In this document: positions 1 through 64,000 of the stretch, one piece after another | Position numbering within the stretch: the stretch's first letter is position 1 | How the letters are laid out: each line of letters starts with the position of its first letter | Source: Lachnospiraceae bacterium | Lineage (GTDB): Bacteria > Bacillota > Clostridia > Lachnospirales > Lachnospiraceae | Length of the DNA stretch: 64,000 bases | NCBI GenBank assembly: GCA_015056945.1 | Contig: SVFH01000009.1 | Coordinates: 1 to 64,000 of the forward strand | Direction: 5' to 3' | The notes under the pieces: model-generated | The model's input: only the letters and a program-made list of their open reading frames with translations | The model's database searches: none | Told to the model about the DNA's origin: nothing | Program-made: the position numbers and the translations under genes

Positions 1-197
1 TTAGAAAGACTTTGTTTCAGATAATGGATGTCTTAATTAAAACGCATCCCCAAGACGACCCTGTGTATCAGTTCTTAGACAAGAAGCGTGCTCAAGGCAA
101 GCCTTACTATGTCTACATGACCGCAGGGGCTAACAAGTTTCTAAGAATCTACTATGGACGAGTGAAAGAATATCTCGCATCTCTTCCAGAATCCTAA
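1..197 (+). mobile_element. IS110-family transposase, 3' end only (cut by window edge)
   Basis: The reading frame is open from the first base and stops at 195-197, so only about the last 65 residues are present. The motif YYVYMTAGANKFLRIYYG followed by RVKEYLASL is typical of the C-terminal end of IS110-type (DEDD/serine) transposases in Clostridia. No ribosome binding site precedes the internal TTG or ATG codons, which fits an internal start of a longer gene. Whether the full element is intact lies outside the window. IS110 elements usually lack terminal inverted repeats, so I cannot draw the right end. Family assignment is from recalled sequence style and is fairly secure. Confidence 0.8.
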
Positions 198-215
198 TCA
201 TTACTACGATTTTCA

Positions 216-245
216 GACCAGCACACTGTGGTGGTCTTATTTTAA
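216..245 (+). terminator. Probable terminator after the transposase
   Basis: GACCAGCACA (216-225) pairs with TGTGGTGGTC (228-237) with one mismatch and a 2-nt gap, followed by TTATTTTA. It lies 19 bases after the transposase stop. The rest of 246-372 is AT-rich; TTAGCC near 290 and GGCTAA near 312 form a weak inverted repeat that could belong to the element end. No gene is seen between 198 and 541. Confidence 0.5.
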
Positions 246-390
246 TACCTAATTTTCAACCTGTATAAAATTTTCAAAGTTCTTTCAATTTAGCCTTGAC
301 TTTTTATTTGCAGGCTAATTTACTACTCTTCTATTTTATCAAATATCAGAAACAATGCAAGTATAAAATAAAGAATGTGCATAGCACATT

Positions 391-497
391 CTCGCGCGTG
401 AGCGGTGTTGCTCGGCAACAAAATTCCTTGCCGCGAACTGCGCATCCTTAGCGGAGCGATTTTATTTTTGCATAGGAATTTCCTATGCAAAAATAAA
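391..497 (+). repeat. Dispersed intergenic palindromic repeat, copy 1
   Basis: It contains GCGCGTGAG, then the core GCATCCTTAGCGGAG (442-456), then a perfect 17-bp inverted repeat with a 1-nt centre: TTATTTTTGCATAGGAA (462-478) against 480-496. The same core and palindrome recur at 23802-23865 (inverted) and, in shortened form, at 36674-36722. Upstream, GAATGTGC-ATA-GCACATTC (373-391) and TGTTGC-TCG-GCAACA (406-420) are further small hairpins. All copies sit between genes next to a terminator, so this looks like a REP- or MITE-type extragenic element. Confidence 0.75.
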
Positions 498-526
498 GCC
501 ATGCAGAAGGAAACCTTCCGCATGGC
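489..526 (-). terminator. Rho-independent terminator of the sugar ABC transporter operon
   Basis: On the minus strand, GCCATGCGGAAGG (from 526) pairs with CCTTCTGCATGGC (to 498) around a 3-nt loop with one mismatch. It is followed by TTTATTTTT. It begins 15 bases after the stop of the MalG-type permease. Its T-tract is the arm of repeat copy 1. Confidence 0.85.
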
Positions 527-541
527 CTCACACTCATTATA

Positions 542-1453
542 TTAACCCTTAACAGAACCTAATGCTACACCGGCAATGATGTATTTAGATAAAATAAGGT
601 AAACAACAATCAAAGGTAAAACTGTCAAAGTAAGTCCGAGATAAACTGAACCGTACTCTGTCTTATATGCGTCACCCTTTAACATACTAACCATGATAGG
701 CATTGTATATTTCTTCTTATCTGTAAGCAATACCATCGGAGTAAACAAGTTGTTCCAGCTACCAACGAAACTGAAAATTGCCTGAGTTGCAATCGCAGGT
801 TTCATAATAGGTAAAACAATCTTATTGAAGGTAAAGAACTCTTTTGAGCCGTCAATACGAGCAGACTGCACGATTTCCATTGAGAGGGAAGCCTGCAAAT
901 ACTGTCTCATAAAGAATACCATACTAGGTGATGCGATAGCAGGTAAAATAAGCATTAACATGTTGTTTGTCATGTGAATCTGATAAACCATCTGATAGAA
1001 ACCAATCATGGTAACCTGTCCGGGAATCATCATAACAGCCATAACGAAACTAAAGAATGCATGTTTTGCTTTCCAGTCATATGCTACGTTTGCGTATGCA
1101 GTAAGAGATGAGAAATATACTGCGAGCAAAGTAGAACATCCTGCAATAATCAAAGAGTTAACAAATCCGACAATCGGATTAAAGCTCTTACCTGTAAGTA
1201 CTGTAAAGTTTTTAATAATATGCCATGAAGGAATCAGGGAAATAGCGCTCTCCTGAATCTGCGGCGTGGATCTTGTTGCATTAACAATCATAATCCAGAA
1301 TGGCATAATACTAAGTATAGCAAGAATGATACATGCAATATAAATTATTATTTTGAGAAATACGTCTGATTTTTCAGCATCTTTATCTTCTACATTTAAA
1401 GACAATCTGCTCTTGCTCATAGCATTTGAAGCATTATTCATATTATCTTTCAT
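542..1453 (-). CDS. Carbohydrate ABC transporter permease, MalG type
   Basis: This is an inner-membrane permease subunit of a family 1 (CUT1) sugar importer. A cytoplasmic N-terminus of about 25 residues is followed by a first membrane span (IIIYIACIILAILSIMPFW) and at least five more hydrophobic segments. The EAA loop that docks the ATPase is visible as ARIDGSKEFFTFNKIVLP, with the conserved Gly. The protein ends GVALGSVKG, close to the usual MalG tail. Length (303 residues) fits the family. It is the last gene of a three-gene unit with the permease at 1474-2442 and the binding protein at 2570-4015. No ATPase gene is nearby, so a shared MsmX-type ATPase encoded elsewhere is the likely partner. 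The sugar is not identifiable from the sequence. Confidence 0.92.
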   Translation of the reverse strand: MKDNMNNASNAMSKSRLSLNVEDKDAEKSDVFLKIIIYIACIILAILSIMPFWIMIVNATRSTPQIQESAISLIPSWHIIKNFTVLTGKSFNPIVGFVNSLIIAGCSTLLAVYFSSLTAYANVAYDWKAKHAFFSFVMAVMMIPGQVTMIGFYQMVYQIHMTNNMLMLILPAIASPSMVFFMRQYLQASLSMEIVQSARIDGSKEFFTFNKIVLPIMKPAIATQAIFSFVGSWNNLFTPMVLLTDKKKYTMPIMVSMLKGDAYKTEYGSVYLGLTLTVLPLIVVYLILSKYIIAGVALGSVKG

Positions 1454-1473
1454 AATCTAAACCGTCTCCTTTC

Positions 1474-2442
1474 CTATAAGCCTTTTAATTTCTTCTTATA
1501 TGCTTTTTCCTGCTCGCGTACAATCTTACGAAGCGCAGCTTCGTCTTTATCACGCATTACGTAGAACATAAGTGCAGAAATAACACAAATAATAAGGAAC
1601 ATAATTACACTGGCTGCTGCAGCACGTGCATACAGATAACTTCCACTGAACGCCTGATTATAGATAAATACAGAAGTCGTCAATGTAGCATTATCCGGCT
1701 TACCATCAAGGAAAAGTTTCGGAATATCGAACATATTCAAACCACCGATCAAAGAGGTAACCAATGTGAACAATAAAATTGTCTTAATGTTAGGAATTGT
1801 AATCTTGAAGAAGGTCTGTGTACGGTTTGCACCATCCACTTCAGCTGCTTCAAACAATTCAGGAGAAATACCAAGAATACCGGACATCAATACGATTGAT
1901 GTATATCCATACCACATCCAGGTCTGAATAAAGATAACGATACCCTGTGCAACCCATCCCATCTGCAACATATTAATAGGTTCATCTGTAAAGCCAATCT
2001 TCATTAACAAGTCGTTAACAGGGCCCTTCGGGAAACCAAACAATGATGCAAAGAGAATAGCAATTGTAGCCGCAGTAATGATATTAGGCATATAGAAAAT
2101 AACCTTAAAGAATCCCTGCCCTTTAATCTTACATCTCTTATCAGTAAACCATGCAGCAATAACAAGAGCAAGAATCATCTGCGGAGTAAAGTTCAACAAC
2201 CAAATAACAACTGTATTTTTAAACGCCGTTTGAAAGGACGGATTTTTCAATACTGTTACGAAATTCTTAAAAGGATCTGACCATAAAATGTTAATATCAA
2301 CATTACCAATACCCTTCAAATCAGTGAAGCCGATTACAAAAGTATAAACGATCGGGTACAAAGTAAATATTGAAAAAGCAAGAACAAACGGAATACTAAA
2401 CATGTATCCGTATTTGGCATAACTAAACGACTTACGTTTCAT
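1474..2442 (-). CDS. Carbohydrate ABC transporter permease, MalF type
   Basis: This is the second membrane subunit of the same sugar importer. Its membrane segments begin at MFSIPFVLAFSIFTLYPIVY, and the EAA loop reads ELFEAAEVDGANRTQTFFKI with the family Glu, Ala, Ala and Gly. I start it at the ATG at 2442 (MKRKSFSYAK) because GTGGAGG lies 8 bases upstream; the GTG at 2457 falls inside that ribosome binding site. That gives 322 residues, normal for the family. The gap to the downstream permease is only 20 bases. A 127-base gap with a strong hairpin separates it from the binding-protein gene upstream. Confidence 0.92.
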   Translation of the reverse strand: MKRKSFSYAKYGYMFSIPFVLAFSIFTLYPIVYTFVIGFTDLKGIGNVDINILWSDPFKNFVTVLKNPSFQTAFKNTVVIWLLNFTPQMILALVIAAWFTDKRCKIKGQGFFKVIFYMPNIITAATIAILFASLFGFPKGPVNDLLMKIGFTDEPINMLQMGWVAQGIVIFIQTWMWYGYTSIVLMSGILGISPELFEAAEVDGANRTQTFFKITIPNIKTILLFTLVTSLIGGLNMFDIPKLFLDGKPDNATLTTSVFIYNQAFSGSYLYARAAAASVIMFLIICVISALMFYVMRDKDEAALRKIVREQEKAYKKKLKGL

Positions 2443-2511
2443 ACAGCCAACCTCCACCTTATTTTATTTTGTAAATAACTTTTTCCTACAAGTAACTATT
2501 TTCATAATAAA

Positions 2512-2539
2512 CGGGACGGACGTTCTATCGTCCGCCCCG
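2512..2539 (-). other. Strong hairpin between binding-protein and permease genes
   Basis: CGGGGCGGACG pairs with CGTCCGTCCCG (one G-U) around a 6-nt loop on the minus strand. The sequence after it, TTTATTATG, is a poor T-tract. In binding-protein-dependent operons such a hairpin usually protects the upstream mRNA end or partly terminates, giving more binding protein than permease. That role is inferred. Confidence 0.7.
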
Positions 2540-2569
2540 CTTTTCGTTATCATATTATAAACAATTTGA

Positions 2570-4015
2570 TTATTCTACAACAACGTCTAAGTTATCAGCA
2601 ACGTTCTGCTTGAAGTCTTTGATAGCATCTTCACGAGACTTGTTACCAGCAACATATTCACGAACCTGATCTCTCCAGAACTGGTTGATCTTCTCATCGT
2701 ACTGAGTTAAGTTATCACCCTTAGCGTTAGCGTTAGCAGGTACGAATACGTCGAACATGTTCTGTCCGCCTAAGAAGTCAAGAGAACCATCAGAGATGCT
2801 CATTACTGTACCGGAAGCAACACAGTCTTTAGCTGTCGGAGTTGCAGGATCGTTATCCCAGTCAACTGTACCGTTAGCCCAAGCGTACTGAAGTCCGCTT
2901 TCTGTGCAGTCAAGTGTAATCCACTCGATGATTTCAGCAACTGCTGCAGCCTTGTCAGCATCTGCTGCTGCGTTCTTGCTAGCAAGTAACCATGTACCAC
3001 CCCAGAAGAAACCTACAGGAGATTCACAAATAGCCCAATCACCATATGTTCCTTCACCTACTGCAGCACCACCACAGTTAGGAGCGATTGTGTAGTTGAT
3101 TAACCAAGCAGGTCCGAAGAAACCGAAGATGCCCTGAGCGCCTTCACCCTTCATATCTGCAAACCAAGCATCTGTCCAGTCAGCTGTTTCGTTGTGAAGC
3201 TTACCATCTTTTAATTTCTTAGAAACATCAAGTAAAGCTTCTCTCTTAGGATCAATTGTTAACTTACCATCAACAACCCAACCCTGATCAGAGCTGTTTT
3301 CGATTGCGTGCCAGATATCACCGTCACCGGAAATGATACCATAGCCTTTAGCCTTTAATTCATCAGCTGCTGTCCAGAACTGATCCCAGCTACCTGAACC
3401 GCCACCAATTTTCTTAGAAATTTCTGCAGGATCATCTGTTCCCCATGTATCTTTAGCGATGGAACGACGATAGATGAATGCACCACCTGTAGCCTGGTAT
3501 CCCAAACCTACAACAGCACCATCCGGATTTGTACCGATTTCTACAGAGTAATCAGCGATAGCTGCTTCTTTGATCTTAGCATCTACATCGATACCTAAAT
3601 CAGCGTAAGGAGCTGCCCAAGCTGCACCATCACCCTTGGAATATTTAAGAATGAAAGCTGCTTCTGCACAGTAGATGTCAGGAGCGCTGTCTCCGCCAGC
3701 TGCTAAAGCAGCATCCAAAGCGGGCTGATATGCACCATCAGTAGTCGGTGTGATTACTGTGTTGATATCGTAAGGGAAATCAGGGTTCTGAGCTACATAG
3801 TAGTCAACCATCTTAGGAACTTCATCTGTGAATGCCCATAAGTTGATAGTACCTTTCTTTCCAGCAGGTGCAGGTTCAGTTTCATCTCCACCAGTAGTAT
3901 CTTCGCTAGCTACGGGATCTGCATCCGGAGTAACAGGATCTGCAGGTTTGTCACAAGCAACAAGAGTAGTTGCAAGTACGCATACGCCTAATGCGCAAGC
4001 CAATAACTTCTTCAT
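2570..4015 (-). CDS. Sugar-binding lipoprotein of ABC importer (extracellular solute-binding protein family 1)
   Basis: The N-terminus MKKLLACALGVCVLATTLVAC is a lipoprotein signal with lipobox LVAC, so residue 21 should be lipid-modified. An acidic, Pro- and Asp-rich linker to about residue 52 precedes the binding domain, which starts at KGTINLWAFTDEVPKMVDYY. Asn, Trp and aromatic residues typical of sugar clefts occur throughout. The length of 481 is usual for CUT1 binding proteins. The ribosome binding site AAGGAGG lies just upstream of the ATG. It is the first gene of the importer operon. The ligand may be the sugar handled by the xylB operon 3-8 kb away, but that is inference from proximity. 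Confidence 0.92.
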   Translation of the reverse strand: MKKLLACALGVCVLATTLVACDKPADPVTPDADPVASEDTTGGDETEPAPAGKKGTINLWAFTDEVPKMVDYYVAQNPDFPYDINTVITPTTDGAYQPALDAALAAGGDSAPDIYCAEAAFILKYSKGDGAAWAAPYADLGIDVDAKIKEAAIADYSVEIGTNPDGAVVGLGYQATGGAFIYRRSIAKDTWGTDDPAEISKKIGGGSGSWDQFWTAADELKAKGYGIISGDGDIWHAIENSSDQGWVVDGKLTIDPKREALLDVSKKLKDGKLHNETADWTDAWFADMKGEGAQGIFGFFGPAWLINYTIAPNCGGAAVGEGTYGDWAICESPVGFFWGGTWLLASKNAAADADKAAAVAEIIEWITLDCTESGLQYAWANGTVDWDNDPATPTAKDCVASGTVMSISDGSLDFLGGQNMFDVFVPANANAKGDNLTQYDEKINQFWRDQVREYVAGNKSREDAIKDFKQNVADNLDVVVE

Positions 4016-4090
4016 TTTTTTTCCTCCTTAAAATTTAACTATCGGCTTGTTTATTCATTTTGCCGAAAGTCGTGTTTTAGTAACAACTAG

Positions 4091-4096
4091 ATTATA
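4091..4096 (-). promoter_or_regulatory. Candidate extended -10 of the importer operon
   Basis: On the minus strand TGTTATAAT gives a perfect -10 hexamer with an upstream TG, 76 bases before the binding-protein start. No good -35 is present at 17 bases, which is usual for extended -10 promoters. The region 4016-4238 is shared with the divergent YesL-like gene. Confidence 0.5.
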
Positions 4097-4238
4097 ACAT
4101 ATTGCCGATTGTTTACTTTACAAATATTGCTCTATGGTATTCACATCTTGCTTTTTCACAAAATATACATACATTTAGTGCTTTTTTTTAGTATACTTCA
4201 AATAAAGATATCATGCAATTTTTGGAGGTTATTATTTT

Positions 4239-4880
4239 ATGAATCGTTTTTTCTCTCAAGACAGCATTGCGATGAGATTTTTAACATTTTTATGCGATAT
4301 GATGTACATCAACTTTCTGTTTTTTGTATTTTCCATTCCGATTTTCACCATGGGAGCTTCCCTATCGGCAATGTACAGTGTTTTGTTTAAAAGAATCCGT
4401 GACGAGGATCCCCCTATTATGAAAAGTTTCACCAAAGCATTTAAAGAAAACTTTAAACAGGCAACTTTGATCTGGATTCCGTTTCTTCTTATTATATGTT
4501 TCCTTTTTGCCAGCTTATATGTTGCGCATAACCTTATCGGAGAAACTTATTCGGTACTGCAATACCCCATTGCCATTTTTATATTCCTGATACTTGCTGT
4601 TTTCGTTTTTGTTTTTCCGCAGATTGCAGTGTTTCAGACTCCTACCAAGCAAATTTTGAAAAACGCATGCTTATTAAGTCTTGCCAATCTGCCTACTACA
4701 TTGTCCTTCTTGATCGTACATGTTCTTTTACTTTTACTTGCCGGTCTTTCACCGACAATGACCTACGTTGTAGGGAGCGTAATACTATTTCTTGGCTACG
4801 CAACAATTTCATATTTCTTTTCGCATTTATTCAGAAAGATTTTTAATAAAATCATAGGAGGCGAAGAGGATGCAGTTTAA
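4239..4880 (+). CDS. YesL-like (DUF624) membrane protein
   Basis: This is a 213-residue integral membrane protein with about five hydrophobic segments. The N-terminal pattern (MNRFFSQDS, then LCDMMYINFLFFVFSIPIF) followed by TMGASLSAMYSV matches the DUF624/YesL family, found next to CUT1 sugar importers and polysaccharide-use genes in Firmicutes. The molecular role is unknown. TTTGGAGG supports the start. It is transcribed divergently from the importer operon and ends 4 bases inside the convergent gene at 4877-5623. Confidence 0.8.
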   Translation: MNRFFSQDSIAMRFLTFLCDMMYINFLFFVFSIPIFTMGASLSAMYSVLFKRIRDEDPPIMKSFTKAFKENFKQATLIWIPFLLIICFLFASLYVAHNLIGETYSVLQYPIAIFIFLILAVFVFVFPQIAVFQTPTKQILKNACLLSLANLPTTLSFLIVHVLLLLLAGLSPTMTYVVGSVILFLGYATISYFFSHLFRKIFNKIIGGEEDAV

Positions 4881-4897
4881 TCTGCATCCTCTTTTTT
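4866..4897 (+). terminator. Terminator of the YesL-like gene, overlapping two stop codons
   Basis: GAGGATGCAG (4866-4875) and CTGCATCCTC (4882-4891) form a perfect 10-bp stem with a TTTAAT loop and six Ts. The stop codons of both convergent genes lie within the loop. Confidence 0.88.
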
Positions 4898-5623
4898 CAT
4901 TCCTTCCAATATCCATTTGGCAAAAGCAATTGTTTCGTCCTTTCTTTTAGCATCTTTCGAAAAAGCCATTACCGGCTTAGCATCCAGATAAAACTCTCCC
5001 AATGCTTCACAATCTTCTACATAAAATGCTACAGGTATCTTTTCTCCGATTTCTTCCCAATTAACCTCTTCAGATGTTTCAGCCAGTGTTCCGGTATCTT
5101 CTTCATAAGCTTTCCTATTCGCCTCAGCCTCAACCTCTTCTTTTATAATATAGTAGATATACTCTTCATATTCAGCCAGAAATGCTTCATCAAAATAAGT
5201 TCTCAAATCTTCATAGAGCGGAACCTGCATATACTCTTTCACAACCCAGTCCGTCGTGAACGTCACATCTACATAACCATTTCGCATCATAGTCTGATAC
5301 TTTTGAATGCTTGCAATAGTATCATCCGTTTCTAAGGCGGCCTGTTTCATATCTTTCGGATGAACAAAATCATAACTCACTTTAACGGGCAGTTCCAGTT
5401 CTCTTTCCATCGCATAATTTATTTCAAACTCTTTTACCGCAGTTGCAACATCCGAAGTATTCATAATTGCAACTCCGAGAGCAAATGGCCTGCTTTCCAT
5501 GATATAGGTACTTACAAAAGAAACAACAATTGCAATAATCGCAATGGGCACAATTGCATACCACTTATAATATTCCCAAAAATGTTCAAACTTCTTCCAT
5601 ATTTTTTTGAATATCTCTTTCAT
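4877..5623 (-). CDS. Membrane-anchored protein of unknown function
   Basis: A basic, aromatic N-terminus precedes one membrane span (WYAIVPIAIIAIVVSFVSTYI, about residues 25-45). An extracytoplasmic domain of about 200 residues follows, rich in Glu, Tyr and Asp. I use the ATG at 5623 (MKEIFKK), which has GAGGA nine bases upstream; the GTG at 5638 is inside that ribosome binding site. The segment ALGVAIMNTSD followed later by YVDVTFTTDW and PLYEDLRTYFDEA faintly recalls a solute-binding fold, but I do not recognise the family. Its position beside a sugar importer and a YesL-like gene suggests a link to that locus. Confidence 0.75.
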   Translation of the reverse strand: MKEIFKKIWKKFEHFWEYYKWYAIVPIAIIAIVVSFVSTYIMESRPFALGVAIMNTSDVATAVKEFEINYAMERELELPVKVSYDFVHPKDMKQAALETDDTIASIQKYQTMMRNGYVDVTFTTDWVVKEYMQVPLYEDLRTYFDEAFLAEYEEYIYYIIKEEVEAEANRKAYEEDTGTLAETSEEVNWEEIGEKIPVAFYVEDCEALGEFYLDAKPVMAFSKDAKRKDETIAFAKWILEGMKKEDAD

Positions 5624-5722
5624 ATTATGCTTCCTCACTTTTATTCATCAACTTCTTTCATCTTATCATGCTTCCAAAGCTTTTCAAGAAGAAAGCCAAC
5701 GATTTCGTTCTTTTTTCACAAT

Positions 5723-6610
5723 TTAGCGGACAACTCCGAGTACAATTCCTATCACAATCACGGCAGCACAAAATAATTTATATCCGGTATTCTTTTCCTT
5801 AAAAATAAACTTCCCTGCAAGAATCGTAACAATACAGCCACTTTGCTTAATCAAAGTCATAACTGTAATTTTGCTGTCCGGCATCCCGTTCGCAATAAAT
5901 AACGCCTTGTCGGATGCAACAAATAAAAGGCTCAACCCCCAAATCCAACCATTCAGCCAGGTTTTAGGATTTATTTTTGTCTTTGTAATCAAGACATATA
6001 TTCCATAGTAACTAACCATAAAAAGCATATACCAGAACTGAAGTTGCGAACTGGTCATATCCCGCATCAAAATTTTATCCAAAAGACCGGACATGGCATT
6101 TAAGATGCATGACAAAAAAGCAATCGCAACATAAAACGGCGTTTTGTCTTTTTTAATCTCTTCGGATATTTGCACTCCCGATGCAGTCCCATCCTCTGCC
6201 TTCTTTTTGGGGCTGAATTTTAACAACAACAACCCTCCTCCGACAAACACAAGACCGAACACCTGAAATATACCCAGTTGTTCCCTTAAAACAAATACAC
6301 CAAGAGCTGTAGCAAACAATACACGGGACAAATCCAGAACACCGTACAAACTAATCGGCAATTTGCGTATTGCCTTAAAGCTGCAAATCCATGCCAGAAA
6401 AACAAAAAAAGCTTTTAGCGCAACAAACAAAAATTGTACCGGTTCCAACCCTCCGGCATTTCTTCCGGAAGGCAACACCATTATAAAAGAAAGCGCTGTA
6501 TATACAAATAAAACTTCAAGCACCGAATGTTTCTTAAGTGCAAGTTTTTTCATTATTTCGCGGATTCCCTTTGATACACCGAAGAACAACACGCAAAGCA
6601 TCCACCACAT
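5723..6610 (-). CDS. EamA/DMT-family transporter
   Basis: About ten hydrophobic segments form two repeats of five, the drug/metabolite transporter layout. The first repeat runs from MWWMLCVLFFGVSKG to about residue 140 and the second from residue 158 (FYVAIAFLSCILNAMSG) to the end. A charged cytoplasmic linker (KKKAEDGTASGVQISEEIKKDK) lies between them. The start at 6610 has ATGAGGA upstream; the 45-residue in-frame extension beyond it runs through the transketolase terminator and is rejected. It would be about 295 residues, normal for the family. The substrate is unknown. Export of a metabolite or sugar derivative is possible. Confidence 0.82.
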   Translation of the reverse strand: MWWMLCVLFFGVSKGIREIMKKLALKKHSVLEVLFVYTALSFIMVLPSGRNAGGLEPVQFLFVALKAFFVFLAWICSFKAIRKLPISLYGVLDLSRVLFATALGVFVLREQLGIFQVFGLVFVGGGLLLLKFSPKKKAEDGTASGVQISEEIKKDKTPFYVAIAFLSCILNAMSGLLDKILMRDMTSSQLQFWYMLFMVSYYGIYVLITKTKINPKTWLNGWIWGLSLLFVASDKALFIANGMPDSKITVMTLIKQSGCIVTILAGKFIFKEKNTGYKLFCAAVIVIGIVLGVVR

Positions 6611-6670
6611 ATCTGATTCCTCATTTTCTCTTATTCCAAAAAACAATCGTTTCTTATTATACACACAAAA

Positions 6671-6715
6671 CAAAAAAAAGAAAGGCTTTCCTTCGAAAAA
6701 GAAGAAAAACCTTTC
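6671..6715 (-). terminator. Terminator of the xylB-transketolase operon
   Basis: On the minus strand a 15-bp stem (6715-6701 with 6694-6680, including G-U pairs) closes a 6-nt loop and is followed by eight Ts. It begins 45 bases after the stop of the transketolase C-terminal gene. Confidence 0.85.
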
Positions 6716-6759
6716 TGTTATCTCATAAATATTATTACATATCAAAACACATTTCCAAA

Positions 6760-7698
6760 TTAGAGATTTGCCTTGATTGTCTTATAAATACCTTCTCCGT
6801 CAAGACCATATTTCTTAACAAGTTCTCCTGCGCTTGCAGACTCACCGAACTTATCGTTCATACCAATCTTAACAACCTTGGTAGGAGCCTTCTCTGAAAG
6901 AAGATCACATACCGCACTGCCAAGTCCGCCGATTACGGAATGCTCTTCTGCTACAAATACCTTACCGGTCTTCTTAGCTGTTGCAAGAACAATTTCTTCA
7001 TCAAGAGGTTTGATTGTGTGGATGTTGATTACATCTGCAGAGATGCCGTCAGCTGCAAGAAGCTCTGCTGCTTTCAATGCGCTGTCAACACAGATACCGC
7101 TTGCAATAATGGATACATCTGTACCTTCTTTTAACTGAACACCTTTACCGATTTCGAATTTGTAATCATCTTTTTCATTGATTACAGGCACTGCTGCACG
7201 TCCGAAACGAAGATATACGGGACCTTCCATTTCAAGTGCTGCGCGAACTGCTGCTCTTGCTTCGATATCATCAGAAGGAACGATTACAGTCATACCGGGA
7301 ATGGTACGCATCAATGCAACGTCTTCGTTACACTGGTGTGTTGCACCGTCTTCACCTACAGTAATACCTGCATGTGTAGCACCGATTTTTACATTTAAAT
7401 GAGGGTAACCGATGGAGTTACGAACCTGCTCAAAGTTTCTTCCTGCTGCAAACATTGCAAAAGAAGAGATAAAAGGAATCTTACCGCAAGTAGCAAGACC
7501 TGCAGCGATACCTGTCATATTACATTCAGCAATACCACAGTCAATGTGACGGTCGGGATATGCTTTCTTAAATACACCTGTCTTGGTTGCACCTGCAAGA
7601 TCGGCATCCAGAACAACTAACTCAGGGAAGTCCTGGGCACACTCAACGAGTGCATTACCATAACTGTCTCTTGTTGCGATTTTCTTAATATCTGCCAT
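6760..7698 (-). CDS. Transketolase, C-terminal subunit
   Basis: This is the pyrimidine-binding and C-terminal half of a split transketolase, which transfers two-carbon units between sugar phosphates using thiamine diphosphate. Family features are VVLDADLAGATKTG, the Glu of GIAECNMTGIAAGLA that activates the cofactor, and FAMFAAGRNFEQVRNSI. The C-terminal domain starts near residue 190 with VSIIASGICVDSALKAAELL. The ATG at 7698 lies one base after the TAA of the N-terminal gene, with AGGTG before it; a GTG at 7707 is possible. The two genes are surely translated together. In this operon the enzyme takes up D-xylulose 5-phosphate made by XylB. Confidence 0.94.
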   Translation of the reverse strand: MADIKKIATRDSYGNALVECAQDFPELVVLDADLAGATKTGVFKKAYPDRHIDCGIAECNMTGIAAGLATCGKIPFISSFAMFAAGRNFEQVRNSIGYPHLNVKIGATHAGITVGEDGATHQCNEDVALMRTIPGMTVIVPSDDIEARAAVRAALEMEGPVYLRFGRAAVPVINEKDDYKFEIGKGVQLKEGTDVSIIASGICVDSALKAAELLAADGISADVINIHTIKPLDEEIVLATAKKTGKVFVAEEHSVIGGLGSAVCDLLSEKAPTKVVKIGMNDKFGESASAGELVKKYGLDGEGIYKTIKANL

Positions 7699-7699
7699 C

Positions 7700-8542
7700 T
7701 TATTCACCTGCTTTCTCTAACTGCTCACCAATGGCAGCAAGTTCTTTCATTGCAATTTCATACTCCTCATCGTTAGGAGCTTTACCATGCCATCCTGCAT
7801 TATCTTCCATGAAGGAAATGTTCTTACCTTTTACAGTCTTCATGATAATTGCAGTCGGTTTGCCTTTGGTTGCTTTTGCTTTTTCCATAGCTGCACGGAT
7901 TTCATCAAAGTTATGTCCGTCGATTTCAATAGTTGCAAAGTTGAATGCTTCAAACTTAGCAGCGATAGGATAAACGGAACATACATCCTCAACCTTACCG
8001 TCAATCTGAAGACCGTTGTTATCAACGATTACTACAAGGTTGTCAAGGTTACGTGCGCCTGCGAACATAGATGCTTCCCAAACCTGACCTTCCTGGATTT
8101 CACCATCACCAAGTAATGTATAAACACGGAAATCTTTGTTATCAAGTTTAGCTGCAAGAGCCATACCAACTGCTGCAGAAATTCCCTGGCCCAAAGAACC
8201 TGAACTCATATCAACACCGGGTGTTTCCTGCATGCAGGGATGTCCCTGAAGATAAGAACCTAACTTACGAAGGGTCTTTAAATCTTCTACCGGGAAGTAA
8301 CCTCTGTTTGCAAGTGTAGAATATAAACCGGGAGCTGTATGACCTTTGGATAATACGAAACGGTCTCTGTCAGCTTTTTTAGGATCCTTCGGATCGATAT
8401 TCATTTCTTCAAAATATAAGTACGTATACATATCTGCTGCAGATAAAGATCCGCCCGGATGACCGGACTTTGCATTGTAAACTGCAGTCACAATACCTTT
8501 ACGAACTTCATTTGCTGCTTTTTGAAGTTCTAAATTTGTCAT
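7700..8542 (-). CDS. Transketolase, N-terminal (thiamine diphosphate-binding) subunit
   Basis: This 280-residue half carries the diphosphate-binding motif GDGEIQEGQVWEASMFAG with NNGLQIDG, the usual GDG...NN cofactor site. Substrate-phosphate and catalytic His regions are visible at SGHPGGSLSAADMYTYL and LSKGHTAPGLYS. The ribosome binding site TAGGAGG precedes the ATG. Its stop is one base before the start of the C-terminal subunit. Split transketolases of this layout are common in Clostridia and archaea. A terminator-like hairpin at 8613-8648 separates it from the isomerase gene upstream, so it may have some expression of its own. Confidence 0.94.
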   Translation of the reverse strand: MTNLELQKAANEVRKGIVTAVYNAKSGHPGGSLSAADMYTYLYFEEMNIDPKDPKKADRDRFVLSKGHTAPGLYSTLANRGYFPVEDLKTLRKLGSYLQGHPCMQETPGVDMSSGSLGQGISAAVGMALAAKLDNKDFRVYTLLGDGEIQEGQVWEASMFAGARNLDNLVVIVDNNGLQIDGKVEDVCSVYPIAAKFEAFNFATIEIDGHNFDEIRAAMEKAKATKGKPTAIIMKTVKGKNISFMEDNAGWHGKAPNDEEYEIAMKELAAIGEQLEKAGE

Positions 8543-8612
8543 AATTTTCCTCCTAAAATTTGCTTATATAAAGCTTCTATTTCAACCTTACCGGTTGTTT
8601 GCTCTTTTCCTC

Positions 8613-8648
8613 AAAAATTCCAAAGGTGACGTAAATCACCTTTGGAAT
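8613..8648 (-). terminator. Terminator or attenuator between isomerase and transketolase genes
   Basis: A perfect 13-bp stem, ATTCCAAAGGTGA (8617-8629) with 8636-8648 and a 6-nt loop, is followed on the minus strand by TTTTTGAGG. It starts 20 bases after the isomerase stop. Read-through into the transketolase genes is likely, since the pathway needs both. Confidence 0.75.
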
Positions 8649-8668
8649 CTATTAGTTAAGTCTTACAA

Positions 8669-10153
8669 TTAAGCGAACGGATTCTCTGTAGGATATCTTA
8701 CGCCTGCAGGCTGATTGTATCCGATTTCATCCACTTCAACACCTGCAAACTTGAATACTTCGTAAATTGTCTTTCCGAAGTGTCCGAATGCAACTGCTCC
8801 GTGATGAGGATAGTTCTTCTCAATCAATACGTGACGATAGAATCTTCCCATCTCAGGAATAGCGAATACACCGATAGCACCGAAGGACTTGGTTGCTACG
8901 TTAAGAACTTCACCTTCTGCAATGTAACCACGAAGCTTGCAATCAGCTGTGGACTGGAGACGGTAGAATGTAATCTTTCCGGGTGCGATATCGCCTTCCA
9001 AAGTACCCTGAGTAACTTCTTCAGGAAGGTTTCTAGCCATAATCTTCTGGTATCTCATTTCGCAGAATGACAACTTGGAAGAAGCTGTGTTACCGCAATG
9101 GAATCCCATGAAGGTATCTTTATGTGTATAGTTGTACTTGCCTTCGATAGATTCTTTGAACATATCTGCAGGTACAGAGTTGTTGATGTCAAGAAGTGTA
9201 ACAGCATCTTCTGTAATACATGTACCAATGTACTCTGATAATGCGCCGTAGATATCTACTTCACAAGATACAGGAATACCCATAGCTGTTAAACGGCTGT
9301 TTACATAGCAGGGAACGAAACCAAACTGTGTCTGGAATGCAGGCCAGCATTTACCGGCAATAACAACATATTCCTTGCATCCTTTGTGTGCTTCTACCCA
9401 GTCAAGTAATGTCAACTCATACTGAGCAAGTCTTTCCAATACTTCAGGCTTCTTGTTTCCGGCGCCAAGTTCAGCTGCCATTTCAGCAACCTTAGCGGGA
9501 ATTCTTTCATCGCCTGCATGGTTCTTGAATGCTTCAAAAAGGTCAAGTTCAGAGTTTTCTTCGATTTCAACACCAAGGTTGTAAAGCTGCTTAATAGGAG
9601 CATTACAAGCAAGGAAGTTGGAAGGTCTGGGGCCGAAAGAAATAACTTTCAAGCTCTTCATACCAACAAGTGCTCTTACCATAGGTACGAATTCGTGAAT
9701 CATATCTGCACATTCTTCTGCTGTACCAACAGGGTACTCAGGAATGTATGCTTTCACATTACGAAGCTTCATTGCATAGCTTGCGTTTAACACACCGCAG
9801 TAAGCATCGCCACGGCCGTCCATAAGGTCGTTCTGGCTTTCTTCTGCTGCTGCACAAATCATTGCAGGACCATCGAAAATCTGAACAAGTAATGTTTCAG
9901 AAATTTCGGGACCAAAGTTTCCAAGGTATACACAAAGAGCGTTACATCCCTGTTCTTTCAAATCTTTAGCAGCTGCAACTGCCTGTACTTCGCTTTCTAC
10001 GATACAAATAGGACATTCATAGATATCATCCATGCCGTATTTGTCAGCATAAGCTTTGATTAATGCCTTTCTTCTGTTTACGGATAAACTCTCCGGGAAG
10101 CAGTCACGAGATACTGCTACAATACCAATTTTCGCTTTGGGAATATTGTTCAT
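8669..10153 (-). CDS. L-fucose/L-arabinose isomerase-family protein (probable aldose-ketose isomerase)
   Basis: This 494-residue protein has the general shape of the FucI/AraA superfamily. An N-terminal Rossmann-like region (KIGIVAVSRDCFPESL, then LCVYLGNFGPE) is followed by VISFGPRPSNFLACNAPI and AGKCWPAFQTQFGFVPCYVNSRL, where the metal-binding acidic residues of the family would lie (CEVDIYGALSEYIG). HKDTFMGFHCGNTA contains candidate catalytic His residues. It should isomerise a free aldose to a ketose for the adjacent XylB-type kinase. I cannot tell which sugar; D-arabinose, L-fucose-like or D-xylose-related substrates are all open. GGAGGAAAG supports the start. It is the third gene of the operon. 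Confidence 0.8.
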   Translation of the reverse strand: MNNIPKAKIGIVAVSRDCFPESLSVNRRKALIKAYADKYGMDDIYECPICIVESEVQAVAAAKDLKEQGCNALCVYLGNFGPEISETLLVQIFDGPAMICAAAEESQNDLMDGRGDAYCGVLNASYAMKLRNVKAYIPEYPVGTAEECADMIHEFVPMVRALVGMKSLKVISFGPRPSNFLACNAPIKQLYNLGVEIEENSELDLFEAFKNHAGDERIPAKVAEMAAELGAGNKKPEVLERLAQYELTLLDWVEAHKGCKEYVVIAGKCWPAFQTQFGFVPCYVNSRLTAMGIPVSCEVDIYGALSEYIGTCITEDAVTLLDINNSVPADMFKESIEGKYNYTHKDTFMGFHCGNTASSKLSFCEMRYQKIMARNLPEEVTQGTLEGDIAPGKITFYRLQSTADCKLRGYIAEGEVLNVATKSFGAIGVFAIPEMGRFYRHVLIEKNYPHHGAVAFGHFGKTIYEVFKFAGVEVDEIGYNQPAGVRYPTENPFA

Positions 10154-10246
10154 TGTTTCTTTCCTCCTATATTTTGTAGATAATTCTACTTTTTCTTTTT
10201 ATAAACAATTTGATTATACTACACCTTCTGTGTTTCGTACAACAAA

Positions 10247-10873
10247 TTATTCGTTAACATTTAAGTTTTTACCAATCAAACCAATATGAGCACCTGCATC
10301 AAGTCCGCCTTCTGCATGGCCGATTAACCATTTGTTCTTTGCGGTAATCAATGCATCTTCACTACCTGCATGCTTGGAATCAAGCGGAAGATTGGTTCCC
10401 TTCGGCAATACAACACCGACTTTGAAGCCCTCACCCTTTACACCGCAGGGAGCATAATGAAGCGTTGTAGCATAGAATTCTACCGCTGTTCCCTTCGGGC
10501 AGAAGAATGCTTCTACCAATGAAGTATCATATGTGTAATCTTTGGTAATATCCTGCTGTGAACCAAGCATGAAAATTGCATCAGTTGCAGCAATATTAAT
10601 TTCGGAATCACGATGATACTCTAAAGCATTCAGTAATTCATTGTGTCCGTTACAATATCCGATCTGAATCGGCATTTCACCATATGTTTTAGTAGAAATT
10701 TCCTGATATGCAGGAAGTTTTTCAAGTGCTTCGCAACCCGGAACATATTCTACGCCTTCAGCAGGTAATTCGATATCATTCTCAAGTGTTGCGATGATTT
10801 CTGAGAAATCAACGTTGTCAATAATTTTACCGTATTTGGCAAATTCAGGATCTGTTACTTTGTAAATTTTCAT
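10247..10873 (-). CDS. DUF4867-family protein in sugar operon
   Basis: This 208-residue soluble protein opens MKIYKVTDPEFAKYGKIID. The body (IQIGYCNGHNELLNALEYHRDSE in outline, then PKGTAVEFYATTLHYAPC) resembles a cupin-like, metal-binding sugar enzyme. The His and Glu residues around CNGHNELLNALEYH and the His of LHYAPC could be ligands. I recall it as the DUF4867 family, which has no assigned reaction that I know. Its place between a kinase and an isomerase argues for an epimerase, mutarotase or auxiliary isomerase step. It has a good ribosome binding site (GAAAGGGG), and XylB ends 30 bases upstream. Confidence 0.7.
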   Translation of the reverse strand: MKIYKVTDPEFAKYGKIIDNVDFSEIIATLENDIELPAEGVEYVPGCEALEKLPAYQEISTKTYGEMPIQIGYCNGHNELLNALEYHRDSEINIAATDAIFMLGSQQDITKDYTYDTSLVEAFFCPKGTAVEFYATTLHYAPCGVKGEGFKVGVVLPKGTNLPLDSKHAGSEDALITAKNKWLIGHAEGGLDAGAHIGLIGKNLNVNE

Positions 10874-10903
10874 TGTGTAAGCCCCTTTCTATTTATTCCT
10901 GTC

Positions 10904-12373
10904 TTACTGGATCTTCTTAAAAAGTTCCTTGCATGCAGGATAGATTTCTTTAAACTGCTGATATCTTTCTTCATACTTTGCAACAAGTTCTGCATCGGGT
11001 TCCACGGTATCAACAATTTTAACAAGCTTAGCCGCTGCCGCTTCCACGCTTTCGTATTCACCGCAACCAACTGCTGCAAGAATCGCACCACCAAGTGCAG
11101 GACCTTCTTCGCTTTCGATTACATCAACTTTAACATTTAAGATGTTAGCAATCATCTTCTTCCAAAGAGGACTCTTTGCGCCGCCGCCGCAAATCTTGGT
11201 ACGTTCAATCTTAATGCCAAGTGCCTTAGCAACTTCGAAAGAATCTCTAAGCGCAAAACCTACACCTTCCAAAACAGCCTGTGTCATGTCTGCTCTTGTG
11301 GAATCCATTGTAAGACCGATAAAAGTACCTCTTGCAAGAGGATCGTTAATCGGAGAACGCTCACCCATTAAGTAAGGTAAGAAGTATACGTGATTCTCAC
11401 CAAGCTTCTCAATTGCTTTCTGCTCTGCAGCATAGTCTTTGGTTCCGATGATTTCATCCATCCACCACTTATTGCAGCTTGCAGCACTTAACATACATCC
11501 CATCAGGTGATATTTACCGTCAGCATGTGCAAAAGCATGCAATGCATTGAAGCTGTCCACACCAAAATTCTTGGAAGAAATAAAAATTGTTCCGCTTGTT
11601 CCGAGAGAAATGTTACAATTTCCGTCTCCAACGGTTCCTGTACCAACAGCTGCTGCTGCATTGTCTCCGGCACCTGCTATTACCTTACAGGTTGCAGGAA
11701 TACCAAGTTCTGCTGCAACTTCCGGTAAAACAGTTCCAACAACTTCATAAGATTCAAAAATCTTAGCAAGCTTATCTGTGGTAATACCGCAGATATCACA
11801 CATTTCTTTAGACCAGCAACGATTCTTAACATCAAATAATAACATACCTGATGCATCAGAAACGTCTGTACAATGTACTCCTGACAATTTGTATGCGATA
11901 TAGTCCTTGGGAAGCATAATCTTCTCAATTTTGGCAAAAAGCTCCGGCTCATTCTCTTTCATCCAGAGAATCTTCGGTGCTGTAAATCCCGTAAACGCAA
12001 TATTTGCTGTATATTCGGATAACTTAGCGGTTCCGATCACTTGATTCAGATAATCGGTTTCTTTGGTTGTTCTTCCGTCATTCCATAAAATAGCAGGACG
12101 GATTACATTATCCTGTGCATCTAAAACAACAAGACCGTGCATCTGACCGCCGAAACTGATTCCGGCAACTTCAGATTTATCAAAGTCTTTGATTAACTCC
12201 TTAATTCCATCCATACTTTCTCTGTACCAGTCTTCCGGCTTCTGCTCCGACCAGCCCGGCTTCGGGAAAGAAAGCGGATACTCTCTTGATACAATATTTA
12301 ATACTTTTCCTGCCCCGTCCATCAACAATAATTTCACTGCTGATGTACCAAGATCAACACCAATGTATAACAT
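10904..12373 (-). CDS. xylB: Xylulokinase (FGGY family)
   Basis: This 489-residue FGGY-family kinase phosphorylates D-xylulose, or a close ketose, with ATP. The N-terminal phosphate-binding loop is MLYIGVDLGTSAVKLLL. GGQMHGLVVLD is the xylulokinase substrate region, AGAGDNAAAAVGTG carries the catalytic Asp, and GVGFALRDSFE and CGGGAKSPLWKKM form the C-terminal ATP site. TAAGGAGG precedes the ATG. It is the first gene of the operon and faces a LacI-type regulator. Its promoter and operator are readable at 12397-12453. A D-ribulose or L-ribulose substrate cannot be excluded by sequence alone. Confidence 0.9.
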   Translation of the reverse strand: MLYIGVDLGTSAVKLLLMDGAGKVLNIVSREYPLSFPKPGWSEQKPEDWYRESMDGIKELIKDFDKSEVAGISFGGQMHGLVVLDAQDNVIRPAILWNDGRTTKETDYLNQVIGTAKLSEYTANIAFTGFTAPKILWMKENEPELFAKIEKIMLPKDYIAYKLSGVHCTDVSDASGMLLFDVKNRCWSKEMCDICGITTDKLAKIFESYEVVGTVLPEVAAELGIPATCKVIAGAGDNAAAAVGTGTVGDGNCNISLGTSGTIFISSKNFGVDSFNALHAFAHADGKYHLMGCMLSAASCNKWWMDEIIGTKDYAAEQKAIEKLGENHVYFLPYLMGERSPINDPLARGTFIGLTMDSTRADMTQAVLEGVGFALRDSFEVAKALGIKIERTKICGGGAKSPLWKKMIANILNVKVDVIESEEGPALGGAILAAVGCGEYESVEAAAAKLVKIVDTVEPDAELVAKYEERYQQFKEIYPACKELFKKIQ

Positions 12374-12396
12374 GTTCTACCTCCTTAGGATTATCT

Positions 12397-12416
12397 GCCC
12401 GATAACGTGCACGGGC
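12397..12416. promoter_or_regulatory. Candidate LacI-family operator O1 in xylB leader
   Basis: GCCCG (12397-12401) and CGGGC (12412-12416) flank a centre containing CGTGCACG (12406-12413), itself palindromic. The octamer ACGTGCAC (12405-12412) recurs in the second site near 12552. It overlaps the expected transcription start of xylB, the classic place for repression. Confidence 0.55.
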
Positions 12417-12424
12417 ACAAGTCC

Positions 12425-12453
12425 ATAATATCTATTTTCGTGTCAAAAATCAA
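12425..12453 (-). promoter_or_regulatory. Promoter of the xylB operon
   Basis: On the minus strand TTGATT (12453-12448), a 17-base spacer and TATTAT (12430-12425) give a near-consensus vegetative promoter. Transcription should start close to 12418, inside the proposed operator. Confidence 0.6.
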
Positions 12454-12550
12454 TAATCTTTTAATAAAAAGATTTTTGCCTTTTTATTTTCGGCACTTTC
12501 GACAAATAAAACAGGAGTGCTTGTGCAAAATACCATTCCTTCTTTTTTTA

Positions 12551-12591
12551 CACGTGCACACCTTGTTTTTTCTTTCAAACTGGGATAGAAT
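12551..12591 (+). promoter_or_regulatory. Promoter of the LacI-family gene with adjacent candidate operator O2
   Basis: TTGTTT (12563-12568), 17 bases and TAGAAT (12586-12591) form a good promoter 50 bases before the regulator. CACGTGCACA (12551-12560), sharing ACGTGCAC with O1, abuts the -35. This suggests autoregulation and possible looping between O1 and O2, which are 147 bases apart. Confidence 0.55.
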
Positions 12592-12640
12592 ATTTCTTGT
12601 CAAAATATCAAATAAATAACCACAAATAAAGAGGAATACT

Positions 12641-13657
12641 ATGGCTACAATGAAGGAAATTGCCGAACTGGCCGGGGTTTCGCGCGGAACGGTTGACAGA
12701 GTGTTAAACAAACGCGGCGCAGTGAATCCCAAGACTGAAGAAAAAATACTTGAAATCGCCAGGGCTCTTGAATATAAACCAAACAGAGCCGGCATTGCGC
12801 TTGCTGCACAAAAAAGGAAATACCGCTTCGGTATCGTAATGTTCGGCCAGAACAATCCTTTTTTTGATGACGTCAAAAAAGGATTCAATGAACGCATCCG
12901 CGAATTAGAAGAATACAACTGTACCGTATTGTTTAAAAGCACCTCGGATTTCGGTGTTACAGACCAGTTAGAAGCCATTGACCAATTGGTCAATGAAGGA
13001 ATCAATGCTCTTGCCATCGCACCGCAGAACGATGGACGCATAGCCGATAAAATCAACGAACTTTTTGAAGCAGGAATTCCCACTGTCACATTTAATACCG
13101 ATATCGAGAATTCCAAAAGAATCGCCTATGTCGGCAGCGACTATTATAAATGCGGCCAGACTGCCGCAGGCCTGATGAATCTGATGACACATGATGATGT
13201 ACACATCGGAATCATCAACGGTTCCTCAAAGATTCTTTGTCACACGGAACGAATCGCAGGATTTAAGGCATGTCTTGGCAACTATTCCAATATGAAAATT
13301 GCTGATTATTTTGAAAATCATGATGACGATTTCACCAGTTACGAACTGACGAAGGAAATGTTAGAAAAACATCCCGAAATCAATGCTGTTTTCTTTGCTG
13401 CAGGCGGTACACACGGCGGTTGTAAAGCGATTCTTGCTTCCGGGCGTAAAGATATCAAAGTGATTACTTTTGACAAAATCGAAACCACAGTTGAAATGAT
13501 GAAAAAAGGCATCGTTTCCGCCACCATTTGTCAGGAGCCTCATATCCAGGGTTCCCTGCCTTTAAAGATTCTTTTTGATTATTTAACGACCGGTGAGTTG
13601 CCGGCAGTAGAAAAATATTTCACAAAGGTTGAAATCAGAATACTTGAAAATATTTAA
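12641..13657 (+). CDS. LacI-family transcriptional regulator with ribose-binding-type sensor domain
   Basis: The N-terminal helix-turn-helix and hinge (MKEIAELAGVSRGTVDRVLNKRG in outline, then KPNRAGIALAAQ) are typical LacI, though VDRVLNKRG replaces the commoner VSRVLN. From residue 64 a periplasmic-binding-type domain begins (YRFGIVMFGQNNPFFDDVKKG) and resembles the multi-ligand PBP4/RbsB class. GGTHGGCKAILASGRKDI and KIETTVEMMKKGIVSATICQEP form the ligand cleft. It has GAGGAATACT before the ATG. It is divergent from xylB and most likely represses that operon until a sugar or sugar phosphate binds. Confidence 0.88.
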   Translation: MATMKEIAELAGVSRGTVDRVLNKRGAVNPKTEEKILEIARALEYKPNRAGIALAAQKRKYRFGIVMFGQNNPFFDDVKKGFNERIRELEEYNCTVLFKSTSDFGVTDQLEAIDQLVNEGINALAIAPQNDGRIADKINELFEAGIPTVTFNTDIENSKRIAYVGSDYYKCGQTAAGLMNLMTHDDVHIGIINGSSKILCHTERIAGFKACLGNYSNMKIADYFENHDDDFTSYELTKEMLEKHPEINAVFFAAGGTHGGCKAILASGRKDIKVITFDKIETTVEMMKKGIVSATICQEPHIQGSLPLKILFDYLTTGELPAVEKYFTKVEIRILENI

Positions 13658-13664
13658 ACCATAT

Positions 13665-13718
13665 CTCCCGGCCCCGGGAATTTCCTTGGAGATTCATTCG
13701 GGTGACCGGGAGTTTTTT
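13665..13718 (+). terminator. Terminator of the LacI-family gene
   Basis: CTCCCGG (13665-13671) pairs with CCGGGAG (13706-13712), with further GC-rich pairing inside, followed by six Ts. Confidence 0.8.
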
Positions 13719-13779
13719 GCGTAAAGCCTGTATACATTATATTTTCTAAGATTTCTTATGGATTTCCTTGGTTTTTCCG

Positions 13780-14010
13780 AAATTCTTCCGTCAGGCGTAT
13801 CTATAAGAGTATTTTTTCATTTTAGAGCCCACTGTTTCGTATATTTTTCTAAACTCTTTCAAAATTCTTTTACATGCCGTATCTATACAGAAAATCACTC
13901 TCTTTAGAGCCCATTTCGACGATTATTCCGGAGTTTTCTTTAGCCATTCTCTAAAATTCTTCCGCCAGACATATGTATATAAATTATTATTTGATTTAGA
14001 GCCTGTTTCT
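13780..14010. repeat. Three-copy spaced intergenic repeat
   Basis: AAATTCTT begins at 13780, 13862 and 13954, and TTTAGAGCC begins at 13821, 13903 and 13995, exactly 41 bases later in every copy. Between them each copy has a related segment such as TCAGGCGTATCTATA. Intervals are 82 and 92 bases. A weaker partial copy may lie near 13724 (GTAAAGCCTGT). No reading frame or known RNA family is recognised. The region 13719-14036 has no gene. Confidence 0.65.
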
Positions 14011-14036
14011 CATAGCCGTTAATATCAAAATACGTC

Positions 14037-14121
14037 AAAAAGGGAAGTCTTACGGAACCGTCCTCCCAATCATTAGATTCTTAGTCTAACTTTAGGAGAC
14101 GTTCATTTCAGACTTCCCTTT
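14037..14121 (-). terminator. Large nested hairpin, probable terminator of the zinc-ribbon gene
   Basis: Three stacked inverted repeats share one centre. The outer stem is AAAGGGAAGTCT (14039-14050) with AGACTTCCCTTT (14110-14121). The middle stem is CGTCCTCC near 14059 with GGAGACG near 14095. The inner stem is TTAGA with TCTAA around 14072-14089. On the minus strand the outer arm is followed by TTTTT. The structure is much larger than a simple terminator, so a structured RNA or MITE origin is possible. Confidence 0.6.
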
Positions 14122-14136
14122 CTACATTCATAACAC

Positions 14137-15204
14137 TTAATCAAAATTATCCCTCTTTGACATTCCACATTCACAAATTGCCATAAATGAAGGCCTGATT
14201 GCACCACATCTGATACATTTCCACTCTTTTTCCTCTGTTACACGGAACGGATTCGCAAATCGCTTATTTCCGGTTGGCTTCGGTTTCAATCCGAATATAT
14301 CTTCACGCTCTTTTTCTTCCGGTTTCTCGGTAATTGGCGCTCTATTTTCTTCTTTTGGCCTTGTAAACACAGATTTTTCTTCCGGTTTCGCAATCGAAAT
14401 CGGTGACTCATCCTGCTCTTCTATCAGCGGAATCAGCGGTTCCGCTTTCTCTTCCACAATCGGAATCAGCGGTTCCTCTTTCTCTTCCACAATCGGAATG
14501 AAAGGCTCTTCCTCCGAAAGCATCTCCTCCGTCTCCATAATCGGAATCAGCGGCTCTTCTGCCGTCTCCGCAATCGGAATCAACGGCTCTTCTACCGTCT
14601 CCGCAATCGGAATCAACGGCTCCTCTTCCACTATTGGAATCACAGGTTCTGCTGGCTTAAGCTCTTCAGTGCGTACCGGTGCCGCAGTTCTTGCTTCCAC
14701 AGGTTTTGCTACAGGGGGCGTCTGCACCGGTGTCCTGTTTGCAGGCTCAATCGGGCGCATACGAATCGGCGACGTCTCCAAATACTCTGCATACGGAATA
14801 CCATCTGACTGCGCGCCGCCACAAGAACAAAAAGCCTGATATCCTGCATTTCGTTTCCCGCATTCACACATCCAGCCTGATGGCGGAGCCGGTCTTTGCG
14901 CTGCCTGTCTTTTGGCATTGGCAACCCTATACTGTTCTTTCATCTCCGCATCATACGCAAATGCATCGTCCTGCTTTGTTCCGCCGCACTTACAGGTTCC
15001 GACATACGAAGCATTAATGTTTCCGCATCTGCAACGCCATCCGCCGTTTCGAATCAAATTTTTTTCATGTTCTTCTTTATCTATCCAGTTTCTTTGAGAA
15101 TATGTTGACGTTCTGCCATTTGCAGCATCGGAAATTCCTTCCACGACATCAATAATCCCTTCTAAAACACCACCAATCTCAAAATCATCATACCAGTCTC
15201 CCAT
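14137..15204 (-). CDS. Zinc-ribbon protein with EEPLIPI-type repeats, partner of the helicase fusion
   Basis: This 355-residue protein has two N-terminal zinc ribbons, WRCRCGNINASYVGTCKCG and WMCECGKRNAGYQAFCSCG, and one at the C-terminus, WKCIRCGAIRPSFMAICECG. They have a Trp-Cys-Cys...Cys-Cys pattern like RanBP2 or rubredoxin-type knuckles. Between them is a low-complexity acidic region with about eight copies of E-E-P-L-I-P-I. There is no signal peptide. The start at 15204 is set by GAGGAGATGAA; the upstream GTG is inside that region. It lies 38 bases downstream of the giant helicase gene and is surely co-transcribed. No function is known to me; a scaffold that binds nucleic acid or protein is a guess. 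Confidence 0.75.
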   Translation of the reverse strand: MGDWYDDFEIGGVLEGIIDVVEGISDAANGRTSTYSQRNWIDKEEHEKNLIRNGGWRCRCGNINASYVGTCKCGGTKQDDAFAYDAEMKEQYRVANAKRQAAQRPAPPSGWMCECGKRNAGYQAFCSCGGAQSDGIPYAEYLETSPIRMRPIEPANRTPVQTPPVAKPVEARTAAPVRTEELKPAEPVIPIVEEEPLIPIAETVEEPLIPIAETAEEPLIPIMETEEMLSEEEPFIPIVEEKEEPLIPIVEEKAEPLIPLIEEQDESPISIAKPEEKSVFTRPKEENRAPITEKPEEKEREDIFGLKPKPTGNKRFANPFRVTEEKEWKCIRCGAIRPSFMAICECGMSKRDNFD

Positions 15205-15242
15205 TTCATCTCCTCCTCTTAACACAAAAACTTGAATATATA

Positions 15243-18200
15243 TTATGCCTTCTGTGACACACGCATTCCATCTTCGCTAATTACAGCATAGCCACGCTGT
15301 TCTGCGTAAGAAATCGCCACATTTACCATCTGCGCAGATGCTTCATTCACTCTCGTATATCCAAATATTTTGACTGTTTCTTTCATCAAATCGTCTTTGG
15401 CCAACGCAACATTTTTATCCAGAATCTCTTTCACCGCATTGATAATTTCTTCTGCCGGAATCTGATCAACAGAGCGTTTCTTATCTCCTTCTGCAGGCAC
15501 ACGGTAAACACTGTATGTAAGCGGATTCATGTTATCCAGCCAGATGAAATTCTTTCCGCCGCTCGTTGTCTGCTTCATCGGATAATTGCGGAACACCTCT
15601 TCAAAGCGCTCTGTCACACGCGGAGTTTCTCTTGTAAGCCCCCAACACTCAAACACTCTTCTTTTCAGAAGGGATTCTTCAATCGGTGCCTCTGCCTGTA
15701 ACACACGCTCCAACATTTTGGCAATCTGTAACTTCGTTTTTTCCTGATAAAACTCCTCAGAATCTCCGATACGGTCAAACACTCCTACAGAATACGTCTG
15801 ACGCACATAATGCTTCGCCTCTTTTGCCACATCCGAAACTCTGCCTGCAAGTTCTCCGGTTGTTTCTTCTGCAACTGTTTCACCATCCGCAGCAACATCT
15901 TCTGTCGTTAAAACTGCCGTCTCACAACCTTCCGGAATTTCTGACGCCTCAGGTAAAATTCCCGTCTCGGGTGTCGCATCACTTTCCGCTTCATCCGGCA
16001 ATTCCTCACAGATCGGTTCCGGCGAAAGTGCTTTTTCTATTGCTGCAACAATCTTACTGAATTCACGGTCCGGCGTATCCATCCAGTCAAGCGTCCAGAC
16101 GCGATGTAACTTCCATCCGAGTCCCTCCAATACCTGCGGTTGCAAAAGATTTCTGTCACGTGCTGTTCCTGCTGCCATGTAATTTTCACCATCGCAAAGA
16201 ATTCCCAAGCAATAGGTGTCCGGATTCTCAGGATTAACCACACCGATATCCACCTTATATTCAGATGTTCCGATGTCCAGATTCGCCTGATATCCCGCTT
16301 CGTTCAAACGTGCAACAATTGCTTTGGCAACATCACTGTTACGCGGCTTTTTCACATCGTTTCTTGTATACAGTGCATTCTTACCTCTTGCCGCAAACTC
16401 AAGGAATCCTTTCAGCCCGACGAGACCTTCTGACGTAGTTCTTGATAAATCAAGCTGCTCCGGACGAAGCGTCGAGAAAATCATCATACCCTTTCTCGAA
16501 CGCGTAATGGCAACATTCAATCGCCGCCAGCCGCCTTCCTGATTCAGAGGTCCAAAGTTCAAGCCGACTCTGCCGTCCTTATCCGGACCGTAGCCGATTG
16601 AGAAAAGAATCACATCTCGCTCATCACCCTGAACATTTTCAAGATTTTTAACGAAAACAGGTTCCTCTCCGCCAAGAGCGTATACCTCAAGCTCAGGTTT
16701 GGCATGCAGCGCTTCCTGTAAAAGATCATCGATTAATTCCTGTTGTACGGAACTGAAAGTTACCACACCGATACTGCTCTTACGCAGCTCTTCATCTTCC
16801 AGACGTCTGATAATTTCTGCCACAACAGCTTCTGCCTCAGCGCGATTCTGCTTCGTTTTACCACGGTCATACGCACCTTCCACATGCACCCATTTCACCT
16901 CAGATACCAGGTCATTCGGTGACGGGAACGTATATAAAAGGTTGTCGTAATACATCATGTTGCTGTATGCAATGAGACTTTCATGCCTGGATCTGTAATG
17001 CCATAAAAGGTGTTTTTGCGGAAGCGACAATGCAAGGCAGTCGTCCAAAAGACTCTCCATATCTTCCACATCAAGTTCCTCTTCATTCTGCTGGTTTGTC
17101 ATGAAGAAGCTGGTCGGCGGCAACTGTTTCGGGTCACCCACGACAATAACATTCTCTCCCCTTGCCAGCGCACCAACGGATTCTCCTGTCGGCAACTGGG
17201 ACGCCTCATCAAAGATAACCAGGTCAAATTTCGGGAAGGACGGATCAATATATTGCGCCACGGAAATCGGGCTCATTAACATACAGGGACACATTCTTCC
17301 CAGCAATGTCGGAATCTGGTTGAAGAGCTTTCGAATCGGCATCGCCCTTCTCTGACTCTTAATTGCTTTCTGCAAAATACCGAGTTCGGAAGACTGCGCA
17401 ATTCCCTCTCCTGCCTTTGGAATCCTTGCAGAAAGTCTTGCAACAACCTCCTGTCTTGTCAATAACTCAAACTGATCCGAAATCTCACAGAAGCGAGCAA
17501 CTGTTGCATGAAATTGTGCTCCGTTAAACTGTGCAAGAACCGGTTTCTCCGAAATTTCCGCCATTGCAAGTGCCTTGGCAAAATTACATTCAAATACGGG
17601 TAAAAGCTGCTCCCCTGTAAACTCATTCTTTCTGAAACCTTCCGCAATGAGCCCAAGTCCAAGTTCACCCAGTTTATTCTCCGCCTCACAGAATGCCGTG
17701 TAAGAACGTAATTCCTCCGTATTCTGTTTCCATGTCCTGATTTTTTCCTGCATGAAGCTTATAAAATCCGCTTCTGTTTCAAAGCTGCTCCACTGCAAGC
17801 CGTATTCGGACATCAACTTATTCTCTTCCGTTATTGCTTCTTTTCGAACTTGAATAAATGCTTCCAGAGACTGTCGATTTGCCTCTAAAACCGTACCCAT
17901 CCTTTTCTCTGCAATCACACGCTGCACAGCTTGGCTGAACATTCCGTTTGCATCCGCATTCCGGATTGCCTGACATACCAATAAATGCTTCTCATAAAAT
18001 TCTGAGAGCTTATTCCAGTCTGTTTCATCCTTTTGCCATACACCGGCAAAAGCACTCTCCAAAAATGCATCTGACTTAGCATTTTCCCTGATGTTTTTAT
18101 ACATCGCAATCCGCTCATATAACGTTTCAAGATTCTGCTCCGTTACGAAGCGGGGATCAAGCGCAAGAAACTTCAACTCCTTTACAAGAGCATTGATTTC

Positions 18201-21161
18201 CATTTTTTTCGTAATAAAGAATTTGCCCTGTGCCGTAATATAGCGCTGCTTCGCAGCCGTAACATCATAATCAAGAATATCCTGTTTGTAATGCGCAAGC
18301 AATTCTTCGCGACTGGCTTTTAACTCTGTGCCTGTTTTGATAAAAGCTCTGATTTCGCTCTCTTTGGTGAATGCAGCACCACCTGATAAAAGGTCTTCAG
18401 AAACACGATCCATCTGAAGCAAATGTCCCGTCAACTGCTCCGCAAAACGGATGTCAGAAAGAGAAAAAGTCCCCTGCATATCAAACCCTTTTCCAACCAA
18501 AGAAATCTCCTTGGATAAATCTGAAAGAATCATCTGATAACGTTCCAGACATGCTTCCCAGTCTGCGCGCATCTGCATACTGTAATTCTTCGTTCTGAAG
18601 TCAGCCAGCGGATGCTTATTAATATCATCACACTCGTTTGCAACCACCTGCAAACGACCGATACTGTCTAAAACAGCCCTGTACTTTTCAGCATCAAACT
18701 CCTGTGCATCCTTCGCGCTGAAATCAAGAATGCCTGCGAACTCTTTATACTTTTCATATTTACCAATCAGCTCATACACCGAGAAACCAACCGGCAATTT
18801 CGCATGCAAAGCTTCCACAACGTCATTTAGCTCAGTTCTTAACTGATACAAATACTCTGCCTGTTTCTCATACTCCTCCGGAGTCGTTGCTCCGGCTGCT
18901 TTCAACGTTCTTTCTAACTGGCTTAACACGGCCTGTTTTTGTGATTTATTGGAATGTAATTCCAAACAAAAAGGCGCAAGACCGATTCGCTCAAGACGTT
19001 TCTGAACAACAGAAAGTGCAGCCATTTTCTCCGCAACAAAAAGAACGGATTTGCCCTGATATAAAGCATTGGCAATCATGTTTGTAATCGTCTGGCTTTT
19101 TCCTGTTCCGGGCGGTCCGTGTAACACGAAACTTTCTCCCTTGGCTGCCATTTCGATTGCTGCCATCTGTGAAGAATCCGCACTCATGACGACTGCCATT
19201 TCACTCGGCTTCACTCTTTTATCAAGTGTTGCTGCATCGCAAAGTTCTTTCGCATCCCATTCCATTTTACCGGAAATAAGACTGGCAACCACTTTATTGG
19301 AAAGAATATCTTTCGAACGGTTTCTGATATCATTCCACATAATAAATCGACTGAAAGAAAAGATGCCGAGAAAAGCATACGGCAATACATCCCAATGCTT
19401 TTTCTCCATAACACTCTGTCTGATTGTATTCATAATAAGCGGCATATCAAGTCCCGCATCATCCGTCGGCAACGGATCAAGTCCTCCGATATCCATGCCG
19501 AAATCCTGACGCAAAAATTCCAGAAGCGTAACGTTAATCTGTGCTTCCTCATCACGGATTTTTATATGATAATGTTTATCCTGCAAGCGTTTCGTTAAAT
19601 CTACCGGCACCATAACAAGTGGCGCATAACGTTCTTTGGTGCTGACATCTGATTCATACCATTTGAGCACACCAAGAGCCATATACAGTGTATTGGAACC
19701 ATTCTCCTCCATACTGTGTTTGGCCTGACGTTGCAAAAATTTCATACTTGTCGCAAGCTGTTCTTCAGGTAAAAAAGTTCTGATACGCTTGCTTGCAAAT
19801 TCCGACTTCATGGTATTCTGCAATTCTTCACTCTCGGAGAGGACATAAATTTTATCCTGTCCCGGCGTAAGTGTTGATTCCTGCGGAATCGGAAATACCG
19901 CAAAATCATCTCCGTGTGAAAGTGCATCCTCTAACTGCGCCGGATCATTCACCATAAGCTGCACACAGTTCTTGGTTACACGGAAATTCAGTAACATATT
20001 GCGAAGACTCAAATCCAGAAGCTTTCTTTCCCAAAGCTTCTGTTTGGTCATCTGATTTTCTTCCACAACCGCGCCGCGTCCGGCCGTGCTAAGTGCTTCC
20101 GGCGCATTTACAGGTACATCGTTTGACTTATATTCCACAAGTCGATACGTACCTTCCTCCATAACACGCGCAGGCATCGGGCGGATATTACTTCCGCGAC
20201 AACGTGCCACATCTATCGCCATCTTAAATTCTTCTTCCTTCAGAAGCGAATTCCTGGCAATCTTAACTGATTCTTCAAAAGAGGTCTGCGAGCCTGCCAC
20301 AAGCGAAGTACACTCCACAAGAATAAGTTCATCAATTCCCTCTGCAATTCTTTTATGTATAGCTGAAATATCCTCCTGGATACATTCTGCGAAAGTTTTC
20401 TCTTCTAACCAGCAACCGATAAAAGCATGGTCATTTTTTAAAATAAGCAGCGGATTCAGGCGCATTGCTTCCAGGACAGATGCATATAACACCGTCAAAT
20501 CCAGACAAGTTGCAAACTTCTGCCCAAGCACTTCATCCGGGGTTCTTATTTTTTGTCCAACGGATTCATAAGATGCCGGCGGCAAAGAATATGCAATATT
20601 TTCCTGACGCATTGATTCGTAAACTGCTGCCACCTGCATTTTGACATCATTCGGGTCCTGTTTGGAATAACCTAAAATGGACGGATCGGACTTCCATGTT
20701 TCAAGCCACTTGGACGCAGAGGATAAAAGTGTTGTAACGCTTGGATGATTCGGCATTACAAAAGAGCAGAGAAGTTCCGGCATATATACCATACCGCTCC
20801 ACTGTCCGTAAGGAAGTAATTCAATCTCTTCTACCATACTTCCGAGCAATTCTTCTTCGTGGTAAACCTCGATTTTCACCGTTCCCGTTTCTTTTTCAGT
20901 CATGGAAACGAAGTAATCCGCCTTTACCACCGCAACAGGATTTTTTATTTCAACCTTCTCATAGCCGGACAGCTTCATCACGGAAAGTTCCAGGCTTTCT
21001 GCATAATCCGGTGCAAACGAAACGATTACGCGAAGCCCTTCCCATTCTTCTTCCGTTAAATTACTGATTCGAATGGTCTTTAACGCATAAATGCCGTTTT
21101 GATGCATGGAATAACTTATTGTCTTATTAATGATACCCTCAATACGTATTTTTTCCGCCAT
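15243..21161 (-). CDS. Giant helicase-nuclease fusion (transglutaminase-like, DUF4011, SF1 helicase, Vsr-like, DUF3320)
   Basis: This 1972-residue protein is a probable DNA or RNA remodelling and cutting machine. A beta-rich N-terminus precedes a transglutaminase-like region (ATCLDLTVLYASVLEA, Cys near 219, with DHAFIGCW, His near 244). A DUF4011-like part follows from about 390 (KLWERKLLDLSLRNMLLNF). The SF1 motor has Walker A GPPGTGKSQTITNMIANAL near 681, a long coiled insert (about 740-1250), Walker B IFDEASQLP near 1315, GDPKQLPPTSFF near 1345 and AITRSRKG near 1552. A Vsr/PD-(D/E)XK-like nuclease lies near 1610-1710 (YKVDIGVVNP, GILCDGENY, LGWKLHRVWTLDW). A DUF3320-like tail ends the protein. 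Helicase-nuclease fusions of this kind occur among antiphage proteins, but membership in a named system is not shown here. Confidence 0.85.
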   Translation of the reverse strand: MAEKIRIEGIINKTISYSMHQNGIYALKTIRISNLTEEEWEGLRVIVSFAPDYAESLELSVMKLSGYEKVEIKNPVAVVKADYFVSMTEKETGTVKIEVYHEEELLGSMVEEIELLPYGQWSGMVYMPELLCSFVMPNHPSVTTLLSSASKWLETWKSDPSILGYSKQDPNDVKMQVAAVYESMRQENIAYSLPPASYESVGQKIRTPDEVLGQKFATCLDLTVLYASVLEAMRLNPLLILKNDHAFIGCWLEEKTFAECIQEDISAIHKRIAEGIDELILVECTSLVAGSQTSFEESVKIARNSLLKEEEFKMAIDVARCRGSNIRPMPARVMEEGTYRLVEYKSNDVPVNAPEALSTAGRGAVVEENQMTKQKLWERKLLDLSLRNMLLNFRVTKNCVQLMVNDPAQLEDALSHGDDFAVFPIPQESTLTPGQDKIYVLSESEELQNTMKSEFASKRIRTFLPEEQLATSMKFLQRQAKHSMEENGSNTLYMALGVLKWYESDVSTKERYAPLVMVPVDLTKRLQDKHYHIKIRDEEAQINVTLLEFLRQDFGMDIGGLDPLPTDDAGLDMPLIMNTIRQSVMEKKHWDVLPYAFLGIFSFSRFIMWNDIRNRSKDILSNKVVASLISGKMEWDAKELCDAATLDKRVKPSEMAVVMSADSSQMAAIEMAAKGESFVLHGPPGTGKSQTITNMIANALYQGKSVLFVAEKMAALSVVQKRLERIGLAPFCLELHSNKSQKQAVLSQLERTLKAAGATTPEEYEKQAEYLYQLRTELNDVVEALHAKLPVGFSVYELIGKYEKYKEFAGILDFSAKDAQEFDAEKYRAVLDSIGRLQVVANECDDINKHPLADFRTKNYSMQMRADWEACLERYQMILSDLSKEISLVGKGFDMQGTFSLSDIRFAEQLTGHLLQMDRVSEDLLSGGAAFTKESEIRAFIKTGTELKASREELLAHYKQDILDYDVTAAKQRYITAQGKFFITKKMEINALVKELKFLALDPRFVTEQNLETLYERIAMYKNIRENAKSDAFLESAFAGVWQKDETDWNKLSEFYEKHLLVCQAIRNADANGMFSQAVQRVIAEKRMGTVLEANRQSLEAFIQVRKEAITEENKLMSEYGLQWSSFETEADFISFMQEKIRTWKQNTEELRSYTAFCEAENKLGELGLGLIAEGFRKNEFTGEQLLPVFECNFAKALAMAEISEKPVLAQFNGAQFHATVARFCEISDQFELLTRQEVVARLSARIPKAGEGIAQSSELGILQKAIKSQRRAMPIRKLFNQIPTLLGRMCPCMLMSPISVAQYIDPSFPKFDLVIFDEASQLPTGESVGALARGENVIVVGDPKQLPPTSFFMTNQQNEEELDVEDMESLLDDCLALSLPQKHLLWHYRSRHESLIAYSNMMYYDNLLYTFPSPNDLVSEVKWVHVEGAYDRGKTKQNRAEAEAVVAEIIRRLEDEELRKSSIGVVTFSSVQQELIDDLLQEALHAKPELEVYALGGEEPVFVKNLENVQGDERDVILFSIGYGPDKDGRVGLNFGPLNQEGGWRRLNVAITRSRKGMMIFSTLRPEQLDLSRTTSEGLVGLKGFLEFAARGKNALYTRNDVKKPRNSDVAKAIVARLNEAGYQANLDIGTSEYKVDIGVVNPENPDTYCLGILCDGENYMAAGTARDRNLLQPQVLEGLGWKLHRVWTLDWMDTPDREFSKIVAAIEKALSPEPICEELPDEAESDATPETGILPEASEIPEGCETAVLTTEDVAADGETVAEETTGELAGRVSDVAKEAKHYVRQTYSVGVFDRIGDSEEFYQEKTKLQIAKMLERVLQAEAPIEESLLKRRVFECWGLTRETPRVTERFEEVFRNYPMKQTTSGGKNFIWLDNMNPLTYSVYRVPAEGDKKRSVDQIPAEEIINAVKEILDKNVALAKDDLMKETVKIFGYTRVNEASAQMVNVAISYAEQRGYAVISEDGMRVSQKA

Positions 21162-21285
21162 TTTCTATCCTCCGTACCACACAATTTCACGAGTATCCTC
21201 AGCAGATAACCCCATTTCTTTATTTTATCAGAACAGACATATTTTTTCCAGTATTTCTATTTATTTCAACTTAATCTGTTTTTAC

Positions 21286-21314
21286 TTGACTTTTTACTTG
21301 TTTAATATTATCAT
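21286..21314 (+). promoter_or_regulatory. Promoter of the gene at 21351
   Basis: TTGACT (21286-21291), a 17-base spacer and TATCAT (21309-21314) precede the ATG by 37 bases, with GAGGTG as ribosome binding site. Confidence 0.55.
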
Positions 21315-21350
21315 ATTGATATACAATAAAATATTTCGAGGTGAAAGACA

Positions 21351-22439
21351 ATGTTTCCATCTATATCTGAAAATCAATTTTTCTCAAAGCGCAAATTTAA
21401 AACAATCCTTTTTTTCGGCATCGGGATTCTTTTTTCATGTGCAGTGGTTTCTGTTTTCGCATATCATAATGCTCCACTTTTAGAAATTGAGCTTACTCCC
21501 ATTGTGCAACCATACAAAAGCAACTATGATAATACTTCAAATTCAATGACGCACAGAACCAAATCTTTAAACTATGCGCCTCATTACTATCTTATTACTA
21601 TCACCAATACCGGCGGAACTCATCGTGGTTTCATTGAATTAAGCGGTTATGACACAGAGGCAACCCAAACGATTCCTCTTACCATTCAAAAGAATGAAAC
21701 CAAACAGTTTCTTGTATCTTCCGAGGAGACAATGGATCATGTACGCGTTCCGTTCTTAACTTCAAAGTCTTATCGCATAAAAAATAATGTGACTCATTTT
21801 TCTCCCTGCATCTGCTTTGGAATCCTTAGTGACAATGCAGATAATCTAAAAAAAATGACCTTTGAGCAATTTCCGTATGCAAAGGATAAAACCGACTTTG
21901 CGTTGCAGGCATTTGTGCTTACCCCCGAATACTTAAAAGAACAACTGCCCGCTCTTACTTTTTTATTGATTGACAACTACAATACAGCCAAACTTCCTGC
22001 CGATTTTATTGAAGATATCCAAAACTGGACCTATAACGGCGGCAATCTGATTCTGGGCGGAGGAAGTCCGGCTAATAAAACGACTTCCGGATTTCGGGAG
22101 GATTTCCTGCCTTTAAAGTACGACATTTATTTGCACGAAGGTCATCCGGGTCCTCTTTTCAGCTGGGATTACCCCTATCCCGATTATCCGCTCGCCATTC
22201 CGGATGCATGGTGGGTAGAACATTTTGCCTACTACAGAAGAACCGGCATGTCATTTCGCTGCAGCGCCGGCGCCTGCACACTATTATACTTTTCCCCATG
22301 CGAAATTTTGACATACTTAGATGTTTCCGCAAACAAGAAAGGACCGGAAGGCTTCGCTAACATCCTCTATGAATTAACGGATGATCTATATTACGTTTAC
22401 AATCGTAACGGTTGCGGTGCGCATTCTTCTTTTCTCTGA
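21351..22439 (+). CDS. Membrane-anchored extracellular protein of unknown function
   Basis: A basic N-terminus is followed by one hydrophobic segment (ILFFGIGILFSCAVVSVFAYH, about residues 24-44). About 320 residues outside the membrane follow. The first half looks like a beta-sandwich (HYYLITITNTGGTHRGFIELSG). The second contains LTFLLIDNYNTAKLPADFI and WTYNGGNLILGGG, a pattern seen in glutamine-amidotransferase-like domains of surface proteins that lack catalytic Cys. I do not recognise the family. It ends 2 bases before the stop of the convergent lipase-like gene. Its promoter is separate from the helicase unit. Confidence 0.75.
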   Translation: MFPSISENQFFSKRKFKTILFFGIGILFSCAVVSVFAYHNAPLLEIELTPIVQPYKSNYDNTSNSMTHRTKSLNYAPHYYLITITNTGGTHRGFIELSGYDTEATQTIPLTIQKNETKQFLVSSEETMDHVRVPFLTSKSYRIKNNVTHFSPCICFGILSDNADNLKKMTFEQFPYAKDKTDFALQAFVLTPEYLKEQLPALTFLLIDNYNTAKLPADFIEDIQNWTYNGGNLILGGGSPANKTTSGFREDFLPLKYDIYLHEGHPGPLFSWDYPYPDYPLAIPDAWWVEHFAYYRRTGMSFRCSAGACTLLYFSPCEILTYLDVSANKKGPEGFANILYELTDDLYYVYNRNGCGAHSSFL

Positions 22440-22441
22440 GA

Positions 22442-23524
22442 TTAATTTCCGTGCATGTGTGCCGGTACAAAATAGACAATCAAGGTACCAAGAACACTGA
22501 TTGCATCGCGGTTATAAATTCCTTCGCCTGCAAACCCGCGTAATACCGCCAAAGAATCCTCCAGTTTCATCTGGGTGATATCTGCCACGCCACGCTTTTG
22601 CAAGGTTGCAAAAAAACTTTCAATCAATCTTCTCGTATCTTCTCTGGGGAGTTTCAGAATTCTGTCATTCAACAACTCCCCTTGCTTTCTTTTTTCAAAG
22701 TTATACTTTCCTGCTCTTTTTAGTCTTCCTTCTATGATCTCCCACCGGTACGGATCATGCTGCATCATACCATGTCCCGCGCTTTCCACCATAAAAGTTT
22801 TGCCTTCATTATTCAAAAAAATCCCCACTATGCTTTCCGGCACAACGTATTTACGAATTTTATCCGCAACACTCTTATAGCCGTCATCCTTAAAAAATGC
22901 TTCACTAAATCCCGGTCCATCAAAATTATAAACTCTGCCGATGTGTTTCTGAAGATTTCTACTGCATTTCGCGGCCGCATACACCGCCAGATTGCCGCCT
23001 TTTGAGTGTCCGGAAACGACAATTCTATTATGGGAATTCGCAACAATAATTTCTTCCAGATATTTAGCGGCCATCTCCTGCGCCGGTACCGGATCACGAT
23101 ATATCATACTGAAATTTTCCTGCCAACCGTTTACAGTCTCATCCGTTCCACGGAATACAACACAGATTTTCTCATCCGGAATCAAAAAAGAAAGTGCAGC
23201 AAACTGAAGATGCACATTTTTTTTACAACAAGACGAGTATGCAAACATCTTCACTTCTCCAAATCGTCTGCTGTTTGCACATACGGAAACAAGACAGAGA
23301 TTCTGCGGACCATACAAGGAGCCTCTCACCATTTGTTGTTCTTTGCCAATTCCCAGAAGTTCTCTCATTTGACAACCATACGCACCTCTCTTGCGCTCCG
23401 GTACAATTCCTTCCCAATCTATATACGACAATTGCGATAAAATCAGTGCATCCGTCGCACAAAAAGAACGCTCTGCAAATGTTTCATGTCCATGTTCCCG
23501 TAAATATCCGATAATATTACACAT
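22442..23524 (-). CDS. Mbeg1-like (DUF2974) lipase/esterase-type hydrolase
   Basis: This alpha/beta hydrolase of about 360 residues has the nucleophile elbow GHSKGGNLA (Ser near residue 165). A preceding lipase-like strand reads ICVVFRGTDETVNGWQENF, and a late His lies in the HGMMQHDPYRW region. This is the DUF2974/Mbeg1-like family of predicted lipases common in Lachnospiraceae. No signal peptide is visible. I use the ATG at 23524 (MCNIIGYLREHG), which has GGAGGAG upstream, instead of the ATG at 23560. Substrate and role are unknown. Confidence 0.82.
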   Translation of the reverse strand: MCNIIGYLREHGHETFAERSFCATDALILSQLSYIDWEGIVPERKRGAYGCQMRELLGIGKEQQMVRGSLYGPQNLCLVSVCANSRRFGEVKMFAYSSCCKKNVHLQFAALSFLIPDEKICVVFRGTDETVNGWQENFSMIYRDPVPAQEMAAKYLEEIIVANSHNRIVVSGHSKGGNLAVYAAAKCSRNLQKHIGRVYNFDGPGFSEAFFKDDGYKSVADKIRKYVVPESIVGIFLNNEGKTFMVESAGHGMMQHDPYRWEIIEGRLKRAGKYNFEKRKQGELLNDRILKLPREDTRRLIESFFATLQKRGVADITQMKLEDSLAVLRGFAGEGIYNRDAISVLGTLIVYFVPAHMHGN

Positions 23525-23632
23525 TTTGCTCAAACTCCTCCGCACGCTCATTGTTTTCAATCATATTATGAGCAAAAGAAACGGATTTCATGTTTCCAAC
23601 AGCAAAAAAAGTAAAATTATTTCAAAAAAGGC

Positions 23633-23662
23633 TTGACGAATATGCAATCTTCCGTATATAAT
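23633..23662 (+). promoter_or_regulatory. Promoter of tRNA-Pro
   Basis: TTGACG (23633-23638), an 18-base spacer and TATAAT (23657-23662) lie 34 bases before the tRNA. Confidence 0.75.
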
Positions 23663-23695
23663 AGCATTCGTGGGTTGAAACACAACATACCAAAT

Positions 23696-23770
23696 CGGGG
23701 TGTGGCTCAGTTTGGCTAGAGCGCTGCCTTAGGGAGGCAGAGGTCGCAAGTTCGAATCTTGTCACTCCGA
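23696..23770 (+). tRNA. tRNA-Pro, anticodon AGG
   Basis: A full cloverleaf can be drawn. The acceptor is CGGGGTG/CACTCCG with one G-U, the D stem is GCTC/GAGC, and the anticodon stem is CTGCC/GGCAG. The loop TTAGGGA places AGG at 23731-23733. The T stem is GCAAG/CTTGT with loop TTCGAAT. Discriminator A is at 23770. CCA is not encoded. A bacterial proline tRNA with A34 is uncommon and would need adenosine deamination to inosine to read several CCN codons. Confidence 0.93.
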
Positions 23771-23778
23771 CTACAGAA

Positions 23779-23807
23779 AGCTTAAATCTTCGGATTTAAG
23801 CTTTTTT
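23779..23807 (+). terminator. Terminator of tRNA-Pro
   Basis: AGCTTAAATC (23779-23788), a TTCG tetraloop and GATTTAAGCT (23793-23802) are followed by T-rich sequence. Confidence 0.88.
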
Positions 23808-23865
23808 ATTGCATAGGAAATTCCTATGCAATAAAAAAAGCTCTGCTAAGGATGCACGTGCGCGC
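23802..23865 (-). repeat. Dispersed intergenic palindromic repeat, copy 2 (inverted)
   Basis: A perfect 18-bp inverted repeat with a 1-nt centre (23802-23819 and 23821-23838) contains TTGCATAGGAA. It is followed by CTCTGCTAAGGATGCA (23841-23856) and CGTGCGCGC, the reverse complement of the core found at 442-456 and 36687-36702. It lies between the tRNA-Pro terminator and the AAA+ gene end. Confidence 0.75.
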
Positions 23866-23891
23866 AAAGAAGATATTGCTGTCGCAAACGC

Positions 23892-23928
23892 AAAATAGGC
23901 TTGCCGCGCAAGGCGACAAGCCTATTTT
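23892..23928 (-). terminator. Terminator of the CobW-AAA+ operon
   Basis: AAAATAGGCTTG (23892-23903) and CAAGCCTATTTT (23917-23928) form a perfect 12-bp stem with a GC-rich loop. It overlaps the stop codon of the AAA+ gene, and its T-tract is short. Confidence 0.65.
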
Positions 23929-25321
23929 ATTTCAAATCACATTTTTCTACATCCTCTAATACAAGAGACTGCAAATCTTCCACTGTTGCGTCTGTCAATT
24001 CCACAACACGACCTGCCTGATGAGAAACCGCCTGTTCGATAAAATTTCTGACATCTCTTGCATTGGCAAAACTTCTGTCCCCCTTCGCAATTCTGTCCCG
24101 AAAAAACTTTTCGCTGTATTTACGTGCTTCCTCTGTTAACGTATACTGCTGTGCATCCAGCATACGTTCCATAATATTCATGATTTCTTCAGCATTATAA
24201 TCCTCAAAAGAAATCACTTTATTGAAACGGGACTTCAAACCGGGATTGGAATCCAGAAACTGTTCCATCTCGTCCGTGTATCCGGCTACAATTACAACGA
24301 AATCCTCTCTGTGATCTTCCATTTCTTTCAGAAGCGTCTCAATTGCTTCCAGTCCAAAATCACCCTCAGATTTATTCACAACAAGCGAATATGCTTCATC
24401 AATAAACAATATACCCCCAAGTGCACTTTCACAGACTTCTTTTACACTGGCTGCAGTCTGTCCGACATAACCTTTTACCAGTCCGGCACGGTCTGTTTCC
24501 ACAAACGTTCCCTTGGAAAGAATTCCCATGTACTTATATATTTTAGCCACAATACGTGCAACAGTTGTTTTACCGGTACCCGGATTACCGAGAAATACCA
24601 TATGCTTGGAGATATCCACGGTTTTCATTCCAAGCTCTTTACGCTTCTTTTGCACTTTAACAAGATTCACCAAACTGTTAATTTCAGCTTTTACGCCCGG
24701 AATTCCGACCAATGCATCCAGCTCGGCTATTGCTTCTTCTAATTTCACAGGATCATATACCGGTTGTTCTTCTTTTTCTTTTTTGCAAACAATCAGCTTT
24801 TTTTCATACGGAATCAATACGCCCTTTTCATCCAGATAGTTTTCCAGCATTTTCTGAAAAGCCGCATGTCTACCGACACCTTCCACGGATTCCACCCGCT
24901 GTGTCGCAAGAAGCATTCTTCCGTAATGCTTAATTGTATCAACCAAAATCTGTGCCTTTTGCTCACAGAACATATCATTCGGAATCATCTTTCCGCGATC
25001 TGCACGTACCGCACACTGAATTGCAAACGGAATCTGTAACATTATATTTTCGTCAATACGGTCACGTCGCTTCATAATCTGCATATCCCTGACTGTCGGA
25101 CAAGTCTGTAAAAATCTTCTGATTACATCACGTTCATCTTCATCGATTGTCCCGTCAGCATCTGCAATATAGATAGAATATGTAAGTAAAAAATAGCGAA
25201 ATCCTTCTTTCACAGACGAAGACGGAACACCATTTTCACCAGGTATTCTTGCTTCACTCAGCATATCACAAATCTGTTCCGCAACGAGCATGAACTCTTC
25301 TGCAGTCCGTTCAATTGCCAT
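23927..25321 (-). CDS. CbbX/SpoVK-type AAA+ ATPase with N-terminal TerB-like domain
   Basis: This 464-residue protein has an N-terminal alpha-helical domain (about residues 1-160). The motif YIADADGTIDEDERDVIRRF is like the acidic metal-binding signature of TerB domains. The AAA+ core starts near 195 (ALVGIPGVKAEINSLVNLV). It has Walker A LGNPGTGKTTVARIVAKIY, Walker B GILFIDEAYSL, sensor 1 VVIVAGYTDEM and the arginine-finger region NPGLKSRFN. This is the CbbX/SpoVK class of remodelling ATPases. The fusion to TerB and its operon with two CobW-type GTPases point to metal-linked protein remodelling; that role is inferred. AGGAGG precedes the ATG. Confidence 0.87.
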   Translation of the reverse strand: MAIERTAEEFMLVAEQICDMLSEARIPGENGVPSSSVKEGFRYFLLTYSIYIADADGTIDEDERDVIRRFLQTCPTVRDMQIMKRRDRIDENIMLQIPFAIQCAVRADRGKMIPNDMFCEQKAQILVDTIKHYGRMLLATQRVESVEGVGRHAAFQKMLENYLDEKGVLIPYEKKLIVCKKEKEEQPVYDPVKLEEAIAELDALVGIPGVKAEINSLVNLVKVQKKRKELGMKTVDISKHMVFLGNPGTGKTTVARIVAKIYKYMGILSKGTFVETDRAGLVKGYVGQTAASVKEVCESALGGILFIDEAYSLVVNKSEGDFGLEAIETLLKEMEDHREDFVVIVAGYTDEMEQFLDSNPGLKSRFNKVISFEDYNAEEIMNIMERMLDAQQYTLTEEARKYSEKFFRDRIAKGDRSFANARDVRNFIEQAVSHQAGRVVELTDATVEDLQSLVLEDVEKCDLK

Positions 25322-25332
25322 TCCCTATCCTC

Positions 25333-26262
25333 CTAAACAAGATTCAATACTTCCTCTTTTGGTTTTTCAGCCCGTTTCACTTCTTTGACATATAAAACAG
25401 GTCCTACACCTTTGTAATCGGCCCAGTATTCGTGCTTCACATCAGCAGTGATATAAATCCAGTCACCCTTCTCGTACTGTGCCGCATCTTTGTATTTAGC
25501 AACAAATCCCAGAAACGCAATATCGTCTGCGCAACAAGTCATTGCACTTCTTCCGGGCACAAAATGCCCTGCAGGGAATCCGTCCGGTCGCACAACAGTC
25601 GCCAGGAAGCTGACTGACTTATTCTCATAACGCTCCGGTGTATCCAACATATCGAAAAACCAGATTGGATATGTTTCCGGCGTCAGTTCCAAATGTGTTG
25701 CCGAAACATCATAAGGCAATTCCTCTTCCATCGTGGCAGTTACTTCACCGTCTTTGTCTTCAAAAACGATTTCCGCACTGCGGTTTAAGGCCATCATATT
25801 TCTTTTATAAGAAGCCAAATCCTTAATACCGTCACAGCGGTTAAAAATAATCAGCTCAGACTTGCGCACCATATCACCAATCATGGAACGCATGTTGTTG
25901 TAATACATCGGGAATGTCGCTGCATTGATAATGGTAATCTGCTGTCCTATTTTCCAATGCCAGGGGAGTTTTAAATCCTTATACGGCCACATTCCATTAT
26001 ACTCAATAATGATTCGCTCCGGCTTATATTTCTTCTCTAAGGATAAAAGATTGGAAGAATTCAAATCACTGCTGCTTTCGATTACTTCCACCACCGTATT
26101 GGTTGCCGCAAGAAGTTCTTCGTCATATTCATTCTCACCTTCTTCACAAAGAAGAAGCAAAGTTTTACCTTTGGAACGGAAATACGGCTGTTGCATCGTA
26201 AAAGTAATGAACTCGGTTTTACCACTTTCCAAAAATCCGTTAATAATATATACTGCTTTCAT
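25333..26262 (-). CDS. CobW-like GTPase with C-terminal TIGR03943-like domain
   Basis: This protein of about 309 residues begins MKAVYIINGFLESGKTEFIT, a CobW/P47K-type P-loop (GFLESGKT). IIIEYNGMWPY and LIIFNRCDG are the later GTPase motifs. The classical CXCC metal site of CobW proteins is missing here. From about residue 205 a C-terminal domain (SVSFLATVVRPDGFPAGHF, then MTCCADDIAFLGF) resembles the TIGR03943/DUF1980 family tied to metal permeases; its CC pair may bind metal. Start at 26262 is supported by GGAGG five bases before it; the TTG at 26304 overlaps the previous gene. It is the middle gene of the operon. Confidence 0.8.
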   Translation of the reverse strand: MKAVYIINGFLESGKTEFITFTMQQPYFRSKGKTLLLLCEEGENEYDEELLAATNTVVEVIESSSDLNSSNLLSLEKKYKPERIIIEYNGMWPYKDLKLPWHWKIGQQITIINAATFPMYYNNMRSMIGDMVRKSELIIFNRCDGIKDLASYKRNMMALNRSAEIVFEDKDGEVTATMEEELPYDVSATHLELTPETYPIWFFDMLDTPERYENKSVSFLATVVRPDGFPAGHFVPGRSAMTCCADDIAFLGFVAKYKDAAQYEKGDWIYITADVKHEYWADYKGVGPVLYVKEVKRAEKPKEEVLNLV

Positions 26263-26293
26263 TTCTGCCTCCAAACAGGAATCAAAATGTTCC

Positions 26294-27496
26294 TTATATT
26301 CCAAAAAGTGCTTTCAGATTATCTTCTGAAATCTTAGAACCGATGACACAGATTTTACCGGTTACATCAGGCTGGCCCTCGCGTACATTTGTTTCTTCGG
26401 GAACATAATCAAAATAAATAAATGTTCCGTCTGCTGCGGGTACCATACCTTTCGCACGTAAAACAAGACCATACTTACCAACGTTCTCGATTTCTTCCAG
26501 AATCTCTGTAATCTCTTCTTTCGTAAATGTCTTCGGTGTTTCAAATCCACAGCTTGTAAACACTTCATCTGCATGATGGTGGTGATGATGGTCATGATCA
26601 TGACATCCGCATGTACACTCAGGACTATGGTCGTGATGATGTTCATGATGCTCATGGTCATGGTGATGATGTTCGTGGTCATGACAACCACAGTCGCAAT
26701 CTTCGTCGTGGTCATGATGATGGTGTTCATGGTCATGGCAGCCACAGTCACAATCTTCGTCATGGTCATGATGGTGGTGTTCATGGTCATGACAGCCGCA
26801 ATCGCAATCTTCATCATGGTCATGATGGTGATGATGATGCTCATGATGGTGCTTTCTTACTTCTTCAAGAAGCTGCTCCTCAAGCGTATCTCCTTCTTCC
26901 ATCGTGCTAAGAATCTGTTCTCCGGAAATCAAGTCCCACGGAGTCGTAATAATCGTTGCCTTCTCATTGTGCTCGCGAAGGAGTTTCACTGCCTCTTCAA
27001 TTTTTTCCTGCTTCACATTCTGGGTTCTGCTTAACACAATTGTTCCTGCATTCTCAATCTGATTCAAGAAGAACTCGCCAAAATTCTTGATGTACATTTT
27101 ACACTTGGAAACATCTACCACCGCAACTGCAGCATTCAGGCAGACATCCTTCATATCCTCTTTATCAATTGACAAATCTGCTACCGCCTTAATAACATCG
27201 GATAACTTACCGACACCCGAAGGCTCGATCAAAATACGTTCCGGATGATATGTATCAACTACCTCTTTGAGTGCAGTTCCGAAATCACCTACCAGGGAAC
27301 AGCATATACAACCCGAGTTCATCTCTTTAATCTCAATTCCTGCATCTTTCAAGAAGCCGCCGTCAATTCCGATTTCACCGAATTCATTCTCAATTAATAC
27401 AACCTGCTCTTTGTAGAGCACGTCCTTTAACATCTTCTGAATAAAAGTCGTTTTTCCTGCGCCCAGAAATCCGGACACGATATCAATTTTTGTCAT
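26294..27496 (-). CDS. CobW/ZNG1-type metallochaperone GTPase with long His-rich region
   Basis: The G3E-family GTPase starts MTKIDIVSGFLGAGKTTFIQ (Walker A). It carries the metal-binding CXCC motif in NSGCICCSLVGDFGTAL, and ILIEPSGVGKLSDVI is the switch region. Residues about 222-315 are a His, Asp and Cys-rich insert with three tandem copies of an 18-residue unit, DHDEDCDCGCHDHEHHHH. The C-terminal CobW domain (about 325-400) includes YGLVLRAKGMVPAADGTF. Such proteins deliver zinc, cobalt or nickel, and the insert would hold many metal ions. The start at 27496 has GAGAGG upstream; the longer frame to 27568 has no ribosome binding site. Which metal cannot be told; I saw no clear Zur box upstream. 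Confidence 0.9.
   Translation of the reverse strand: MTKIDIVSGFLGAGKTTFIQKMLKDVLYKEQVVLIENEFGEIGIDGGFLKDAGIEIKEMNSGCICCSLVGDFGTALKEVVDTYHPERILIEPSGVGKLSDVIKAVADLSIDKEDMKDVCLNAAVAVVDVSKCKMYIKNFGEFFLNQIENAGTIVLSRTQNVKQEKIEEAVKLLREHNEKATIITTPWDLISGEQILSTMEEGDTLEEQLLEEVRKHHHEHHHHHHDHDEDCDCGCHDHEHHHHDHDEDCDCGCHDHEHHHHDHDEDCDCGCHDHEHHHHDHEHHEHHHDHSPECTCGCHDHDHHHHHHADEVFTSCGFETPKTFTKEEITEILEEIENVGKYGLVLRAKGMVPAADGTFIYFDYVPEETNVREGQPDVTGKICVIGSKISEDNLKALFGI
26660..26830 (-). repeat. In-gene tandem repeats coding the His-rich region
   Basis: About three 54-bp units encode DHDEDCDCGCHDHEHHHH with few base differences, followed by a diverged fourth (HDHSPECTCGCHDHDHHH). Unit number could vary between strains by slippage. 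Confidence 0.85.
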
Positions 27497-27594
27497 AAAT
27501 TTAACCTCTCTATCTATTATTTTTTTATTATACTCTCTTTCATTACTATTCACAAATTCATCCACCACATATTAGTATAACACAACTTAGGTAT

Positions 27595-27828
27595 CTATTG
27601 CACCAATAACATTATATTCTTCTGAAGCTTTGTTCCCCGTACCTGAACCGTAATCTCCTTTGTCCCGAAATATCCTTTCTCATTACCGGATTTCGCTTTC
27701 AAAAGAAGCGTTTTCGTACTTGACGTTTGCAATACGTTCTGAAGCACATCTTTGCTGATATATCCGAAACCGGAGTCCGTTCCTCTGAACTCAAAAAGTG
27801 AAAGGAATTCATCCGTATCACCATTCAT
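27595..27828 (-). pseudogene. Truncated fragment of duplicated surface-protein gene (copy nearest the CobW operon)
   Basis: The 77-residue frame MNGDTDEFLSLFEFRGTDSG is nearly the same as the first 75 residues of the 168-residue frame at 28344-28850, then ends early. There is no ribosome binding site before the ATG, and the homologous frame continues upstream to just after the preceding lipoprotein stop (RYWKIPL). It is therefore an internal fragment and not a real start. It forms the last piece of the duplicated block. Confidence 0.6.
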
Positions 27829-27855
27829 TAAAGGTATTTTCCAATATCTTCGAAC

Positions 27856-28326
27856 TTACTCATAATCCTTTATCTTAGTTTCAACCGAAACGCTTGTAAC
27901 ACTTGGATCTACAGGGATAACGAACACTTCAGAATCAAATCCCGCAGTAGATGCCGCATAGACACTATAGTAAATTAATACCTCTGCTCTCTGTTCATGA
28001 ACCTTGACTTTCTTTACATAAATGTCATAAAACCATCCCCTCGTACCCATCACATGTACAATATACTTACGTTCCTTACTACTATACCGCGGCATCAAAT
28101 CATATTTCTCACAATATGCTACATATCCATCATAATCAAACAGAAAAGTTCCGTAAAAATCATCATATGTATCATCCTGTGGATTATTCAAAACATAGTC
28201 TCCCACCATTTTGGGATACTCTGAGTAATATTCTCCCCGATATTCACTCGTAGCACAGCTATAAAATATCAAACCACACAACACTGCTAATATAATACAT
28301 CCAACTATTATTATTTTCTTTTTCAT
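27856..28326 (-). CDS. Small exported protein, paralogue C of a three-copy family
   Basis: This 156-residue protein has an export signal MKKKIIIVGCIILAVLCGLI followed by FYSCATSEYRG. The Cys may be a lipidation site, although Tyr at -2 is unusual. The mature part is aromatic and charged (EYRGEYYSEYPKMVGDY, VAYCEKYDLMPRY, YDIYVKKVKVHEQRAEV). Two paralogues of exactly the same length lie at 28878-29348 and 30567-31037, about four fifths identical by eye. Differences cluster near residues 88-100 and 124-135. AAAGGAAAT precedes the ATG. Function is unknown to me. All three frames are intact while the genes between them are broken. Confidence 0.7.
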   Translation of the reverse strand: MKKKIIIVGCIILAVLCGLIFYSCATSEYRGEYYSEYPKMVGDYVLNNPQDDTYDDFYGTFLFDYDGYVAYCEKYDLMPRYSSKERKYIVHVMGTRGWFYDIYVKKVKVHEQRAEVLIYYSVYAASTAGFDSEVFVIPVDPSVTSVSVETKIKDYE

Positions 28327-28343
28327 ATATTTCCTTTCGCCTG

Positions 28344-28850
28344 TTACAAACCACAGTTACATTTCCCCAAAACCTTACTCCAGAGAATGTTTCTGCAAGA
28401 GACATTCTCTGCCAGACACCGCTCTAAAACATCCACTTCATCCACTTCGGCAATATTACAATTGCCTGCATCAACAACCTCTTTTGCTTCCATCTGTTGT
28501 TTACCCTTAACATAGGTTACGCAGTAATCCGTGCCTTCTTTCAAGTCCGTGAAAACGTAGGGCACGTTAGCTTGTCCGGTAAATTCAGCTACAGTAACTT
28601 TCTTCTCTCCCGTCTGGTCATATGTCACAACAAACATCTTCTTCTGAAGCTTTGTTCCCCGTACCCGAACCGTAATCTCCTTTGTGCCAAAATACCCTTC
28701 CTTATTACCGGATTTCGCTTCCAAAACAAGTGTCTTCATACCTGACGTTTGCAATACGTTCTGAAGCACATCTTTACTGATATATCCGTAGCCGGAATCC
28801 TTTATCCTGAAATCAAAAAGGGAAAGGAATTCATCCGCGTCGCCATTCAT
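28344..28850 (-). pseudogene. 5'-truncated surface-protein fragment, longer copy
   Basis: This is a 168-residue frame without a ribosome binding site. It contains GYISKDVLQNVLQTSG, then GYFGTKEITVRVRGTKLQKK, then a domain like a bacterial Ig or Fn3 fold (YVFTDLKEGTDYCVTYVKG), ending KCNCGL. The frame is open upstream only to the stop of the preceding lipoprotein, so it looks like the C-terminal part of a larger surface protein fused to the duplicated lipoprotein. Its last 110 bases recur at 30185-30300 in another frame. It could still be translated by coupling. Confidence 0.5.
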
Positions 28851-28877
28851 TAAAGGTATTTTCCAATATCTTCGAAC

Positions 28878-29348
28878 TTACTCATAATCCTTTATCTTAG
28901 TTTCAACCGAAACGCTTGTAACACTTGGATCTACAGGGATAACGAAAAGTTCTGAATCTCGATTTGCAGTAGATGCCCCATAGACACTATAGCAAATCAA
29001 TACCTCTGCTCTCTGTTCATGGATCTTTACTTTCTTTACATAAATGTCATAAAACCATCCTGCAGTAGACATCGCATGTACAATATATTTACTTTCCTTA
29101 CTACTATACCGCGGCATCAAATCATATTTCTCACAATATGCTATGTACTCATCATAATTAAACAGAAAAGTTCCATAAAAATCATCATATGTACCATCCT
29201 GTGTATTATTCCAAACATATTCTCCCACCATCTCTGGAAATTCAGAGTAGTATTCTCCCCGATATTTACTTATAGCACAGCTGTAAAACATCAATCCGCA
29301 CAACACCAACAGAATAATACATCCTAAAATTATTACTTTCTTTTTCAT
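28878..29348 (-). CDS. Small exported protein, paralogue B
   Basis: This is the second 156-residue member of the family (MKKKVIILGCIILLVLCGLM signal, then FYSCAISKYRGEYY). It keeps the family features CEKYDLMPRYSSKESKYIV and YDIYVKKVKIHEQRAEVL. The start at 29348 has AAGGAAC upstream; an earlier in-frame ATG at 29378 would add ten residues without a ribosome binding site and would spoil the signal. It lies between the frameshifted gene 29403-30163 and the fragment at 28344-28850. Confidence 0.7.
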   Translation of the reverse strand: MKKKVIILGCIILLVLCGLMFYSCAISKYRGEYYSEFPEMVGEYVWNNTQDGTYDDFYGTFLFNYDEYIAYCEKYDLMPRYSSKESKYIVHAMSTAGWFYDIYVKKVKIHEQRAEVLICYSVYGASTANRDSELFVIPVDPSVTSVSVETKIKDYE

Positions 29349-29402
29349 ATAGTTCCTTTTTTCTATAGCAAACCACAATACGTTGATTTCTTATCTGCGA
29401 TT

Positions 29403-30163
29403 TCATTCTTCTTCGGGCCATCCGAAATATTCTTTATGCAATACCTTCCATTTACGCTTTATGATACAGTTCCCTTTTCTATCGGAAGTAATAATAATTC
29501 CGCTTTCATCTATCCAAACATCTTTTATTTCTATTTCATTAAAATGATTCGCAAAATACAAATCAATATACCCTTCTCCCTTAGACGATAAAATAATTTT
29601 GTCAGATTCACACTTTACTGACAAGTCCAAAATTTCAGAACTAAATTCCGAATAAATCCATGGAAATTCAGATTTGACAGTAGCCAGAAAAAAGCGACAA
29701 AAAGTTGGGGTATCAAAAGATAAATTAAAATTTTTTTCTTTTGTAAAATTAATCAATCCACCCGAAGTCATACTAACCCCACACAAATAATAATCGTTTT
29801 CATTAATGTTATAATTTATTTCAGTATCATAAAAAACATCATCCAAAAGTGTTAGTATATATTCCTGTTCCTCACTCTCAAAATCCGGAATCTTGAAACG
29901 GTCGCCGGCAAAAGACATGTCCAAATCTCCTTCAATATAAGGTCGGTATGGCTCGACATCTGCTTTCCCCTTATATGCTGTCTCTTTCCCGTTGGTAATC
30001 TCGAAATCCCCACCATTTACTTCAATATAAAAATATTTCTGTTCGCCATCCGTCACCCGCTCTGACACATTGTTCTTGCTATGTTTTATTACAAAAAAGC
30101 TTCCCGCAAACACAAGCAATAGAAAAAAACAATACTTGTGAAGACAATTATCTTTCTCTTCAT
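29403..30163 (-). pseudogene. Exported protein gene with a frameshift in a T7 tract inside the signal peptide
   Basis: From the ATG at 30163, with AAAGGAT upstream, the frame reads MKRKIIVFTSIV and then meets a stop 15 codons later. Adding one T to the run of seven at 30123-30129 joins it to FFLLLVFAGSFFVIKHSKNN, a perfect signal peptide, and to the long open frame that ends EYFGWPEEE at 29403. The body (about 240 residues) is beta-rich and unrelated to its neighbours, with YIEVNGGDFEITNGKETAYKG and IYSEFSSEILDLSVKCES. It is a phase-variable gene, a fresh pseudogene or a sequencing error. Function is unknown. Confidence 0.65.
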
Positions 30164-30265
30164 ACTCATATCCTTTCGCTAATAACAAACCACAGTTACA
30201 TTTCCGCAAAAAAACCTTACCTCAGAGAATGTTTCTGCAAGAAACATTCTCTGGCAGGCAACGTT

Positions 30266-30535
30266 CTAAAACATCCACTTCATCCATTTAGGCAATATTA
30301 CAAAATTTACAATCTTCTCTCCGCAATATCCCTCCTGCAGATTACCCGTTATGATAATCTTTCCTTTACCGACTGAAACATTGTTTTCATAAGTGTTTGT
30401 TACTTTGTCCGTAATGTCTTCTCCGCTCTTTGTTGTAACCTTTATTTCAGGGCAGATTTCTTCTCCCGTATAGTAAAATATCTTTTCATCAAGCATTACA
30501 GAAATCGATTTATCCTTAACCGATTGCAGCTCCAA
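30266..30535 (-). pseudogene. Mosaic fragment with Ig-like segment and frame-shifted repeat tail
   Basis: The 89-residue frame begins MELQSVKDKSISVMLDEKIF and has a bacterial Ig-like stretch (CPEIKVTTKSGEDITDKV, IIITGNLQEGY). It then enters DNA that matches the 3' end of the 28344-28850 frame, but in a different phase, ending PKWMKWMF. It is thus a junction of two sequences and unlikely to make a functional product. Confidence 0.55.
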
Positions 30536-30566
30536 CGGCAGATAAACATATTATCAAAAACTATCT

Positions 30567-31037
30567 TTAACTATAATCTTTCACTTTGGTTTCTACGGAA
30601 ACACTTGTAATACTTGAATCAACCGGAATAACGAAAAGTTCTCTATCTTGATTTGCAGTAGAAGCCCCTCTAACGCTATAGTAAATTATTACATCTGCTC
30701 TCTGCTCATGAATCTTTACTTTCTTTACATAAATGTCATAATACATTCCCCAATCACACATCGCATATACAATATATTTACTCTCTCGACTATTATACCG
30801 TGGCACCAAATCATATTTCTCACAATATGCTACATATCCATCATAATCAAACAGAAAAGTTCCGTAAAAATCTCTATATGTATCATCCTGTGGATTATTA
30901 TCAAAATATTCCCCCACCATTTCAGGGTATTCAGAGTAGTATTCTCCTCGATATTCACTTGTCGCACAGCTGTAAAATATCAATCCACACAACACTGCTA
31001 ATATAATACATCCAACTATTATTATTTTCTTTTTCAT
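30567..31037 (-). CDS. Small exported protein, paralogue A
   Basis: This is the third 156-residue member. Its signal and first 37 residues are identical to paralogue C (27856-28326). It differs in the middle (CDWGMYYDIYVKKVKIHEQRADV). The start at 31037 follows a good ribosome binding site (AAAGGATAT); a longer frame to 31103 runs into the remnant of a signal-peptide gene and is rejected. It is the first full gene in transcription order in the duplicated block. Confidence 0.7.
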   Translation of the reverse strand: MKKKIIIVGCIILAVLCGLIFYSCATSEYRGEYYSEYPEMVGEYFDNNPQDDTYRDFYGTFLFDYDGYVAYCEKYDLVPRYNSRESKYIVYAMCDWGMYYDIYVKKVKIHEQRADVIIYYSVRGASTANQDRELFVIPVDSSITSVSVETKVKDYS

Positions 31038-31134
31038 ATATATCCTTTCGCCTGTTACCTGACAGGAAATGTCTCTGCAATGTAGCACAAGAACAGAACG
31101 CATATTTACCCGGAGACTCTAATTTGGCAGGAAG

Positions 31135-31212
31135 TCACACTGATACAAGGGCAGCACTACTATTTCCCAATAAAAGTACTGCACAAAGCAAAAATACAAT
31201 TGATTTAATCAT
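31135..31212 (-). pseudogene. Signal-peptide stub of a lost secreted protein
   Basis: A 25-codon frame, MIKSIVFLLCAVLLLGNSSA plus ALVSV, has a clear Sec signal with an SSA|A-type cleavage site and GGTAG upstream. It then stops. A shifted frame continues as LPAKLESPGKYAF. This looks like the 5' end of the original gene whose remains form the duplicated block. It could also be a real small peptide gene. Confidence 0.45.
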
Positions 31213-31256
31213 TTTTCTACCCTCAATGATATAATTAATTATCCTCTAAAGCACGA

Positions 31257-31289
31257 TAAGGGGAAATGCATCCTCTGCACTCCCCTTTC
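31257..31289 (-). terminator. Probable terminator of the smsC-smsB operon
   Basis: AAGGGGAAATGCA pairs with TGCACTCCCCTT (with a bulge and G-U) around TCCTC. It lies just after the smsB stop. Weak T-runs flank both sides, so it may act in both directions. Confidence 0.6.
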
Positions 31290-31297
31290 TTAGTTTC

Positions 31298-32236
31298 TTA
31301 TTTCAGGAATCCGCTTACAATCTGCGCTTCTGCTTCACTCTCGGTAAGCCCTAATGTCATAAGCTTAATCAGCTGTTCCCCTGCAATTTTACCGATGGCA
31401 GCTTCGTGAATCAGGCTGGCATCGATGTGGTTTGCCGTAATCTCCGGTACCGCACGTACACAGGCATCATCCATAATAATCGCATCACATTCCGTGTGAC
31501 CGTTGCATCTGTTGTTTCCGTTGATTTTGGATAAAAACAGCTGTCTGGATTTGCCCTTCGCTACGGAACGCGAAATCACGTTTGCACCGCAATCTTCACC
31601 GTTTAAGTCCACTGTGAAATCAGTTTCAGCAAACTGATTGTCATGTGTCATGATCTTTTCTTTGATAACAAGTGTTGCACGGTCACCTAACTTCGCCGTT
31701 GTCACACGTTTGGTGGAATCAACACCTTCAATCTGGACTGTGTCCATTTCCATATAGGAATCTTCTTCCATCTCTACGTAAGTGGTCGGATTCATCACAC
31801 GTTCTCCGGTGCCTTCCCCACTTCCATAATGCTTCTCGATATATTTTACTTTCGCATTCTTTCCTACGTAAAAGGAATGAATACCGCTGTGTTCACTTCC
31901 TTCCTTGCCGCCGTTATGAATACCGCAACCCGCGATAATCGTCACATCGCAATCATCTCCGATGAAGAAATCATTGTATACGGATTCCTTTAAACCGGAT
32001 TGTGTCAAAATAACCGGAATATGAAGACTTTCATTCTTGGTTCCCGGCTTAATCTTAATATCAATACCGGGCTTGTCTTCTTTGGTAATAATATCGATAT
32101 TGGCTGTTGTATTACGGCCGCCCAGACCGCCGTTTGTTCTAATGTTATATGCTCCGGTCGGAATTTCATGTAACCCCGCTACCTGTTCGAGCAGATTTTT
32201 CTGAATTGCATCCATTTCTCTATCCTGCCTTTTCAT
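31298..32236 (-). CDS. SufB/D-family Fe-S assembly protein, minimal SmsB type
   Basis: At about 310 residues this is much shorter than SufB or SufD and matches the SmsB scaffold of the minimal SMS system. Family features are IPTGAYNIRTNGG, the beta-helix core (VTIIAGCGIHNGGKEGSEHSG in outline, then HSFYVGKNAKVKYIEKHYG), ECDAIIMDDACVRAVPEI and HEAAIGKIAGEQL. The Cys in the GCG motif, the His residues and the Glu of HEAAIGK are candidate cluster ligands. It pairs with the SufC-like ATPase gene 35 bases upstream. The start may be 32236 or the ATG at 32215 (MDAIQKN), which has AGGA seven bases before it. No SufS or SufU gene is near. Confidence 0.88.
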   Translation of the reverse strand: MKRQDREMDAIQKNLLEQVAGLHEIPTGAYNIRTNGGLGGRNTTANIDIITKEDKPGIDIKIKPGTKNESLHIPVILTQSGLKESVYNDFFIGDDCDVTIIAGCGIHNGGKEGSEHSGIHSFYVGKNAKVKYIEKHYGSGEGTGERVMNPTTYVEMEEDSYMEMDTVQIEGVDSTKRVTTAKLGDRATLVIKEKIMTHDNQFAETDFTVDLNGEDCGANVISRSVAKGKSRQLFLSKINGNNRCNGHTECDAIIMDDACVRAVPEITANHIDASLIHEAAIGKIAGEQLIKLMTLGLTESEAEAQIVSGFLK

Positions 32237-32271
32237 TTCTATCTTTCATTATCCCTATATGAGTCTGTTTC

Positions 32272-33003
32272 TCATTTCTTTTCAAGCTTGTCCAGCAAAG
32301 TTTGACAGCCTGCACCCTCACATAATAAATCCGGCAAAATATCATCTTTCTTTCCCTGCGCCTTCAATTCACCGTTTGCAATCACCAGAATTTCATCTGC
32401 AATATTTAAGATTCTCTCCTGATGGGAAATAATTAAAATAGAGCCGCCTGTTTTATCATGCATATTTTCAAATACTTTAATCAGATTCTGGAAACTCCAC
32501 AAATCGATTCCCGCTTCCGGTTCATCAAAAACAGAAAGCTTGGTTTCTCTTGCCATTACCATGGCAATTTCGATTCGTTTCAGCTCACCACCCGAAAGAC
32601 TGGCATTTACTTCACGATTGATATATTCTCTGGCACACAGACCTACTTCGGACAAATATGCACAGGCTTCTGTTGTTTTAATCGGTTTGCCCGCCGCAAG
32701 TGTAATCAAATCCTTTACGGTAATTCCCTTGAAACGTACAGGTTGCTGGAATGCATAACTGATTCCCATTTTCGCCCTGTCCGTCACGGTCGCATTGGTT
32801 ATATCCTCACCATCAAAAAAGATCTGCCCCTCTGTAGGTTGTACAATACCTGCAATGATTTTGGCAAGGGTGGATTTACCGCCACCGTTTGGTCCTGTAA
32901 TTGCAACAAATCGCTGTGAAATGTCCGCACTTATATTCTTGATAATGTCTTTTTTCTTCCCATCTTCCTCTACGGTATATGAGATATTTTTTAACTGAAG
33001 CAT
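32272..33003 (-). CDS. SufC-family ATPase, SmsC type
   Basis: This 243-residue ABC-type ATPase works with SmsB to build Fe-S clusters. It has Walker A GPNGGGKSTLAKII, the Q-loop in GISYAFQQPVRFKG, signature LSGGELKRIEIAMVMA, Walker B KLSVFDEPEAGID and the switch His in ILIISHQERILNI. The DEPEAGIDLWSF variant and the ending CEGAGCQTLLDKLEKK are typical of this small SufC group, not of transport ATPases. It lies 27 bases after the PAS-GGDEF gene on the same strand. Confidence 0.88.
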   Translation of the reverse strand: MLQLKNISYTVEEDGKKKDIIKNISADISQRFVAITGPNGGGKSTLAKIIAGIVQPTEGQIFFDGEDITNATVTDRAKMGISYAFQQPVRFKGITVKDLITLAAGKPIKTTEACAYLSEVGLCAREYINREVNASLSGGELKRIEIAMVMARETKLSVFDEPEAGIDLWSFQNLIKVFENMHDKTGGSILIISHQERILNIADEILVIANGELKAQGKKDDILPDLLCEGAGCQTLLDKLEKK

Positions 33004-33030
33004 AAATAGGTCTCCTCTTGTTTCCTTACA

Positions 33031-34296
33031 TTATTCGTGGAAAGTATACGTATTCTTTCCGCTTCTCTTTACCGCATACATATTACGGTCGGCTCTGTCA
33101 AAGAGCTTCTTATAATTGGTTCCGTCCTGTGGCGATACCGCAACACCGACACTGGCCTTAACAACATATCTGTCCTTCAAACCAATGGGATTATTTTCAA
33201 AACAGTCAAACAGATTGGCAAGCTTCTCCTTAATGACCGTCATTTCAAGCATATCCTTACAGAAGACAAGATATTCATCTCCGCCGATTCTTCCTATAAT
33301 ATCATTCTCACCGAACGTCTCTGAAAGCATCTGGGCAACATCTTTGATTACCTTGTCGCCGAAACGATGACCGTACGTATCATTTACCTGCTTGAAATCA
33401 TCAAGGTCAATAACAACAAGTGCATTGATTTTTTCTTTACCGCCACCATCTTCAAGATAAGAATCAATCTGTGCCCTTAAAGCACTATGGTTATACAATC
33501 CTGTCAGCGAATCTCTCTCTGCTTTCTTTTTCAAAGCAATCGTCTTTTGCTTCGATTCATTGATGTTTCGAATGATTCCGATGGAAACATCCGGACGCCC
33601 CTCTTCATCATACAGAATGGTTCCCATCACTTCTACCCAGACATATTCCTTGGATTTCTTTCCCGCACGCATTCTTAACTCAATACGGTCAAACGGCTTC
33701 CCCTTCCAAAGCGGATACAGCAAAAAGATATCTTCTTTGAATATAATATTCTTATCGATTGCCGCACAGGAGAAATTCTCATACTCAAGCCATGCATCGT
33801 TTGTCCCTTTGCCGGCACCGTTTGCGCGATAAAGCGTCATTCGGTCTTCTTCGATAAAATATTCATAAATAACATCCTGTGTACATTCAATCACAGTCTT
33901 TAAACGACGCTGTTCTCTACGAAGTGTTGCCTGTGTTTCCACCATTTCGGTGATATCGGTTACACTGCACAGGAAATAATCTCCGTCATTTCTCTCCGTC
34001 GCCACGGTTTCTATCAATGTGTGAATTCTTTTACCTTCTTTGTGGAACATCTTCATACGATGCTGCACACTTACACCGGTACCTCTTGCCTCACGCAATT
34101 TTTCTCTTAACTGAAGCAAGTCCTTCTCATCAAAAATGACAGTATAGTCGCTCTGCATCTGACTTAAAAAAGAGGCTTCATCATAACCAATCAAACTAAA
34201 AAACCTTGCATTACAAATAAATGCAGGTGTCCCAACGGTATTCACCAGCATACACGCTGCCGGAAAACGTACAAACAATTCCATATCCTGTTGCAT
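33031..34296 (-). CDS. PAS-domain diguanylate cyclase
   Basis: This 421-residue cytoplasmic sensor has an N-terminal PAS domain (about 1-125; PAFICNARFFSLIGYDEASF) and a second PAS-like region with PAC tail (about 130-250; VEVMGTILYDEEGRPDVSI). A GGDEF domain (about 265-420) starts at ERDSLTGLYNHSAL. The catalytic signature is GRIGGDEY, with Tyr for Phe, which stays active in many enzymes. No RXXD inhibitory site is seen at the usual position. It should make cyclic di-GMP in response to a small ligand or redox state. AAGGAGG precedes the ATG. It heads the unit that includes smsC and smsB. Confidence 0.88.
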   Translation of the reverse strand: MQQDMELFVRFPAACMLVNTVGTPAFICNARFFSLIGYDEASFLSQMQSDYTVIFDEKDLLQLREKLREARGTGVSVQHRMKMFHKEGKRIHTLIETVATERNDGDYFLCSVTDITEMVETQATLRREQRRLKTVIECTQDVIYEYFIEEDRMTLYRANGAGKGTNDAWLEYENFSCAAIDKNIIFKEDIFLLYPLWKGKPFDRIELRMRAGKKSKEYVWVEVMGTILYDEEGRPDVSIGIIRNINESKQKTIALKKKAERDSLTGLYNHSALRAQIDSYLEDGGGKEKINALVVIDLDDFKQVNDTYGHRFGDKVIKDVAQMLSETFGENDIIGRIGGDEYLVFCKDMLEMTVIKEKLANLFDCFENNPIGLKDRYVVKASVGVAVSPQDGTNYKKLFDRADRNMYAVKRSGKNTYTFHE

Positions 34297-34453
34297 AACG
34301 AACCCTCCTTATTGTTTCAAATCCTCCGAAAAAGTACATCCGAATTCATAATATTTTACCATATCTGTATAAAAAAAGGAAGTTTATTTTCAGAAAGAGA
34401 CGTGATAAAATGAATTGCCAAAAAAACACAAAAAAGGCACATTTTATTGCTAA

Positions 34454-34497
34454 AATAAATTCAGCGGGGTTCCTTACGGTCGCCCGCCGAATTTATT
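34454..34497 (+). other. Leader hairpin upstream of the (p)ppGpp synthetase
   Basis: AATAAATTC (34454-34462) pairs with GAATTTATT (34489-34497), and GCGGG pairs with CCCGC inside, closing a 14-base loop. No T-tract follows. It ends 31 bases before the start codon and may be a leader structure or a terminator from upstream. Nothing else is recognised in 34297-34528. Confidence 0.5.
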
Positions 34498-34528
34498 AAG
34501 CATCATTGCAAAAGAAAGGAACAACAGA

Positions 34529-35218
34529 ATGCCTACAGAAGAGAATTTTCTTTTTCTTGAGCAGTTATCAAACCCGGAAACATTGGCCGGCACGGCAAAT
34601 GCAATGCGTGATTACCAGACGCTTATCACCAAATATAACTGTGCAATTAGGGAGGTACGGACGAAATTCGAAGTACTGAACGATGAATTATCCATCAAAA
34701 GCAACCGTAATCCCATTCATGCAATACATTCCCGCATCAAACAGCCCAAAAGTATTATCGAAAAATTACACCGCAAAGAGCTGCCCGTTACACTTACAAA
34801 CATTCGTGAAGAAATCCACGATGTGGCCGGAATCCGTGTTATCTGTAACTTTGTTGACGATATTTATCGTATTGCCGATATGCTTTTGCAGCAGGACGAT
34901 ATAACGCTGGTCCGCTGCAAGGATTATATCAAAAATCCGAAACAGAACGGTTATCGCAGCTATCATATGATTGTTCAGATTCCCGTATTCTTTTCAGACG
35001 GAAAGGAATACATGAACGTAGAAATTCAGCTTCGTACCATCGCAATGGATTTCTGGGCAAGTTTGGAACACGAGATGAAATATAAGAAAGACATTACTCC
35101 GGAAAAGAGCACAACAATCGGAGTCCGGCTTTTATCCTGTGCCAATACCATTGCTGAAATGGACGCACAAATGCAGTGCATTAAAGATGATATTTTTGAA
35201 GAACCCGATAACGATTAA
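34529..35218 (+). CDS. Small alarmone synthetase (RelP/RelQ class GTP pyrophosphokinase)
   Basis: This 229-residue single-domain enzyme makes (p)ppGpp from ATP and GDP or GTP. Family motifs are HSRIKQPKSIIEKLHRKEL, DVAGIRVICNFVDDIYRIAD, DYIKNPKQNGYRSYHMIVQ and VEIQLRTIAMDFWASLEHEM, which hold the Arg, Asp, Tyr and Glu residues of the synthetase site. It has no hydrolase, TGS or ACT domains. AAAGGAACAACAG precedes the ATG. Its stop overlaps the stop of dpaB by four bases, so the two transcripts converge. Confidence 0.92.
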   Translation: MPTEENFLFLEQLSNPETLAGTANAMRDYQTLITKYNCAIREVRTKFEVLNDELSIKSNRNPIHAIHSRIKQPKSIIEKLHRKELPVTLTNIREEIHDVAGIRVICNFVDDIYRIADMLLQQDDITLVRCKDYIKNPKQNGYRSYHMIVQIPVFFSDGKEYMNVEIQLRTIAMDFWASLEHEMKYKKDITPEKSTTIGVRLLSCANTIAEMDAQMQCIKDDIFEEPDND

Positions 35219-35805
35219 CCATATGGTACTATTACCGGCTGCAACTGTTTTCCTTCGGTTGCAGCCAGAATTGTTTCTGTAATCATATCCATATGCGCAA
35301 CCAGCGATTTGGGTTTCTTGACACAATCATCCTGTCCGAACGGTACAAAATAAATATTTTTACAGTTAATCAGGGTTCCGATATTTTTCAGATTCAAGCC
35401 AAGTGCATCATTTGTGGAAACGGCAAGTACAAGCGGCCGCTCGTTTCGAAGATGGGCTTTGGCTGCCATCAACACAGGCGTATCCGTAATGCCTGCTGCA
35501 AGCTTCGCCATCGTATTTCCCGTACAGGGAGCAATTACCATCACATCGAACATCTTGGTCGGCCCAATCGGTTCAGCTTCCTGAATACTCTTAATCCCTT
35601 TTCTTCCAGAAATCTCTTCCACTCTGGCAACAAATTCCTCTGCTTTATTAAATCGTGTATCCATTCTCTTCACATTATCCGAAAAAATCGGGAACAATTC
35701 TGCTCCTGCCTCTGCCATATTTTCCGTCACGGCAAGAATCTTCTTGAATGTACAAAACGAGCCCGTAAACCCCATACCAACTTTGAGTCCTTTTATTTCC
35801 TGCAT
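35215..35805 (-). CDS. dpaB: Dipicolinate synthase subunit B
   Basis: This 196-residue flavoprotein-like subunit makes dipicolinic acid with DpaA, a step of spore maturation in the mother cell. It begins with a flavodoxin/Dfp-type fold (KVGMGFTGSFCTFKKILAV). It has VMVIAPCTGNTMAKLAAGITD and RPLVLAVSTNDALGLNLKNI, motifs I recognise from SpoVFB. AAAGGAG supports the start. It overlaps the end of dpaA by 13 bases, so translation is coupled. Its presence shows that the organism can probably form endospores. Confidence 0.93.
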   Translation of the reverse strand: MQEIKGLKVGMGFTGSFCTFKKILAVTENMAEAGAELFPIFSDNVKRMDTRFNKAEEFVARVEEISGRKGIKSIQEAEPIGPTKMFDVMVIAPCTGNTMAKLAAGITDTPVLMAAKAHLRNERPLVLAVSTNDALGLNLKNIGTLINCKNIYFVPFGQDDCVKKPKSLVAHMDMITETILAATEGKQLQPVIVPYG

Positions 35806-36632
35806 GGAATACTCCTTTCTATTTCTTCAGCTAAAATAGTCCCTGACGTTTCAGGTGCATATTTTCCCGGAAGTGCACTACAAAGTTTCGCCGTAATCCC
35901 CAGTTTTTCACACGATTCATAATCTATTCCGCCCGGCGCACTTGCCAAATCAATGATAACGCAGTCTTTTCGTACTCTCACAATTTCATCTTCCCGCAAC
36001 ACCATTGCCGGAACCGTGTTAAAAATCAGATTGTATCGTTCCCATTCACAATCCTTTTGTAAAACGCTTCGAAAGCCTGTCACATCCGCCTTTGTACACA
36101 CTTCTGCCCGTCTTGCACTCACACAAACTTCACGGCATAACCCTTTTAGCTTCTGCGCAAGAACACTTCCGCATCTACCGTATCCGATTACAAGCACATT
36201 CATATCATGCAAATTTGATAAGGTAAGGCCGATTGCCTCCGCAATTGCACCTTCCGCAGTCGCCACCGCGTTACGCACAGCCACTTCCTCCGACGCCATC
36301 ATATCATGCACTTTCACACCCTTTTGCTCCAGAAAATGCGCGTATTCTTTACGAATTACACTTCCAAACACAATCTGGCCTTCATGTAAATCCTCACTCA
36401 ATTCAGCAAGAGAAAGCTCACTTCCACGCACCATTGCCTCCGGTGTAAAAGAAGGTGTCGGCAAAACAAGAACATCACTTTCCCTTATCAACTCCTGAAT
36501 CCCTCTCTTGTAAGCTTTCTCTTCTTTCGCGTCCGCCTTCCCGGACAGCAAATGTACGTCATGATTCATTTCTTTCAAGCGTTTCGCCAAATACTCCTGC
36601 CGTAAATCCCCTGCAAAAACAAGAAACTTCAT
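35793..36632 (-). CDS. dpaA: Dipicolinate synthase subunit A
   Basis: This 280-residue NAD(P)-binding subunit of dipicolinate synthase starts MKFLVFAGDLRQEYLAKRL. A C-terminal Rossmann domain has the dinucleotide motif VLVIGYGRCGSVLAQKL. IIDLASAPGGIDYESC and LCSALPGKYAPETSG are typical SpoVFA motifs. Start at 36632 has GGAGGAGGAGC upstream; the frame extending to 36746 crosses a repeat and a terminator and is rejected. A sigma-K promoter is expected but I could not place one with confidence. Confidence 0.93.
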   Translation of the reverse strand: MKFLVFAGDLRQEYLAKRLKEMNHDVHLLSGKADAKEEKAYKRGIQELIRESDVLVLPTPSFTPEAMVRGSELSLAELSEDLHEGQIVFGSVIRKEYAHFLEQKGVKVHDMMASEEVAVRNAVATAEGAIAEAIGLTLSNLHDMNVLVIGYGRCGSVLAQKLKGLCREVCVSARRAEVCTKADVTGFRSVLQKDCEWERYNLIFNTVPAMVLREDEIVRVRKDCVIIDLASAPGGIDYESCEKLGITAKLCSALPGKYAPETSGTILAEEIERSIPCRK

Positions 36633-36673
36633 GCTCCTCCTCCAATCGATTCGTTTTGACTCCGAAGAATGGG

Positions 36674-36722
36674 TTGCGCGCGAGTTTGCATCCTTAGCGG
36701 AGTTTTTTATTGCAATAAAAAA
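36674..36722 (+). repeat. Dispersed intergenic palindromic repeat, copy 3 (short form)
   Basis: GTTGCGCGCGAGT leads to the core TGCATCCTTAGCGGAG (36687-36702), then the perfect 20-base palindrome TTTTTTATTGCAATAAAAAA (36703-36722). It lacks the central CATAGGAA...TTCCTATG part found in copies 1 and 2, which suggests an internal deletion. Confidence 0.7.
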
Positions 36723-36753
36723 GTCACATAGCATATTGTATGCCATGTGACTT
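36715..36753 (-). terminator. Terminator of the lon-ysxC-truA unit
   Basis: AAGTCACAT (36721-36729) and ATGTGACTT (36745-36753), with inner GCATA/TATGC, form a near-continuous stem. The minus strand continues into TTTTTTATTG supplied by repeat copy 3. It lies 8 bases after the truA stop. Confidence 0.85.
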
Positions 36754-36760
36754 GTCTGTG

Positions 36761-37495
36761 TTAATAATATACTTCCATCAGTGTCAGTCCTTCTGCCGGT
36801 ACCAGATACCCTGCCTTACTGCGGTCTTTTGCTTCCAAAACCGCTTCCAGCTCCTCGCATCGACGCGCATGTTTTCCGACCTCAATCAGTGTTCCTGTCA
36901 GAATCCTCACCATGTGGTATAAAAAACCATCGCCGCTATAATCAAGTATGATTTCCTCTTGTGTCTGCGTAATCTCAATACGGATACGGCGGACGGTTGA
37001 CTTTTTCGTCCTGTGATTAGAGGTAAAGGCTTTGAAATCATGTTCTCCGCTCAGTATCTCTGCAGCCTTTTTCATTGCTTCCACATCAAGCGTTTCACCT
37101 AAATGATAGACATATCGTCTCGTGAAAACATCCCTTATGGGAGCAGTCCTGATACGATAACGGTAATGCTTCCCTTTGGCTCTGAGTCTTGCATGAAAAC
37201 GCTCATCCTCTTCGGAAATTGACACTACAACAATATCTTCAGGAAGATATCGGTTCAAATATTCCATAATCTCTTCCGGCGAACGTTGCGTTTCTATCAT
37301 GAAATTTGCAACCTGCATATATGCATGTACACCAGAATCCGTTCTTCCCGCACCATTGATTTCGACCGAAACACCACACATCCTGGATAAAATCGCTTCG
37401 ATTTTGCCCTGAATGGTATTATCTGTAGACGTTTGACGCTGCCATCCCTGAAATCTTGTTCCTTCATATCGGATTACTATCTTATAATTCTTCAT
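36761..37495 (-). CDS. truA: tRNA pseudouridine(38-40) synthase
   Basis: This 244-residue TruA converts uridines 38-40 of tRNA anticodon arms to pseudouridine. It opens MKNYKIVIRYEGTRFQGWQR. The catalytic Asp is in GAGRTDSGVHAYMQVANF, and DFKAFTSNHRTKKSTVR and GDGFLYHMVRILTGTLIEVG are family motifs. Start at 37495 has GGAGGAAGC upstream and overlaps the end of ysxC by 14 bases. It is the last gene of the unit. Confidence 0.96.
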   Translation of the reverse strand: MKNYKIVIRYEGTRFQGWQRQTSTDNTIQGKIEAILSRMCGVSVEINGAGRTDSGVHAYMQVANFMIETQRSPEEIMEYLNRYLPEDIVVVSISEEDERFHARLRAKGKHYRYRIRTAPIRDVFTRRYVYHLGETLDVEAMKKAAEILSGEHDFKAFTSNHRTKKSTVRRIRIEITQTQEEIILDYSGDGFLYHMVRILTGTLIEVGKHARRCEELEAVLEAKDRSKAGYLVPAEGLTLMEVYY

Positions 37496-38114
37496 CCGTT
37501 GCTTCCTCCGCCGGAACACTTGAATTACAAGCATTCATCATACCATCCAGCACTCCGTAAATTTGCTCAAGTCCGTCTTTTTTTACTGATGAAAAAGGAA
37601 TTATTACAGTTCCCGGTCTGGTTTTTAATCCCGCTCGGATTGCCTTTAGATGCTTATCAATCTGTCCACGGCTGATTTTATCGGATTTGGTTGCAATGAT
37701 AATCGGTTCAAAACCATTATGCACAATCCAGTCATACATATCTCTGTCATTAGCAGAAGGATCGTGACGAATATCAATCAGCAAAAAAACAGCCTGCAAC
37801 TGTTTTGAACGCCGGAGATACCGCTCAATCATTTTACCCCACTTTGCCTTTGTCTCCTGCGAAACCTTCGCATAACCGTATCCCGGCAAATCTACCAGAT
37901 ATAGCTCATCATTCACATTATAAAAATTGATGGTCTGCGTTTTTCCCGGTTGGGAACTGGTTCTTGCCAAAGATTTGCGGTTCATGATTGCATTAATCAG
38001 GGAAGATTTTCCCACATTACTTTTGCCCGCAAAGGCAAATTCCGGATGCAAATTCTGCGGCAGCGTACTTGTAATTCCTACCACAGTCTCTAAACTAACT
38101 GATTTGATTTTCAT
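37482..38114 (-). CDS. ysxC: Ribosome biogenesis GTPase YsxC/YihA (EngB)
   Basis: This is a 210-residue essential GTPase for 50S subunit assembly. G1 is AGKSNVGKSSLINAIMN, G3 is LVDLPGYGYAKVS and G4 is IIATKSDKISRG. The start codon lies one base after the lon stop; the lon-ysxC order is conserved in many Firmicutes. No unusual features are seen. Confidence 0.96.
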   Translation of the reverse strand: MKIKSVSLETVVGITSTLPQNLHPEFAFAGKSNVGKSSLINAIMNRKSLARTSSQPGKTQTINFYNVNDELYLVDLPGYGYAKVSQETKAKWGKMIERYLRRSKQLQAVFLLIDIRHDPSANDRDMYDWIVHNGFEPIIIATKSDKISRGQIDKHLKAIRAGLKTRPGTVIIPFSSVKKDGLEQIYGVLDGMMNACNSSVPAEEATDEEL

Positions 38115-38115
38115 T

Positions 38116-40458
38116 TCATTTCCCTTTCATGAGTTGCGAACGGAAAGCATGACGAATCACATCTTCCATCGTTTCCACATAAACAAGTTCAAGTTCCTGT
38201 ATCACTTCGCCATCTAATTCCGCAATGTTTCTTTCATTCTCAGAAGATAAAAGAACTGTCTTTATTCCGGATGTTTTGGCTGCAAGTAATTTCTCTTTTA
38301 AGCCGCCGACAGGGAGTACTCGTCCCCGCAACGTAATTTCACCGGTCATTGCGACATCCCCGCGTACAGCTTCTGCGGTAATCGCCGAAAGCATCGCTGT
38401 TGCCATTGTAATTCCGGCGGAGGGCCCATCCTTTGGAACTGCTCCTTCCGGTATATGCACATGCAAGTCATTCTCTTTGTAAAATTCCGGAGAAATCCCA
38501 AACTTCTGACTCTGCGAGCGAATGTAGCTGAAACCAATCTGCGCAGATTCCTTCATGACATCACCAAGTTGTCCCGTCAAATGCACTTTCCCTTTACCGG
38601 GCAAAATTGCAACTTCTATGCTTAAAACATCGCCTCCGACGCTTGTCCAGGCAAGGCCATGCACCAAACCAACTTCTGCTTTTTTTGCCGCCTCATTGGT
38701 TCTGTATTTCGCCTTTCCCAAATACAATTCCAGATTCTTATCCTTTACCTTAACGGCCGTTTCACCATTCTGTACAATTGCTCTTGCCGTCTTTCGGCAA
38801 AGTGTGGCAATCTTACGCTCCAGTTCACGTACGCCGGCTTCTCTTGTATATTCCTGAATCATCTTACGGATTGCAGCATCAGAAATCGTTAACTGCTTTG
38901 TTGTCAATCCGTTCTTTATAAGCTGTTTCTTCCAAAGATGCTCTTTGGCAATATGAAACTTTTCATTCGAAGTATAGCTGTTTACTTCAATCACTTCCAT
39001 ACGGTCCAATAAAGGACGCGGAATTTCAGAAAGACTATTTGCGGTCGCAATGAAGCATACTGCAGATAAATCCAACGGAATTTCAATATAATGATCTCTG
39101 AATGCCTTATTCTGCTGTGAATCAAGCACTTCTAAAAGTGCAGAAGCCGGATCACCTTTGTAATCCTTTGCCAGCTTGTCCACTTCATCTAAAAGAATCA
39201 ACGGATTTTTTACTCCTGCCTGCTTCAATGCATTGGCAATCCGTCCCGGCATAGCGCCGATATACGTTCTTCTGTGTCCTCTGATTTCCGCCTCATCACG
39301 GATTCCGCCAAGACAAATTCTCACATACTCTTTATGCAACGCTTCTGCCACAGACTTCGCAATGGATGTTTTGCCGGTTCCCGGTGGTCCCACAAGGCAG
39401 ATAATTGTACTTTCCGTTTCCTTTGTAAGACTTCTTACTGCCAGAAATTCAAGAATTCTTTCTTTTACCTTCTCAAGCCCATAATGCTCTCGCTCAAGAA
39501 TTGCTTCCGCCTCATCCAAATCCGTAAATTCCTCACTCGATTTTTCCCAAGGCATCTCCAGAAGCGTTTCTACGTAAACTCTCTGCATTGCAGTTTCAGA
39601 GCTGCTTCCGGTTACATTTTTTAATCTTGCGATTTCCTTTTTAATCTTTTCTTTCACCGGTTCCGGTGCCGCAAGATTTTCCAATTGTTTGGTAAATTCA
39701 TCTGCATCAGGAATGGTATCATCTGCACCAAGCTCTTTTTTAATCACCTGCATCTGCTCACGCAGCATATATTCTTTCTGGTGCTTATCAACCTGTGTTT
39801 TTACATTTTCCTGCAGTTCTTTTTTGACCTGAAGAACATTTAATTCATTCTGTAAATCAGTAACGACCATTTCATATAAAAGTTCTTCATCCGTGGCATC
39901 CAAATAGGCCTGGCGCTGTTGAAAATAAAAGGGCAGATACGCTGCAAAGGTTCTCAATAATACCTTAAAATCCATCGTATTGCTTGCTGTCACAGCCAGT
40001 TCTTTGGGAACATTGGGCTGCAAATATAAATATCTGGCAAGAAGTTCTTTCAAAACACGGCTACGTGCCTCACATTCTTCCATACTCCACCCATGTTCTT
40101 CTAAATCAAACTCCATTACCTCTGCCATCATAAAAGCATCTTTTTGTTGTTCAAGCGAAAAAAGTCTCGCTCTTTTCATTCCTTCTACAACCACACGCAC
40201 AATCTGGTTCGGTAACTGAAACATCTGAACAACTCTCGCAATACAGCCTGTTTCATATAACGTTGCAAGATTATTATCATCTGTTTCAATCTTTTGCTGT
40301 GTGACCAGAAATATATTAGTATGATTGCGCATTGCAAATTCAAGCGCTTTTAAAGAGGGCTGTCTGTTTAAGTCAATATTGGTAATCATTCCCGGCAAAA
40401 TAGACACACCCCGCAACGGAATCGCCGGCAATACTCTGCGCTGTTCACCCTGTTCCAT
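38116..40458 (-). CDS. lon: ATP-dependent protease La (Lon)
   Basis: This 780-residue cytoplasmic protease has an N-terminal substrate domain starting [16 protein letters not shown], with a long helical linker to about 320. The AAA+ module has Walker [19 protein letters not shown] near 355, Walker [12 protein letters not shown] and [20 protein letters not shown]. The C-terminal Ser-Lys protease has [15 protein letters not shown] (Ser near 677) and [13 protein letters not shown] (Lys near 720). The start at 40458 follows AAGGAGAT; the 33-codon extension upstream overlaps the clpX terminator and is rejected. Confidence 0.96.
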
Positions 40459-40478
40459 GCAATATCTCCTTTGATAAG

Positions 40479-40509
40479 AAACGCCACCCTTATTGTAAAG
40501 GCGGCGTTT
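40479..40509 (-). terminator. Terminator between clpX and lon
   Basis: AAACGCC (40503-40509 on the minus strand) with its GC-rich extension pairs with GGCGTTT (40479-40485) and is followed by TCTTATC. It begins 4 bases after the clpX stop. Confidence 0.75.
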
Positions 40510-40513
40510 GGTT

Positions 40514-41779
40514 TTACTTCTTGTTTTTCTTTTTCGGTGGTTCTTCGTCCGCAACATGTATTTCTTTGGGTTTTTCTTCGCCTCTTACGGCTCCCTTTGT
40601 TATAATACATGCTTCTATCGTTTCATCAGAAGGTATTCTGAACATAACGTCTGTCATAACCTTCTCCATAATGGTACGTAAACCACGCGCTCCGGTTTTA
40701 CGTTCCCATGCTTCTCTGGCAATCTCTTTCACAGCGTCATCTTCAAATGAAAGTTCAACATTATCAAGTTCAAACAATTTCTTATACTGTTTTACCAACG
40801 CATTTCTGGGCTCTGTCATAATTCTGACAAGCGCATCTTCGTCCAAACCTTCCAAAGTCACATTAATCGGCACACGACCGACAAATTCAGGAATCAAACC
40901 GAATTTCACCAAATCCTGTGTGGATACCTCTTTCAGGATTTCACTCAAAGCCTTATCGTTCTTCTGCATAATCTCAGCATTGAAGCCGATAGACTTACGA
41001 TTTAAACGTGCTTCAATAATCTTTTCAAGACCATCAAACGCACCACCGCAAATAAATAAAATATTGCTGGTGTCAATCTGAATCAGCTCCTGATGAGGAT
41101 GTTTTCTTCCTCCCTGAGGCGGAACACTGGCAACGGTTCCTTCCACAATCTTAAGAAGTGCCTGCTGAACGCCCTCTCCCGAAACATCTCTTGTAATGGA
41201 AACATTTTCACTTTTCTTGGTGATTTTATCGATTTCATCAATATAAACAATACCATACTGTGCACGTTCCACATCATAATCTGCTGACTGAATCAGTTTC
41301 AAAAGAATATTTTCAACATCTTCGCCCACATAACCGGCTTCTGTCAATGTTGTCGCATCCGCAATCGCAAAAGGCACATTGATAATTTTAGCAAGGGTCT
41401 GTGCAAGATAAGTTTTACCGGAACCGGTAGGACCTATCATAAGAATGTTACTTTTCTGTAATTCAACCCCTAAATCCTTCGGTGCCATAATACGCTTATA
41501 ATGATTGTATACTGCAACCGAAAGTACCTTTTTGGCCTCTTCCTGTCCAATCACATAATCATCAAGGAATTGTTTGATTTCAATCGGCTTAAGCAGATTA
41601 ATATCTAATTCTTCCGATTCTTCAAACTCCTCAAATTCCTCATCAATGATATCGTTACAAACCTCAACACATCGTGAACAGATATAGATTCCGGACGGAC
41701 CGGCAATCATTTTTTCTACCTGCTCCTGTGTCTTACCGCAAAACGAGCATTTCACTCTGTCGTCTGAATTCTTAGCCAT
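40514..41779 (-). CDS. clpX: ATP-dependent Clp protease ATP-binding subunit ClpX
   Basis: This 421-residue unfoldase has the N-terminal C4 zinc domain ([19 protein letters not shown]). Walker A is [17 protein letters not shown], Walker B is [10 protein letters not shown], and the RKH pore loop and IGF-type ClpP-binding loop fall in the expected region ([12 protein letters not shown]). The C-terminus is short and lysine-rich. The ClpP gene lies 25 bases upstream in the same direction. Confidence 0.97.
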
Positions 41780-41804
41780 TCTCTTCTCCGATTCTTACCT
41801 GTTT

Positions 41805-42410
41805 CTATACGTTCTTCGCATCCAAATCAGAACGTGAGGTAATCACGCTGTCAATCAAACCATATTCCATGGCCTGCTGTGCGCTCTTCCAATTATCACG
41901 TTCAGTATCTGCTGCAATTACGTCATACGGCTGTCCCGTATTCTCAGCAAGTATTTTGTTCAATTTCTCTTTCGTCTGAAGAATATGCTTTGCGGCAATT
42001 TCAATTTCAGTCGCCTGTCCCTGCGCACCGCCTAAAGGCTGGTGAATCATAATCTCCGCATTCGGAAGAGCCATTCTCTTTCCTTTGGTACCGCCCGCGA
42101 GCAGAAAAGCTCCCATGCTTGCTGCCATACCGATGCAAATGGTAGCAACATCGCACTTAATATACTGCATGGTATCATAAATAGCCATACCTGCCGTTAC
42201 GGACCCTCCGGGACTGTTAATATAAAGCTGAATATCCTTATCAGGATCTTCAGACTCAAGGAAGAGAAGCTGCGCAACAACAAGACTTGCAGTCACTTCA
42301 TTCACTTCTTCTCCCAAAAAAATAATTCTTTCTTCTAAAAGTCTGGAATAAATATCATAGGATCTTTCTCCACGGCTTGTTTGCTTCACTACATAAGGTA
42401 CTAAGCTCAT
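41805..42410 (-). CDS. clpP: ATP-dependent Clp protease proteolytic subunit
   Basis: This 201-residue serine peptidase has catalytic Ser in [16 protein letters not shown], His in [11 protein letters not shown] and Asp in [11 protein letters not shown]. The start at 42410 (MSLVPYVV) has AGGAGG upstream; the ATG at 42431 would place that site within the coding region. It sits between tig and clpX, a classical order. Confidence 0.97.
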
Positions 42411-42457
42411 TTGAATTCCTCCTGTTTTCATTCATTTATTCTCAGTATGCCCTGATT

Positions 42458-43744
42458 TTATTTTTCTTTTGCCTTAGAAACAACAAAATCAACAGCTTTC
42501 TGGATTGCAATGTCTTTCTTCATTTCAGCTTCGCGCTCTGCATCCATAAGGTCCTTAATCTGTTCTACTTCCATCTGGTATGCACTAGCCATCTTACCTA
42601 ATTCTTCTTCGTACTCTGCATCAGAAACTTCAATCTTTTCAGCAGCAACAACAGCTTCGAGAACAAGTCTGGACTTAATTCTCTTCTCTGCCTGCGGTTT
42701 AACCTGTTCCATCATGGAATTTGCAGTCTGACCTGTAAACTGGAGATACTGTTCCATGGAAAGACCCTGCATCTGAATTCTCTGTGAGAATTCTTCCATC
42801 ATCTGTCTCTGTGAAGTTAATACCATGGCATCAGGAACTTCCATTTCAGCTGCTTCGATAATTGCATCTACAACTGCTTCTTCCTTCGCCATCTTTGCGT
42901 CAGCTTCCTTCTTCTCTGTTAAGTTCTTCTTTACGCTTTCTTTGTATTCTTCAAGTGTATCGTAAGCGCTTACTTCGCTTGCAAATTCATCATCAAGCTC
43001 AGGCAACTGATTTTCTTTGATTTCATTAATTTTTACTTTGAATACAGCCGGTTTGCCCTTTAATTCTTCTGCATGATAATCTTCAGGGAATGTAACATTT
43101 ACTTCAACTTCTTCATTCAAAGCCTTACCGATTAACTGCTCTTCGAATCCTTCAATAAAGGAATGTGAACCGATTGTCAAAGGATAGTTATCTCCCTTGC
43201 CGCCTTCGAATGCAACACCGTCAACAAATCCTTCGAAGTCAATTACAGCTGTATCACCGTCCTGAACAGGTCTGTCTTCTACGGTTACTGTTCTTGCGCT
43301 GTTCTTTCTTTCTCTTTCAATTGCTTCGTTGATTTCTTCTTCTGTCACTTCGATTTCTGCCTTAGGTACGGTTACGCCTTTGTACTTACCTAATTTCACT
43401 TCCGGCTTTAATGCCACTTCAGCTGTAAAGATAAAAGGTTTGCCTGCTTCAATCTGAACAACATCAATCATCGGGGAAGAAACGATTTCTTCTTCGCACT
43501 CATCATATACGTTAGCATATACTTCAGGGATAATAATATTAGCTGCATCTTCAAAGAATACTTCTTTGCCGTACATCTGCTCAATCATCTTTCTGGGTGC
43601 TTTACCCTTACGGAATCCCTGAATCTGAATGCTGCTCTTATTCTTCTGATAAGCTTTCTCTACTGCTTTCTCAAATTCCTCAACAGCAACTTCAATGGTG
43701 ATTTTCGCCATATTCTTTTCTAATTTCTCGATTGTAAAACTCAT
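42458..43744 (-). CDS. tig: Trigger factor
   Basis: This 428-residue ribosome-bound chaperone and prolyl isomerase has the ribosome-binding motif GFRKGKAPRKMIEQMYG near residue 44. The FKBP-like domain lies around 160-245 (VEDRPVQDGDTAVIDFEGF, GSHSFIEGFEEQLIG). A long helical C-terminal domain ends VVSKAKEK. AGGAGGATTAAA precedes the ATG. It is the first gene of the tig-clpP-clpX unit. Confidence 0.97.
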   Translation of the reverse strand: MSFTIEKLEKNMAKITIEVAVEEFEKAVEKAYQKNKSSIQIQGFRKGKAPRKMIEQMYGKEVFFEDAANIIIPEVYANVYDECEEEIVSSPMIDVVQIEAGKPFIFTAEVALKPEVKLGKYKGVTVPKAEIEVTEEEINEAIERERKNSARTVTVEDRPVQDGDTAVIDFEGFVDGVAFEGGKGDNYPLTIGSHSFIEGFEEQLIGKALNEEVEVNVTFPEDYHAEELKGKPAVFKVKINEIKENQLPELDDEFASEVSAYDTLEEYKESVKKNLTEKKEADAKMAKEEAVVDAIIEAAEMEVPDAMVLTSQRQMMEEFSQRIQMQGLSMEQYLQFTGQTANSMMEQVKPQAEKRIKSRLVLEAVVAAEKIEVSDAEYEEELGKMASAYQMEVEQIKDLMDAEREAEMKKDIAIQKAVDFVVSKAKEK

Positions 43745-43840
43745 TTTAATCCTCCTTTATGTCACGCGCCTCATTGCGTTTCATTTCTTTTTTTCTTTGA
43801 TGTATCTTATATGCAAGTGCATATTCACAGTCATTCTACG

Positions 43841-43846
43841 ATTATA
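43841..43846 (-). promoter_or_regulatory. Candidate extended -10 of tig
   Basis: On the minus strand TGCTATAAT gives a perfect -10 with upstream TG, 97 bases from the start codon. No strong -35 is present. Confidence 0.5.
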
Positions 43847-43884
43847 GCACAAGATTTACCAAAAGAAAAGCACAAATATTTCCA

Positions 43885-43913
43885 ACATATTTTCTTTTAT
43901 TAATCACATACTA
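43885..43913 (+). promoter_or_regulatory. Candidate sigma-G promoter of the spore-protein gene
   Basis: ACATA (43885-43889), a 17-base spacer and CATACTA (43907-43913) fit the known sigma-G pattern (GHATR, 17-18 bases, CATDHTA) with one mismatch. It lies 62 bases before the start codon of a gene class normally controlled by sigma-G. Confidence 0.5.
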
Positions 43914-43975
43914 ACAGCAGATAAGCGATGCTTATCAAAACAAAAACAAGAAGATAGAAAATGGAGGAAACAAAA

Positions 43976-44167
43976 ATGACAAAGAATTCAAACTCTAACA
44001 AAAATGCAAAGGCAACTTTAAGCCAGTTCAAGAACGAAGTGGCAAGCGAACTCGGTATCACTTTAAAGGATGGTTACAATGGTGACCTTACTTCTAAAGA
44101 AGCCGGTTCTATCGGTGGTGAAATGGTTCGTAGAATGATTAAGCGTCAGGAAGAAAGCATGAAATAA
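43976..44167 (+). CDS. Alpha/beta-type small acid-soluble spore protein
   Basis: This 63-residue DNA-binding spore protein coats and protects the chromosome in the forespore. The family core FKNEVASELGITLKDGYNGD includes the germination-protease cleavage region, and SIGGEMVRRMIKRQEESM is the second conserved block. The N-terminus is Asn- and Lys-rich. Start at 43976 follows GGAGG; the ATG at 43961 is part of that ribosome binding site. A terminator at 44206-44249 makes it a single-gene unit. Confidence 0.92.
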   Translation: MTKNSNSNKNAKATLSQFKNEVASELGITLKDGYNGDLTSKEAGSIGGEMVRRMIKRQEESMK

Positions 44168-44205
44168 GATCCTTTTTCAGGATAAAATGAACGCAAGATA
44201 AAAGA

Positions 44206-44249
44206 AGCTGCGTCACAAGCCAACTGGTCTGTGTCGCAGCTCCTTTTCT
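44206..44249 (+). terminator. Terminator of the spore-protein gene
   Basis: AGCTGCG (44206-44212), extended by TCACA against TGTG, pairs with CGCAGCT (44235-44241), followed by CCTTTTCTT. Confidence 0.8.
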
Positions 44250-44265
44250 TATATTTCAAAACTTT

Positions 44266-44811
44266 TTAATACAGTAACGCATCTGCCATGGCATCTGCCT
44301 CTTCCGGACTCTTCAATGTTGCCAGAATCTCAAGCACAAAATCAAGCGCACAGCCCATCGCACGGGAAGTAATAATATTTCCGTCCTTTGCAACCGCTTC
44401 ATCTGTTACAATTGCGCCCTCCAATTCATCCTCAAAACCGGGATAACAGCATGCTGTCTTTCCTTTGAGCATATCTTTGTGTCCCAAAATGCTCGGTGCT
44501 GCACAAATAGCCGCAACAAGCTTCTCCTGTGCATGGAATGAATCAAGCACTTTCATTAATGTTTCACTTTTTTCCAGATTTAATGTTCCGGGCATCCCAC
44601 CGGGTAATACACATACATCGTATTCCTCTGCTTCTCTGCCCGATAACATACAATCCATTTTCACATCAATGCCGTGTGAACCGCATACGCTCGCTTCTCC
44701 CGTCACGGAAATCATATCTGTTTGAATTCCGGCACGTCTTAATACATCTACCACGGTCAGCGCCTCAATTTCCTCATAACCGGGTGCAAAAAAAACTGCT
44801 ACTTTTGCCAT
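44266..44811 (-). CDS. DJ-1/PfpI-family protein
   Basis: This 181-residue class I amidotransferase-like protein has the DJ-1 start MAKVAVFFAPGYEEIEALTV (Glu of EEIE). The nucleophile Cys is in KLVAAICAAPSILG, and ITSRAMGCALDFVLEIL is also typical. Members act as deglycases, glyoxalase III or chaperones; the precise role is not given by sequence. It ends an operon with hflK and hflC, 23 bases after hflC, which suggests membrane or protein quality control. Confidence 0.87.
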   Translation of the reverse strand: MAKVAVFFAPGYEEIEALTVVDVLRRAGIQTDMISVTGEASVCGSHGIDVKMDCMLSGREAEEYDVCVLPGGMPGTLNLEKSETLMKVLDSFHAQEKLVAAICAAPSILGHKDMLKGKTACCYPGFEDELEGAIVTDEAVAKDGNIITSRAMGCALDFVLEILATLKSPEEADAMADALLY

Positions 44812-44834
44812 TTTTCATCCTCCTTCTGTTATGC

Positions 44835-45701
44835 TTAATAAAATATTTGTGCCAGCGGCGAATCTTTTGCAAGAATCAAAGTCTTATTTCCTCCGCGTAA
44901 AGCTTCTTTGGCAGCTTCAAGGCTTCTTGTGTAATCATAAAACTCTGCTTTACTCTCATCAGAATATGCTTCCGAAAGAATCCGCATGTACTCGCCTTCA
45001 CCTTTTGCCCGAAGCAGTTCTGCTTCTTTCTCTGCATTAGAAATCATAATCGCAACCTGCTTATCCGTTTCATTTCGAATAACTTTTGCTTCTGATTCAC
45101 CTTCGGCAGTATATGTTGCTGCAATATTATCACGTTCTGATATCATTCGCTCATATACAGCTGTTTTATTATCGCTCGGAAGATCAAGTCTCTTTGTTTC
45201 CACTTCCAAAATGCGAATACCGTACTGTTGAACCGAAGTCCCGATTGTTTCAATAATCTCATTCTGCAAAGCATCACTTCTTCCGCTGATTACTTCTTCC
45301 TGGGTCATACTGCTGATAACATTTTTCGTTGCATTATAAACAACCGTATCTATTCTGCTTTCCGCATTTCCGAGAGACATATTCAAAGATTGTGCAAATT
45401 TCAAGGCATCTGTAATTTCCCATAACACATAACAATCACAAATCATCGTTTTTTTGTCACGTGTAATAACATCCGAAGGTGCCAAATTGTATAAAAGAAT
45501 CTGCTTCGGAATTGTAGATGTTGTTTCCACAAACGGAATGCGGAAACTGAGCCCTGCCTCACTAATGACGCGGTCTATTTTTCCAAACTGTTTTACCAGT
45601 GTGTATTCGTCTTCATTCGTGATTACCATGGACGAAGAACCGATTACAACTCCAACCAGTAAAATAAAAAGAATAATAATGAAAGGGATTGTCTTTTTCA
45701 T
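44835..45701 (-). CDS. hflC: SPFH-domain protein HflC
   Basis: This 288-residue membrane protein has one N-terminal span (IPFIIILFILLVGVVIGSSS) and a prohibitin/SPFH domain (TLVKQFGKIDRVISEAGLSF, IPKQILLYNLAPSDVI). A helical region follows (KVIRNETDKQVAIMISNAEKE). HflC with HflK forms a membrane cage that controls FtsH in other bacteria. Its ATG overlaps the hflK stop (ATGA). Confidence 0.9.
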   Translation of the reverse strand: MKKTIPFIIILFILLVGVVIGSSSMVITNEDEYTLVKQFGKIDRVISEAGLSFRIPFVETTSTIPKQILLYNLAPSDVITRDKKTMICDCYVLWEITDALKFAQSLNMSLGNAESRIDTVVYNATKNVISSMTQEEVISGRSDALQNEIIETIGTSVQQYGIRILEVETKRLDLPSDNKTAVYERMISERDNIAATYTAEGESEAKVIRNETDKQVAIMISNAEKEAELLRAKGEGEYMRILSEAYSDESKAEFYDYTRSLEAAKEALRGGNKTLILAKDSPLAQIFY

Positions 45702-46732
45702 CTGTCGCCCTCCTCTCCCTGCGGTAATGTTACAAGCGGATCTGTTGTTGTACCGGGAATGCTGAATGTATACGGATATATCGGAATCACTTTCTGTGTA
45801 CTTCCGTCACCGCTGTCAATAATCACGGTCAACTCCGGCAGCAATTCTTCCATTGTTTCATAAAACATTCTTCTTTTGGTCACAAGCGGATTTTTAATAT
45901 ATTCTGCATATGTTGCATTAAAGACTGCAACCTCTGCTGTTGCCTGGTTAATACGCTGTGTCATTTCAGCCTCTGCAAGCTGTTTGATTTTATCTGCTTC
46001 AGCCTGTGCAGCAGGTATCTGCTCATTTCTGTATTTTTGTGCATTGTTTAATGCAGTTTCTTTACCTTGTTTCGCCGTTTCTACTGCTTTAAATGCCTGC
46101 ATAACATCTTCCGTCGGCGGCTCAGAATCCTGAATCGTAATATTCACAAGCTGAATCCCCATATCGCGCTCTTCCAAACGTTCCACAACCATCTCACGAA
46201 TAGATGCCTGAATCTCATTCTTGCCGGATGTAAGTACGCTGTCAACATCATAGCTTCCGATTACATTACGGATACAGGATTGTGAGATATTTTTCAGAAT
46301 TCCCACCGGATCTTCTGAAGCAAAAGTTGCTTTCACCGGATCCGAAATACGATATTCCACAAAGAAATCAACATTTACAAAGTTATAGTCCGATGTAATC
46401 ATAAGGGATTCATCTTCCATGTATTCATCCGTATCAAGGCTGTATCCGATAGGGAATCCCTGGATTGTTGTATTTACTTTGATTACATTCTGAATAAAAG
46501 GAACCTTAAAATGCAATCCGGGTTCGGTTACGGCACGGGCCTTTCCGAATGTCACCAAAACGCCCTGTTCCTGTTCCCTGATCTGATATGTACTCTGCGA
46601 AAGCGCAATTAAGGCTATCACTGCAACAATAACAATACAGCACCACAGAATAATTTTGGATGGTTTTGGTGACTTTCCGTCCTTCGGCTTTCCATTGCTT
46701 GAAAAACGTTCAAAAATATTTTTTTCAGCCAT
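45698..46732 (-). CDS. hflK: SPFH-domain protein HflK
   Basis: This protein of about 344 residues has a short charged N-terminus and a membrane span (IILWCCIVIVAVIALIALSQ). The SPFH domain reads EQEQGVLVTFGKARAVTEPG and NVDFFVEYRISDPVKATF, followed by a helical C-terminus ending near LPQGEEGDR. Start at 46732 has AAGGAAGAG upstream. The frame extending to 46813 is coded by the arms of a perfect hairpin (46754-46788) and is rejected. It lies after the chimeric binding-protein operon on the same strand but with this hairpin between. Confidence 0.9.
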   Translation of the reverse strand: MAEKNIFERFSSNGKPKDGKSPKPSKIILWCCIVIVAVIALIALSQSTYQIREQEQGVLVTFGKARAVTEPGLHFKVPFIQNVIKVNTTIQGFPIGYSLDTDEYMEDESLMITSDYNFVNVDFFVEYRISDPVKATFASEDPVGILKNISQSCIRNVIGSYDVDSVLTSGKNEIQASIREMVVERLEERDMGIQLVNITIQDSEPPTEDVMQAFKAVETAKQGKETALNNAQKYRNEQIPAAQAEADKIKQLAEAEMTQRINQATAEVAVFNATYAEYIKNPLVTKRRMFYETMEELLPELTVIIDSGDGSTQKVIPIYPYTFSIPGTTTDPLVTLPQGEEGDR

Positions 46733-46753
46733 ATTTCTCTTCCTTTCTGTACA

Positions 46754-46788
46754 ATAATCCGAATGTAATTCATTTACATTCGGATTAT
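46754..46788 (-). other. Perfect 15-bp hairpin between chimeric binding protein and hflK
   Basis: ATAATCCGAATGTAA (46754-46768) and its exact complement (46774-46788) flank a 5-base loop. The minus-strand sequence after it, TGTACAG, is not T-rich. It may end or protect the upstream operon transcript. Confidence 0.7.
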
Positions 46789-46799
46789 CATTTGTTTCA

Positions 46800-49232
46800 T
46801 TATCTTCCTTCATTCACATAGGTCTGAACCCTGCTCTGAATAATTTCAACAACCTGTTTGGCATTCTTTTGTCCTGCATAAAACGGTGCTGCTTCTTCTG
46901 TAATGATATTGGAAATCTGATCATTCGTAAAAGTTACGGATTCAACACCTGAAATGTATTCCAGAAGATACTCCGCACGTTCCTTAGATATCGGAGGAAG
47001 CACTAATTCCTGACTGCCGTTATAATAGAAGTCATCATATTCATGTCTTACCCCCTCCGAATCAATATAAAATTCTTTCTGCATCTGTACTTCCATCATT
47101 TTATTCACAGCAGAGATACGAACCGGGAAATTGTACTCTACTTTTTCCTGATACTCCGATGTCATAAAAGTACGGATAAACTCCCATGCTGCCTCTTTAT
47201 TCTTAGACTTTGCAGAAATTGCATATATCTGATTCAGACAAAGAACTGCACCCTTTCCTTCTGTACCAGGGAAACCAACAAGTTCAATCTTCTCGCCGAA
47301 ATCACCTTGCTCCAAACGATTAAAGTCTCTGAAATTCGAAAGAAACGCATGTGATAAAATCGCCTTATCTTCACGATAGATAGTCTCATATGTCTCAAAG
47401 CTTTCTTCATCGTAATTAATCTCTGTCGGATACTTTGCCGTGTACTCCAATGCTTTGGCAAAAGAATCAGAGAAATTGCATTTTCCCGTACGAATATCAA
47501 GGTATTCGTCATATCCGAGCGTGAGCAGATGAAACAGAATCGTTTCATTTACGGTACTATAAAAAGCATTCACTCCAAGCTTTTGTTCCAACGCCTCAAG
47601 TTCCTCAAATGAAATTCGTCCGCTCTCCGGCGCATATTTTTCTTTCATTGCCATGGACATAACATAAAAGCTTGATGTAACTGCGTACATCTTATCTTCT
47701 GAAGAAAGCGCAGCTTTTACATTCGGGAAAATATCATTTTCGTCTATATCGGCATCTGCGCTGATGAAATCATTCAAAGGTGCGAAAGTTCCTTTTTCCA
47801 TATAATTGTAAAACTGCTCTGTCGTTTCTGTCATAAAAATAATATCCGGACAGTTTCCCGAAATCAAATCATTATTAAATGCTTTCTGCGCTGATTCCCA
47901 GTCACCGTTTTCGTCCCGGTAATTTTTTACCTGAATTCTTATGTTTTCATTTTTCGAATTAAACTCTATGATTTTGGATGCAAGTTCATAATCATAGTAG
48001 AGCATGCCGATTGTAATCGTCTCCTTATCGGCTATTTCCGAAGGAGCAACTTTTTTGCAAATTACAACGCCTTCCATAATCCAGGTTTCTTTGTTTCGTT
48101 TGCCAAACACAACCGTATTTTCATCCAATAAAAACGGTTCCGATAAAGTTCCGCCGTCTATATCAGACTCAATAAATCCCATAAGCTTAACCGCTTCAGC
48201 CTCTCCTGCTTTCCATCCGTATATTCCGGAGCTGCCAAGAACTGTAGCATCATAACTTCCGCTTCCGTTTTCAAATGTTGAATAATCTCCAAGAGAAATT
48301 TCATATTCCTGTCCCAGCTTAAACGCAGTCAAATCGAGGGCAATCACGACCTGTGCCCATTCTCCGTTCGGTAACTCCTTATCGGCAGTTGCGAAAACAC
48401 CACCGCTCGGCGAACAGAAGTAGGAATACAAATAATTATCCGACTTGATTTCTCCAAGAAGTTTAAACTCTGTATCAAATACCTGAATCGTATTCTCCAT
48501 TCCGGCAACCAATTTGCCGTCTTTTGTCATAATAAGTTTCTGTACGTAAGCAAATTCGGAGTCTCCGACACTTATTTCTACAGAAGCTGTTTCATTTCCT
48601 TGCAAATCATATTTTTTAAGAAACCATTGTTCAAAATTATTAACCACCGCATAAATTACGGAATTTTCCAAGTCGGGTAATACCTGATTAACAGAAGCCC
48701 CGCCACTCAGATTGATGTCAGTTGACTGTGCAACACTTCCATCCTGATTATAAACGATTATATGAACAATTGTTAAATAATCCTCTATATTATTTTCATC
48801 TTCCCAATATTCGTCTGTCTCAGGCAGAATCTCCGGATTCTCCGGATCCTCTAAATCAGTTTGCATTTCCGCATCTTCTGAATTAATTGCTTCAGATTCC
48901 GCTTCCGTAGCATTTGCCGGCGTTCCCATCGCATCGGGCAAAGATATGTGAATCTCATCTTCCATGGTGCCGTCATAAACCTCTCCGTCACCTTCGGGTA
49001 TGTCCGGATAAATCGTTTCCAGATAAATTGCCGCAATCTGTTCCCCACAAGGAAACATCTTCAACAAATATCCATATTCCGCTTCCGAAATTTCAAATGA
49101 ACTGCTTTCCTTAAACACATAATTCCTATAATCGACTGTATCGCTATTCCCTTTTTTGCATGCAACCGCCACAAAAATCAGGCCGACAGCAATCAATAAA
49201 AGAATTCCTTTCCTCATCATGCTCTTACTCAT
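46800..49232 (-). CDS. Chimeric lipoprotein: propeller-like sensor fused to family 1 solute-binding protein
   Basis: This 810-residue protein has a lipoprotein signal ending FVAVAC (Cys 25). An acidic linker (about 100-155, rich in Glu, Asp, Pro) interrupts the first domain. Residues about 160-410 hold repeated beta-blade-like units (VIYAVVNNFEQWFLKKYDLQG, GKLVAGMENTIQVFDTEFK). From about 425 a complete CUT1-type binding domain follows (ETITIGMLYYDYELASKIIEF, CPDIIFMTETTEQFYNYME, KNKEAAWEFIRTFMTSEYQEK), which alone would be a full binding protein. Doubling by a sensor-like domain is unusual. It is the last gene of the six-gene operon; its ATG overlaps the stop of the MacB-domain gene. Confidence 0.85.
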   Translation of the reverse strand: MSKSMMRKGILLLIAVGLIFVAVACKKGNSDTVDYRNYVFKESSSFEISEAEYGYLLKMFPCGEQIAAIYLETIYPDIPEGDGEVYDGTMEDEIHISLPDAMGTPANATEAESEAINSEDAEMQTDLEDPENPEILPETDEYWEDENNIEDYLTIVHIIVYNQDGSVAQSTDINLSGGASVNQVLPDLENSVIYAVVNNFEQWFLKKYDLQGNETASVEISVGDSEFAYVQKLIMTKDGKLVAGMENTIQVFDTEFKLLGEIKSDNYLYSYFCSPSGGVFATADKELPNGEWAQVVIALDLTAFKLGQEYEISLGDYSTFENGSGSYDATVLGSSGIYGWKAGEAEAVKLMGFIESDIDGGTLSEPFLLDENTVVFGKRNKETWIMEGVVICKKVAPSEIADKETITIGMLYYDYELASKIIEFNSKNENIRIQVKNYRDENGDWESAQKAFNNDLISGNCPDIIFMTETTEQFYNYMEKGTFAPLNDFISADADIDENDIFPNVKAALSSEDKMYAVTSSFYVMSMAMKEKYAPESGRISFEELEALEQKLGVNAFYSTVNETILFHLLTLGYDEYLDIRTGKCNFSDSFAKALEYTAKYPTEINYDEESFETYETIYREDKAILSHAFLSNFRDFNRLEQGDFGEKIELVGFPGTEGKGAVLCLNQIYAISAKSKNKEAAWEFIRTFMTSEYQEKVEYNFPVRISAVNKMMEVQMQKEFYIDSEGVRHEYDDFYYNGSQELVLPPISKERAEYLLEYISGVESVTFTNDQISNIITEEAAPFYAGQKNAKQVVEIIQSRVQTYVNEGR

Positions 49233-50338
49233 TTTGTCTCCTCCTTTTTCACTTTCCCTTTTTTATCCGTGCTTCTTTGTGAAAACCACCCCTGTATATA
49301 TTCCACCATCGTCACGATACCTTCCTTGGTCGGTTTATGTTTCACCATAAATACGATTACAGCCACAATCCAATATAACACAAGTGCGGCAACAATACAA
49401 ACCTGAACCAATGCAACCTCTGCAAGTTTTTCTTCTTTTACTCTTGCAATATTTTCCCAAAACGGCAGTACAATATCATTTACCTTCATAGAGCGCACTG
49501 CTCGTGTTTTCAAAATCTGATAAAATGCCTCATAACTGAATCTGTCAGAATTTTCCACAACTGCCATGTCCGTATCTTCAAAATTAAAAAACGGTTCCGT
49601 GAGTTTCATTGCAAATCCCCTGACAGGATTCGGTAATACTGCCTCATACATGGTAATCGCTGCCTCCGGAAAGACAGACGCATAAGACTCATACGGCAGA
49701 TATACCGTAAGTTCATCGCTTCCTGCCATTTGCTCCAGTTCTCCTTCGGGACGTTCATAAACGCCTCCAATCCTGTAATAAGCATCATTGATTCTGACAT
49801 CTTTCCCCTCGATATCGGAAGAGCCGAACAATTGCCATGCAACGTTTTCATCTATCAGCACAACATCTTTACGGATGTCGCTTTCCGCAAAATACCTGCC
49901 GGATAATAATTTCACAGGATGAAACAGAAAGAAATCACCTCCGACACCGATTGCAGTGACTGAAACACTCTTCTTTTCGCCCTGCACCGTTAATTCCCCG
50001 AATGACGCATACGTATCCACATAAAGTCTTGCCAAGGAATTATCCGGTTCTTCGCCTGCATCCTTCAAGGCCTTTTCCATTTGATAACGCGTACTTTGAA
50101 TCTGCTCAGTTCCGAGACAAAGGCGTTCGCTAAAGAAAAAACTAAGCTGTGCATAATCTCCCTGCGCAGACCAGCGTTTCGCCATTAACTGATCAGGCAA
50201 ACTTTCCTTTTGACGTTCTAAATAGAAAGTAATGCCTGCCAGAAAGCATAACAATATCAGAGTGAGCAGTAACGCAATAAAATGAACGCGGCCCGTTTTG
50301 CGGATGACTGACGCGAAAAAAGTTCTTATTTTTTGCAT
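49229..50338 (-). CDS. Two-span membrane protein with MacB-type periplasmic core domain
   Basis: This 369-residue protein has one N-terminal span (HFIALLLTLILLCFLAGITFY) and one near the C-terminus (VQVCIVAALVLYWIVAVIVFM). Between them is an extracytoplasmic domain of about 270 residues with the MacB_PCD signature (LLSGRYFAESDIRKDVVLID, AWQLFGSSDIEGKDVRI, YYRIGGVYERPEGE). True MacB/FtsX permeases have four spans and a FtsX domain, which are absent here. Such domains normally link an exporter to its adaptor, and an HlyD-like adaptor gene lies one base upstream. It has no ATPase part. Confidence 0.8.
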   Translation of the reverse strand: MQKIRTFFASVIRKTGRVHFIALLLTLILLCFLAGITFYLERQKESLPDQLMAKRWSAQGDYAQLSFFFSERLCLGTEQIQSTRYQMEKALKDAGEEPDNSLARLYVDTYASFGELTVQGEKKSVSVTAIGVGGDFFLFHPVKLLSGRYFAESDIRKDVVLIDENVAWQLFGSSDIEGKDVRINDAYYRIGGVYERPEGELEQMAGSDELTVYLPYESYASVFPEAAITMYEAVLPNPVRGFAMKLTEPFFNFEDTDMAVVENSDRFSYEAFYQILKTRAVRSMKVNDIVLPFWENIARVKEEKLAEVALVQVCIVAALVLYWIVAVIVFMVKHKPTKEGIVTMVEYIQGWFSQRSTDKKGKVKKEETK

Positions 50339-50339
50339 C

Positions 50340-51902
50340 TTAATTCATTCCTTCCGCCAAACGAATCTGATCTCCGGCCTCCAAAGGCTTGGTCGAAGTC
50401 GTAATAACATACTCATATCCTTCCAGTAATGCATTTATGGCAGTGTACTTGTCATCACTTGCCAAAACCTCCACATCAACACGCTGTGCCACATATCTGT
50501 TTCCGAACGGCGCTGACTTGGATTGTACAATCAAAATAAACTTACCGGAATTATCTTCCCTGACTGCACTATTTGGTACAATCAATTCATACTCCCTGCT
50601 GCGTTGACCTACCGCCAGCGTCAGACTGTCTCCCGGCATCACATCCGCACCCGCTATTTCAAATACCAGCAGTCTGTTTTCCCTGGGATTCTCCGGATCA
50701 CTTTTGATTGCCGTTAAGTTTGCGGTAATATCTCCGTAATACCACATATTCTGCACCTCAACCGGGTCTCCCACACGAATAACGCTCGCCTGCTTCACCC
50801 CTGTTGAAAATGTAAGCATCATTCCCTTGCCGTCAATCTGCATTACCGCAGCATCCGCACCCGCCTGCGTTGTTTCTCCGGCTGCATACGAAAGTGAAGT
50901 AACCTTACCGTCAACAGGCGCATTAATGGTTGCACCGATAGACTTCTGTTCCATTTTTTCAACTTCCGCCCTCTGCTCGGTAATTTTTCGATAGCTTTCT
51001 GCCAAATCAAGTTCTAAAATGATATCAGCAAGTTTTTTCTCCTTCTCTTGCGTACTTGCTGCAAGTTTTCCTTCTTCTTCTATTTTTTGACGCTGCAGCT
51101 GCGCAATCTGATTCGCAATTTCGGGACTGTTCAATTTCTGTTCCAGGGCAATCTGTGCATTTGCAACTTTCGCTTCGAGCTTCCACACCTTTTCCTGTGC
51201 CGCATCCAATGCTTCTTTAGCCGCAATCTTCTCCGGGTCATCATCAGGTCTCTCTGCGAGTGCATCGTATGCAGCCTGTTTCCTTGACAAGTCAACTCTC
51301 GCATTATTCAAGGCAATCTGTGCATCAGCAAGTGCCTTGCTCTCCGCCGAAGCATCCACCTTGTTCTGCTCCAGCAAAGAAATCTGTTTCATCAAATCAT
51401 CCACAACCTTCTGAGACGCATCAATCTTGGACTGCAACCCGGAAATACTGTCCTGACTCTGTTCAAGCGTCCGAACATTTCCTGCCTGAATTTCTTTCAA
51501 CCTTGCATTTGTAATTCCGCCATTGAGAACCGCTTTCTCAAATTCAATTTCCAATGAAGCCAATTCATTACGTGCAGTCTTTAATTCTTCACTTTCTTTA
51601 TCTTCAAGATAATAAAGTACATCACCCTTTTTTACGAAATCATCTGTTTTAACAGCGACGCTCTTAATCGTACGGGTTTCATCGACAACAACATGATAAG
51701 GATCAATTGCTTCTACTACACCCGAACCGCGAATTTTATTGGAAATAGGTCCGCTTTGTACATACTCTGTTGCAACCTGCGGAAGAGAATAATTCATAAT
51801 TGTATTGGAAAAGAAAGTGAGAACAAGCATCACACTTAAAAAAATAATTGCGACGTTTTTAATCCATTCTCTTTTTTTGCCTGTTTTATTATCATGTTCC
51901 AT
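50340..51902 (-). CDS. HlyD/RND-type membrane fusion (adaptor) protein
   Basis: This 520-residue adaptor has an N-terminal membrane anchor (VAIIFLSVMLVLTFFSNTIM). A first barrel half reads GSGVVEAIDPYHVVVDETRT and FVKKGDVLYYLEDKESEEL. A very long alpha-helical hairpin (about residues 110-345) follows, rich in Ala, Glu and Gln. The second half reads INAPVDGKVTSLSYAAGETT, and beta-barrel and membrane-proximal domains run to the end (YEYVITTSTKPLEAGDQIRL). Adaptors of this type work with exporters, so its place in a sugar-importer-like operon is odd. Ends 1 base before the MacB-domain gene. Confidence 0.88.
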   Translation of the reverse strand: MEHDNKTGKKREWIKNVAIIFLSVMLVLTFFSNTIMNYSLPQVATEYVQSGPISNKIRGSGVVEAIDPYHVVVDETRTIKSVAVKTDDFVKKGDVLYYLEDKESEELKTARNELASLEIEFEKAVLNGGITNARLKEIQAGNVRTLEQSQDSISGLQSKIDASQKVVDDLMKQISLLEQNKVDASAESKALADAQIALNNARVDLSRKQAAYDALAERPDDDPEKIAAKEALDAAQEKVWKLEAKVANAQIALEQKLNSPEIANQIAQLQRQKIEEEGKLAASTQEKEKKLADIILELDLAESYRKITEQRAEVEKMEQKSIGATINAPVDGKVTSLSYAAGETTQAGADAAVMQIDGKGMMLTFSTGVKQASVIRVGDPVEVQNMWYYGDITANLTAIKSDPENPRENRLLVFEIAGADVMPGDSLTLAVGQRSREYELIVPNSAVREDNSGKFILIVQSKSAPFGNRYVAQRVDVEVLASDDKYTAINALLEGYEYVITTSTKPLEAGDQIRLAEGMN

Positions 51903-51917
51903 TATTTCGTTCTCCTT

Positions 51918-52865
51918 TTATCCCTTAATACCACCCTGGTACGTAATTCCTTCTACCAGGTAATCCTCTCCATACATAAACACCAGTAACCCCGGAACCA
52001 TATAGATAGAAGCAACCGCAAACGCAAGTCCGATTTCGCCCGCATTAATCTTGGACAAAAAAATCGAAAGCGGATGCAATTCTTCATTTGCAAGCAGAAT
52101 CAAAGGTTGCTCAACCATATTCCAAAAATCTATAAAAATCAGAATCGCAACCGAATACAAAGCACCTTTGCAAAGCGGAATGCTGATGTGCCGGAAAATC
52201 TGCCATTCACCGGCCCCGTCAATTTTGGCAGCCTCAATAATTCCGTTTGGAATTCTTTTCATATATTTTGTCAGCAGATACACCGCAAAAGGCGAAAACA
52301 TTCCCGGCAGCCAGATTGCCCACCGCGTATCAAAAATCCCCATCCATTCAGAAACCAGGAAATTCGGTACAAGCGTAACCTGATACGGCATCAACACAAT
52401 AATAATATAAACAAAAAACAGAATTTCCTTCAGTCTTCCTTTAAATCTCGTAAACGCATAAGAAGCAAGTACTGCCGTAATCAGCTGAAAAATAACAATC
52501 GGAACCGTATAAATCACGGAATTCCAGAACTTAAACAAGTACTTGGGGCTTTTGAGCAAAACAGTAACATACTGCTGCAACGAGACCATATCAGGAATCA
52601 ACTTCAAATTCACCACTTCCGAAACATACACCTTGCCGCCGGTGTCTGTCGTCTCAAACACTTTACCGTAATTTGCATTGATTTCGGATTGAGTCATAAA
52701 TGAGTTCGTAATCGTAACCACAGTCGGCATCAAAAACAAGAAAGCAAAGACGAGGGCAACCATCAACAGTACTGCTTTTTGCAAAATACCTTTCTTTTTG
52801 CGTTTCGGTTTCACATTATTCTTTTTTATTTTCTGCCACAAACGTCTGAATATCTTCATCCGCAC
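51918..52865 (-). CDS. Carbohydrate ABC transporter permease, MalG type (hybrid operon)
   Basis: This 315-residue permease has a long basic N-terminus and six or so spans starting KAVLLMVALVFAFLFLMPTV. A 45-residue extracytoplasmic loop comes after the first span (NANYGKVFETTDTGGKVYVS). The EAA loop is GIIEAAKIDGAGEWQIFRHI with the conserved Gly intact. The C-terminus DYLVEGITYQGGIKG is close to MalG endings. It lies 3 bases after the MalF-type gene and 15 bases before the adaptor gene, so all are one transcript. Confidence 0.9.
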   Translation of the reverse strand: MRMKIFRRLWQKIKKNNVKPKRKKKGILQKAVLLMVALVFAFLFLMPTVVTITNSFMTQSEINANYGKVFETTDTGGKVYVSEVVNLKLIPDMVSLQQYVTVLLKSPKYLFKFWNSVIYTVPIVIFQLITAVLASYAFTRFKGRLKEILFFVYIIIVLMPYQVTLVPNFLVSEWMGIFDTRWAIWLPGMFSPFAVYLLTKYMKRIPNGIIEAAKIDGAGEWQIFRHISIPLCKGALYSVAILIFIDFWNMVEQPLILLANEELHPLSIFLSKINAGEIGLAFAVASIYMVPGLLVFMYGEDYLVEGITYQGGIKG

Positions 52866-52868
52866 TCC

Positions 52869-53750
52869 CTATTCTTCCATATCTTTACCGAAATGATTTT
52901 CCACAAGATACAAAAATCCAATAATAATAATCATGACAATCGCCATCAGAATCGCAGCCGACGATAACTTCTGATAATCCAGCTGCCTAAACATATTGTT
53001 CATAAAATGCTGCAATGTGTACAGACTATCGTACGGATAATCCCCGGTCAAAAGATAAACCTCGCGAAACGTTTTAAATGAACTGATGAGCGACATAATT
53101 GCAACAAAAAGTATAGTTGGTGAGAGATACCTGATTTTAATATGGATAAATAATTTCCACACCGATGTCGTATCCAAAAGCGCAACCTCCATGGACTCAC
53201 GCGGAATGGTTCCCAGTGCTGCAAGAAAAAGAATCATATTATATCCAAGATTCTTCCAAAGAAACAAAATCAACACAACTATCGGAGCAAAATCAGACTT
53301 AAACCAGTCAATCGCATCAAGCCCGAACCATGAAAGAAATACATTCACGAAACCGTTATAATTAAACAACACCTGAAACACAAGAATTACTGAAGCAACC
53401 GGAACCATCATCGGACTTAAATATGCCGTACGGAATTTATCCGCAAACGGAATCTTTTTGTCCAGAAGCAATGCCATCAAAAGAGAAATCACTACTGCGA
53501 GGGGCACGGCAACAAAAGAAAATTTAAAAGTATTCCATGCCGCAAGCTGAAACGCTTTGTTTCCGATAATATCAATAAAGTTCTTAAGGAAAACAAAATT
53601 AGCCGAAACGGGATTATCCACCATGGAATAAAACACCACAACAAGAAACGGCACCAGATAAAAAACCGAAACACCCAAGAAACTGGGCGCAAGGAAACTT
53701 CCGATTTTTACTCTGTGTTTCCATTTTCGCTTCCGATTCTTTTTCATCAT
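52869..53750 (-). CDS. Carbohydrate ABC transporter permease, MalF type, with degenerate EAA loop
   Basis: This 293-residue permease has six likely spans beginning IGSFLAPSFLGVSVFYLVPFL. The region that should be the ATPase-docking EAA loop reads MEVALLDTTSVWKLFIHIKI. The second Glu-Ala-Ala motif is weak, the conserved Gly is replaced by Thr, and the usual LP after it is RY. This may weaken contact with an ordinary MsmX-type ATPase, or mean a different partner. Partner MalG-type gene follows at once. The upstream gene 53764-54279 is 13 bases away. Confidence 0.87.
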   Translation of the reverse strand: MMKKNRKRKWKHRVKIGSFLAPSFLGVSVFYLVPFLVVVFYSMVDNPVSANFVFLKNFIDIIGNKAFQLAAWNTFKFSFVAVPLAVVISLLMALLLDKKIPFADKFRTAYLSPMMVPVASVILVFQVLFNYNGFVNVFLSWFGLDAIDWFKSDFAPIVVLILFLWKNLGYNMILFLAALGTIPRESMEVALLDTTSVWKLFIHIKIRYLSPTILFVAIMSLISSFKTFREVYLLTGDYPYDSLYTLQHFMNNMFRQLDYQKLSSAAILMAIVMIIIIGFLYLVENHFGKDMEE

Positions 53751-53763
53751 GCTACGGCTCCTT

Positions 53764-54279
53764 TCAATTTGTTTCTTCCCTTTCGGTCATAAATATTTCA
53801 ATATCTTTCTTTTCCGCCTGATAAGCAAGCGTTTTTTCCCTAATCTCATCCATGCGTCCAAGTACCGCAGCCCTGCGTGCAGGCACATTTACGATTCCCT
53901 TCATCCTTGCTTTCTCCTGTATTGAAGCATTTCCGGAATATTTATAAATCAAATTTCTGGCAGAAATCACAATTCCTGCACCAAAAATAACGAACAGAAT
54001 GGGTAAACCGCTTGCAAGTGCAATTGCAAGTCCTGACCCCTTCACAATTTCTCCGGCAAGCAGGTCTAACACAAACAAAACTATAACGGGAATAATACAA
54101 ACAATGCAAATAACCATGGGAATGAAATCCGTCTTTTTATTGTTTTGAATACATGAATATTCGTATTCCAATTCCATCTTCTCATTCCGCATATCTGCCA
54201 ACTCGCCTGTAATTTGTTTATATCGTTCCATCTTTAACTGTTCTTCAAGAGAATACTCTTTAAATACATCAAAATACAT
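53764..54279 (-). CDS. Small membrane protein with coiled coil, first gene of the hybrid operon
   Basis: This 171-residue protein has an N-terminal helical region (YSLEEQLKMERYKQITGELAD). Two membrane spans follow (FIPMVICIVCIIPVIVLFVL and GLAIALASGLPILFVIFGAG). A C-terminal helical segment ends EIFMTEREETN. I use the ATG at 54279 with AGGTGG upstream; the frame to 54375 runs into the tRNA-Arg terminator. I do not recognise the family. Its tight spacing to the permeases suggests a subunit or assembly factor of that system. Confidence 0.7.
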   Translation of the reverse strand: MYFDVFKEYSLEEQLKMERYKQITGELADMRNEKMELEYEYSCIQNNKKTDFIPMVICIVCIIPVIVLFVLDLLAGEIVKGSGLAIALASGLPILFVIFGAGIVISARNLIYKYSGNASIQEKARMKGIVNVPARRAAVLGRMDEIREKTLAYQAEKKDIEIFMTEREETN

Positions 54280-54356
54280 TCCGTTGCCACCTTCCTGATT
54301 CCGTTCTTTTCTTTGCTGTTGTAATACATACTTTAGTGCGACAAGGTCTCTCTTAT

Positions 54357-54387
54357 AAAAAAACCGATAAGCCAAAGCTTATCGGTT
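54357..54387 (-). terminator. Terminator of tRNA-Arg
   Basis: AACCGATAAG (minus strand from 54387) pairs perfectly with CTTATCGGTT (to 54362) around a 6-base loop, followed by at least seven Ts. Confidence 0.88.
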
Positions 54388-54391
54388 CACA

Positions 54392-54465
54392 CGTGCGCTA
54401 GAGGATTCGAACCCCCGACCTTTTGGTCCGTAGCCAAACGCTCTATCCAGCTGAGCTAAGCGCAC
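54392..54465 (-). tRNA. tRNA-Arg, anticodon ACG
   Basis: The cloverleaf has acceptor GTGCGCT/AGCGCAC and D arm GCTC/GAGC. The anticodon stem is TTTGG/CCAAA with loop CTACGGA (anticodon ACG), and the T arm GGGGG has loop TTCGAAT. The discriminator is G, and CCA is not encoded. A34 is the usual TadA target in bacteria. Promoter and terminator are both visible, so it is an independent unit. Confidence 0.94.
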
Positions 54466-54492
54466 ATCTGTTACTTCCGTAACACTCTGCCT

Positions 54493-54521
54493 ATTCTACT
54501 CTATCTTTATTTTTTTGTCAA
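54493..54521 (-). promoter_or_regulatory. Promoter of tRNA-Arg
   Basis: TTGACA (54521-54516), 17 bases and TAGAAT (54498-54493) lie 27 bases before the tRNA. Confidence 0.8.
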
Positions 54522-54575
54522 GCAGATAATATGCGTTTTTTTATTTTTTTCAAAATTTCTTCGGCTAACAGCTTC

Positions 54576-55862
54576 TTATTCTTCCTGATACAATTCTCCG
54601 AAGACCTCTCTACAGACCTGTTTGGTCGATGCAATGGAAAACTGTGGATCCCGTCCGGTCATCTGATTGGTCGCTGCCAACTCTTCTGTATAATCGCACA
54701 ACTTATATGTTGTCATATTACCTGCTCCACGCATAATCTGCGTAATTAACGGTTCAACACCATAGTCCGAAATATAGACTTCCCCCTCCTTGTTCTTGGA
54801 AATGGTCACCTTTGCCATACCTCCAAGAATACGCTTGCCGATTCCAACACCGGTATCAGCAGTGGAATTGATAAAATTTCCAAGTGAGAAATATACCAAC
54901 ATACGGTCACCCTGCTCGTTTTCAATCCATTCTATCGGCTGAATAACATGCGGATGTGTTCCGATTACCAAATCAACTCCGTGTTCCAAAAAGAAGTCAC
55001 ACCACATATGCTGATTCGCAGATTCCGTCGTTTGATACTCAATTCCCCAATGCGGACACACAACCACAAAATCTGCAACTTCATTTGCCTTATCCAACTG
55101 TTCTGCCATAAAAGCTTCGGTCATCATATCAACGGCAAAAGGCATATCGGAAGGCATGGGAAGACCATTCAGTCCGTATGTAAAATTAAGAATTGCTACC
55201 TTAATTCCATTCTGCTCATATACGTAAATTTCATCCTGCTCTTCCTGTGTCTTATTCGCACCTAAAATGGCCATATCAGGATGTTTTTCTTCCCAATAAT
55301 TTAAACAGTTCAACAGACCGGTTCTTCCCTTATCCATTGTATGATTGGTTGCATGAAGCACCACGTCAAATCCTGCGTCCGCAATTGCATCACCAAGTTC
55401 AAATGCTGTATTGAACATCGGATATCCCGAATATCCCAAATCTTTTCCGCCAAGAATCACTTCCTGATTAATCAATGCAATGTCAGCACGCGAAATATCA
55501 TCTTTCACATGTTCAAATATATGATCATAATTATATGTGCCGTCTTCCATCAAACCGCTCTGTGTTACTTTCAGATGCATCAGCATATCGCCTACCATCA
55601 CAAGTGAAATCTGTTGCGGTGTTTCTGCCACCAATGCCTCTTCAAGTGCCTTCCATTCCTGCGGCGTCCCCGATATAGTTGTAGGTTCTTTAGCATATAC
55701 TACGTCCGTACGCGGCAGAATTGTCCCTGTCTTCCGCTCACCGCTCCCGCCTTGTAACAATTGGAAAGTCAAAACCCCTAATACAATCAGACCGACAGCT
55801 ACACCGGCAAAAAGATATGCTCTGTGATTCAATTTTCTTTTTGTCTTTCTTCCTTTTTTCAT
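54576..55862 (-). CDS. CapA-family protein (poly-gamma-glutamate capsule-type metallophosphatase fold)
   Basis: This protein of about 428 residues has an N-terminal span (AYLFAGVAVGLIVLGVLTFQL). The CapA/PgsA domain carries SLVMVGDMLMHLKVT, ADIALINQEVILGG, DVVLHATNHTMDKG, VVVCPHWGIEYQ and LVIGTHPHVIQPIEWIE, with the Asp, Asn and His residues of a calcineurin-like metal site. CapA proteins occur in capsule synthesis but also alone with unknown roles; no other capsule genes are near. Start at 55862 is chosen over 55910 to keep the basic-plus-hydrophobic signal. The ribosome binding site is modest. Confidence 0.88.
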   Translation of the reverse strand: MKKGRKTKRKLNHRAYLFAGVAVGLIVLGVLTFQLLQGGSGERKTGTILPRTDVVYAKEPTTISGTPQEWKALEEALVAETPQQISLVMVGDMLMHLKVTQSGLMEDGTYNYDHIFEHVKDDISRADIALINQEVILGGKDLGYSGYPMFNTAFELGDAIADAGFDVVLHATNHTMDKGRTGLLNCLNYWEEKHPDMAILGANKTQEEQDEIYVYEQNGIKVAILNFTYGLNGLPMPSDMPFAVDMMTEAFMAEQLDKANEVADFVVVCPHWGIEYQTTESANQHMWCDFFLEHGVDLVIGTHPHVIQPIEWIENEQGDRMLVYFSLGNFINSTADTGVGIGKRILGGMAKVTISKNKEGEVYISDYGVEPLITQIMRGAGNMTTYKLCDYTEELAATNQMTGRDPQFSIASTKQVCREVFGELYQEE

Positions 55863-55958
55863 TCCCCAAATTATCCTTTCTGCCCTCTCATTATAATCAT
55901 TATACAACATTGTTACAATAGCATTTAAGGATTTTTAACTTAATTTTTCCTTAACATA

Positions 55959-56007
55959 TTGACAAATGAGCAATTATTCAACTATAATACATGTGAACAA
56001 TCGTTCA
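55959..56007 (+). promoter_or_regulatory. Promoter with two ArsR/SmtB-type operators
   Basis: TTGACA (55959-55964), 18 bases and TATAAT (55983-55988) form a near-perfect promoter. TGAGCAATTATTCA (55967-55980) fills the spacer and TGAACAATCGTTCA (55994-56007) lies at the start of transcription. Both match the TGAAC-type palindrome bound by SmtB/CzrA/CadC repressors. Confidence 0.85.
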
Positions 56008-56037
56008 ACTGTTGTTTATTTTACGGAGGTTTATATT

Positions 56038-56403
56038 ATGAACACACACACACATGAAATATCCGTATGTGACACCAACTGTCTCCATACAGATAATCTT
56101 GAAGAACTGCGTACTGTTTTCCCTTCCGGTGAAACATTTGAATCACTTTCTTCTTTTTTTAAAGTACTTGGTGATCCTACCCGCATAAAAATCATGTGGG
56201 CACTTGATCGGAAAGAATTATGTGTATGCGATATCGCCGATTTACTGAACATGACAAAATCTGCGGTTTCTCACCAGCTTGCGCTACTGCGCCATACAAA
56301 TCTTGTGAAATACCGCAAAGAAGGAAAGAGTGTTTTTTATACACTTTCAGACGAACACGTCAGACAGCTTTTTGAAGCAGGGCTTGATCACATCAATGAA
56401 TAA
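56038..56403 (+). CDS. ArsR/SmtB-family metal-sensing repressor
   Basis: This 122-residue winged-helix repressor has an N-terminus rich in His and Cys (NTHTHEISVCDTNCLH), as in CadC-type sensors. ELCVCDIADLLNMTKSAVSH holds the alpha-3 metal-site Cys pair and the DNA-recognition helix. Asp and His residues near the C-terminus (DEHVRQLFEAGLDH) could form the alpha-5 zinc site. Start at 56038 has CGGAGG upstream. It should repress its own operon until Cd, Pb or Zn binds. It is first in an operon with the HMA protein and P1B ATPase. Confidence 0.9.
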   Translation: MNTHTHEISVCDTNCLHTDNLEELRTVFPSGETFESLSSFFKVLGDPTRIKIMWALDRKELCVCDIADLLNMTKSAVSHQLALLRHTNLVKYRKEGKSVFYTLSDEHVRQLFEAGLDHINE

Positions 56404-56494
56404 AAACATATGAACATGACAATTTCTCATAACAGAATATGTCTGCCATCTCTTTATATCAATCAATATTTCAAAAATGAAAGGATGAGAAATC

Positions 56495-56716
56495 ATGAAA
56501 AGAAATTATCGTATCGAAGGACTTGACTGTGCGCACTGCGCAGCAAAAATGGAAAAGAATGTATCCAAAGTAAAAGGTGTAAAAGAAGTAAGCATTAACT
56601 TTCTTACAACAAAAATGATGCTGGATTTAGAAGAAGATAACTTAGATGAAACCATTGCAGGTATTGAAGCCGCTGTATTAAAAGTGGATCCGCGCGTTAC
56701 ACTGAAGAGAGCATAA
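56495..56716 (+). CDS. HMA-domain metal chaperone
   Basis: This 73-residue soluble protein is a single heavy-metal-associated domain with the metal loop GLDCAHCAAKME. The strand and helix order (VKEVSINFLTTKMMLDLEED) is standard. Residues DCAHC suggest Zn, Cd or Pb rather than copper (which favours MXCXXC). The P1B ATPase 21 bases downstream has no N-terminal HMA domain of its own, so this protein very likely replaces it as a separate delivery unit. Confidence 0.9.
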   Translation: MKRNYRIEGLDCAHCAAKMEKNVSKVKGVKEVSINFLTTKMMLDLEEDNLDETIAGIEAAVLKVDPRVTLKRA

Positions 56717-56737
56717 TGCCAATTTCCGGAGGAGAAT

Positions 56738-58573
56738 ATGAAAACACGACTCATTCGTTTTATCTTCAGCGCATTGATCTTTATTGCTGCGCTGATTCTT
56801 TCACAACATTACTTTTATCCGGCTCTCGTACTTTTTATCATCGCTTACTTGTGTGCCGGATATGATGTTATTTGGAATGCCTTACGAAATATTATTCGCG
56901 GCAAGCTTTTTGATGAAAACTTTCTTATGTCAGTTGCCACCATCGGTGCCTTCTGCATCAGTGAATATGCAGAGGCTGTCGCTGTCATGCTTTTTTTTCA
57001 GCTTGGTGAACTTTTTCAATCCCATGCTGTTAACAAATCCCGCAAATCCATCGCATCACTGATGGATATCCGTCCTGATTATGCGAACAAGTGGGAAAAC
57101 GGTGAATTTGTCAAAACAGACCCTTATGACGTGAATGCGGGCGATCTTATTTTAGTCCGCCCCGGCGAGAAAATTCCTTTGGACGGAATTATCAAAGAAG
57201 GTAATGCTTCCTTGGACACTTCTGCACTGACCGGTGAATCTGTGCCGCGTGAAGTCGGTGTCGGCGATACGGTATTAAGCGGTTCCATCAATCTAAACAG
57301 TATTCTTCAAATCGAAACGACATCAGAATTCGGAGAATCCACCGTAAATAAAATCCTTGACCTGGTAGAAAATGCCGGAAACAAGAAATCAAACGCAGAA
57401 ACTTTTATCACTAAATTTTCATTGGTTTACACACCGATTGTAGTCGGCTGTGCTGTTTTACTGGCCTTGATTCCGCCTTTTTTTGCCGGTTTCGATACAT
57501 TCACGTTCTGGCTGGCGCGTGCACTTTCTTTTCTTGTTGTTTCCTGCCCGTGCGCCCTTGTAATATCAGTACCGTTAAGCTTTTTCGGCGGTATCGGAGG
57601 CGCCTCCAAAAAAGGAATCCTCATCAAAGGCGGAAACTATTTGGAAGCCCTTGCTCAGGCAGATACAATAGTGTGGGACAAAACCGGTACCTTAACCAAG
57701 GGAACCTTTGTTGTAAAAGAAATCAATGCTCTCACGCATTCCAAAGACTCCCTGCTCTTCTATGCTGCATACGCAGAACATTATTCACCGCATCCGATTT
57801 CAGCCTCCATCCAGAATGCTTACGGCAAAGAAATCAACGAGAATAAAATACAGAACTATAAAGAAATTTCCGGCTTCGGAGTATCAGCCGAAATAGACGG
57901 TCATGAAATCCTTGCCGGAAATGAAAAACTAATGAACCAAAATCAAATCACATTCCAAAAACCGGAATTAATCGGCACCATAGTCTATATTGCAATCGAC
58001 CGGACCTTTGCTGGTTCCGTTGTTATCGGAGATGAGATAAAAGAAGATGCGGCAACTGCCGTACGCTCCTTGAAAAAATATGTCTCCAAACAGGTCATGC
58101 TTACAGGAGATTTAGATGCCGTAGGTCAAAAAACAGGTTCACTTTTAGGTCTTGACGAAGTATACACACAACTTCTTCCCACAGACAAAGTCTCACATGT
58201 GGAAACACTTCTTGGCAAACTGCCGCGCAAAAAGAAACTTGTTTTTGTAGGTGACGGAATGAATGACGCACCCGTACTCGCACGAGCCGATATCGGAATT
58301 GCAATGGGTGCGCTCGGGAGTGACGTTGCCATTGAGGCCGCTGACATTGTCATCATGACAGACGAGCCTTCCAAATTAAAGGACGCTATTGAAATCTCTG
58401 TGAAAACACACAGAATTGCAATGCAAAACATTATCTTTGCACTGACGGTCAAAATAGGCATCCTTGCCTTAATTGCCTTGGGTTTTGCAAATATGTGGGC
58501 TGCCGTATTTGCCGATGTCGGCGTGTGCGTCCTTGCCGTATTAAATGCCATGCGAATGCTTAAATCACGCTAA
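56738..58573 (+). CDS. Zn/Cd/Pb-transporting P1B-type ATPase (CadA/ZntA type)
   Basis: This 611-residue metal exporter begins directly with membrane spans (MKTRLIRFIFSALIFIAALI) and lacks an N-terminal HMA domain. The actuator has DTSALTGESVPREVGV. The transport site in span 6 is FLVVSCPCALVISVP (CPC near 270). The phosphorylated Asp is in VWDKTGTLTKG near 314, and VGDGMNDAPVLARADIGIAMG is the hinge motif. The last span has the Asp typical of ZntA-like pumps (AAVFADVGVCVLAVLNAMRM). GGAGGAG precedes the ATG. It ends 9 bases inside the convergent response-regulator gene. Confidence 0.94.
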   Translation: MKTRLIRFIFSALIFIAALILSQHYFYPALVLFIIAYLCAGYDVIWNALRNIIRGKLFDENFLMSVATIGAFCISEYAEAVAVMLFFQLGELFQSHAVNKSRKSIASLMDIRPDYANKWENGEFVKTDPYDVNAGDLILVRPGEKIPLDGIIKEGNASLDTSALTGESVPREVGVGDTVLSGSINLNSILQIETTSEFGESTVNKILDLVENAGNKKSNAETFITKFSLVYTPIVVGCAVLLALIPPFFAGFDTFTFWLARALSFLVVSCPCALVISVPLSFFGGIGGASKKGILIKGGNYLEALAQADTIVWDKTGTLTKGTFVVKEINALTHSKDSLLFYAAYAEHYSPHPISASIQNAYGKEINENKIQNYKEISGFGVSAEIDGHEILAGNEKLMNQNQITFQKPELIGTIVYIAIDRTFAGSVVIGDEIKEDAATAVRSLKKYVSKQVMLTGDLDAVGQKTGSLLGLDEVYTQLLPTDKVSHVETLLGKLPRKKKLVFVGDGMNDAPVLARADIGIAMGALGSDVAIEAADIVIMTDEPSKLKDAIEISVKTHRIAMQNIIFALTVKIGILALIALGFANMWAAVFADVGVCVLAVLNAMRMLKSR

Positions 58574-59911
58574 CCGTAACGGCTGTATATCATATGTAAT
58601 CTGAATTCCGCATGAGGCAACCTCTGCCTCATTGCGGAATTTTTCAAGAACACGGTTCGCTACATTCTTTCCGTTCTCCATATCCGCATCCATCAAAAGA
58701 ACAATATACTGACTGTTGCTGTACTTCGTTCCCGTATCAACAGAGCGTAACGACGAAACAACTGCATTTTTCAAATATTCCATCATTTGCTCCATATTTA
58801 CAGAGCTCTGCAAATCCGGATTTACAGCAAGCGTAAACAGTATAGTCTGAACCATCTGATGATTTCGATTCACACTTCGAAGCGCAAAGTCATAAATAAT
58901 CTTAAACTCTTCGTATTCAACATGAAATGCACCGATTTGCTCACCCTGACTGTCCAGAATCATTCTGTGAATATCTCCCAGTTCAGCCTCCGTATCCACG
59001 GATTCCAATGCACTTCCTTCTCCTTCTGTCCAAAAATGATATGCATTTTTACCGTTTTCCTTTACAAAATACAGTGTTTCGTCTGCATCTTCATACAGCT
59101 TTTCAAAGGAATCCGTTCCATCCGTGATTTTTGCACCAATTGAAACAGATACTATGCCGCCGTATCCCATTGCTCCCATTTTATCAGAAAACAGTTTAAT
59201 GATACCGGCCGCTTTCCCTGCAGCTTCTTCTTTCTTGGTTACATCCGTAAAAAAGGCAACAAATTCATCACCACCCAGACGGCAAAGAATATCTTTTTCT
59301 GAAGAAAAATGTTTCAATGTTTCGGCAAAGCGTTTCAGCACCTCATCTCCTACCATGTGCCCATAGGTATCATTCATTGACTTGAAATTATCTAAGTCTG
59401 TCATGAATAACGTTCCGCCGTGACCGCTGTTCAAAAGTTTTTCTAATTCCTGCTCTAAATAATCACGGTTTCCCAAGCCTGTCAACGCATCCGTGAAAGA
59501 CTTCATGGTTTTTTCTTCCAATTCCTGCTCTAAATCTTTTCGAATTGCCTGCGTTTCAAGAATTCTTGCAACACGACTCTTCATGACATCTGCCACAAAG
59601 GGCTTCGTGATGAAATCATCTGCGCCGCACTGCAAACAATCTGCTTCGGTAATCGGGCTGGAGTCCGCTGTCAGAAAAACAACGGGAATCTGCGCCCATG
59701 CACTGTTTGCTTTGATTCTTCTAACAACTTCCTTACCATCCATTTCAGGCATTTCGATATCCATCAAAATCAAATCCGGAAGCTCTTTCTCAAGATAAGC
59801 AAGCGCTGCCCTACCGGAATTGACTGCTTCCGTCTGGTACTCTTTTGCCAATGCATGTTTGGCAAGCAGACAATTTATACTGTCGTCATCAACAATTAGT
59901 ATCTTCCTCAT
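58565..59911 (-). CDS. Response regulator with GGDEF domain
   Basis: This 448-residue cytoplasmic protein has a receiver domain (about 1-125): ILIVDDDSINCLLAKHAL, phospho-Asp in LPDLILMDIEMPEMDG, and DDFITKPF. A GGDEF domain (about 140-300) has DALTGLGNRDYLEQEL and the intact active site RLGGDEFVAFF. No RXXD inhibitory site precedes it. A C-terminal domain (about 310-448; IYDFALRSVNRNHQMVQTIL) resembles a degenerate GGDEF-like fold. It is likely phosphorylated by the hybrid kinase encoded just upstream (gap 13 bases) and makes cyclic di-GMP. Confidence 0.9.
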   Translation of the reverse strand: MRKILIVDDDSINCLLAKHALAKEYQTEAVNSGRAALAYLEKELPDLILMDIEMPEMDGKEVVRRIKANSAWAQIPVVFLTADSSPITEADCLQCGADDFITKPFVADVMKSRVARILETQAIRKDLEQELEEKTMKSFTDALTGLGNRDYLEQELEKLLNSGHGGTLFMTDLDNFKSMNDTYGHMVGDEVLKRFAETLKHFSSEKDILCRLGGDEFVAFFTDVTKKEEAAGKAAGIIKLFSDKMGAMGYGGIVSVSIGAKITDGTDSFEKLYEDADETLYFVKENGKNAYHFWTEGEGSALESVDTEAELGDIHRMILDSQGEQIGAFHVEYEEFKIIYDFALRSVNRNHQMVQTILFTLAVNPDLQSSVNMEQMMEYLKNAVVSSLRSVDTGTKYSNSQYIVLLMDADMENGKNVANRVLEKFRNEAEVASCGIQITYDIQPLRLA

Positions 59912-59924
59912 ATTCCCTCCTATA

Positions 59925-62465
59925 TCACAAAATACCTTCTCCGGAAAGGTATTCTCTTACCTCATCAATCAGCTTTGTATACTTTTCCATCGCTTTCGGA
60001 TGGTTTGCAAGAATGAATTCTATCTTATCTTTCTCATCCGTTGCTTCTCGCAATACTTTTCCGGCTTTTTCCAATTCCAGACAATCGGCTGCCAAAGAAT
60101 CACATCCGATGTTTATGGAATTTGTCTTAAGCGCATGTATCAAAACCGTATAATCATTCCAGTTTTGCTCTTCCAGATATCCTTTCAGACTTTCCGTACG
60201 TTCTTCATACTGATCATAGAACATTTTTAATATCTCAAGATATACTTCCTTCATATCTGAAACATATTTCATTCCCTTTTGTGGACATAAAAGTCCTTCC
60301 GGTGCAGCATCCTCAACCATCTCCTTGCGTTCATCCGCTTGTTCTTCTTTCACTTCTTCCTGCTCCTCCTCAATCGGTAGTATCTTATCTTCCGGTATAT
60401 ACTGCCCGATCATGTCTTCCAAAGTTTTGCCCACAACCGGCTTACTCAGATAATCCGAAAATCCTGCTGCAAGATACATCTCTTTGGCACCTGAAACCGC
60501 ATTCGCGGTAAGCGCAATTACAGGAACTTCTTTATTAAGATTCTCCGGTGTTTTTTGCGCTTGGCAAAGCGTTTCAATACCATCCATTCCGGGCATCATA
60601 TGATCCAGCAGAATCACATCATAATAATTTTCACACATCAATTCCAAAGCCTGATATCCGTTCATACAGGTTGTAATGTTAATCTGCGTTTTCTTTAACA
60701 AATTCTTGATAACCTGCAAATTAATCTGGTTATCATCTACGACAAGCACAGAAGCCTGCGGCGCGACATAACTGTTTTGATACTTCTTTGTATGCCCTGA
60801 GAAATCCCTGTATTTCTTCACGAAATCTCCCAACCTTGCATCCCCTTTGATTGGCTGAGACAAATAAACCGTAAAAACGGAACCTTCTCCATAAGTACTC
60901 TCTACTTTGATGCTTCCGTTCATCATCTGAATCAGGTTATGCGTAATGGCAAGTCCGAGACCGGTACCCTCAATGTTTCTGTTATTTTTTAAATCAAAAC
61001 GCTGAAACTGATTAAACAACGCATTCATATTCTCTTTACGAATTCCGATTCCGGTATCTGAAACAGACATAACAAGATTAACCATCTTATAGTCTGCATC
61101 TGCTTCTCCTGTCACCTTCAGACAAACAGAACCTTCTTCCGTATACTTTATCGCATTATTCAATAAATTCAGAAGAATCTGTTTGATTCTTACATCATCG
61201 CCATACAGGACATCCGGAAGTTCACTTCTTACATCAATACTGAAATCCAATCCCTTCTGTTTGGCCTTCAGTTCAATCATTGTAACTACGTCTTTTAGTG
61301 CCTCCCCGAGCTGGTAGGTATGTTCAAAAATTTCCATTTTACCGGATTCGATTTTGGAGAAATCAAGAATATCATTCACAACCGCAAGAAGATTATGGCT
61401 GGCAATATCTATGTTTCCGGCATATTCAAGAATCGTATTATCCTCACACTCACGCAGAATCATTTCATTCATGCCGATAACGGCATTGATAGGCGTTCTG
61501 ATTTCATGCGACATATTGGCAAGGAAATCGGATTTGGCATGATTGGCCTGTTCCGCACTTTGCTTTGCCTGACGGAGTTCATCGCTTTCTCTTGCCTTTT
61601 TCTCTGCACCGAGCAAATAAATAGTAACGATTAATAATAAAAGCCATAACAATCCGAAACACCATAAAACCAGCGGAATCAGTAAATGAATATCTCCCGC
61701 AACCACATCCACCGGAACACTTCCGATTACGTACAGGCCTGCATACTCTGTCTCCGAAACAAAAACAATATTATCATTTCCGCTTTCTCCGCAAATAGAT
61801 GCTGCCGCTGAATTGATATTCATTTTATCACGGATTTTTACAAGTGCTTCCTTATATTGTTCCTTTTGAAAAATCGTACGGTCAAACGGCTGTTCCGTCA
61901 TTTCAAGCAGCACATTTCCGTCAATATCTATAATTGCGCAGACTCCTTTCCCATTATAACTTGAAAGGTCCATCCTTTCCGCCAGTACCGCTCCCTGATA
62001 AAGCTTATATAATACATACTTTACATTCTCACCATTGTTAACAGGTACCGTAAACAGCACAGAAGTATCCGTATTACAACTAACCGCTTCATTTCCGTGA
62101 ATAGATTCAAAAATACCATCGTAAGCAGTTGTATCCAACGCCTCGCCGTAAGCAACTTCTCCGTTAATACGCAAAACACCGTAGGAAATACCCTCTTCTT
62201 TGCGCAAAAACTCTTCCATTTCTCCCGTTTCCATCCGAATGAATGCAGTAATCTCGTCTAAAAGCCTTAATTCTTCACCAAATGTATTATTTACAATTTT
62301 GGAAATCTCTTTTCCCTGTTCTGCTGCCTGATGTTCTAAATGGACATTGATAATATCCTGCATTTTCCACCACATGGCAACGCAAACAACAATAAGAACG
62401 GCAAAACTGATTGCAATCACGCAAAAACTATATTTATTTGCATTTGAGGTTGTATTATTATTCAT
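59925..62465 (-). CDS. Hybrid sensor histidine kinase with receiver and HPt domains
   Basis: This 846-residue membrane kinase has span 1 near 12-34 ([19 protein letters not shown]), an extracytoplasmic sensor of about 230 residues and span 2 near 265-290. Phospho-His is in [20 protein letters not shown] near 318. The ATP domain reads [26 protein letters not shown] and [10 protein letters not shown]. The receiver has [17 protein letters not shown] and [16 protein letters not shown]-terminal HPt has His in [14 protein letters not shown] near 780. All parts of a phosphorelay are thus in one chain. The stop of the upstream binding-protein gene overlaps its start by 8 bases. Confidence 0.93.
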
Positions 62466-63555
62466 AAATCACTACTCCGTCAACAAACCAATCCATTTTT
62501 TGTAAAAGAATCTCATCTCTGATAGATTCTTCTTCCTTACATCGTAATACACCTTCGTTGTCATAAATCACACCGGAAAAGATATGTTTGCCTGTCTGTA
62601 TCTCCTGCGCGGCCTTTTCTGTCTGCTGCTTTACTTCCTCACTCACCAATGGTGAAAATGTCGCCAGTTCCACAACGCCTTTGTCAATACCGAACCAATG
62701 CCTTTTTACGGAATTTCCTTTTCCCTGCATGTATTCTCTGATAATCTGATAATACAATGCTTCCCAATTCCATACTGCTGCCGTCAGATATCGTTCCGAC
62801 AATCCTTCTGCCACTTCGTTGTAACCGATAGAATACACACCTGCCTCGTCTGCCGCCTGTGCTACATAAGGCTGGTTCTGGTGGTAAGTAAGCACATCTG
62901 CTTTCACGTCCTCAATCAAAGTGGTTGCCGCAACTCTCTCCTTACTTTCATTCTCCCACTCACCGGTCCACACAACATTCACAACCGCATCCGGATTCAC
63001 GCTTCTTACACCTAAGGTAAATGCGTTGATGCCTCTGTTTACTTCACAATTCGGCATAGCCGCAACATATCCGATAATATCATTCTCTGTCTGCATACCG
63101 GCCACAATACCCGCCAGATATCTTGCCTGATACATTCTTCCGAAATAGGAAGTCATATTTTCTGCATAGTATTCTCCGGAAATACCATAAAAGGAAACTT
63201 CAGGGTATTTATTAATCTGTTCCTGTACTTCCAGCGGATATGCATAACTGGATAGAATAACCATGTTTATACCTGCAGAAACAAGCTCATCAATCGCTTT
63301 GGCACAAGAGCCGTCACCTTCCGCAATATTTTCTTTTACAATTAATTCCACACCGAGTTTATCACAAGCGGACTCTACACCGTTGTAATGCATTCCGTTC
63401 CATCCGTCATCTGTTGCAGCACCGGTTATAATCAGTCCTACCTTTGCCACAGGAGCATCTATACCCGTAATCGTGAAAATCACAAAAAAGATAAGCACGA
63501 GCAGTACAGCTGCAAGCATTAATAACCAGTGCAATTTGATTTTTTTATTATTCAT
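62458..63555 (-). CDS. Membrane-anchored BMP-family binding protein
   Basis: This 365-residue protein has an N-terminal span ([20 protein letters not shown]) without a lipobox, then a BMP/Med-type periplasmic-binding domain. It reads [58 protein letters not shown] and [20 protein letters not shown]. Most BMP proteins are lipoproteins feeding nucleoside importers, but no permease or ATPase is present. Its overlap with the hybrid kinase gene suggests that it presents a ligand to that kinase. It overlaps the similar gene upstream by 4 bases. Confidence 0.88.
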
Positions 63556-64000
63556 TCCAATACTACTCCTTCAACATACCAGTCAAAATTATTCAGCATA
63601 GTATTATCCGTCAGGCACTCGCCTTCCAATACTCTTAATATTCCATCATTGTCATAAATCGGTCCGTAAAAAACATCAAATGTGCCGCTGTTGATTTTTT
63701 CCTGTTCTTTCAAGACAACTTCTTCCACGCCGGGTTTTACCTTATCCGAAAGCGGCGCAAGCGAAACCATTCCGCTGTTAAGCCCTTCCCAGTAATGCTG
63801 TCCGGCAAACTTTCCCTGAAGGCACTTCAAAAAAACCGGCTGATAAAAAGCTTCCCAATTCCATACCGCTGCCGTCAGATATGTATTCGGGTAATGTTCT
63901 CTGTTATCGAGATTGTATCCGATAGACATAACGCCTCTTTCTTCTGCAATTTCAAGTACCTGCAGCGAGTCCGTATGCATTGCAATCACATCAATCTCAT
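63552..64000 (-). CDS. Second BMP-family binding protein (5' part beyond window)
   Basis: The reading frame stays open to the right edge, so only the C-terminal 149 residues or so are seen. They match the C-terminal half of the adjacent BMP protein: the start of the fragment reads DVIAMHTDSLQVLEIAEE against [51 protein letters not shown] and [11 protein letters not shown] have close counterparts. It is a tandem duplicate. An internal GTG at 63989 is not a real start. Confidence 0.85.
   Translation of the reverse strand, partial: EIDVIAMHTDSLQVLEIAEERGVMSIGYNLDNREHYPNTYLTAAVWNWEAFYQPVFLKCLQGKFAGQHYWEGLNSGMVSLAPLSDKVKPGVEEVVLKEQEKINSGTFDVFYGPIYDNDGILRVLEGECLTDNTMLNNFDWYVEGVVLE

Follow-up and report, generated by a model that had tools for sequence, protein, structure and literature searches.

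Many Clostridia carry a module, passed on as a single unit, in which a pair of MalF/MalG-like permeases is joined with an HlyD-type adaptor and a MacB_PCD protein, usually along with solute-binding (SBP) lipoproteins. It has the appearance of an ATP-driven envelope machine not yet described, and not that of an ordinary sugar transporter. A conserved clade of this type would unite importers and adaptor-based efflux pumps, which are regarded as distinct classes of ABC system. No description of importer-type permeases combined with HlyD and MacB parts was found in the open-access literature searched, by title or listing.

The module was studied from a window of 64,000 nucleotides, the whole stretch of DNA analysed, belonging to a member of the Lachnospiraceae. 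Open reading frames were called mechanically, taking the earliest start, and these calls together with Pfam and NCBIfam confirmed the six minus-strand genes proposed in a sequence-only reading of the window. The coordinates were reproduced, as were the short gaps and overlaps (13, 3, 15 and 1 bases from CC towards SBP, followed by a 4-base overlap). The naming of the proteins was also upheld, with Pfam and NCBIfam agreeing on BPD_transp_1 twice, HlyD_3, MacB_PCD and SBP_bac_8. The start of CC is taken as the ATG after the GGAAGGTGG stretch, where the mechanical open reading frame begins at 54375 instead. The gene run extends past the SBP gene to hflK and then hflC, giving the following features:

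53764..54279, minus strand: CC, small coiled-coil protein with two hydrophobic segments, 171 aa, no Pfam family
52869..53750, minus strand: MALF, MalF/UgpA-type permease, 293 aa, BPD_transp_1 at E=4.7e-13
51918..52865, minus strand: MALG, MalG/UgpE-type permease, 315 aa, GTG start, BPD_transp_1 at E=4e-14
50340..51902, minus strand: HLYD, HlyD/MacA-type adaptor, 520 aa, HlyD_3 and Biotin_lipoyl_2
49229..50338, minus strand: MACB, two-TM protein with a MacB periplasmic core domain, 369 aa, MacB_PCD at E=1.4e-14
46800..49232, minus strand: SBP, solute-binding lipoprotein, 810 aa, SBP_bac_8 at residues 423-697
45698..46813, minus strand: hflK, TIGR01933 over cut-off, overlapping the SBP gene by 14 bases
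44835..45701, minus strand: hflC, TIGR01932 over cut-off, downstream of hflK

The order MalF-MalG-HlyD-MacB_PCD, on one strand, is kept in 18/20 fetched loci of the host family, the other 2 ending at contig edges. It recurs in 74 of 80 named loci, counting two (L060 and L070) in which MACB and SBP are fused in one reading frame, with the SBP lipobox segment following the last TM of MACB; as these 80 were chosen as the best MALG-profile matches of at least 580, the core clade is over-represented among them. At L100, MALF is absent from its place. Kineothrix alysoides has the complete module, at L059. Among 200 host-family genomes, a strong MALG match, which denotes subfamily A, is present in 21, MACB in 21 and both in 20, while MALG at A or B level is found in 52, with 19 of 43 B-level places read. 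None of 20 ordinary CUT1 control loci matched the HlyD or MacB part. In a single FastTree run on the joined permease alignment, hybrid permeases (55) split from ordinary ones (20) with a support of 1.0, subfamilies B and C not forming clades of their own. Scattered genes in relatives had been named beforehand as the mark of a chance join of unrelated genes, an idea which has only the rarity of the combination in its favour and next to no prospect of being right. It is refuted because gene order is conserved, in the host-family and named loci and across classes, as well as by the control loci and the split in the permease tree.

Conservation of order, proposed for all six genes, holds for MalF-MalG-HlyD-MacB_PCD but not for CC. 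This small protein had been counted as part of the system, yet a sequence match was present in only 3/80 loci (L051, L052 and L053), and it is therefore not core. Also rejected as core genes were hflK and hflC, the order SBP-hflK-hflC occurring in L052 and L053 of the 80 loci.

The permeases are the most conserved part of the module, with a median identity of 62-67% against 30-36% for MACB and HLYD, suggesting that they act as channel or motor. By sequence profile both resemble CUT1 permeases, MALF being UgpA-like in NCBIfam, but below the cut-off. The EAA loop of MALG is canonical in the window and in 96/98 subfamily-A proteins. That of MALF has lost the usual glycine in the window, a residue kept in 5 of 96 subfamily-A proteins, and such degeneration could perhaps weaken coupling to the ATPase. 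HLYD is composed of one N-terminal hydrophobic segment and a long coiled-coil hairpin; it matches TIGR01730 at E=4e-22, yet below the cut-off, and its profile matches in the PDB include HlyD, MacA and EmrA. A simple hydropathy scan counted two hydrophobic segments in MACB of the window and in 87/97 subfamily-A proteins, and three in 10. The AF2 model of MACB (pLDDT 93.3) has MacB (5gko, 3ftj, 5nik) and the extracellular domain of YknZ (5f9q) as top Foldseek matches, and also matches the S. pneumoniae transporter 5xu1.

The SBP had been described as an 810-residue lipoprotein joining a propeller to a binding protein. Its binding domain and lipobox are borne out, the lipobox cysteine (C25) being invariant, and the AF2 model (pLDDT 88) contains a strand-rich N-terminal half and a solute-binding C-terminal domain. 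The top PDB match, both by profile and by fold, is CbpC (7x0o). The N-terminal half may be read as propeller-like from profile matches and strand pattern, since the Foldseek matches listed fall on the SBP domain. A phmmer comparison of a subfamily-C SBP with the PDB gave no match at 1e-10.

No ATPase, MacB/LolD-type included, was found by Pfam among the identified genes of the window operon, nor was a MalK-type ATPase present in 101 host-family subfamily-A loci. The earlier statement that no ATPase is present is accurate for the subfamily of the window but is rejected for the class, given that a MalK-type ATPase lies within the operon in 10/11 loci outside the host family (the eleventh, L138, is arranged differently and stops at the end of its contig) and that the window genome encodes a stand-alone one. 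The latter, a UgpC/MalK-type ATPase at G000:C22:65530-66636, scores 495.7 bits for UgpC against an NCBIfam cut-off of 432, carries an OB_MalK domain and answers to the MsmX-type enzyme that was to be looked for elsewhere in the genome. Some 7.5 kb on each side of it gave no match to the module permease or SBP profiles, and it need not serve the module, given the five MalG-type matches of the window genome. Three genomes (G339, G513 and G350) each have a single MalG-type match (E<=1e-12) and a single MalK-type match (E<=1e-70), both located in the module; in G029, also a module genome, the MalK-type match is only weak (248.9 bits). A nearby ATPase had been expected to make the system an ordinary transporter. 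Such an ATPase does occur in the operon of relatives, which shifts the reading towards a transporter, but "ordinary" does not follow, since HlyD and MacB are still among its subunits.

The same components bear on export, whereby permeases of importer type would now expel a product by way of a conduit formed by HlyD. Efflux is the best-known setting of HlyD and MacB parts, according to excerpts of one paper (PMC5985334). However, the MalK/UgpC-type ATPase and the SBPs are importer parts, the modules of the loci read showed no MacB/LolD-type ATPase, and MACB of the window shows no FtsX match in Pfam, all of which make an exporter quite improbable.

Two-component pairs, counted over the whole of each fetched stretch (4.5-21 kb) with kinase and regulator queries drawn from subfamily B and C loci, accompany 8/8 subfamily-C loci and 14 of 19 subfamily-B loci hand-picked from 43 places, compared with 1/18 controls and 1/103 loci of subfamily A, that of the window. 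In some subfamily-C loci the pair lies 3-5 kb from the module. A dedicated partner for subfamily A was not found in 102/103 loci; the window locus itself, outside this count, has a GGDEF-type regulator and a hybrid kinase ca. 4.3 kb upstream of the operon, narrowly beyond the count criteria. Near some subfamily-C modules are D-Ala-D-Ala carboxypeptidase genes and D-Ala ligase-, VanX-, VanW- and FemAB-like genes. The labels VanRS-like, Bce-like and MsmX-like are names given to the respective domain matches. As subfamily A shows almost no two-component link, an envelope role is carried over to it from subfamilies B and C.

Propeller-SBP genes also occur away from the module, as dispersed receptors with 25 matches in G029. 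All three non-module copies in G188 lie with FtsX/MacB-type transporters, which favours an envelope link. Against it, across 15 dispersed regions outside G188 an ABC ATPase and a two-component pair stand beside the SBP only in L240. At L249 the propeller-SBP gene is flanked by regulator and kinase genes. These many receptors, the L249 arrangement and the kinase/regulator pairs of subfamilies B and C are consistent with a sensor more than a transporter, in which lipoproteins and MacB/HlyD parts would read the state of the envelope and the ABC core would relay the signal, like BceAB with its kinase, a MacB-family sensing precedent in the excerpted text (PMC5985334). Such a sensor is nonetheless unlikely, considering the near-complete lack of kinase/regulator pairs in the window's subfamily and the strong conservation of the permeases.

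An ordinary oligosaccharide importer running on a shared MsmX-like ATPase, with HlyD and MacB_PCD only presenting long glycans or threading them through the wall, we consider rather doubtful. It agrees with the CUT1 resemblance of the permeases, with the match of the SBP domain to sugar-binding proteins and with the stand-alone ATPases of known sugar systems in the portions seen of two papers (PMC7658222, PMC9601137). Alpha-amylases make up 7 of 127 flanking proteins, but no repeated sugar pathway or catabolic partner emerges among the 25 flanking families shown of 70 Pfam families (a tally leaving out ORFs >900 aa and one edge ORF), and the two-component and D-Ala-D-Ala genes near relatives argue against it, as does the absence of HlyD/MacB parts from the ordinary CUT1 loci. 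Excerpts on CbpC are themselves divided. Binding of sugars was reported in one earlier study, and a 2024 review assigns cellodextrin uptake to transporter C (PMC8303734, PMC11212667), whereas another report found a blocked pocket in CbpC and no binding of any sugar tested, and the mutant grew normally on three substrates (PMC9601137).

The explanation we favour, with confidence a little short of even, is a conserved ABC machine in which an importer-type core and a MacB/HlyD extracellular assembly act on envelope-derived or envelope-active molecules. In the organism of the window, the stand-alone UgpC/MalK-type (MsmX-like) ATPase would bind the EAA loops of MALF and MALG, powering both. HLYD would form a collar or stalk above the permeases, possibly by building a ring on the MacB_PCD domains, and the SBP lipoproteins would act as receptors contacting MACB. 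For transport direction and substrate we infer, respectively, ATP-driven uptake, or removal of molecules from the membrane's outer face, as the favoured mode and, less certainly, a wall or lipid-linked glycan fragment, or a cell-wall antibiotic or peptide, not a food sugar. One of the options originally put forward, an importer for which the adaptor serves as a stalk, is still a live mechanism. A broader version, possible but somewhat doubtful, holds that a MacB-type mechanotransmission assembly was incorporated into the core of a type I importer. Membrane transport and wall-space work through HlyD/MacB would then both be driven by a shared MalK-type ATPase, the targets would be chosen by exchangeable propeller-SBP receptors (with up to 25 matches in one genome), and the ancestral role would be envelope surveillance and salvage, joined in some lineages by glycopeptide-type resistance genes. 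A conserved clade uniting importer and efflux-type parts would mean that abundant anaerobes possess an unstudied envelope machine; it would also give a reason for adaptors where no outer membrane exists, and provide a testable case of a MalK-type ATPase working through foreign subunits.

With CUT1 type I importers (MalFGK2, UgpABCE and those of Bacillus served by MsmX), the module shares the MalF/MalG pair with its two BPD_transp_1 domains, a lipoprotein SBP and, in the operon in relatives, a MalK/UgpC-type ATPase, a part that the stand-alone enzyme may supply in the window genome. Unlike them, it adds an HlyD adaptor, a MacB_PCD protein and a propeller-like SBP domain, has a degenerate EAA loop in MALF and lacks repeated sugar-catabolism neighbours among the families shown. 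Gram-positive MacAB systems (YknXYZ, the 5xu1 transporter) likewise have, within a single operon, both an HlyD adaptor and a membrane protein that bears the MacB periplasmic core, whereas the module is without a MacB/LolD-type ATPase and is tied to MalF/MalG permeases; in place of their four-TM permease with an FtsX domain, MACB of the window is a two-TM protein with no FtsX. BceAB-type transporters and their two-component systems resemble the module in the nearby regulator/kinase pair (subfamilies B and C) and a MacB-related extracellular domain, but permease and ATPase types differ and subfamily A is almost devoid of a kinase partner. Transporter C of Clostridium thermocellum (the CbpC cluster, Cthe_2125-2128) is probably a relative. 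Among solved structures, CbpC comes nearest to the module SBP domain by profile and fold, although its 438-residue chain has no propeller, in contrast to the propeller-like half of the module SBP. An acrA gene is named in a figure legend on five sugar clusters; it would correspond to the unnamed Cthe_2127, and a MACB gene may or may not accompany it. A CbpC query gave 0/398 phylum genomes at E<=1e-20, a set from which C. thermocellum may be absent, and the class search around G544 gave other relatives. The proposed kinship could account for CbpC not acting as a sugar-binding protein in the excerpted 2022 study.

The operon lies on the minus strand of the window; its genes are separated by 13, 3, 15 and 1 bases, and one pair overlaps by 4 bases.

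54279-46800, minus strand: in gene order, CC (small coiled-coil membrane protein), MALF and MALG (MalF- and MalG-type permeases), HLYD (HlyD/MacA-type adaptor), MACB (protein with a MacB periplasmic core domain) and SBP (propeller-like and solute-binding lipoprotein)

Domain searches concur with the protein names proposed in the sequence-only reading. MACB carries a single transmembrane (TM) segment either side of the MacB core domain, gave no FtsX match in the domain search, and has a structure model (pLDDT 93.3) that matches solved structures of MacB, of YknZ and of an S. pneumoniae transporter (5xu1). The 810-residue SBP has a strand-rich N-terminal half, matched by profile to propeller-type structures, and a solute-binding half that is closest, among solved structures, to CbpC from Clostridium thermocellum, both by profile (E=2.1e-42) and as the top Foldseek hit. 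A tRNA-Arg(ACG) gene (54391-54466) immediately precedes the operon; within 54361-54521 this tRNA gene is preceded by a promoter-like site (TTGACA-17-TAGAAT) and followed by a terminator-like hairpin.

The join of importer and exporter-type genes, initially remarked on as having no standard explanation, is retained in relatives, and the anatomy of the MALF-MALG-HLYD-MACB module and its inheritance as one unit are secure. The window MACB protein, searched against 200 genomes of the same family, Lachnospiraceae, matched in 36, strongly in 21 (E<=3.7e-32, the window's own included) and weakly, across part of the core domain, in the other 15. The four genes are contiguous, in this order and on one strand, at 18 of the 20 strong loci examined besides the window's own, and the remaining two start within HLYD at a contig end. 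A scan for MALG relatives found at least 580, of which the best 80 were retained as named loci; ORF and profile scanning located all four genes in order at 72 of these, or 74 counting L060 and L070, where MACB is fused. Contig ends truncate five of the 80 (L051, L062, L071, L102 and L106), and L100 is without MALF. No HLYD or MACB profile match (E<=1e-3) was found at any of 20 control loci with MalG of the ordinary sugar-importer ABC class (CUT1). Strong MALG (E<1e-140) and MACB (E<=1e-20) are each present in 21 of the 200 family genomes, 20 being common to both. Assembly edges seem to account for the two exceptions, the contig of G147 stopping ca. 260 bases past MALG and G100 holding a MALG fragment; in G135 the two genes are on separate contigs.

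Directly downstream of the window SBP are hflK and then hflC, an order that, among the 80 named loci, L052 and L053 share. At L036, from a genome of the same genus (G120), no propeller-SBP adjoins the module and MACB is followed by a DJ-1 gene; three SBP matches lie elsewhere in G120. A CUT1 permease pair of the ordinary kind also occurs in the window, at 542-4015, next to a 481-aa ORF; no ATPase adjoins it, and it served as control locus L218.

Hybrid modules extend beyond the window's own group, subfamily A. The search of the 200 family genomes gave a second, weaker MALG group of 43 places (207-279 bits), from which 19 (L198-L216) were sampled as subfamily B. An HLYD match adjoins MALG at all 19, being very weak in L199 (17 bits), and a MACB match is present at 14, those without it being L199, L200, L203, L206 and L212, of which L200 is ended by a contig edge. 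Subfamily C comprises eight loci from other classes (genomes G350, G402, G544, G600, G626 and G643), in which the module is followed by a MalK-type ATPase gene, placed after MACB or, in L193, after SBP. L132 and L133, from another family, combine subfamily-A permeases with an ATPase directly after MACB, and in L138, a locus cut off by a contig edge, the genes run SBP-SBP-HLYD-MACB-MALF-MALG and the MACB match is weak. With support 1.0, a tree of the joined permease alignment separates all 55 hybrid members from the 20 pairs of ordinary CUT1 permeases. Subfamily A forms a clade (1.0) with L132 and L133 within, and B and C are intermixed, neither being a clade. On this evidence the hybrid combination probably arose once, with the ATPase gene gained or lost since.

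Hydrophobic segments in MACB decrease from 4-6 in subfamily C (8 proteins) through mostly 3-4 in B (12 of 14) to two in A (87 of 97), which suggests that MACB has turned into a docking piece rather than a permease. Median pairwise identity is 62 and 67% for the permeases, the slowest to change, 36% for HLYD and 30% for MACB, the fastest, as would be expected of a conserved motor and channel whose outer parts vary. At L060 (12991-16272) and L070 (12912-16148) MACB and propeller-SBP share one reading frame, of 1093 and 1078 aa respectively, with a lipobox-like segment immediately past the last TM of MACB; these two fusions among 80 loci, possibly from one lineage, suggest that MACB and receptor are in contact. 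The 557-aa MACB ORF of L039 (9090-10763) is C-terminally extended, and from its motif we take the extension to be HAD-type phosphatase-like.

Propeller-SBP matches away from the module, some of them fragments, were counted in ten genomes, with 25 in G029, five in G042, four each in G188 and G002, and one in the window genome. The 18 regions scanned around these dispersed copies gave no match to either MALF or MALG. The genome-wide total of 25 in G029 (L237-L248) includes four in tandem in L237, and this genome has only one strong MALG module. All three copies fetched from G188 accompany FtsX/MacB-type transporters: a MacAB-type transporter and two-component pair (L250), an FtsX permease with LolD-like ATPase, regulator and kinase (L249), and two FtsX permeases with an ATPase (L251). 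Among the 15 regions from other genomes only L240 was seen to have an ABC ATPase and a two-component pair, the FtsX scan covering the G188 regions only.

An OmpR-type regulator and kinase pair occurs within the fetched stretch at 8/8 subfamily-C, 14/19 subfamily-B and 1/103 subfamily-A loci (the window itself outside this count), and at 1/18 control loci centred on stand-alone ATPases. At 58565-62465 the window encodes a response-regulator/GGDEF protein and, with it, a hybrid histidine kinase, which narrowly miss the pair criteria. These lie upstream of the operon at a distance of ca. 4.3 kb, separated from it by a PGA_cap gene, named by domain search, and an ArsR-like regulator and P-type ATPase, named from ORF reading. 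Near the module are a D-Ala-D-Ala carboxypeptidase (L134, L136, L196), a D-Ala ligase-like gene (L135, L194, L196), an M15 (VanX-type) peptidase by Pfam (L135, L194; similar sequence read in L196), and Pfam-confirmed VanW (L194, L193) and FemAB (L135). The subfamily-C modules L135, L194 and L196 neighbour glycopeptide-resistance-like genes (two-component pair, ligase-, VanX- and VanW-like); the term "transport" is absent from the main text of the vanI paper on Desulfitobacterium (PMC4229326). Upstream of the module in seven subfamily-A loci (L063, L082, L083, L086, L104, L107 and L122) an ABC ATPase adjoins a very large ORF, which encodes an FtsX permease in all four checked (L063, L083, L104, L107). 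Subfamily-A flanks contain 70 Pfam families across 127 proteins; the 25 families listed include alpha-amylase (7), FGGY kinase (2) and UxaC (1), with no repeated sugar pathway among them. An envelope role is the best-supported guess for the module, resting on its relatives.

CbpC is part of C. thermocellum transporter C (Cthe_2125-2128). It is reported to bind none of the tested sugars, its pocket being blocked by an extra loop, and a transporter C mutant to grow normally on glucose, cellobiose and Avicel (PMC9601137). A cluster figure legend in that paper names an acrA gene; Cthe 2125, 2126 and 2128 are described as permeases and SBP (PMC8303734), and we therefore infer that Cthe_2127 is acrA. 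The literature is in conflict, however, since earlier work cited in PMC8303734 has CbpC binding sugar and PMC11212667 credits transporter C with cellodextrin uptake.

An ATPase is embedded in the operon at 10 of 11 non-family loci, L138 being the eleventh, and a MalK-type ATPase is absent from the 101 family subfamily-A loci examined. The MsmX-type ATPase sought elsewhere in the window's genome, following the sequence-only reading, is present at G000:C22:65530-66636; it shares ABC_tran and OB_MalK domains with the embedded ATPase of L134, and both it and the L132 ATPase, at 55% identity to one another, pass the NCBIfam UgpC cut-off. A MalK-type match (E<=1e-70) was found in 28/28 module genomes searched, some truncated by contig ends, the weakest being in G029 (248.9 bits). 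In G339, G513 and G350 the sole MalG-type and sole MalK-type matches are both in the module. The embedded copies give good support to a MalK/UgpC-type ATPase as the source of ATP-driven power, and we infer the same for the window. Since five MalG-type matches occur in the window genome, the orphan ATPase there is likely to be shared among several importers. The EAA-loop glycine is kept in 96/98 subfamily-A MALG proteins and mostly lost from MALF (kept in 5/96); it is retained in both permeases of subfamily B (17/18 and 18/19) and of subfamily C (4/4 tested for each), and in the MALF of L132. The own-genome ATPase and 17 others appear to stand alone, because no MALF, MALG, HLYD, MACB or SBP profile match was seen around them, and in this they resemble the stand-alone ATPases MsmX (PMC7658222) and that for cellodextrin in C. 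thermocellum (PMC9601137).
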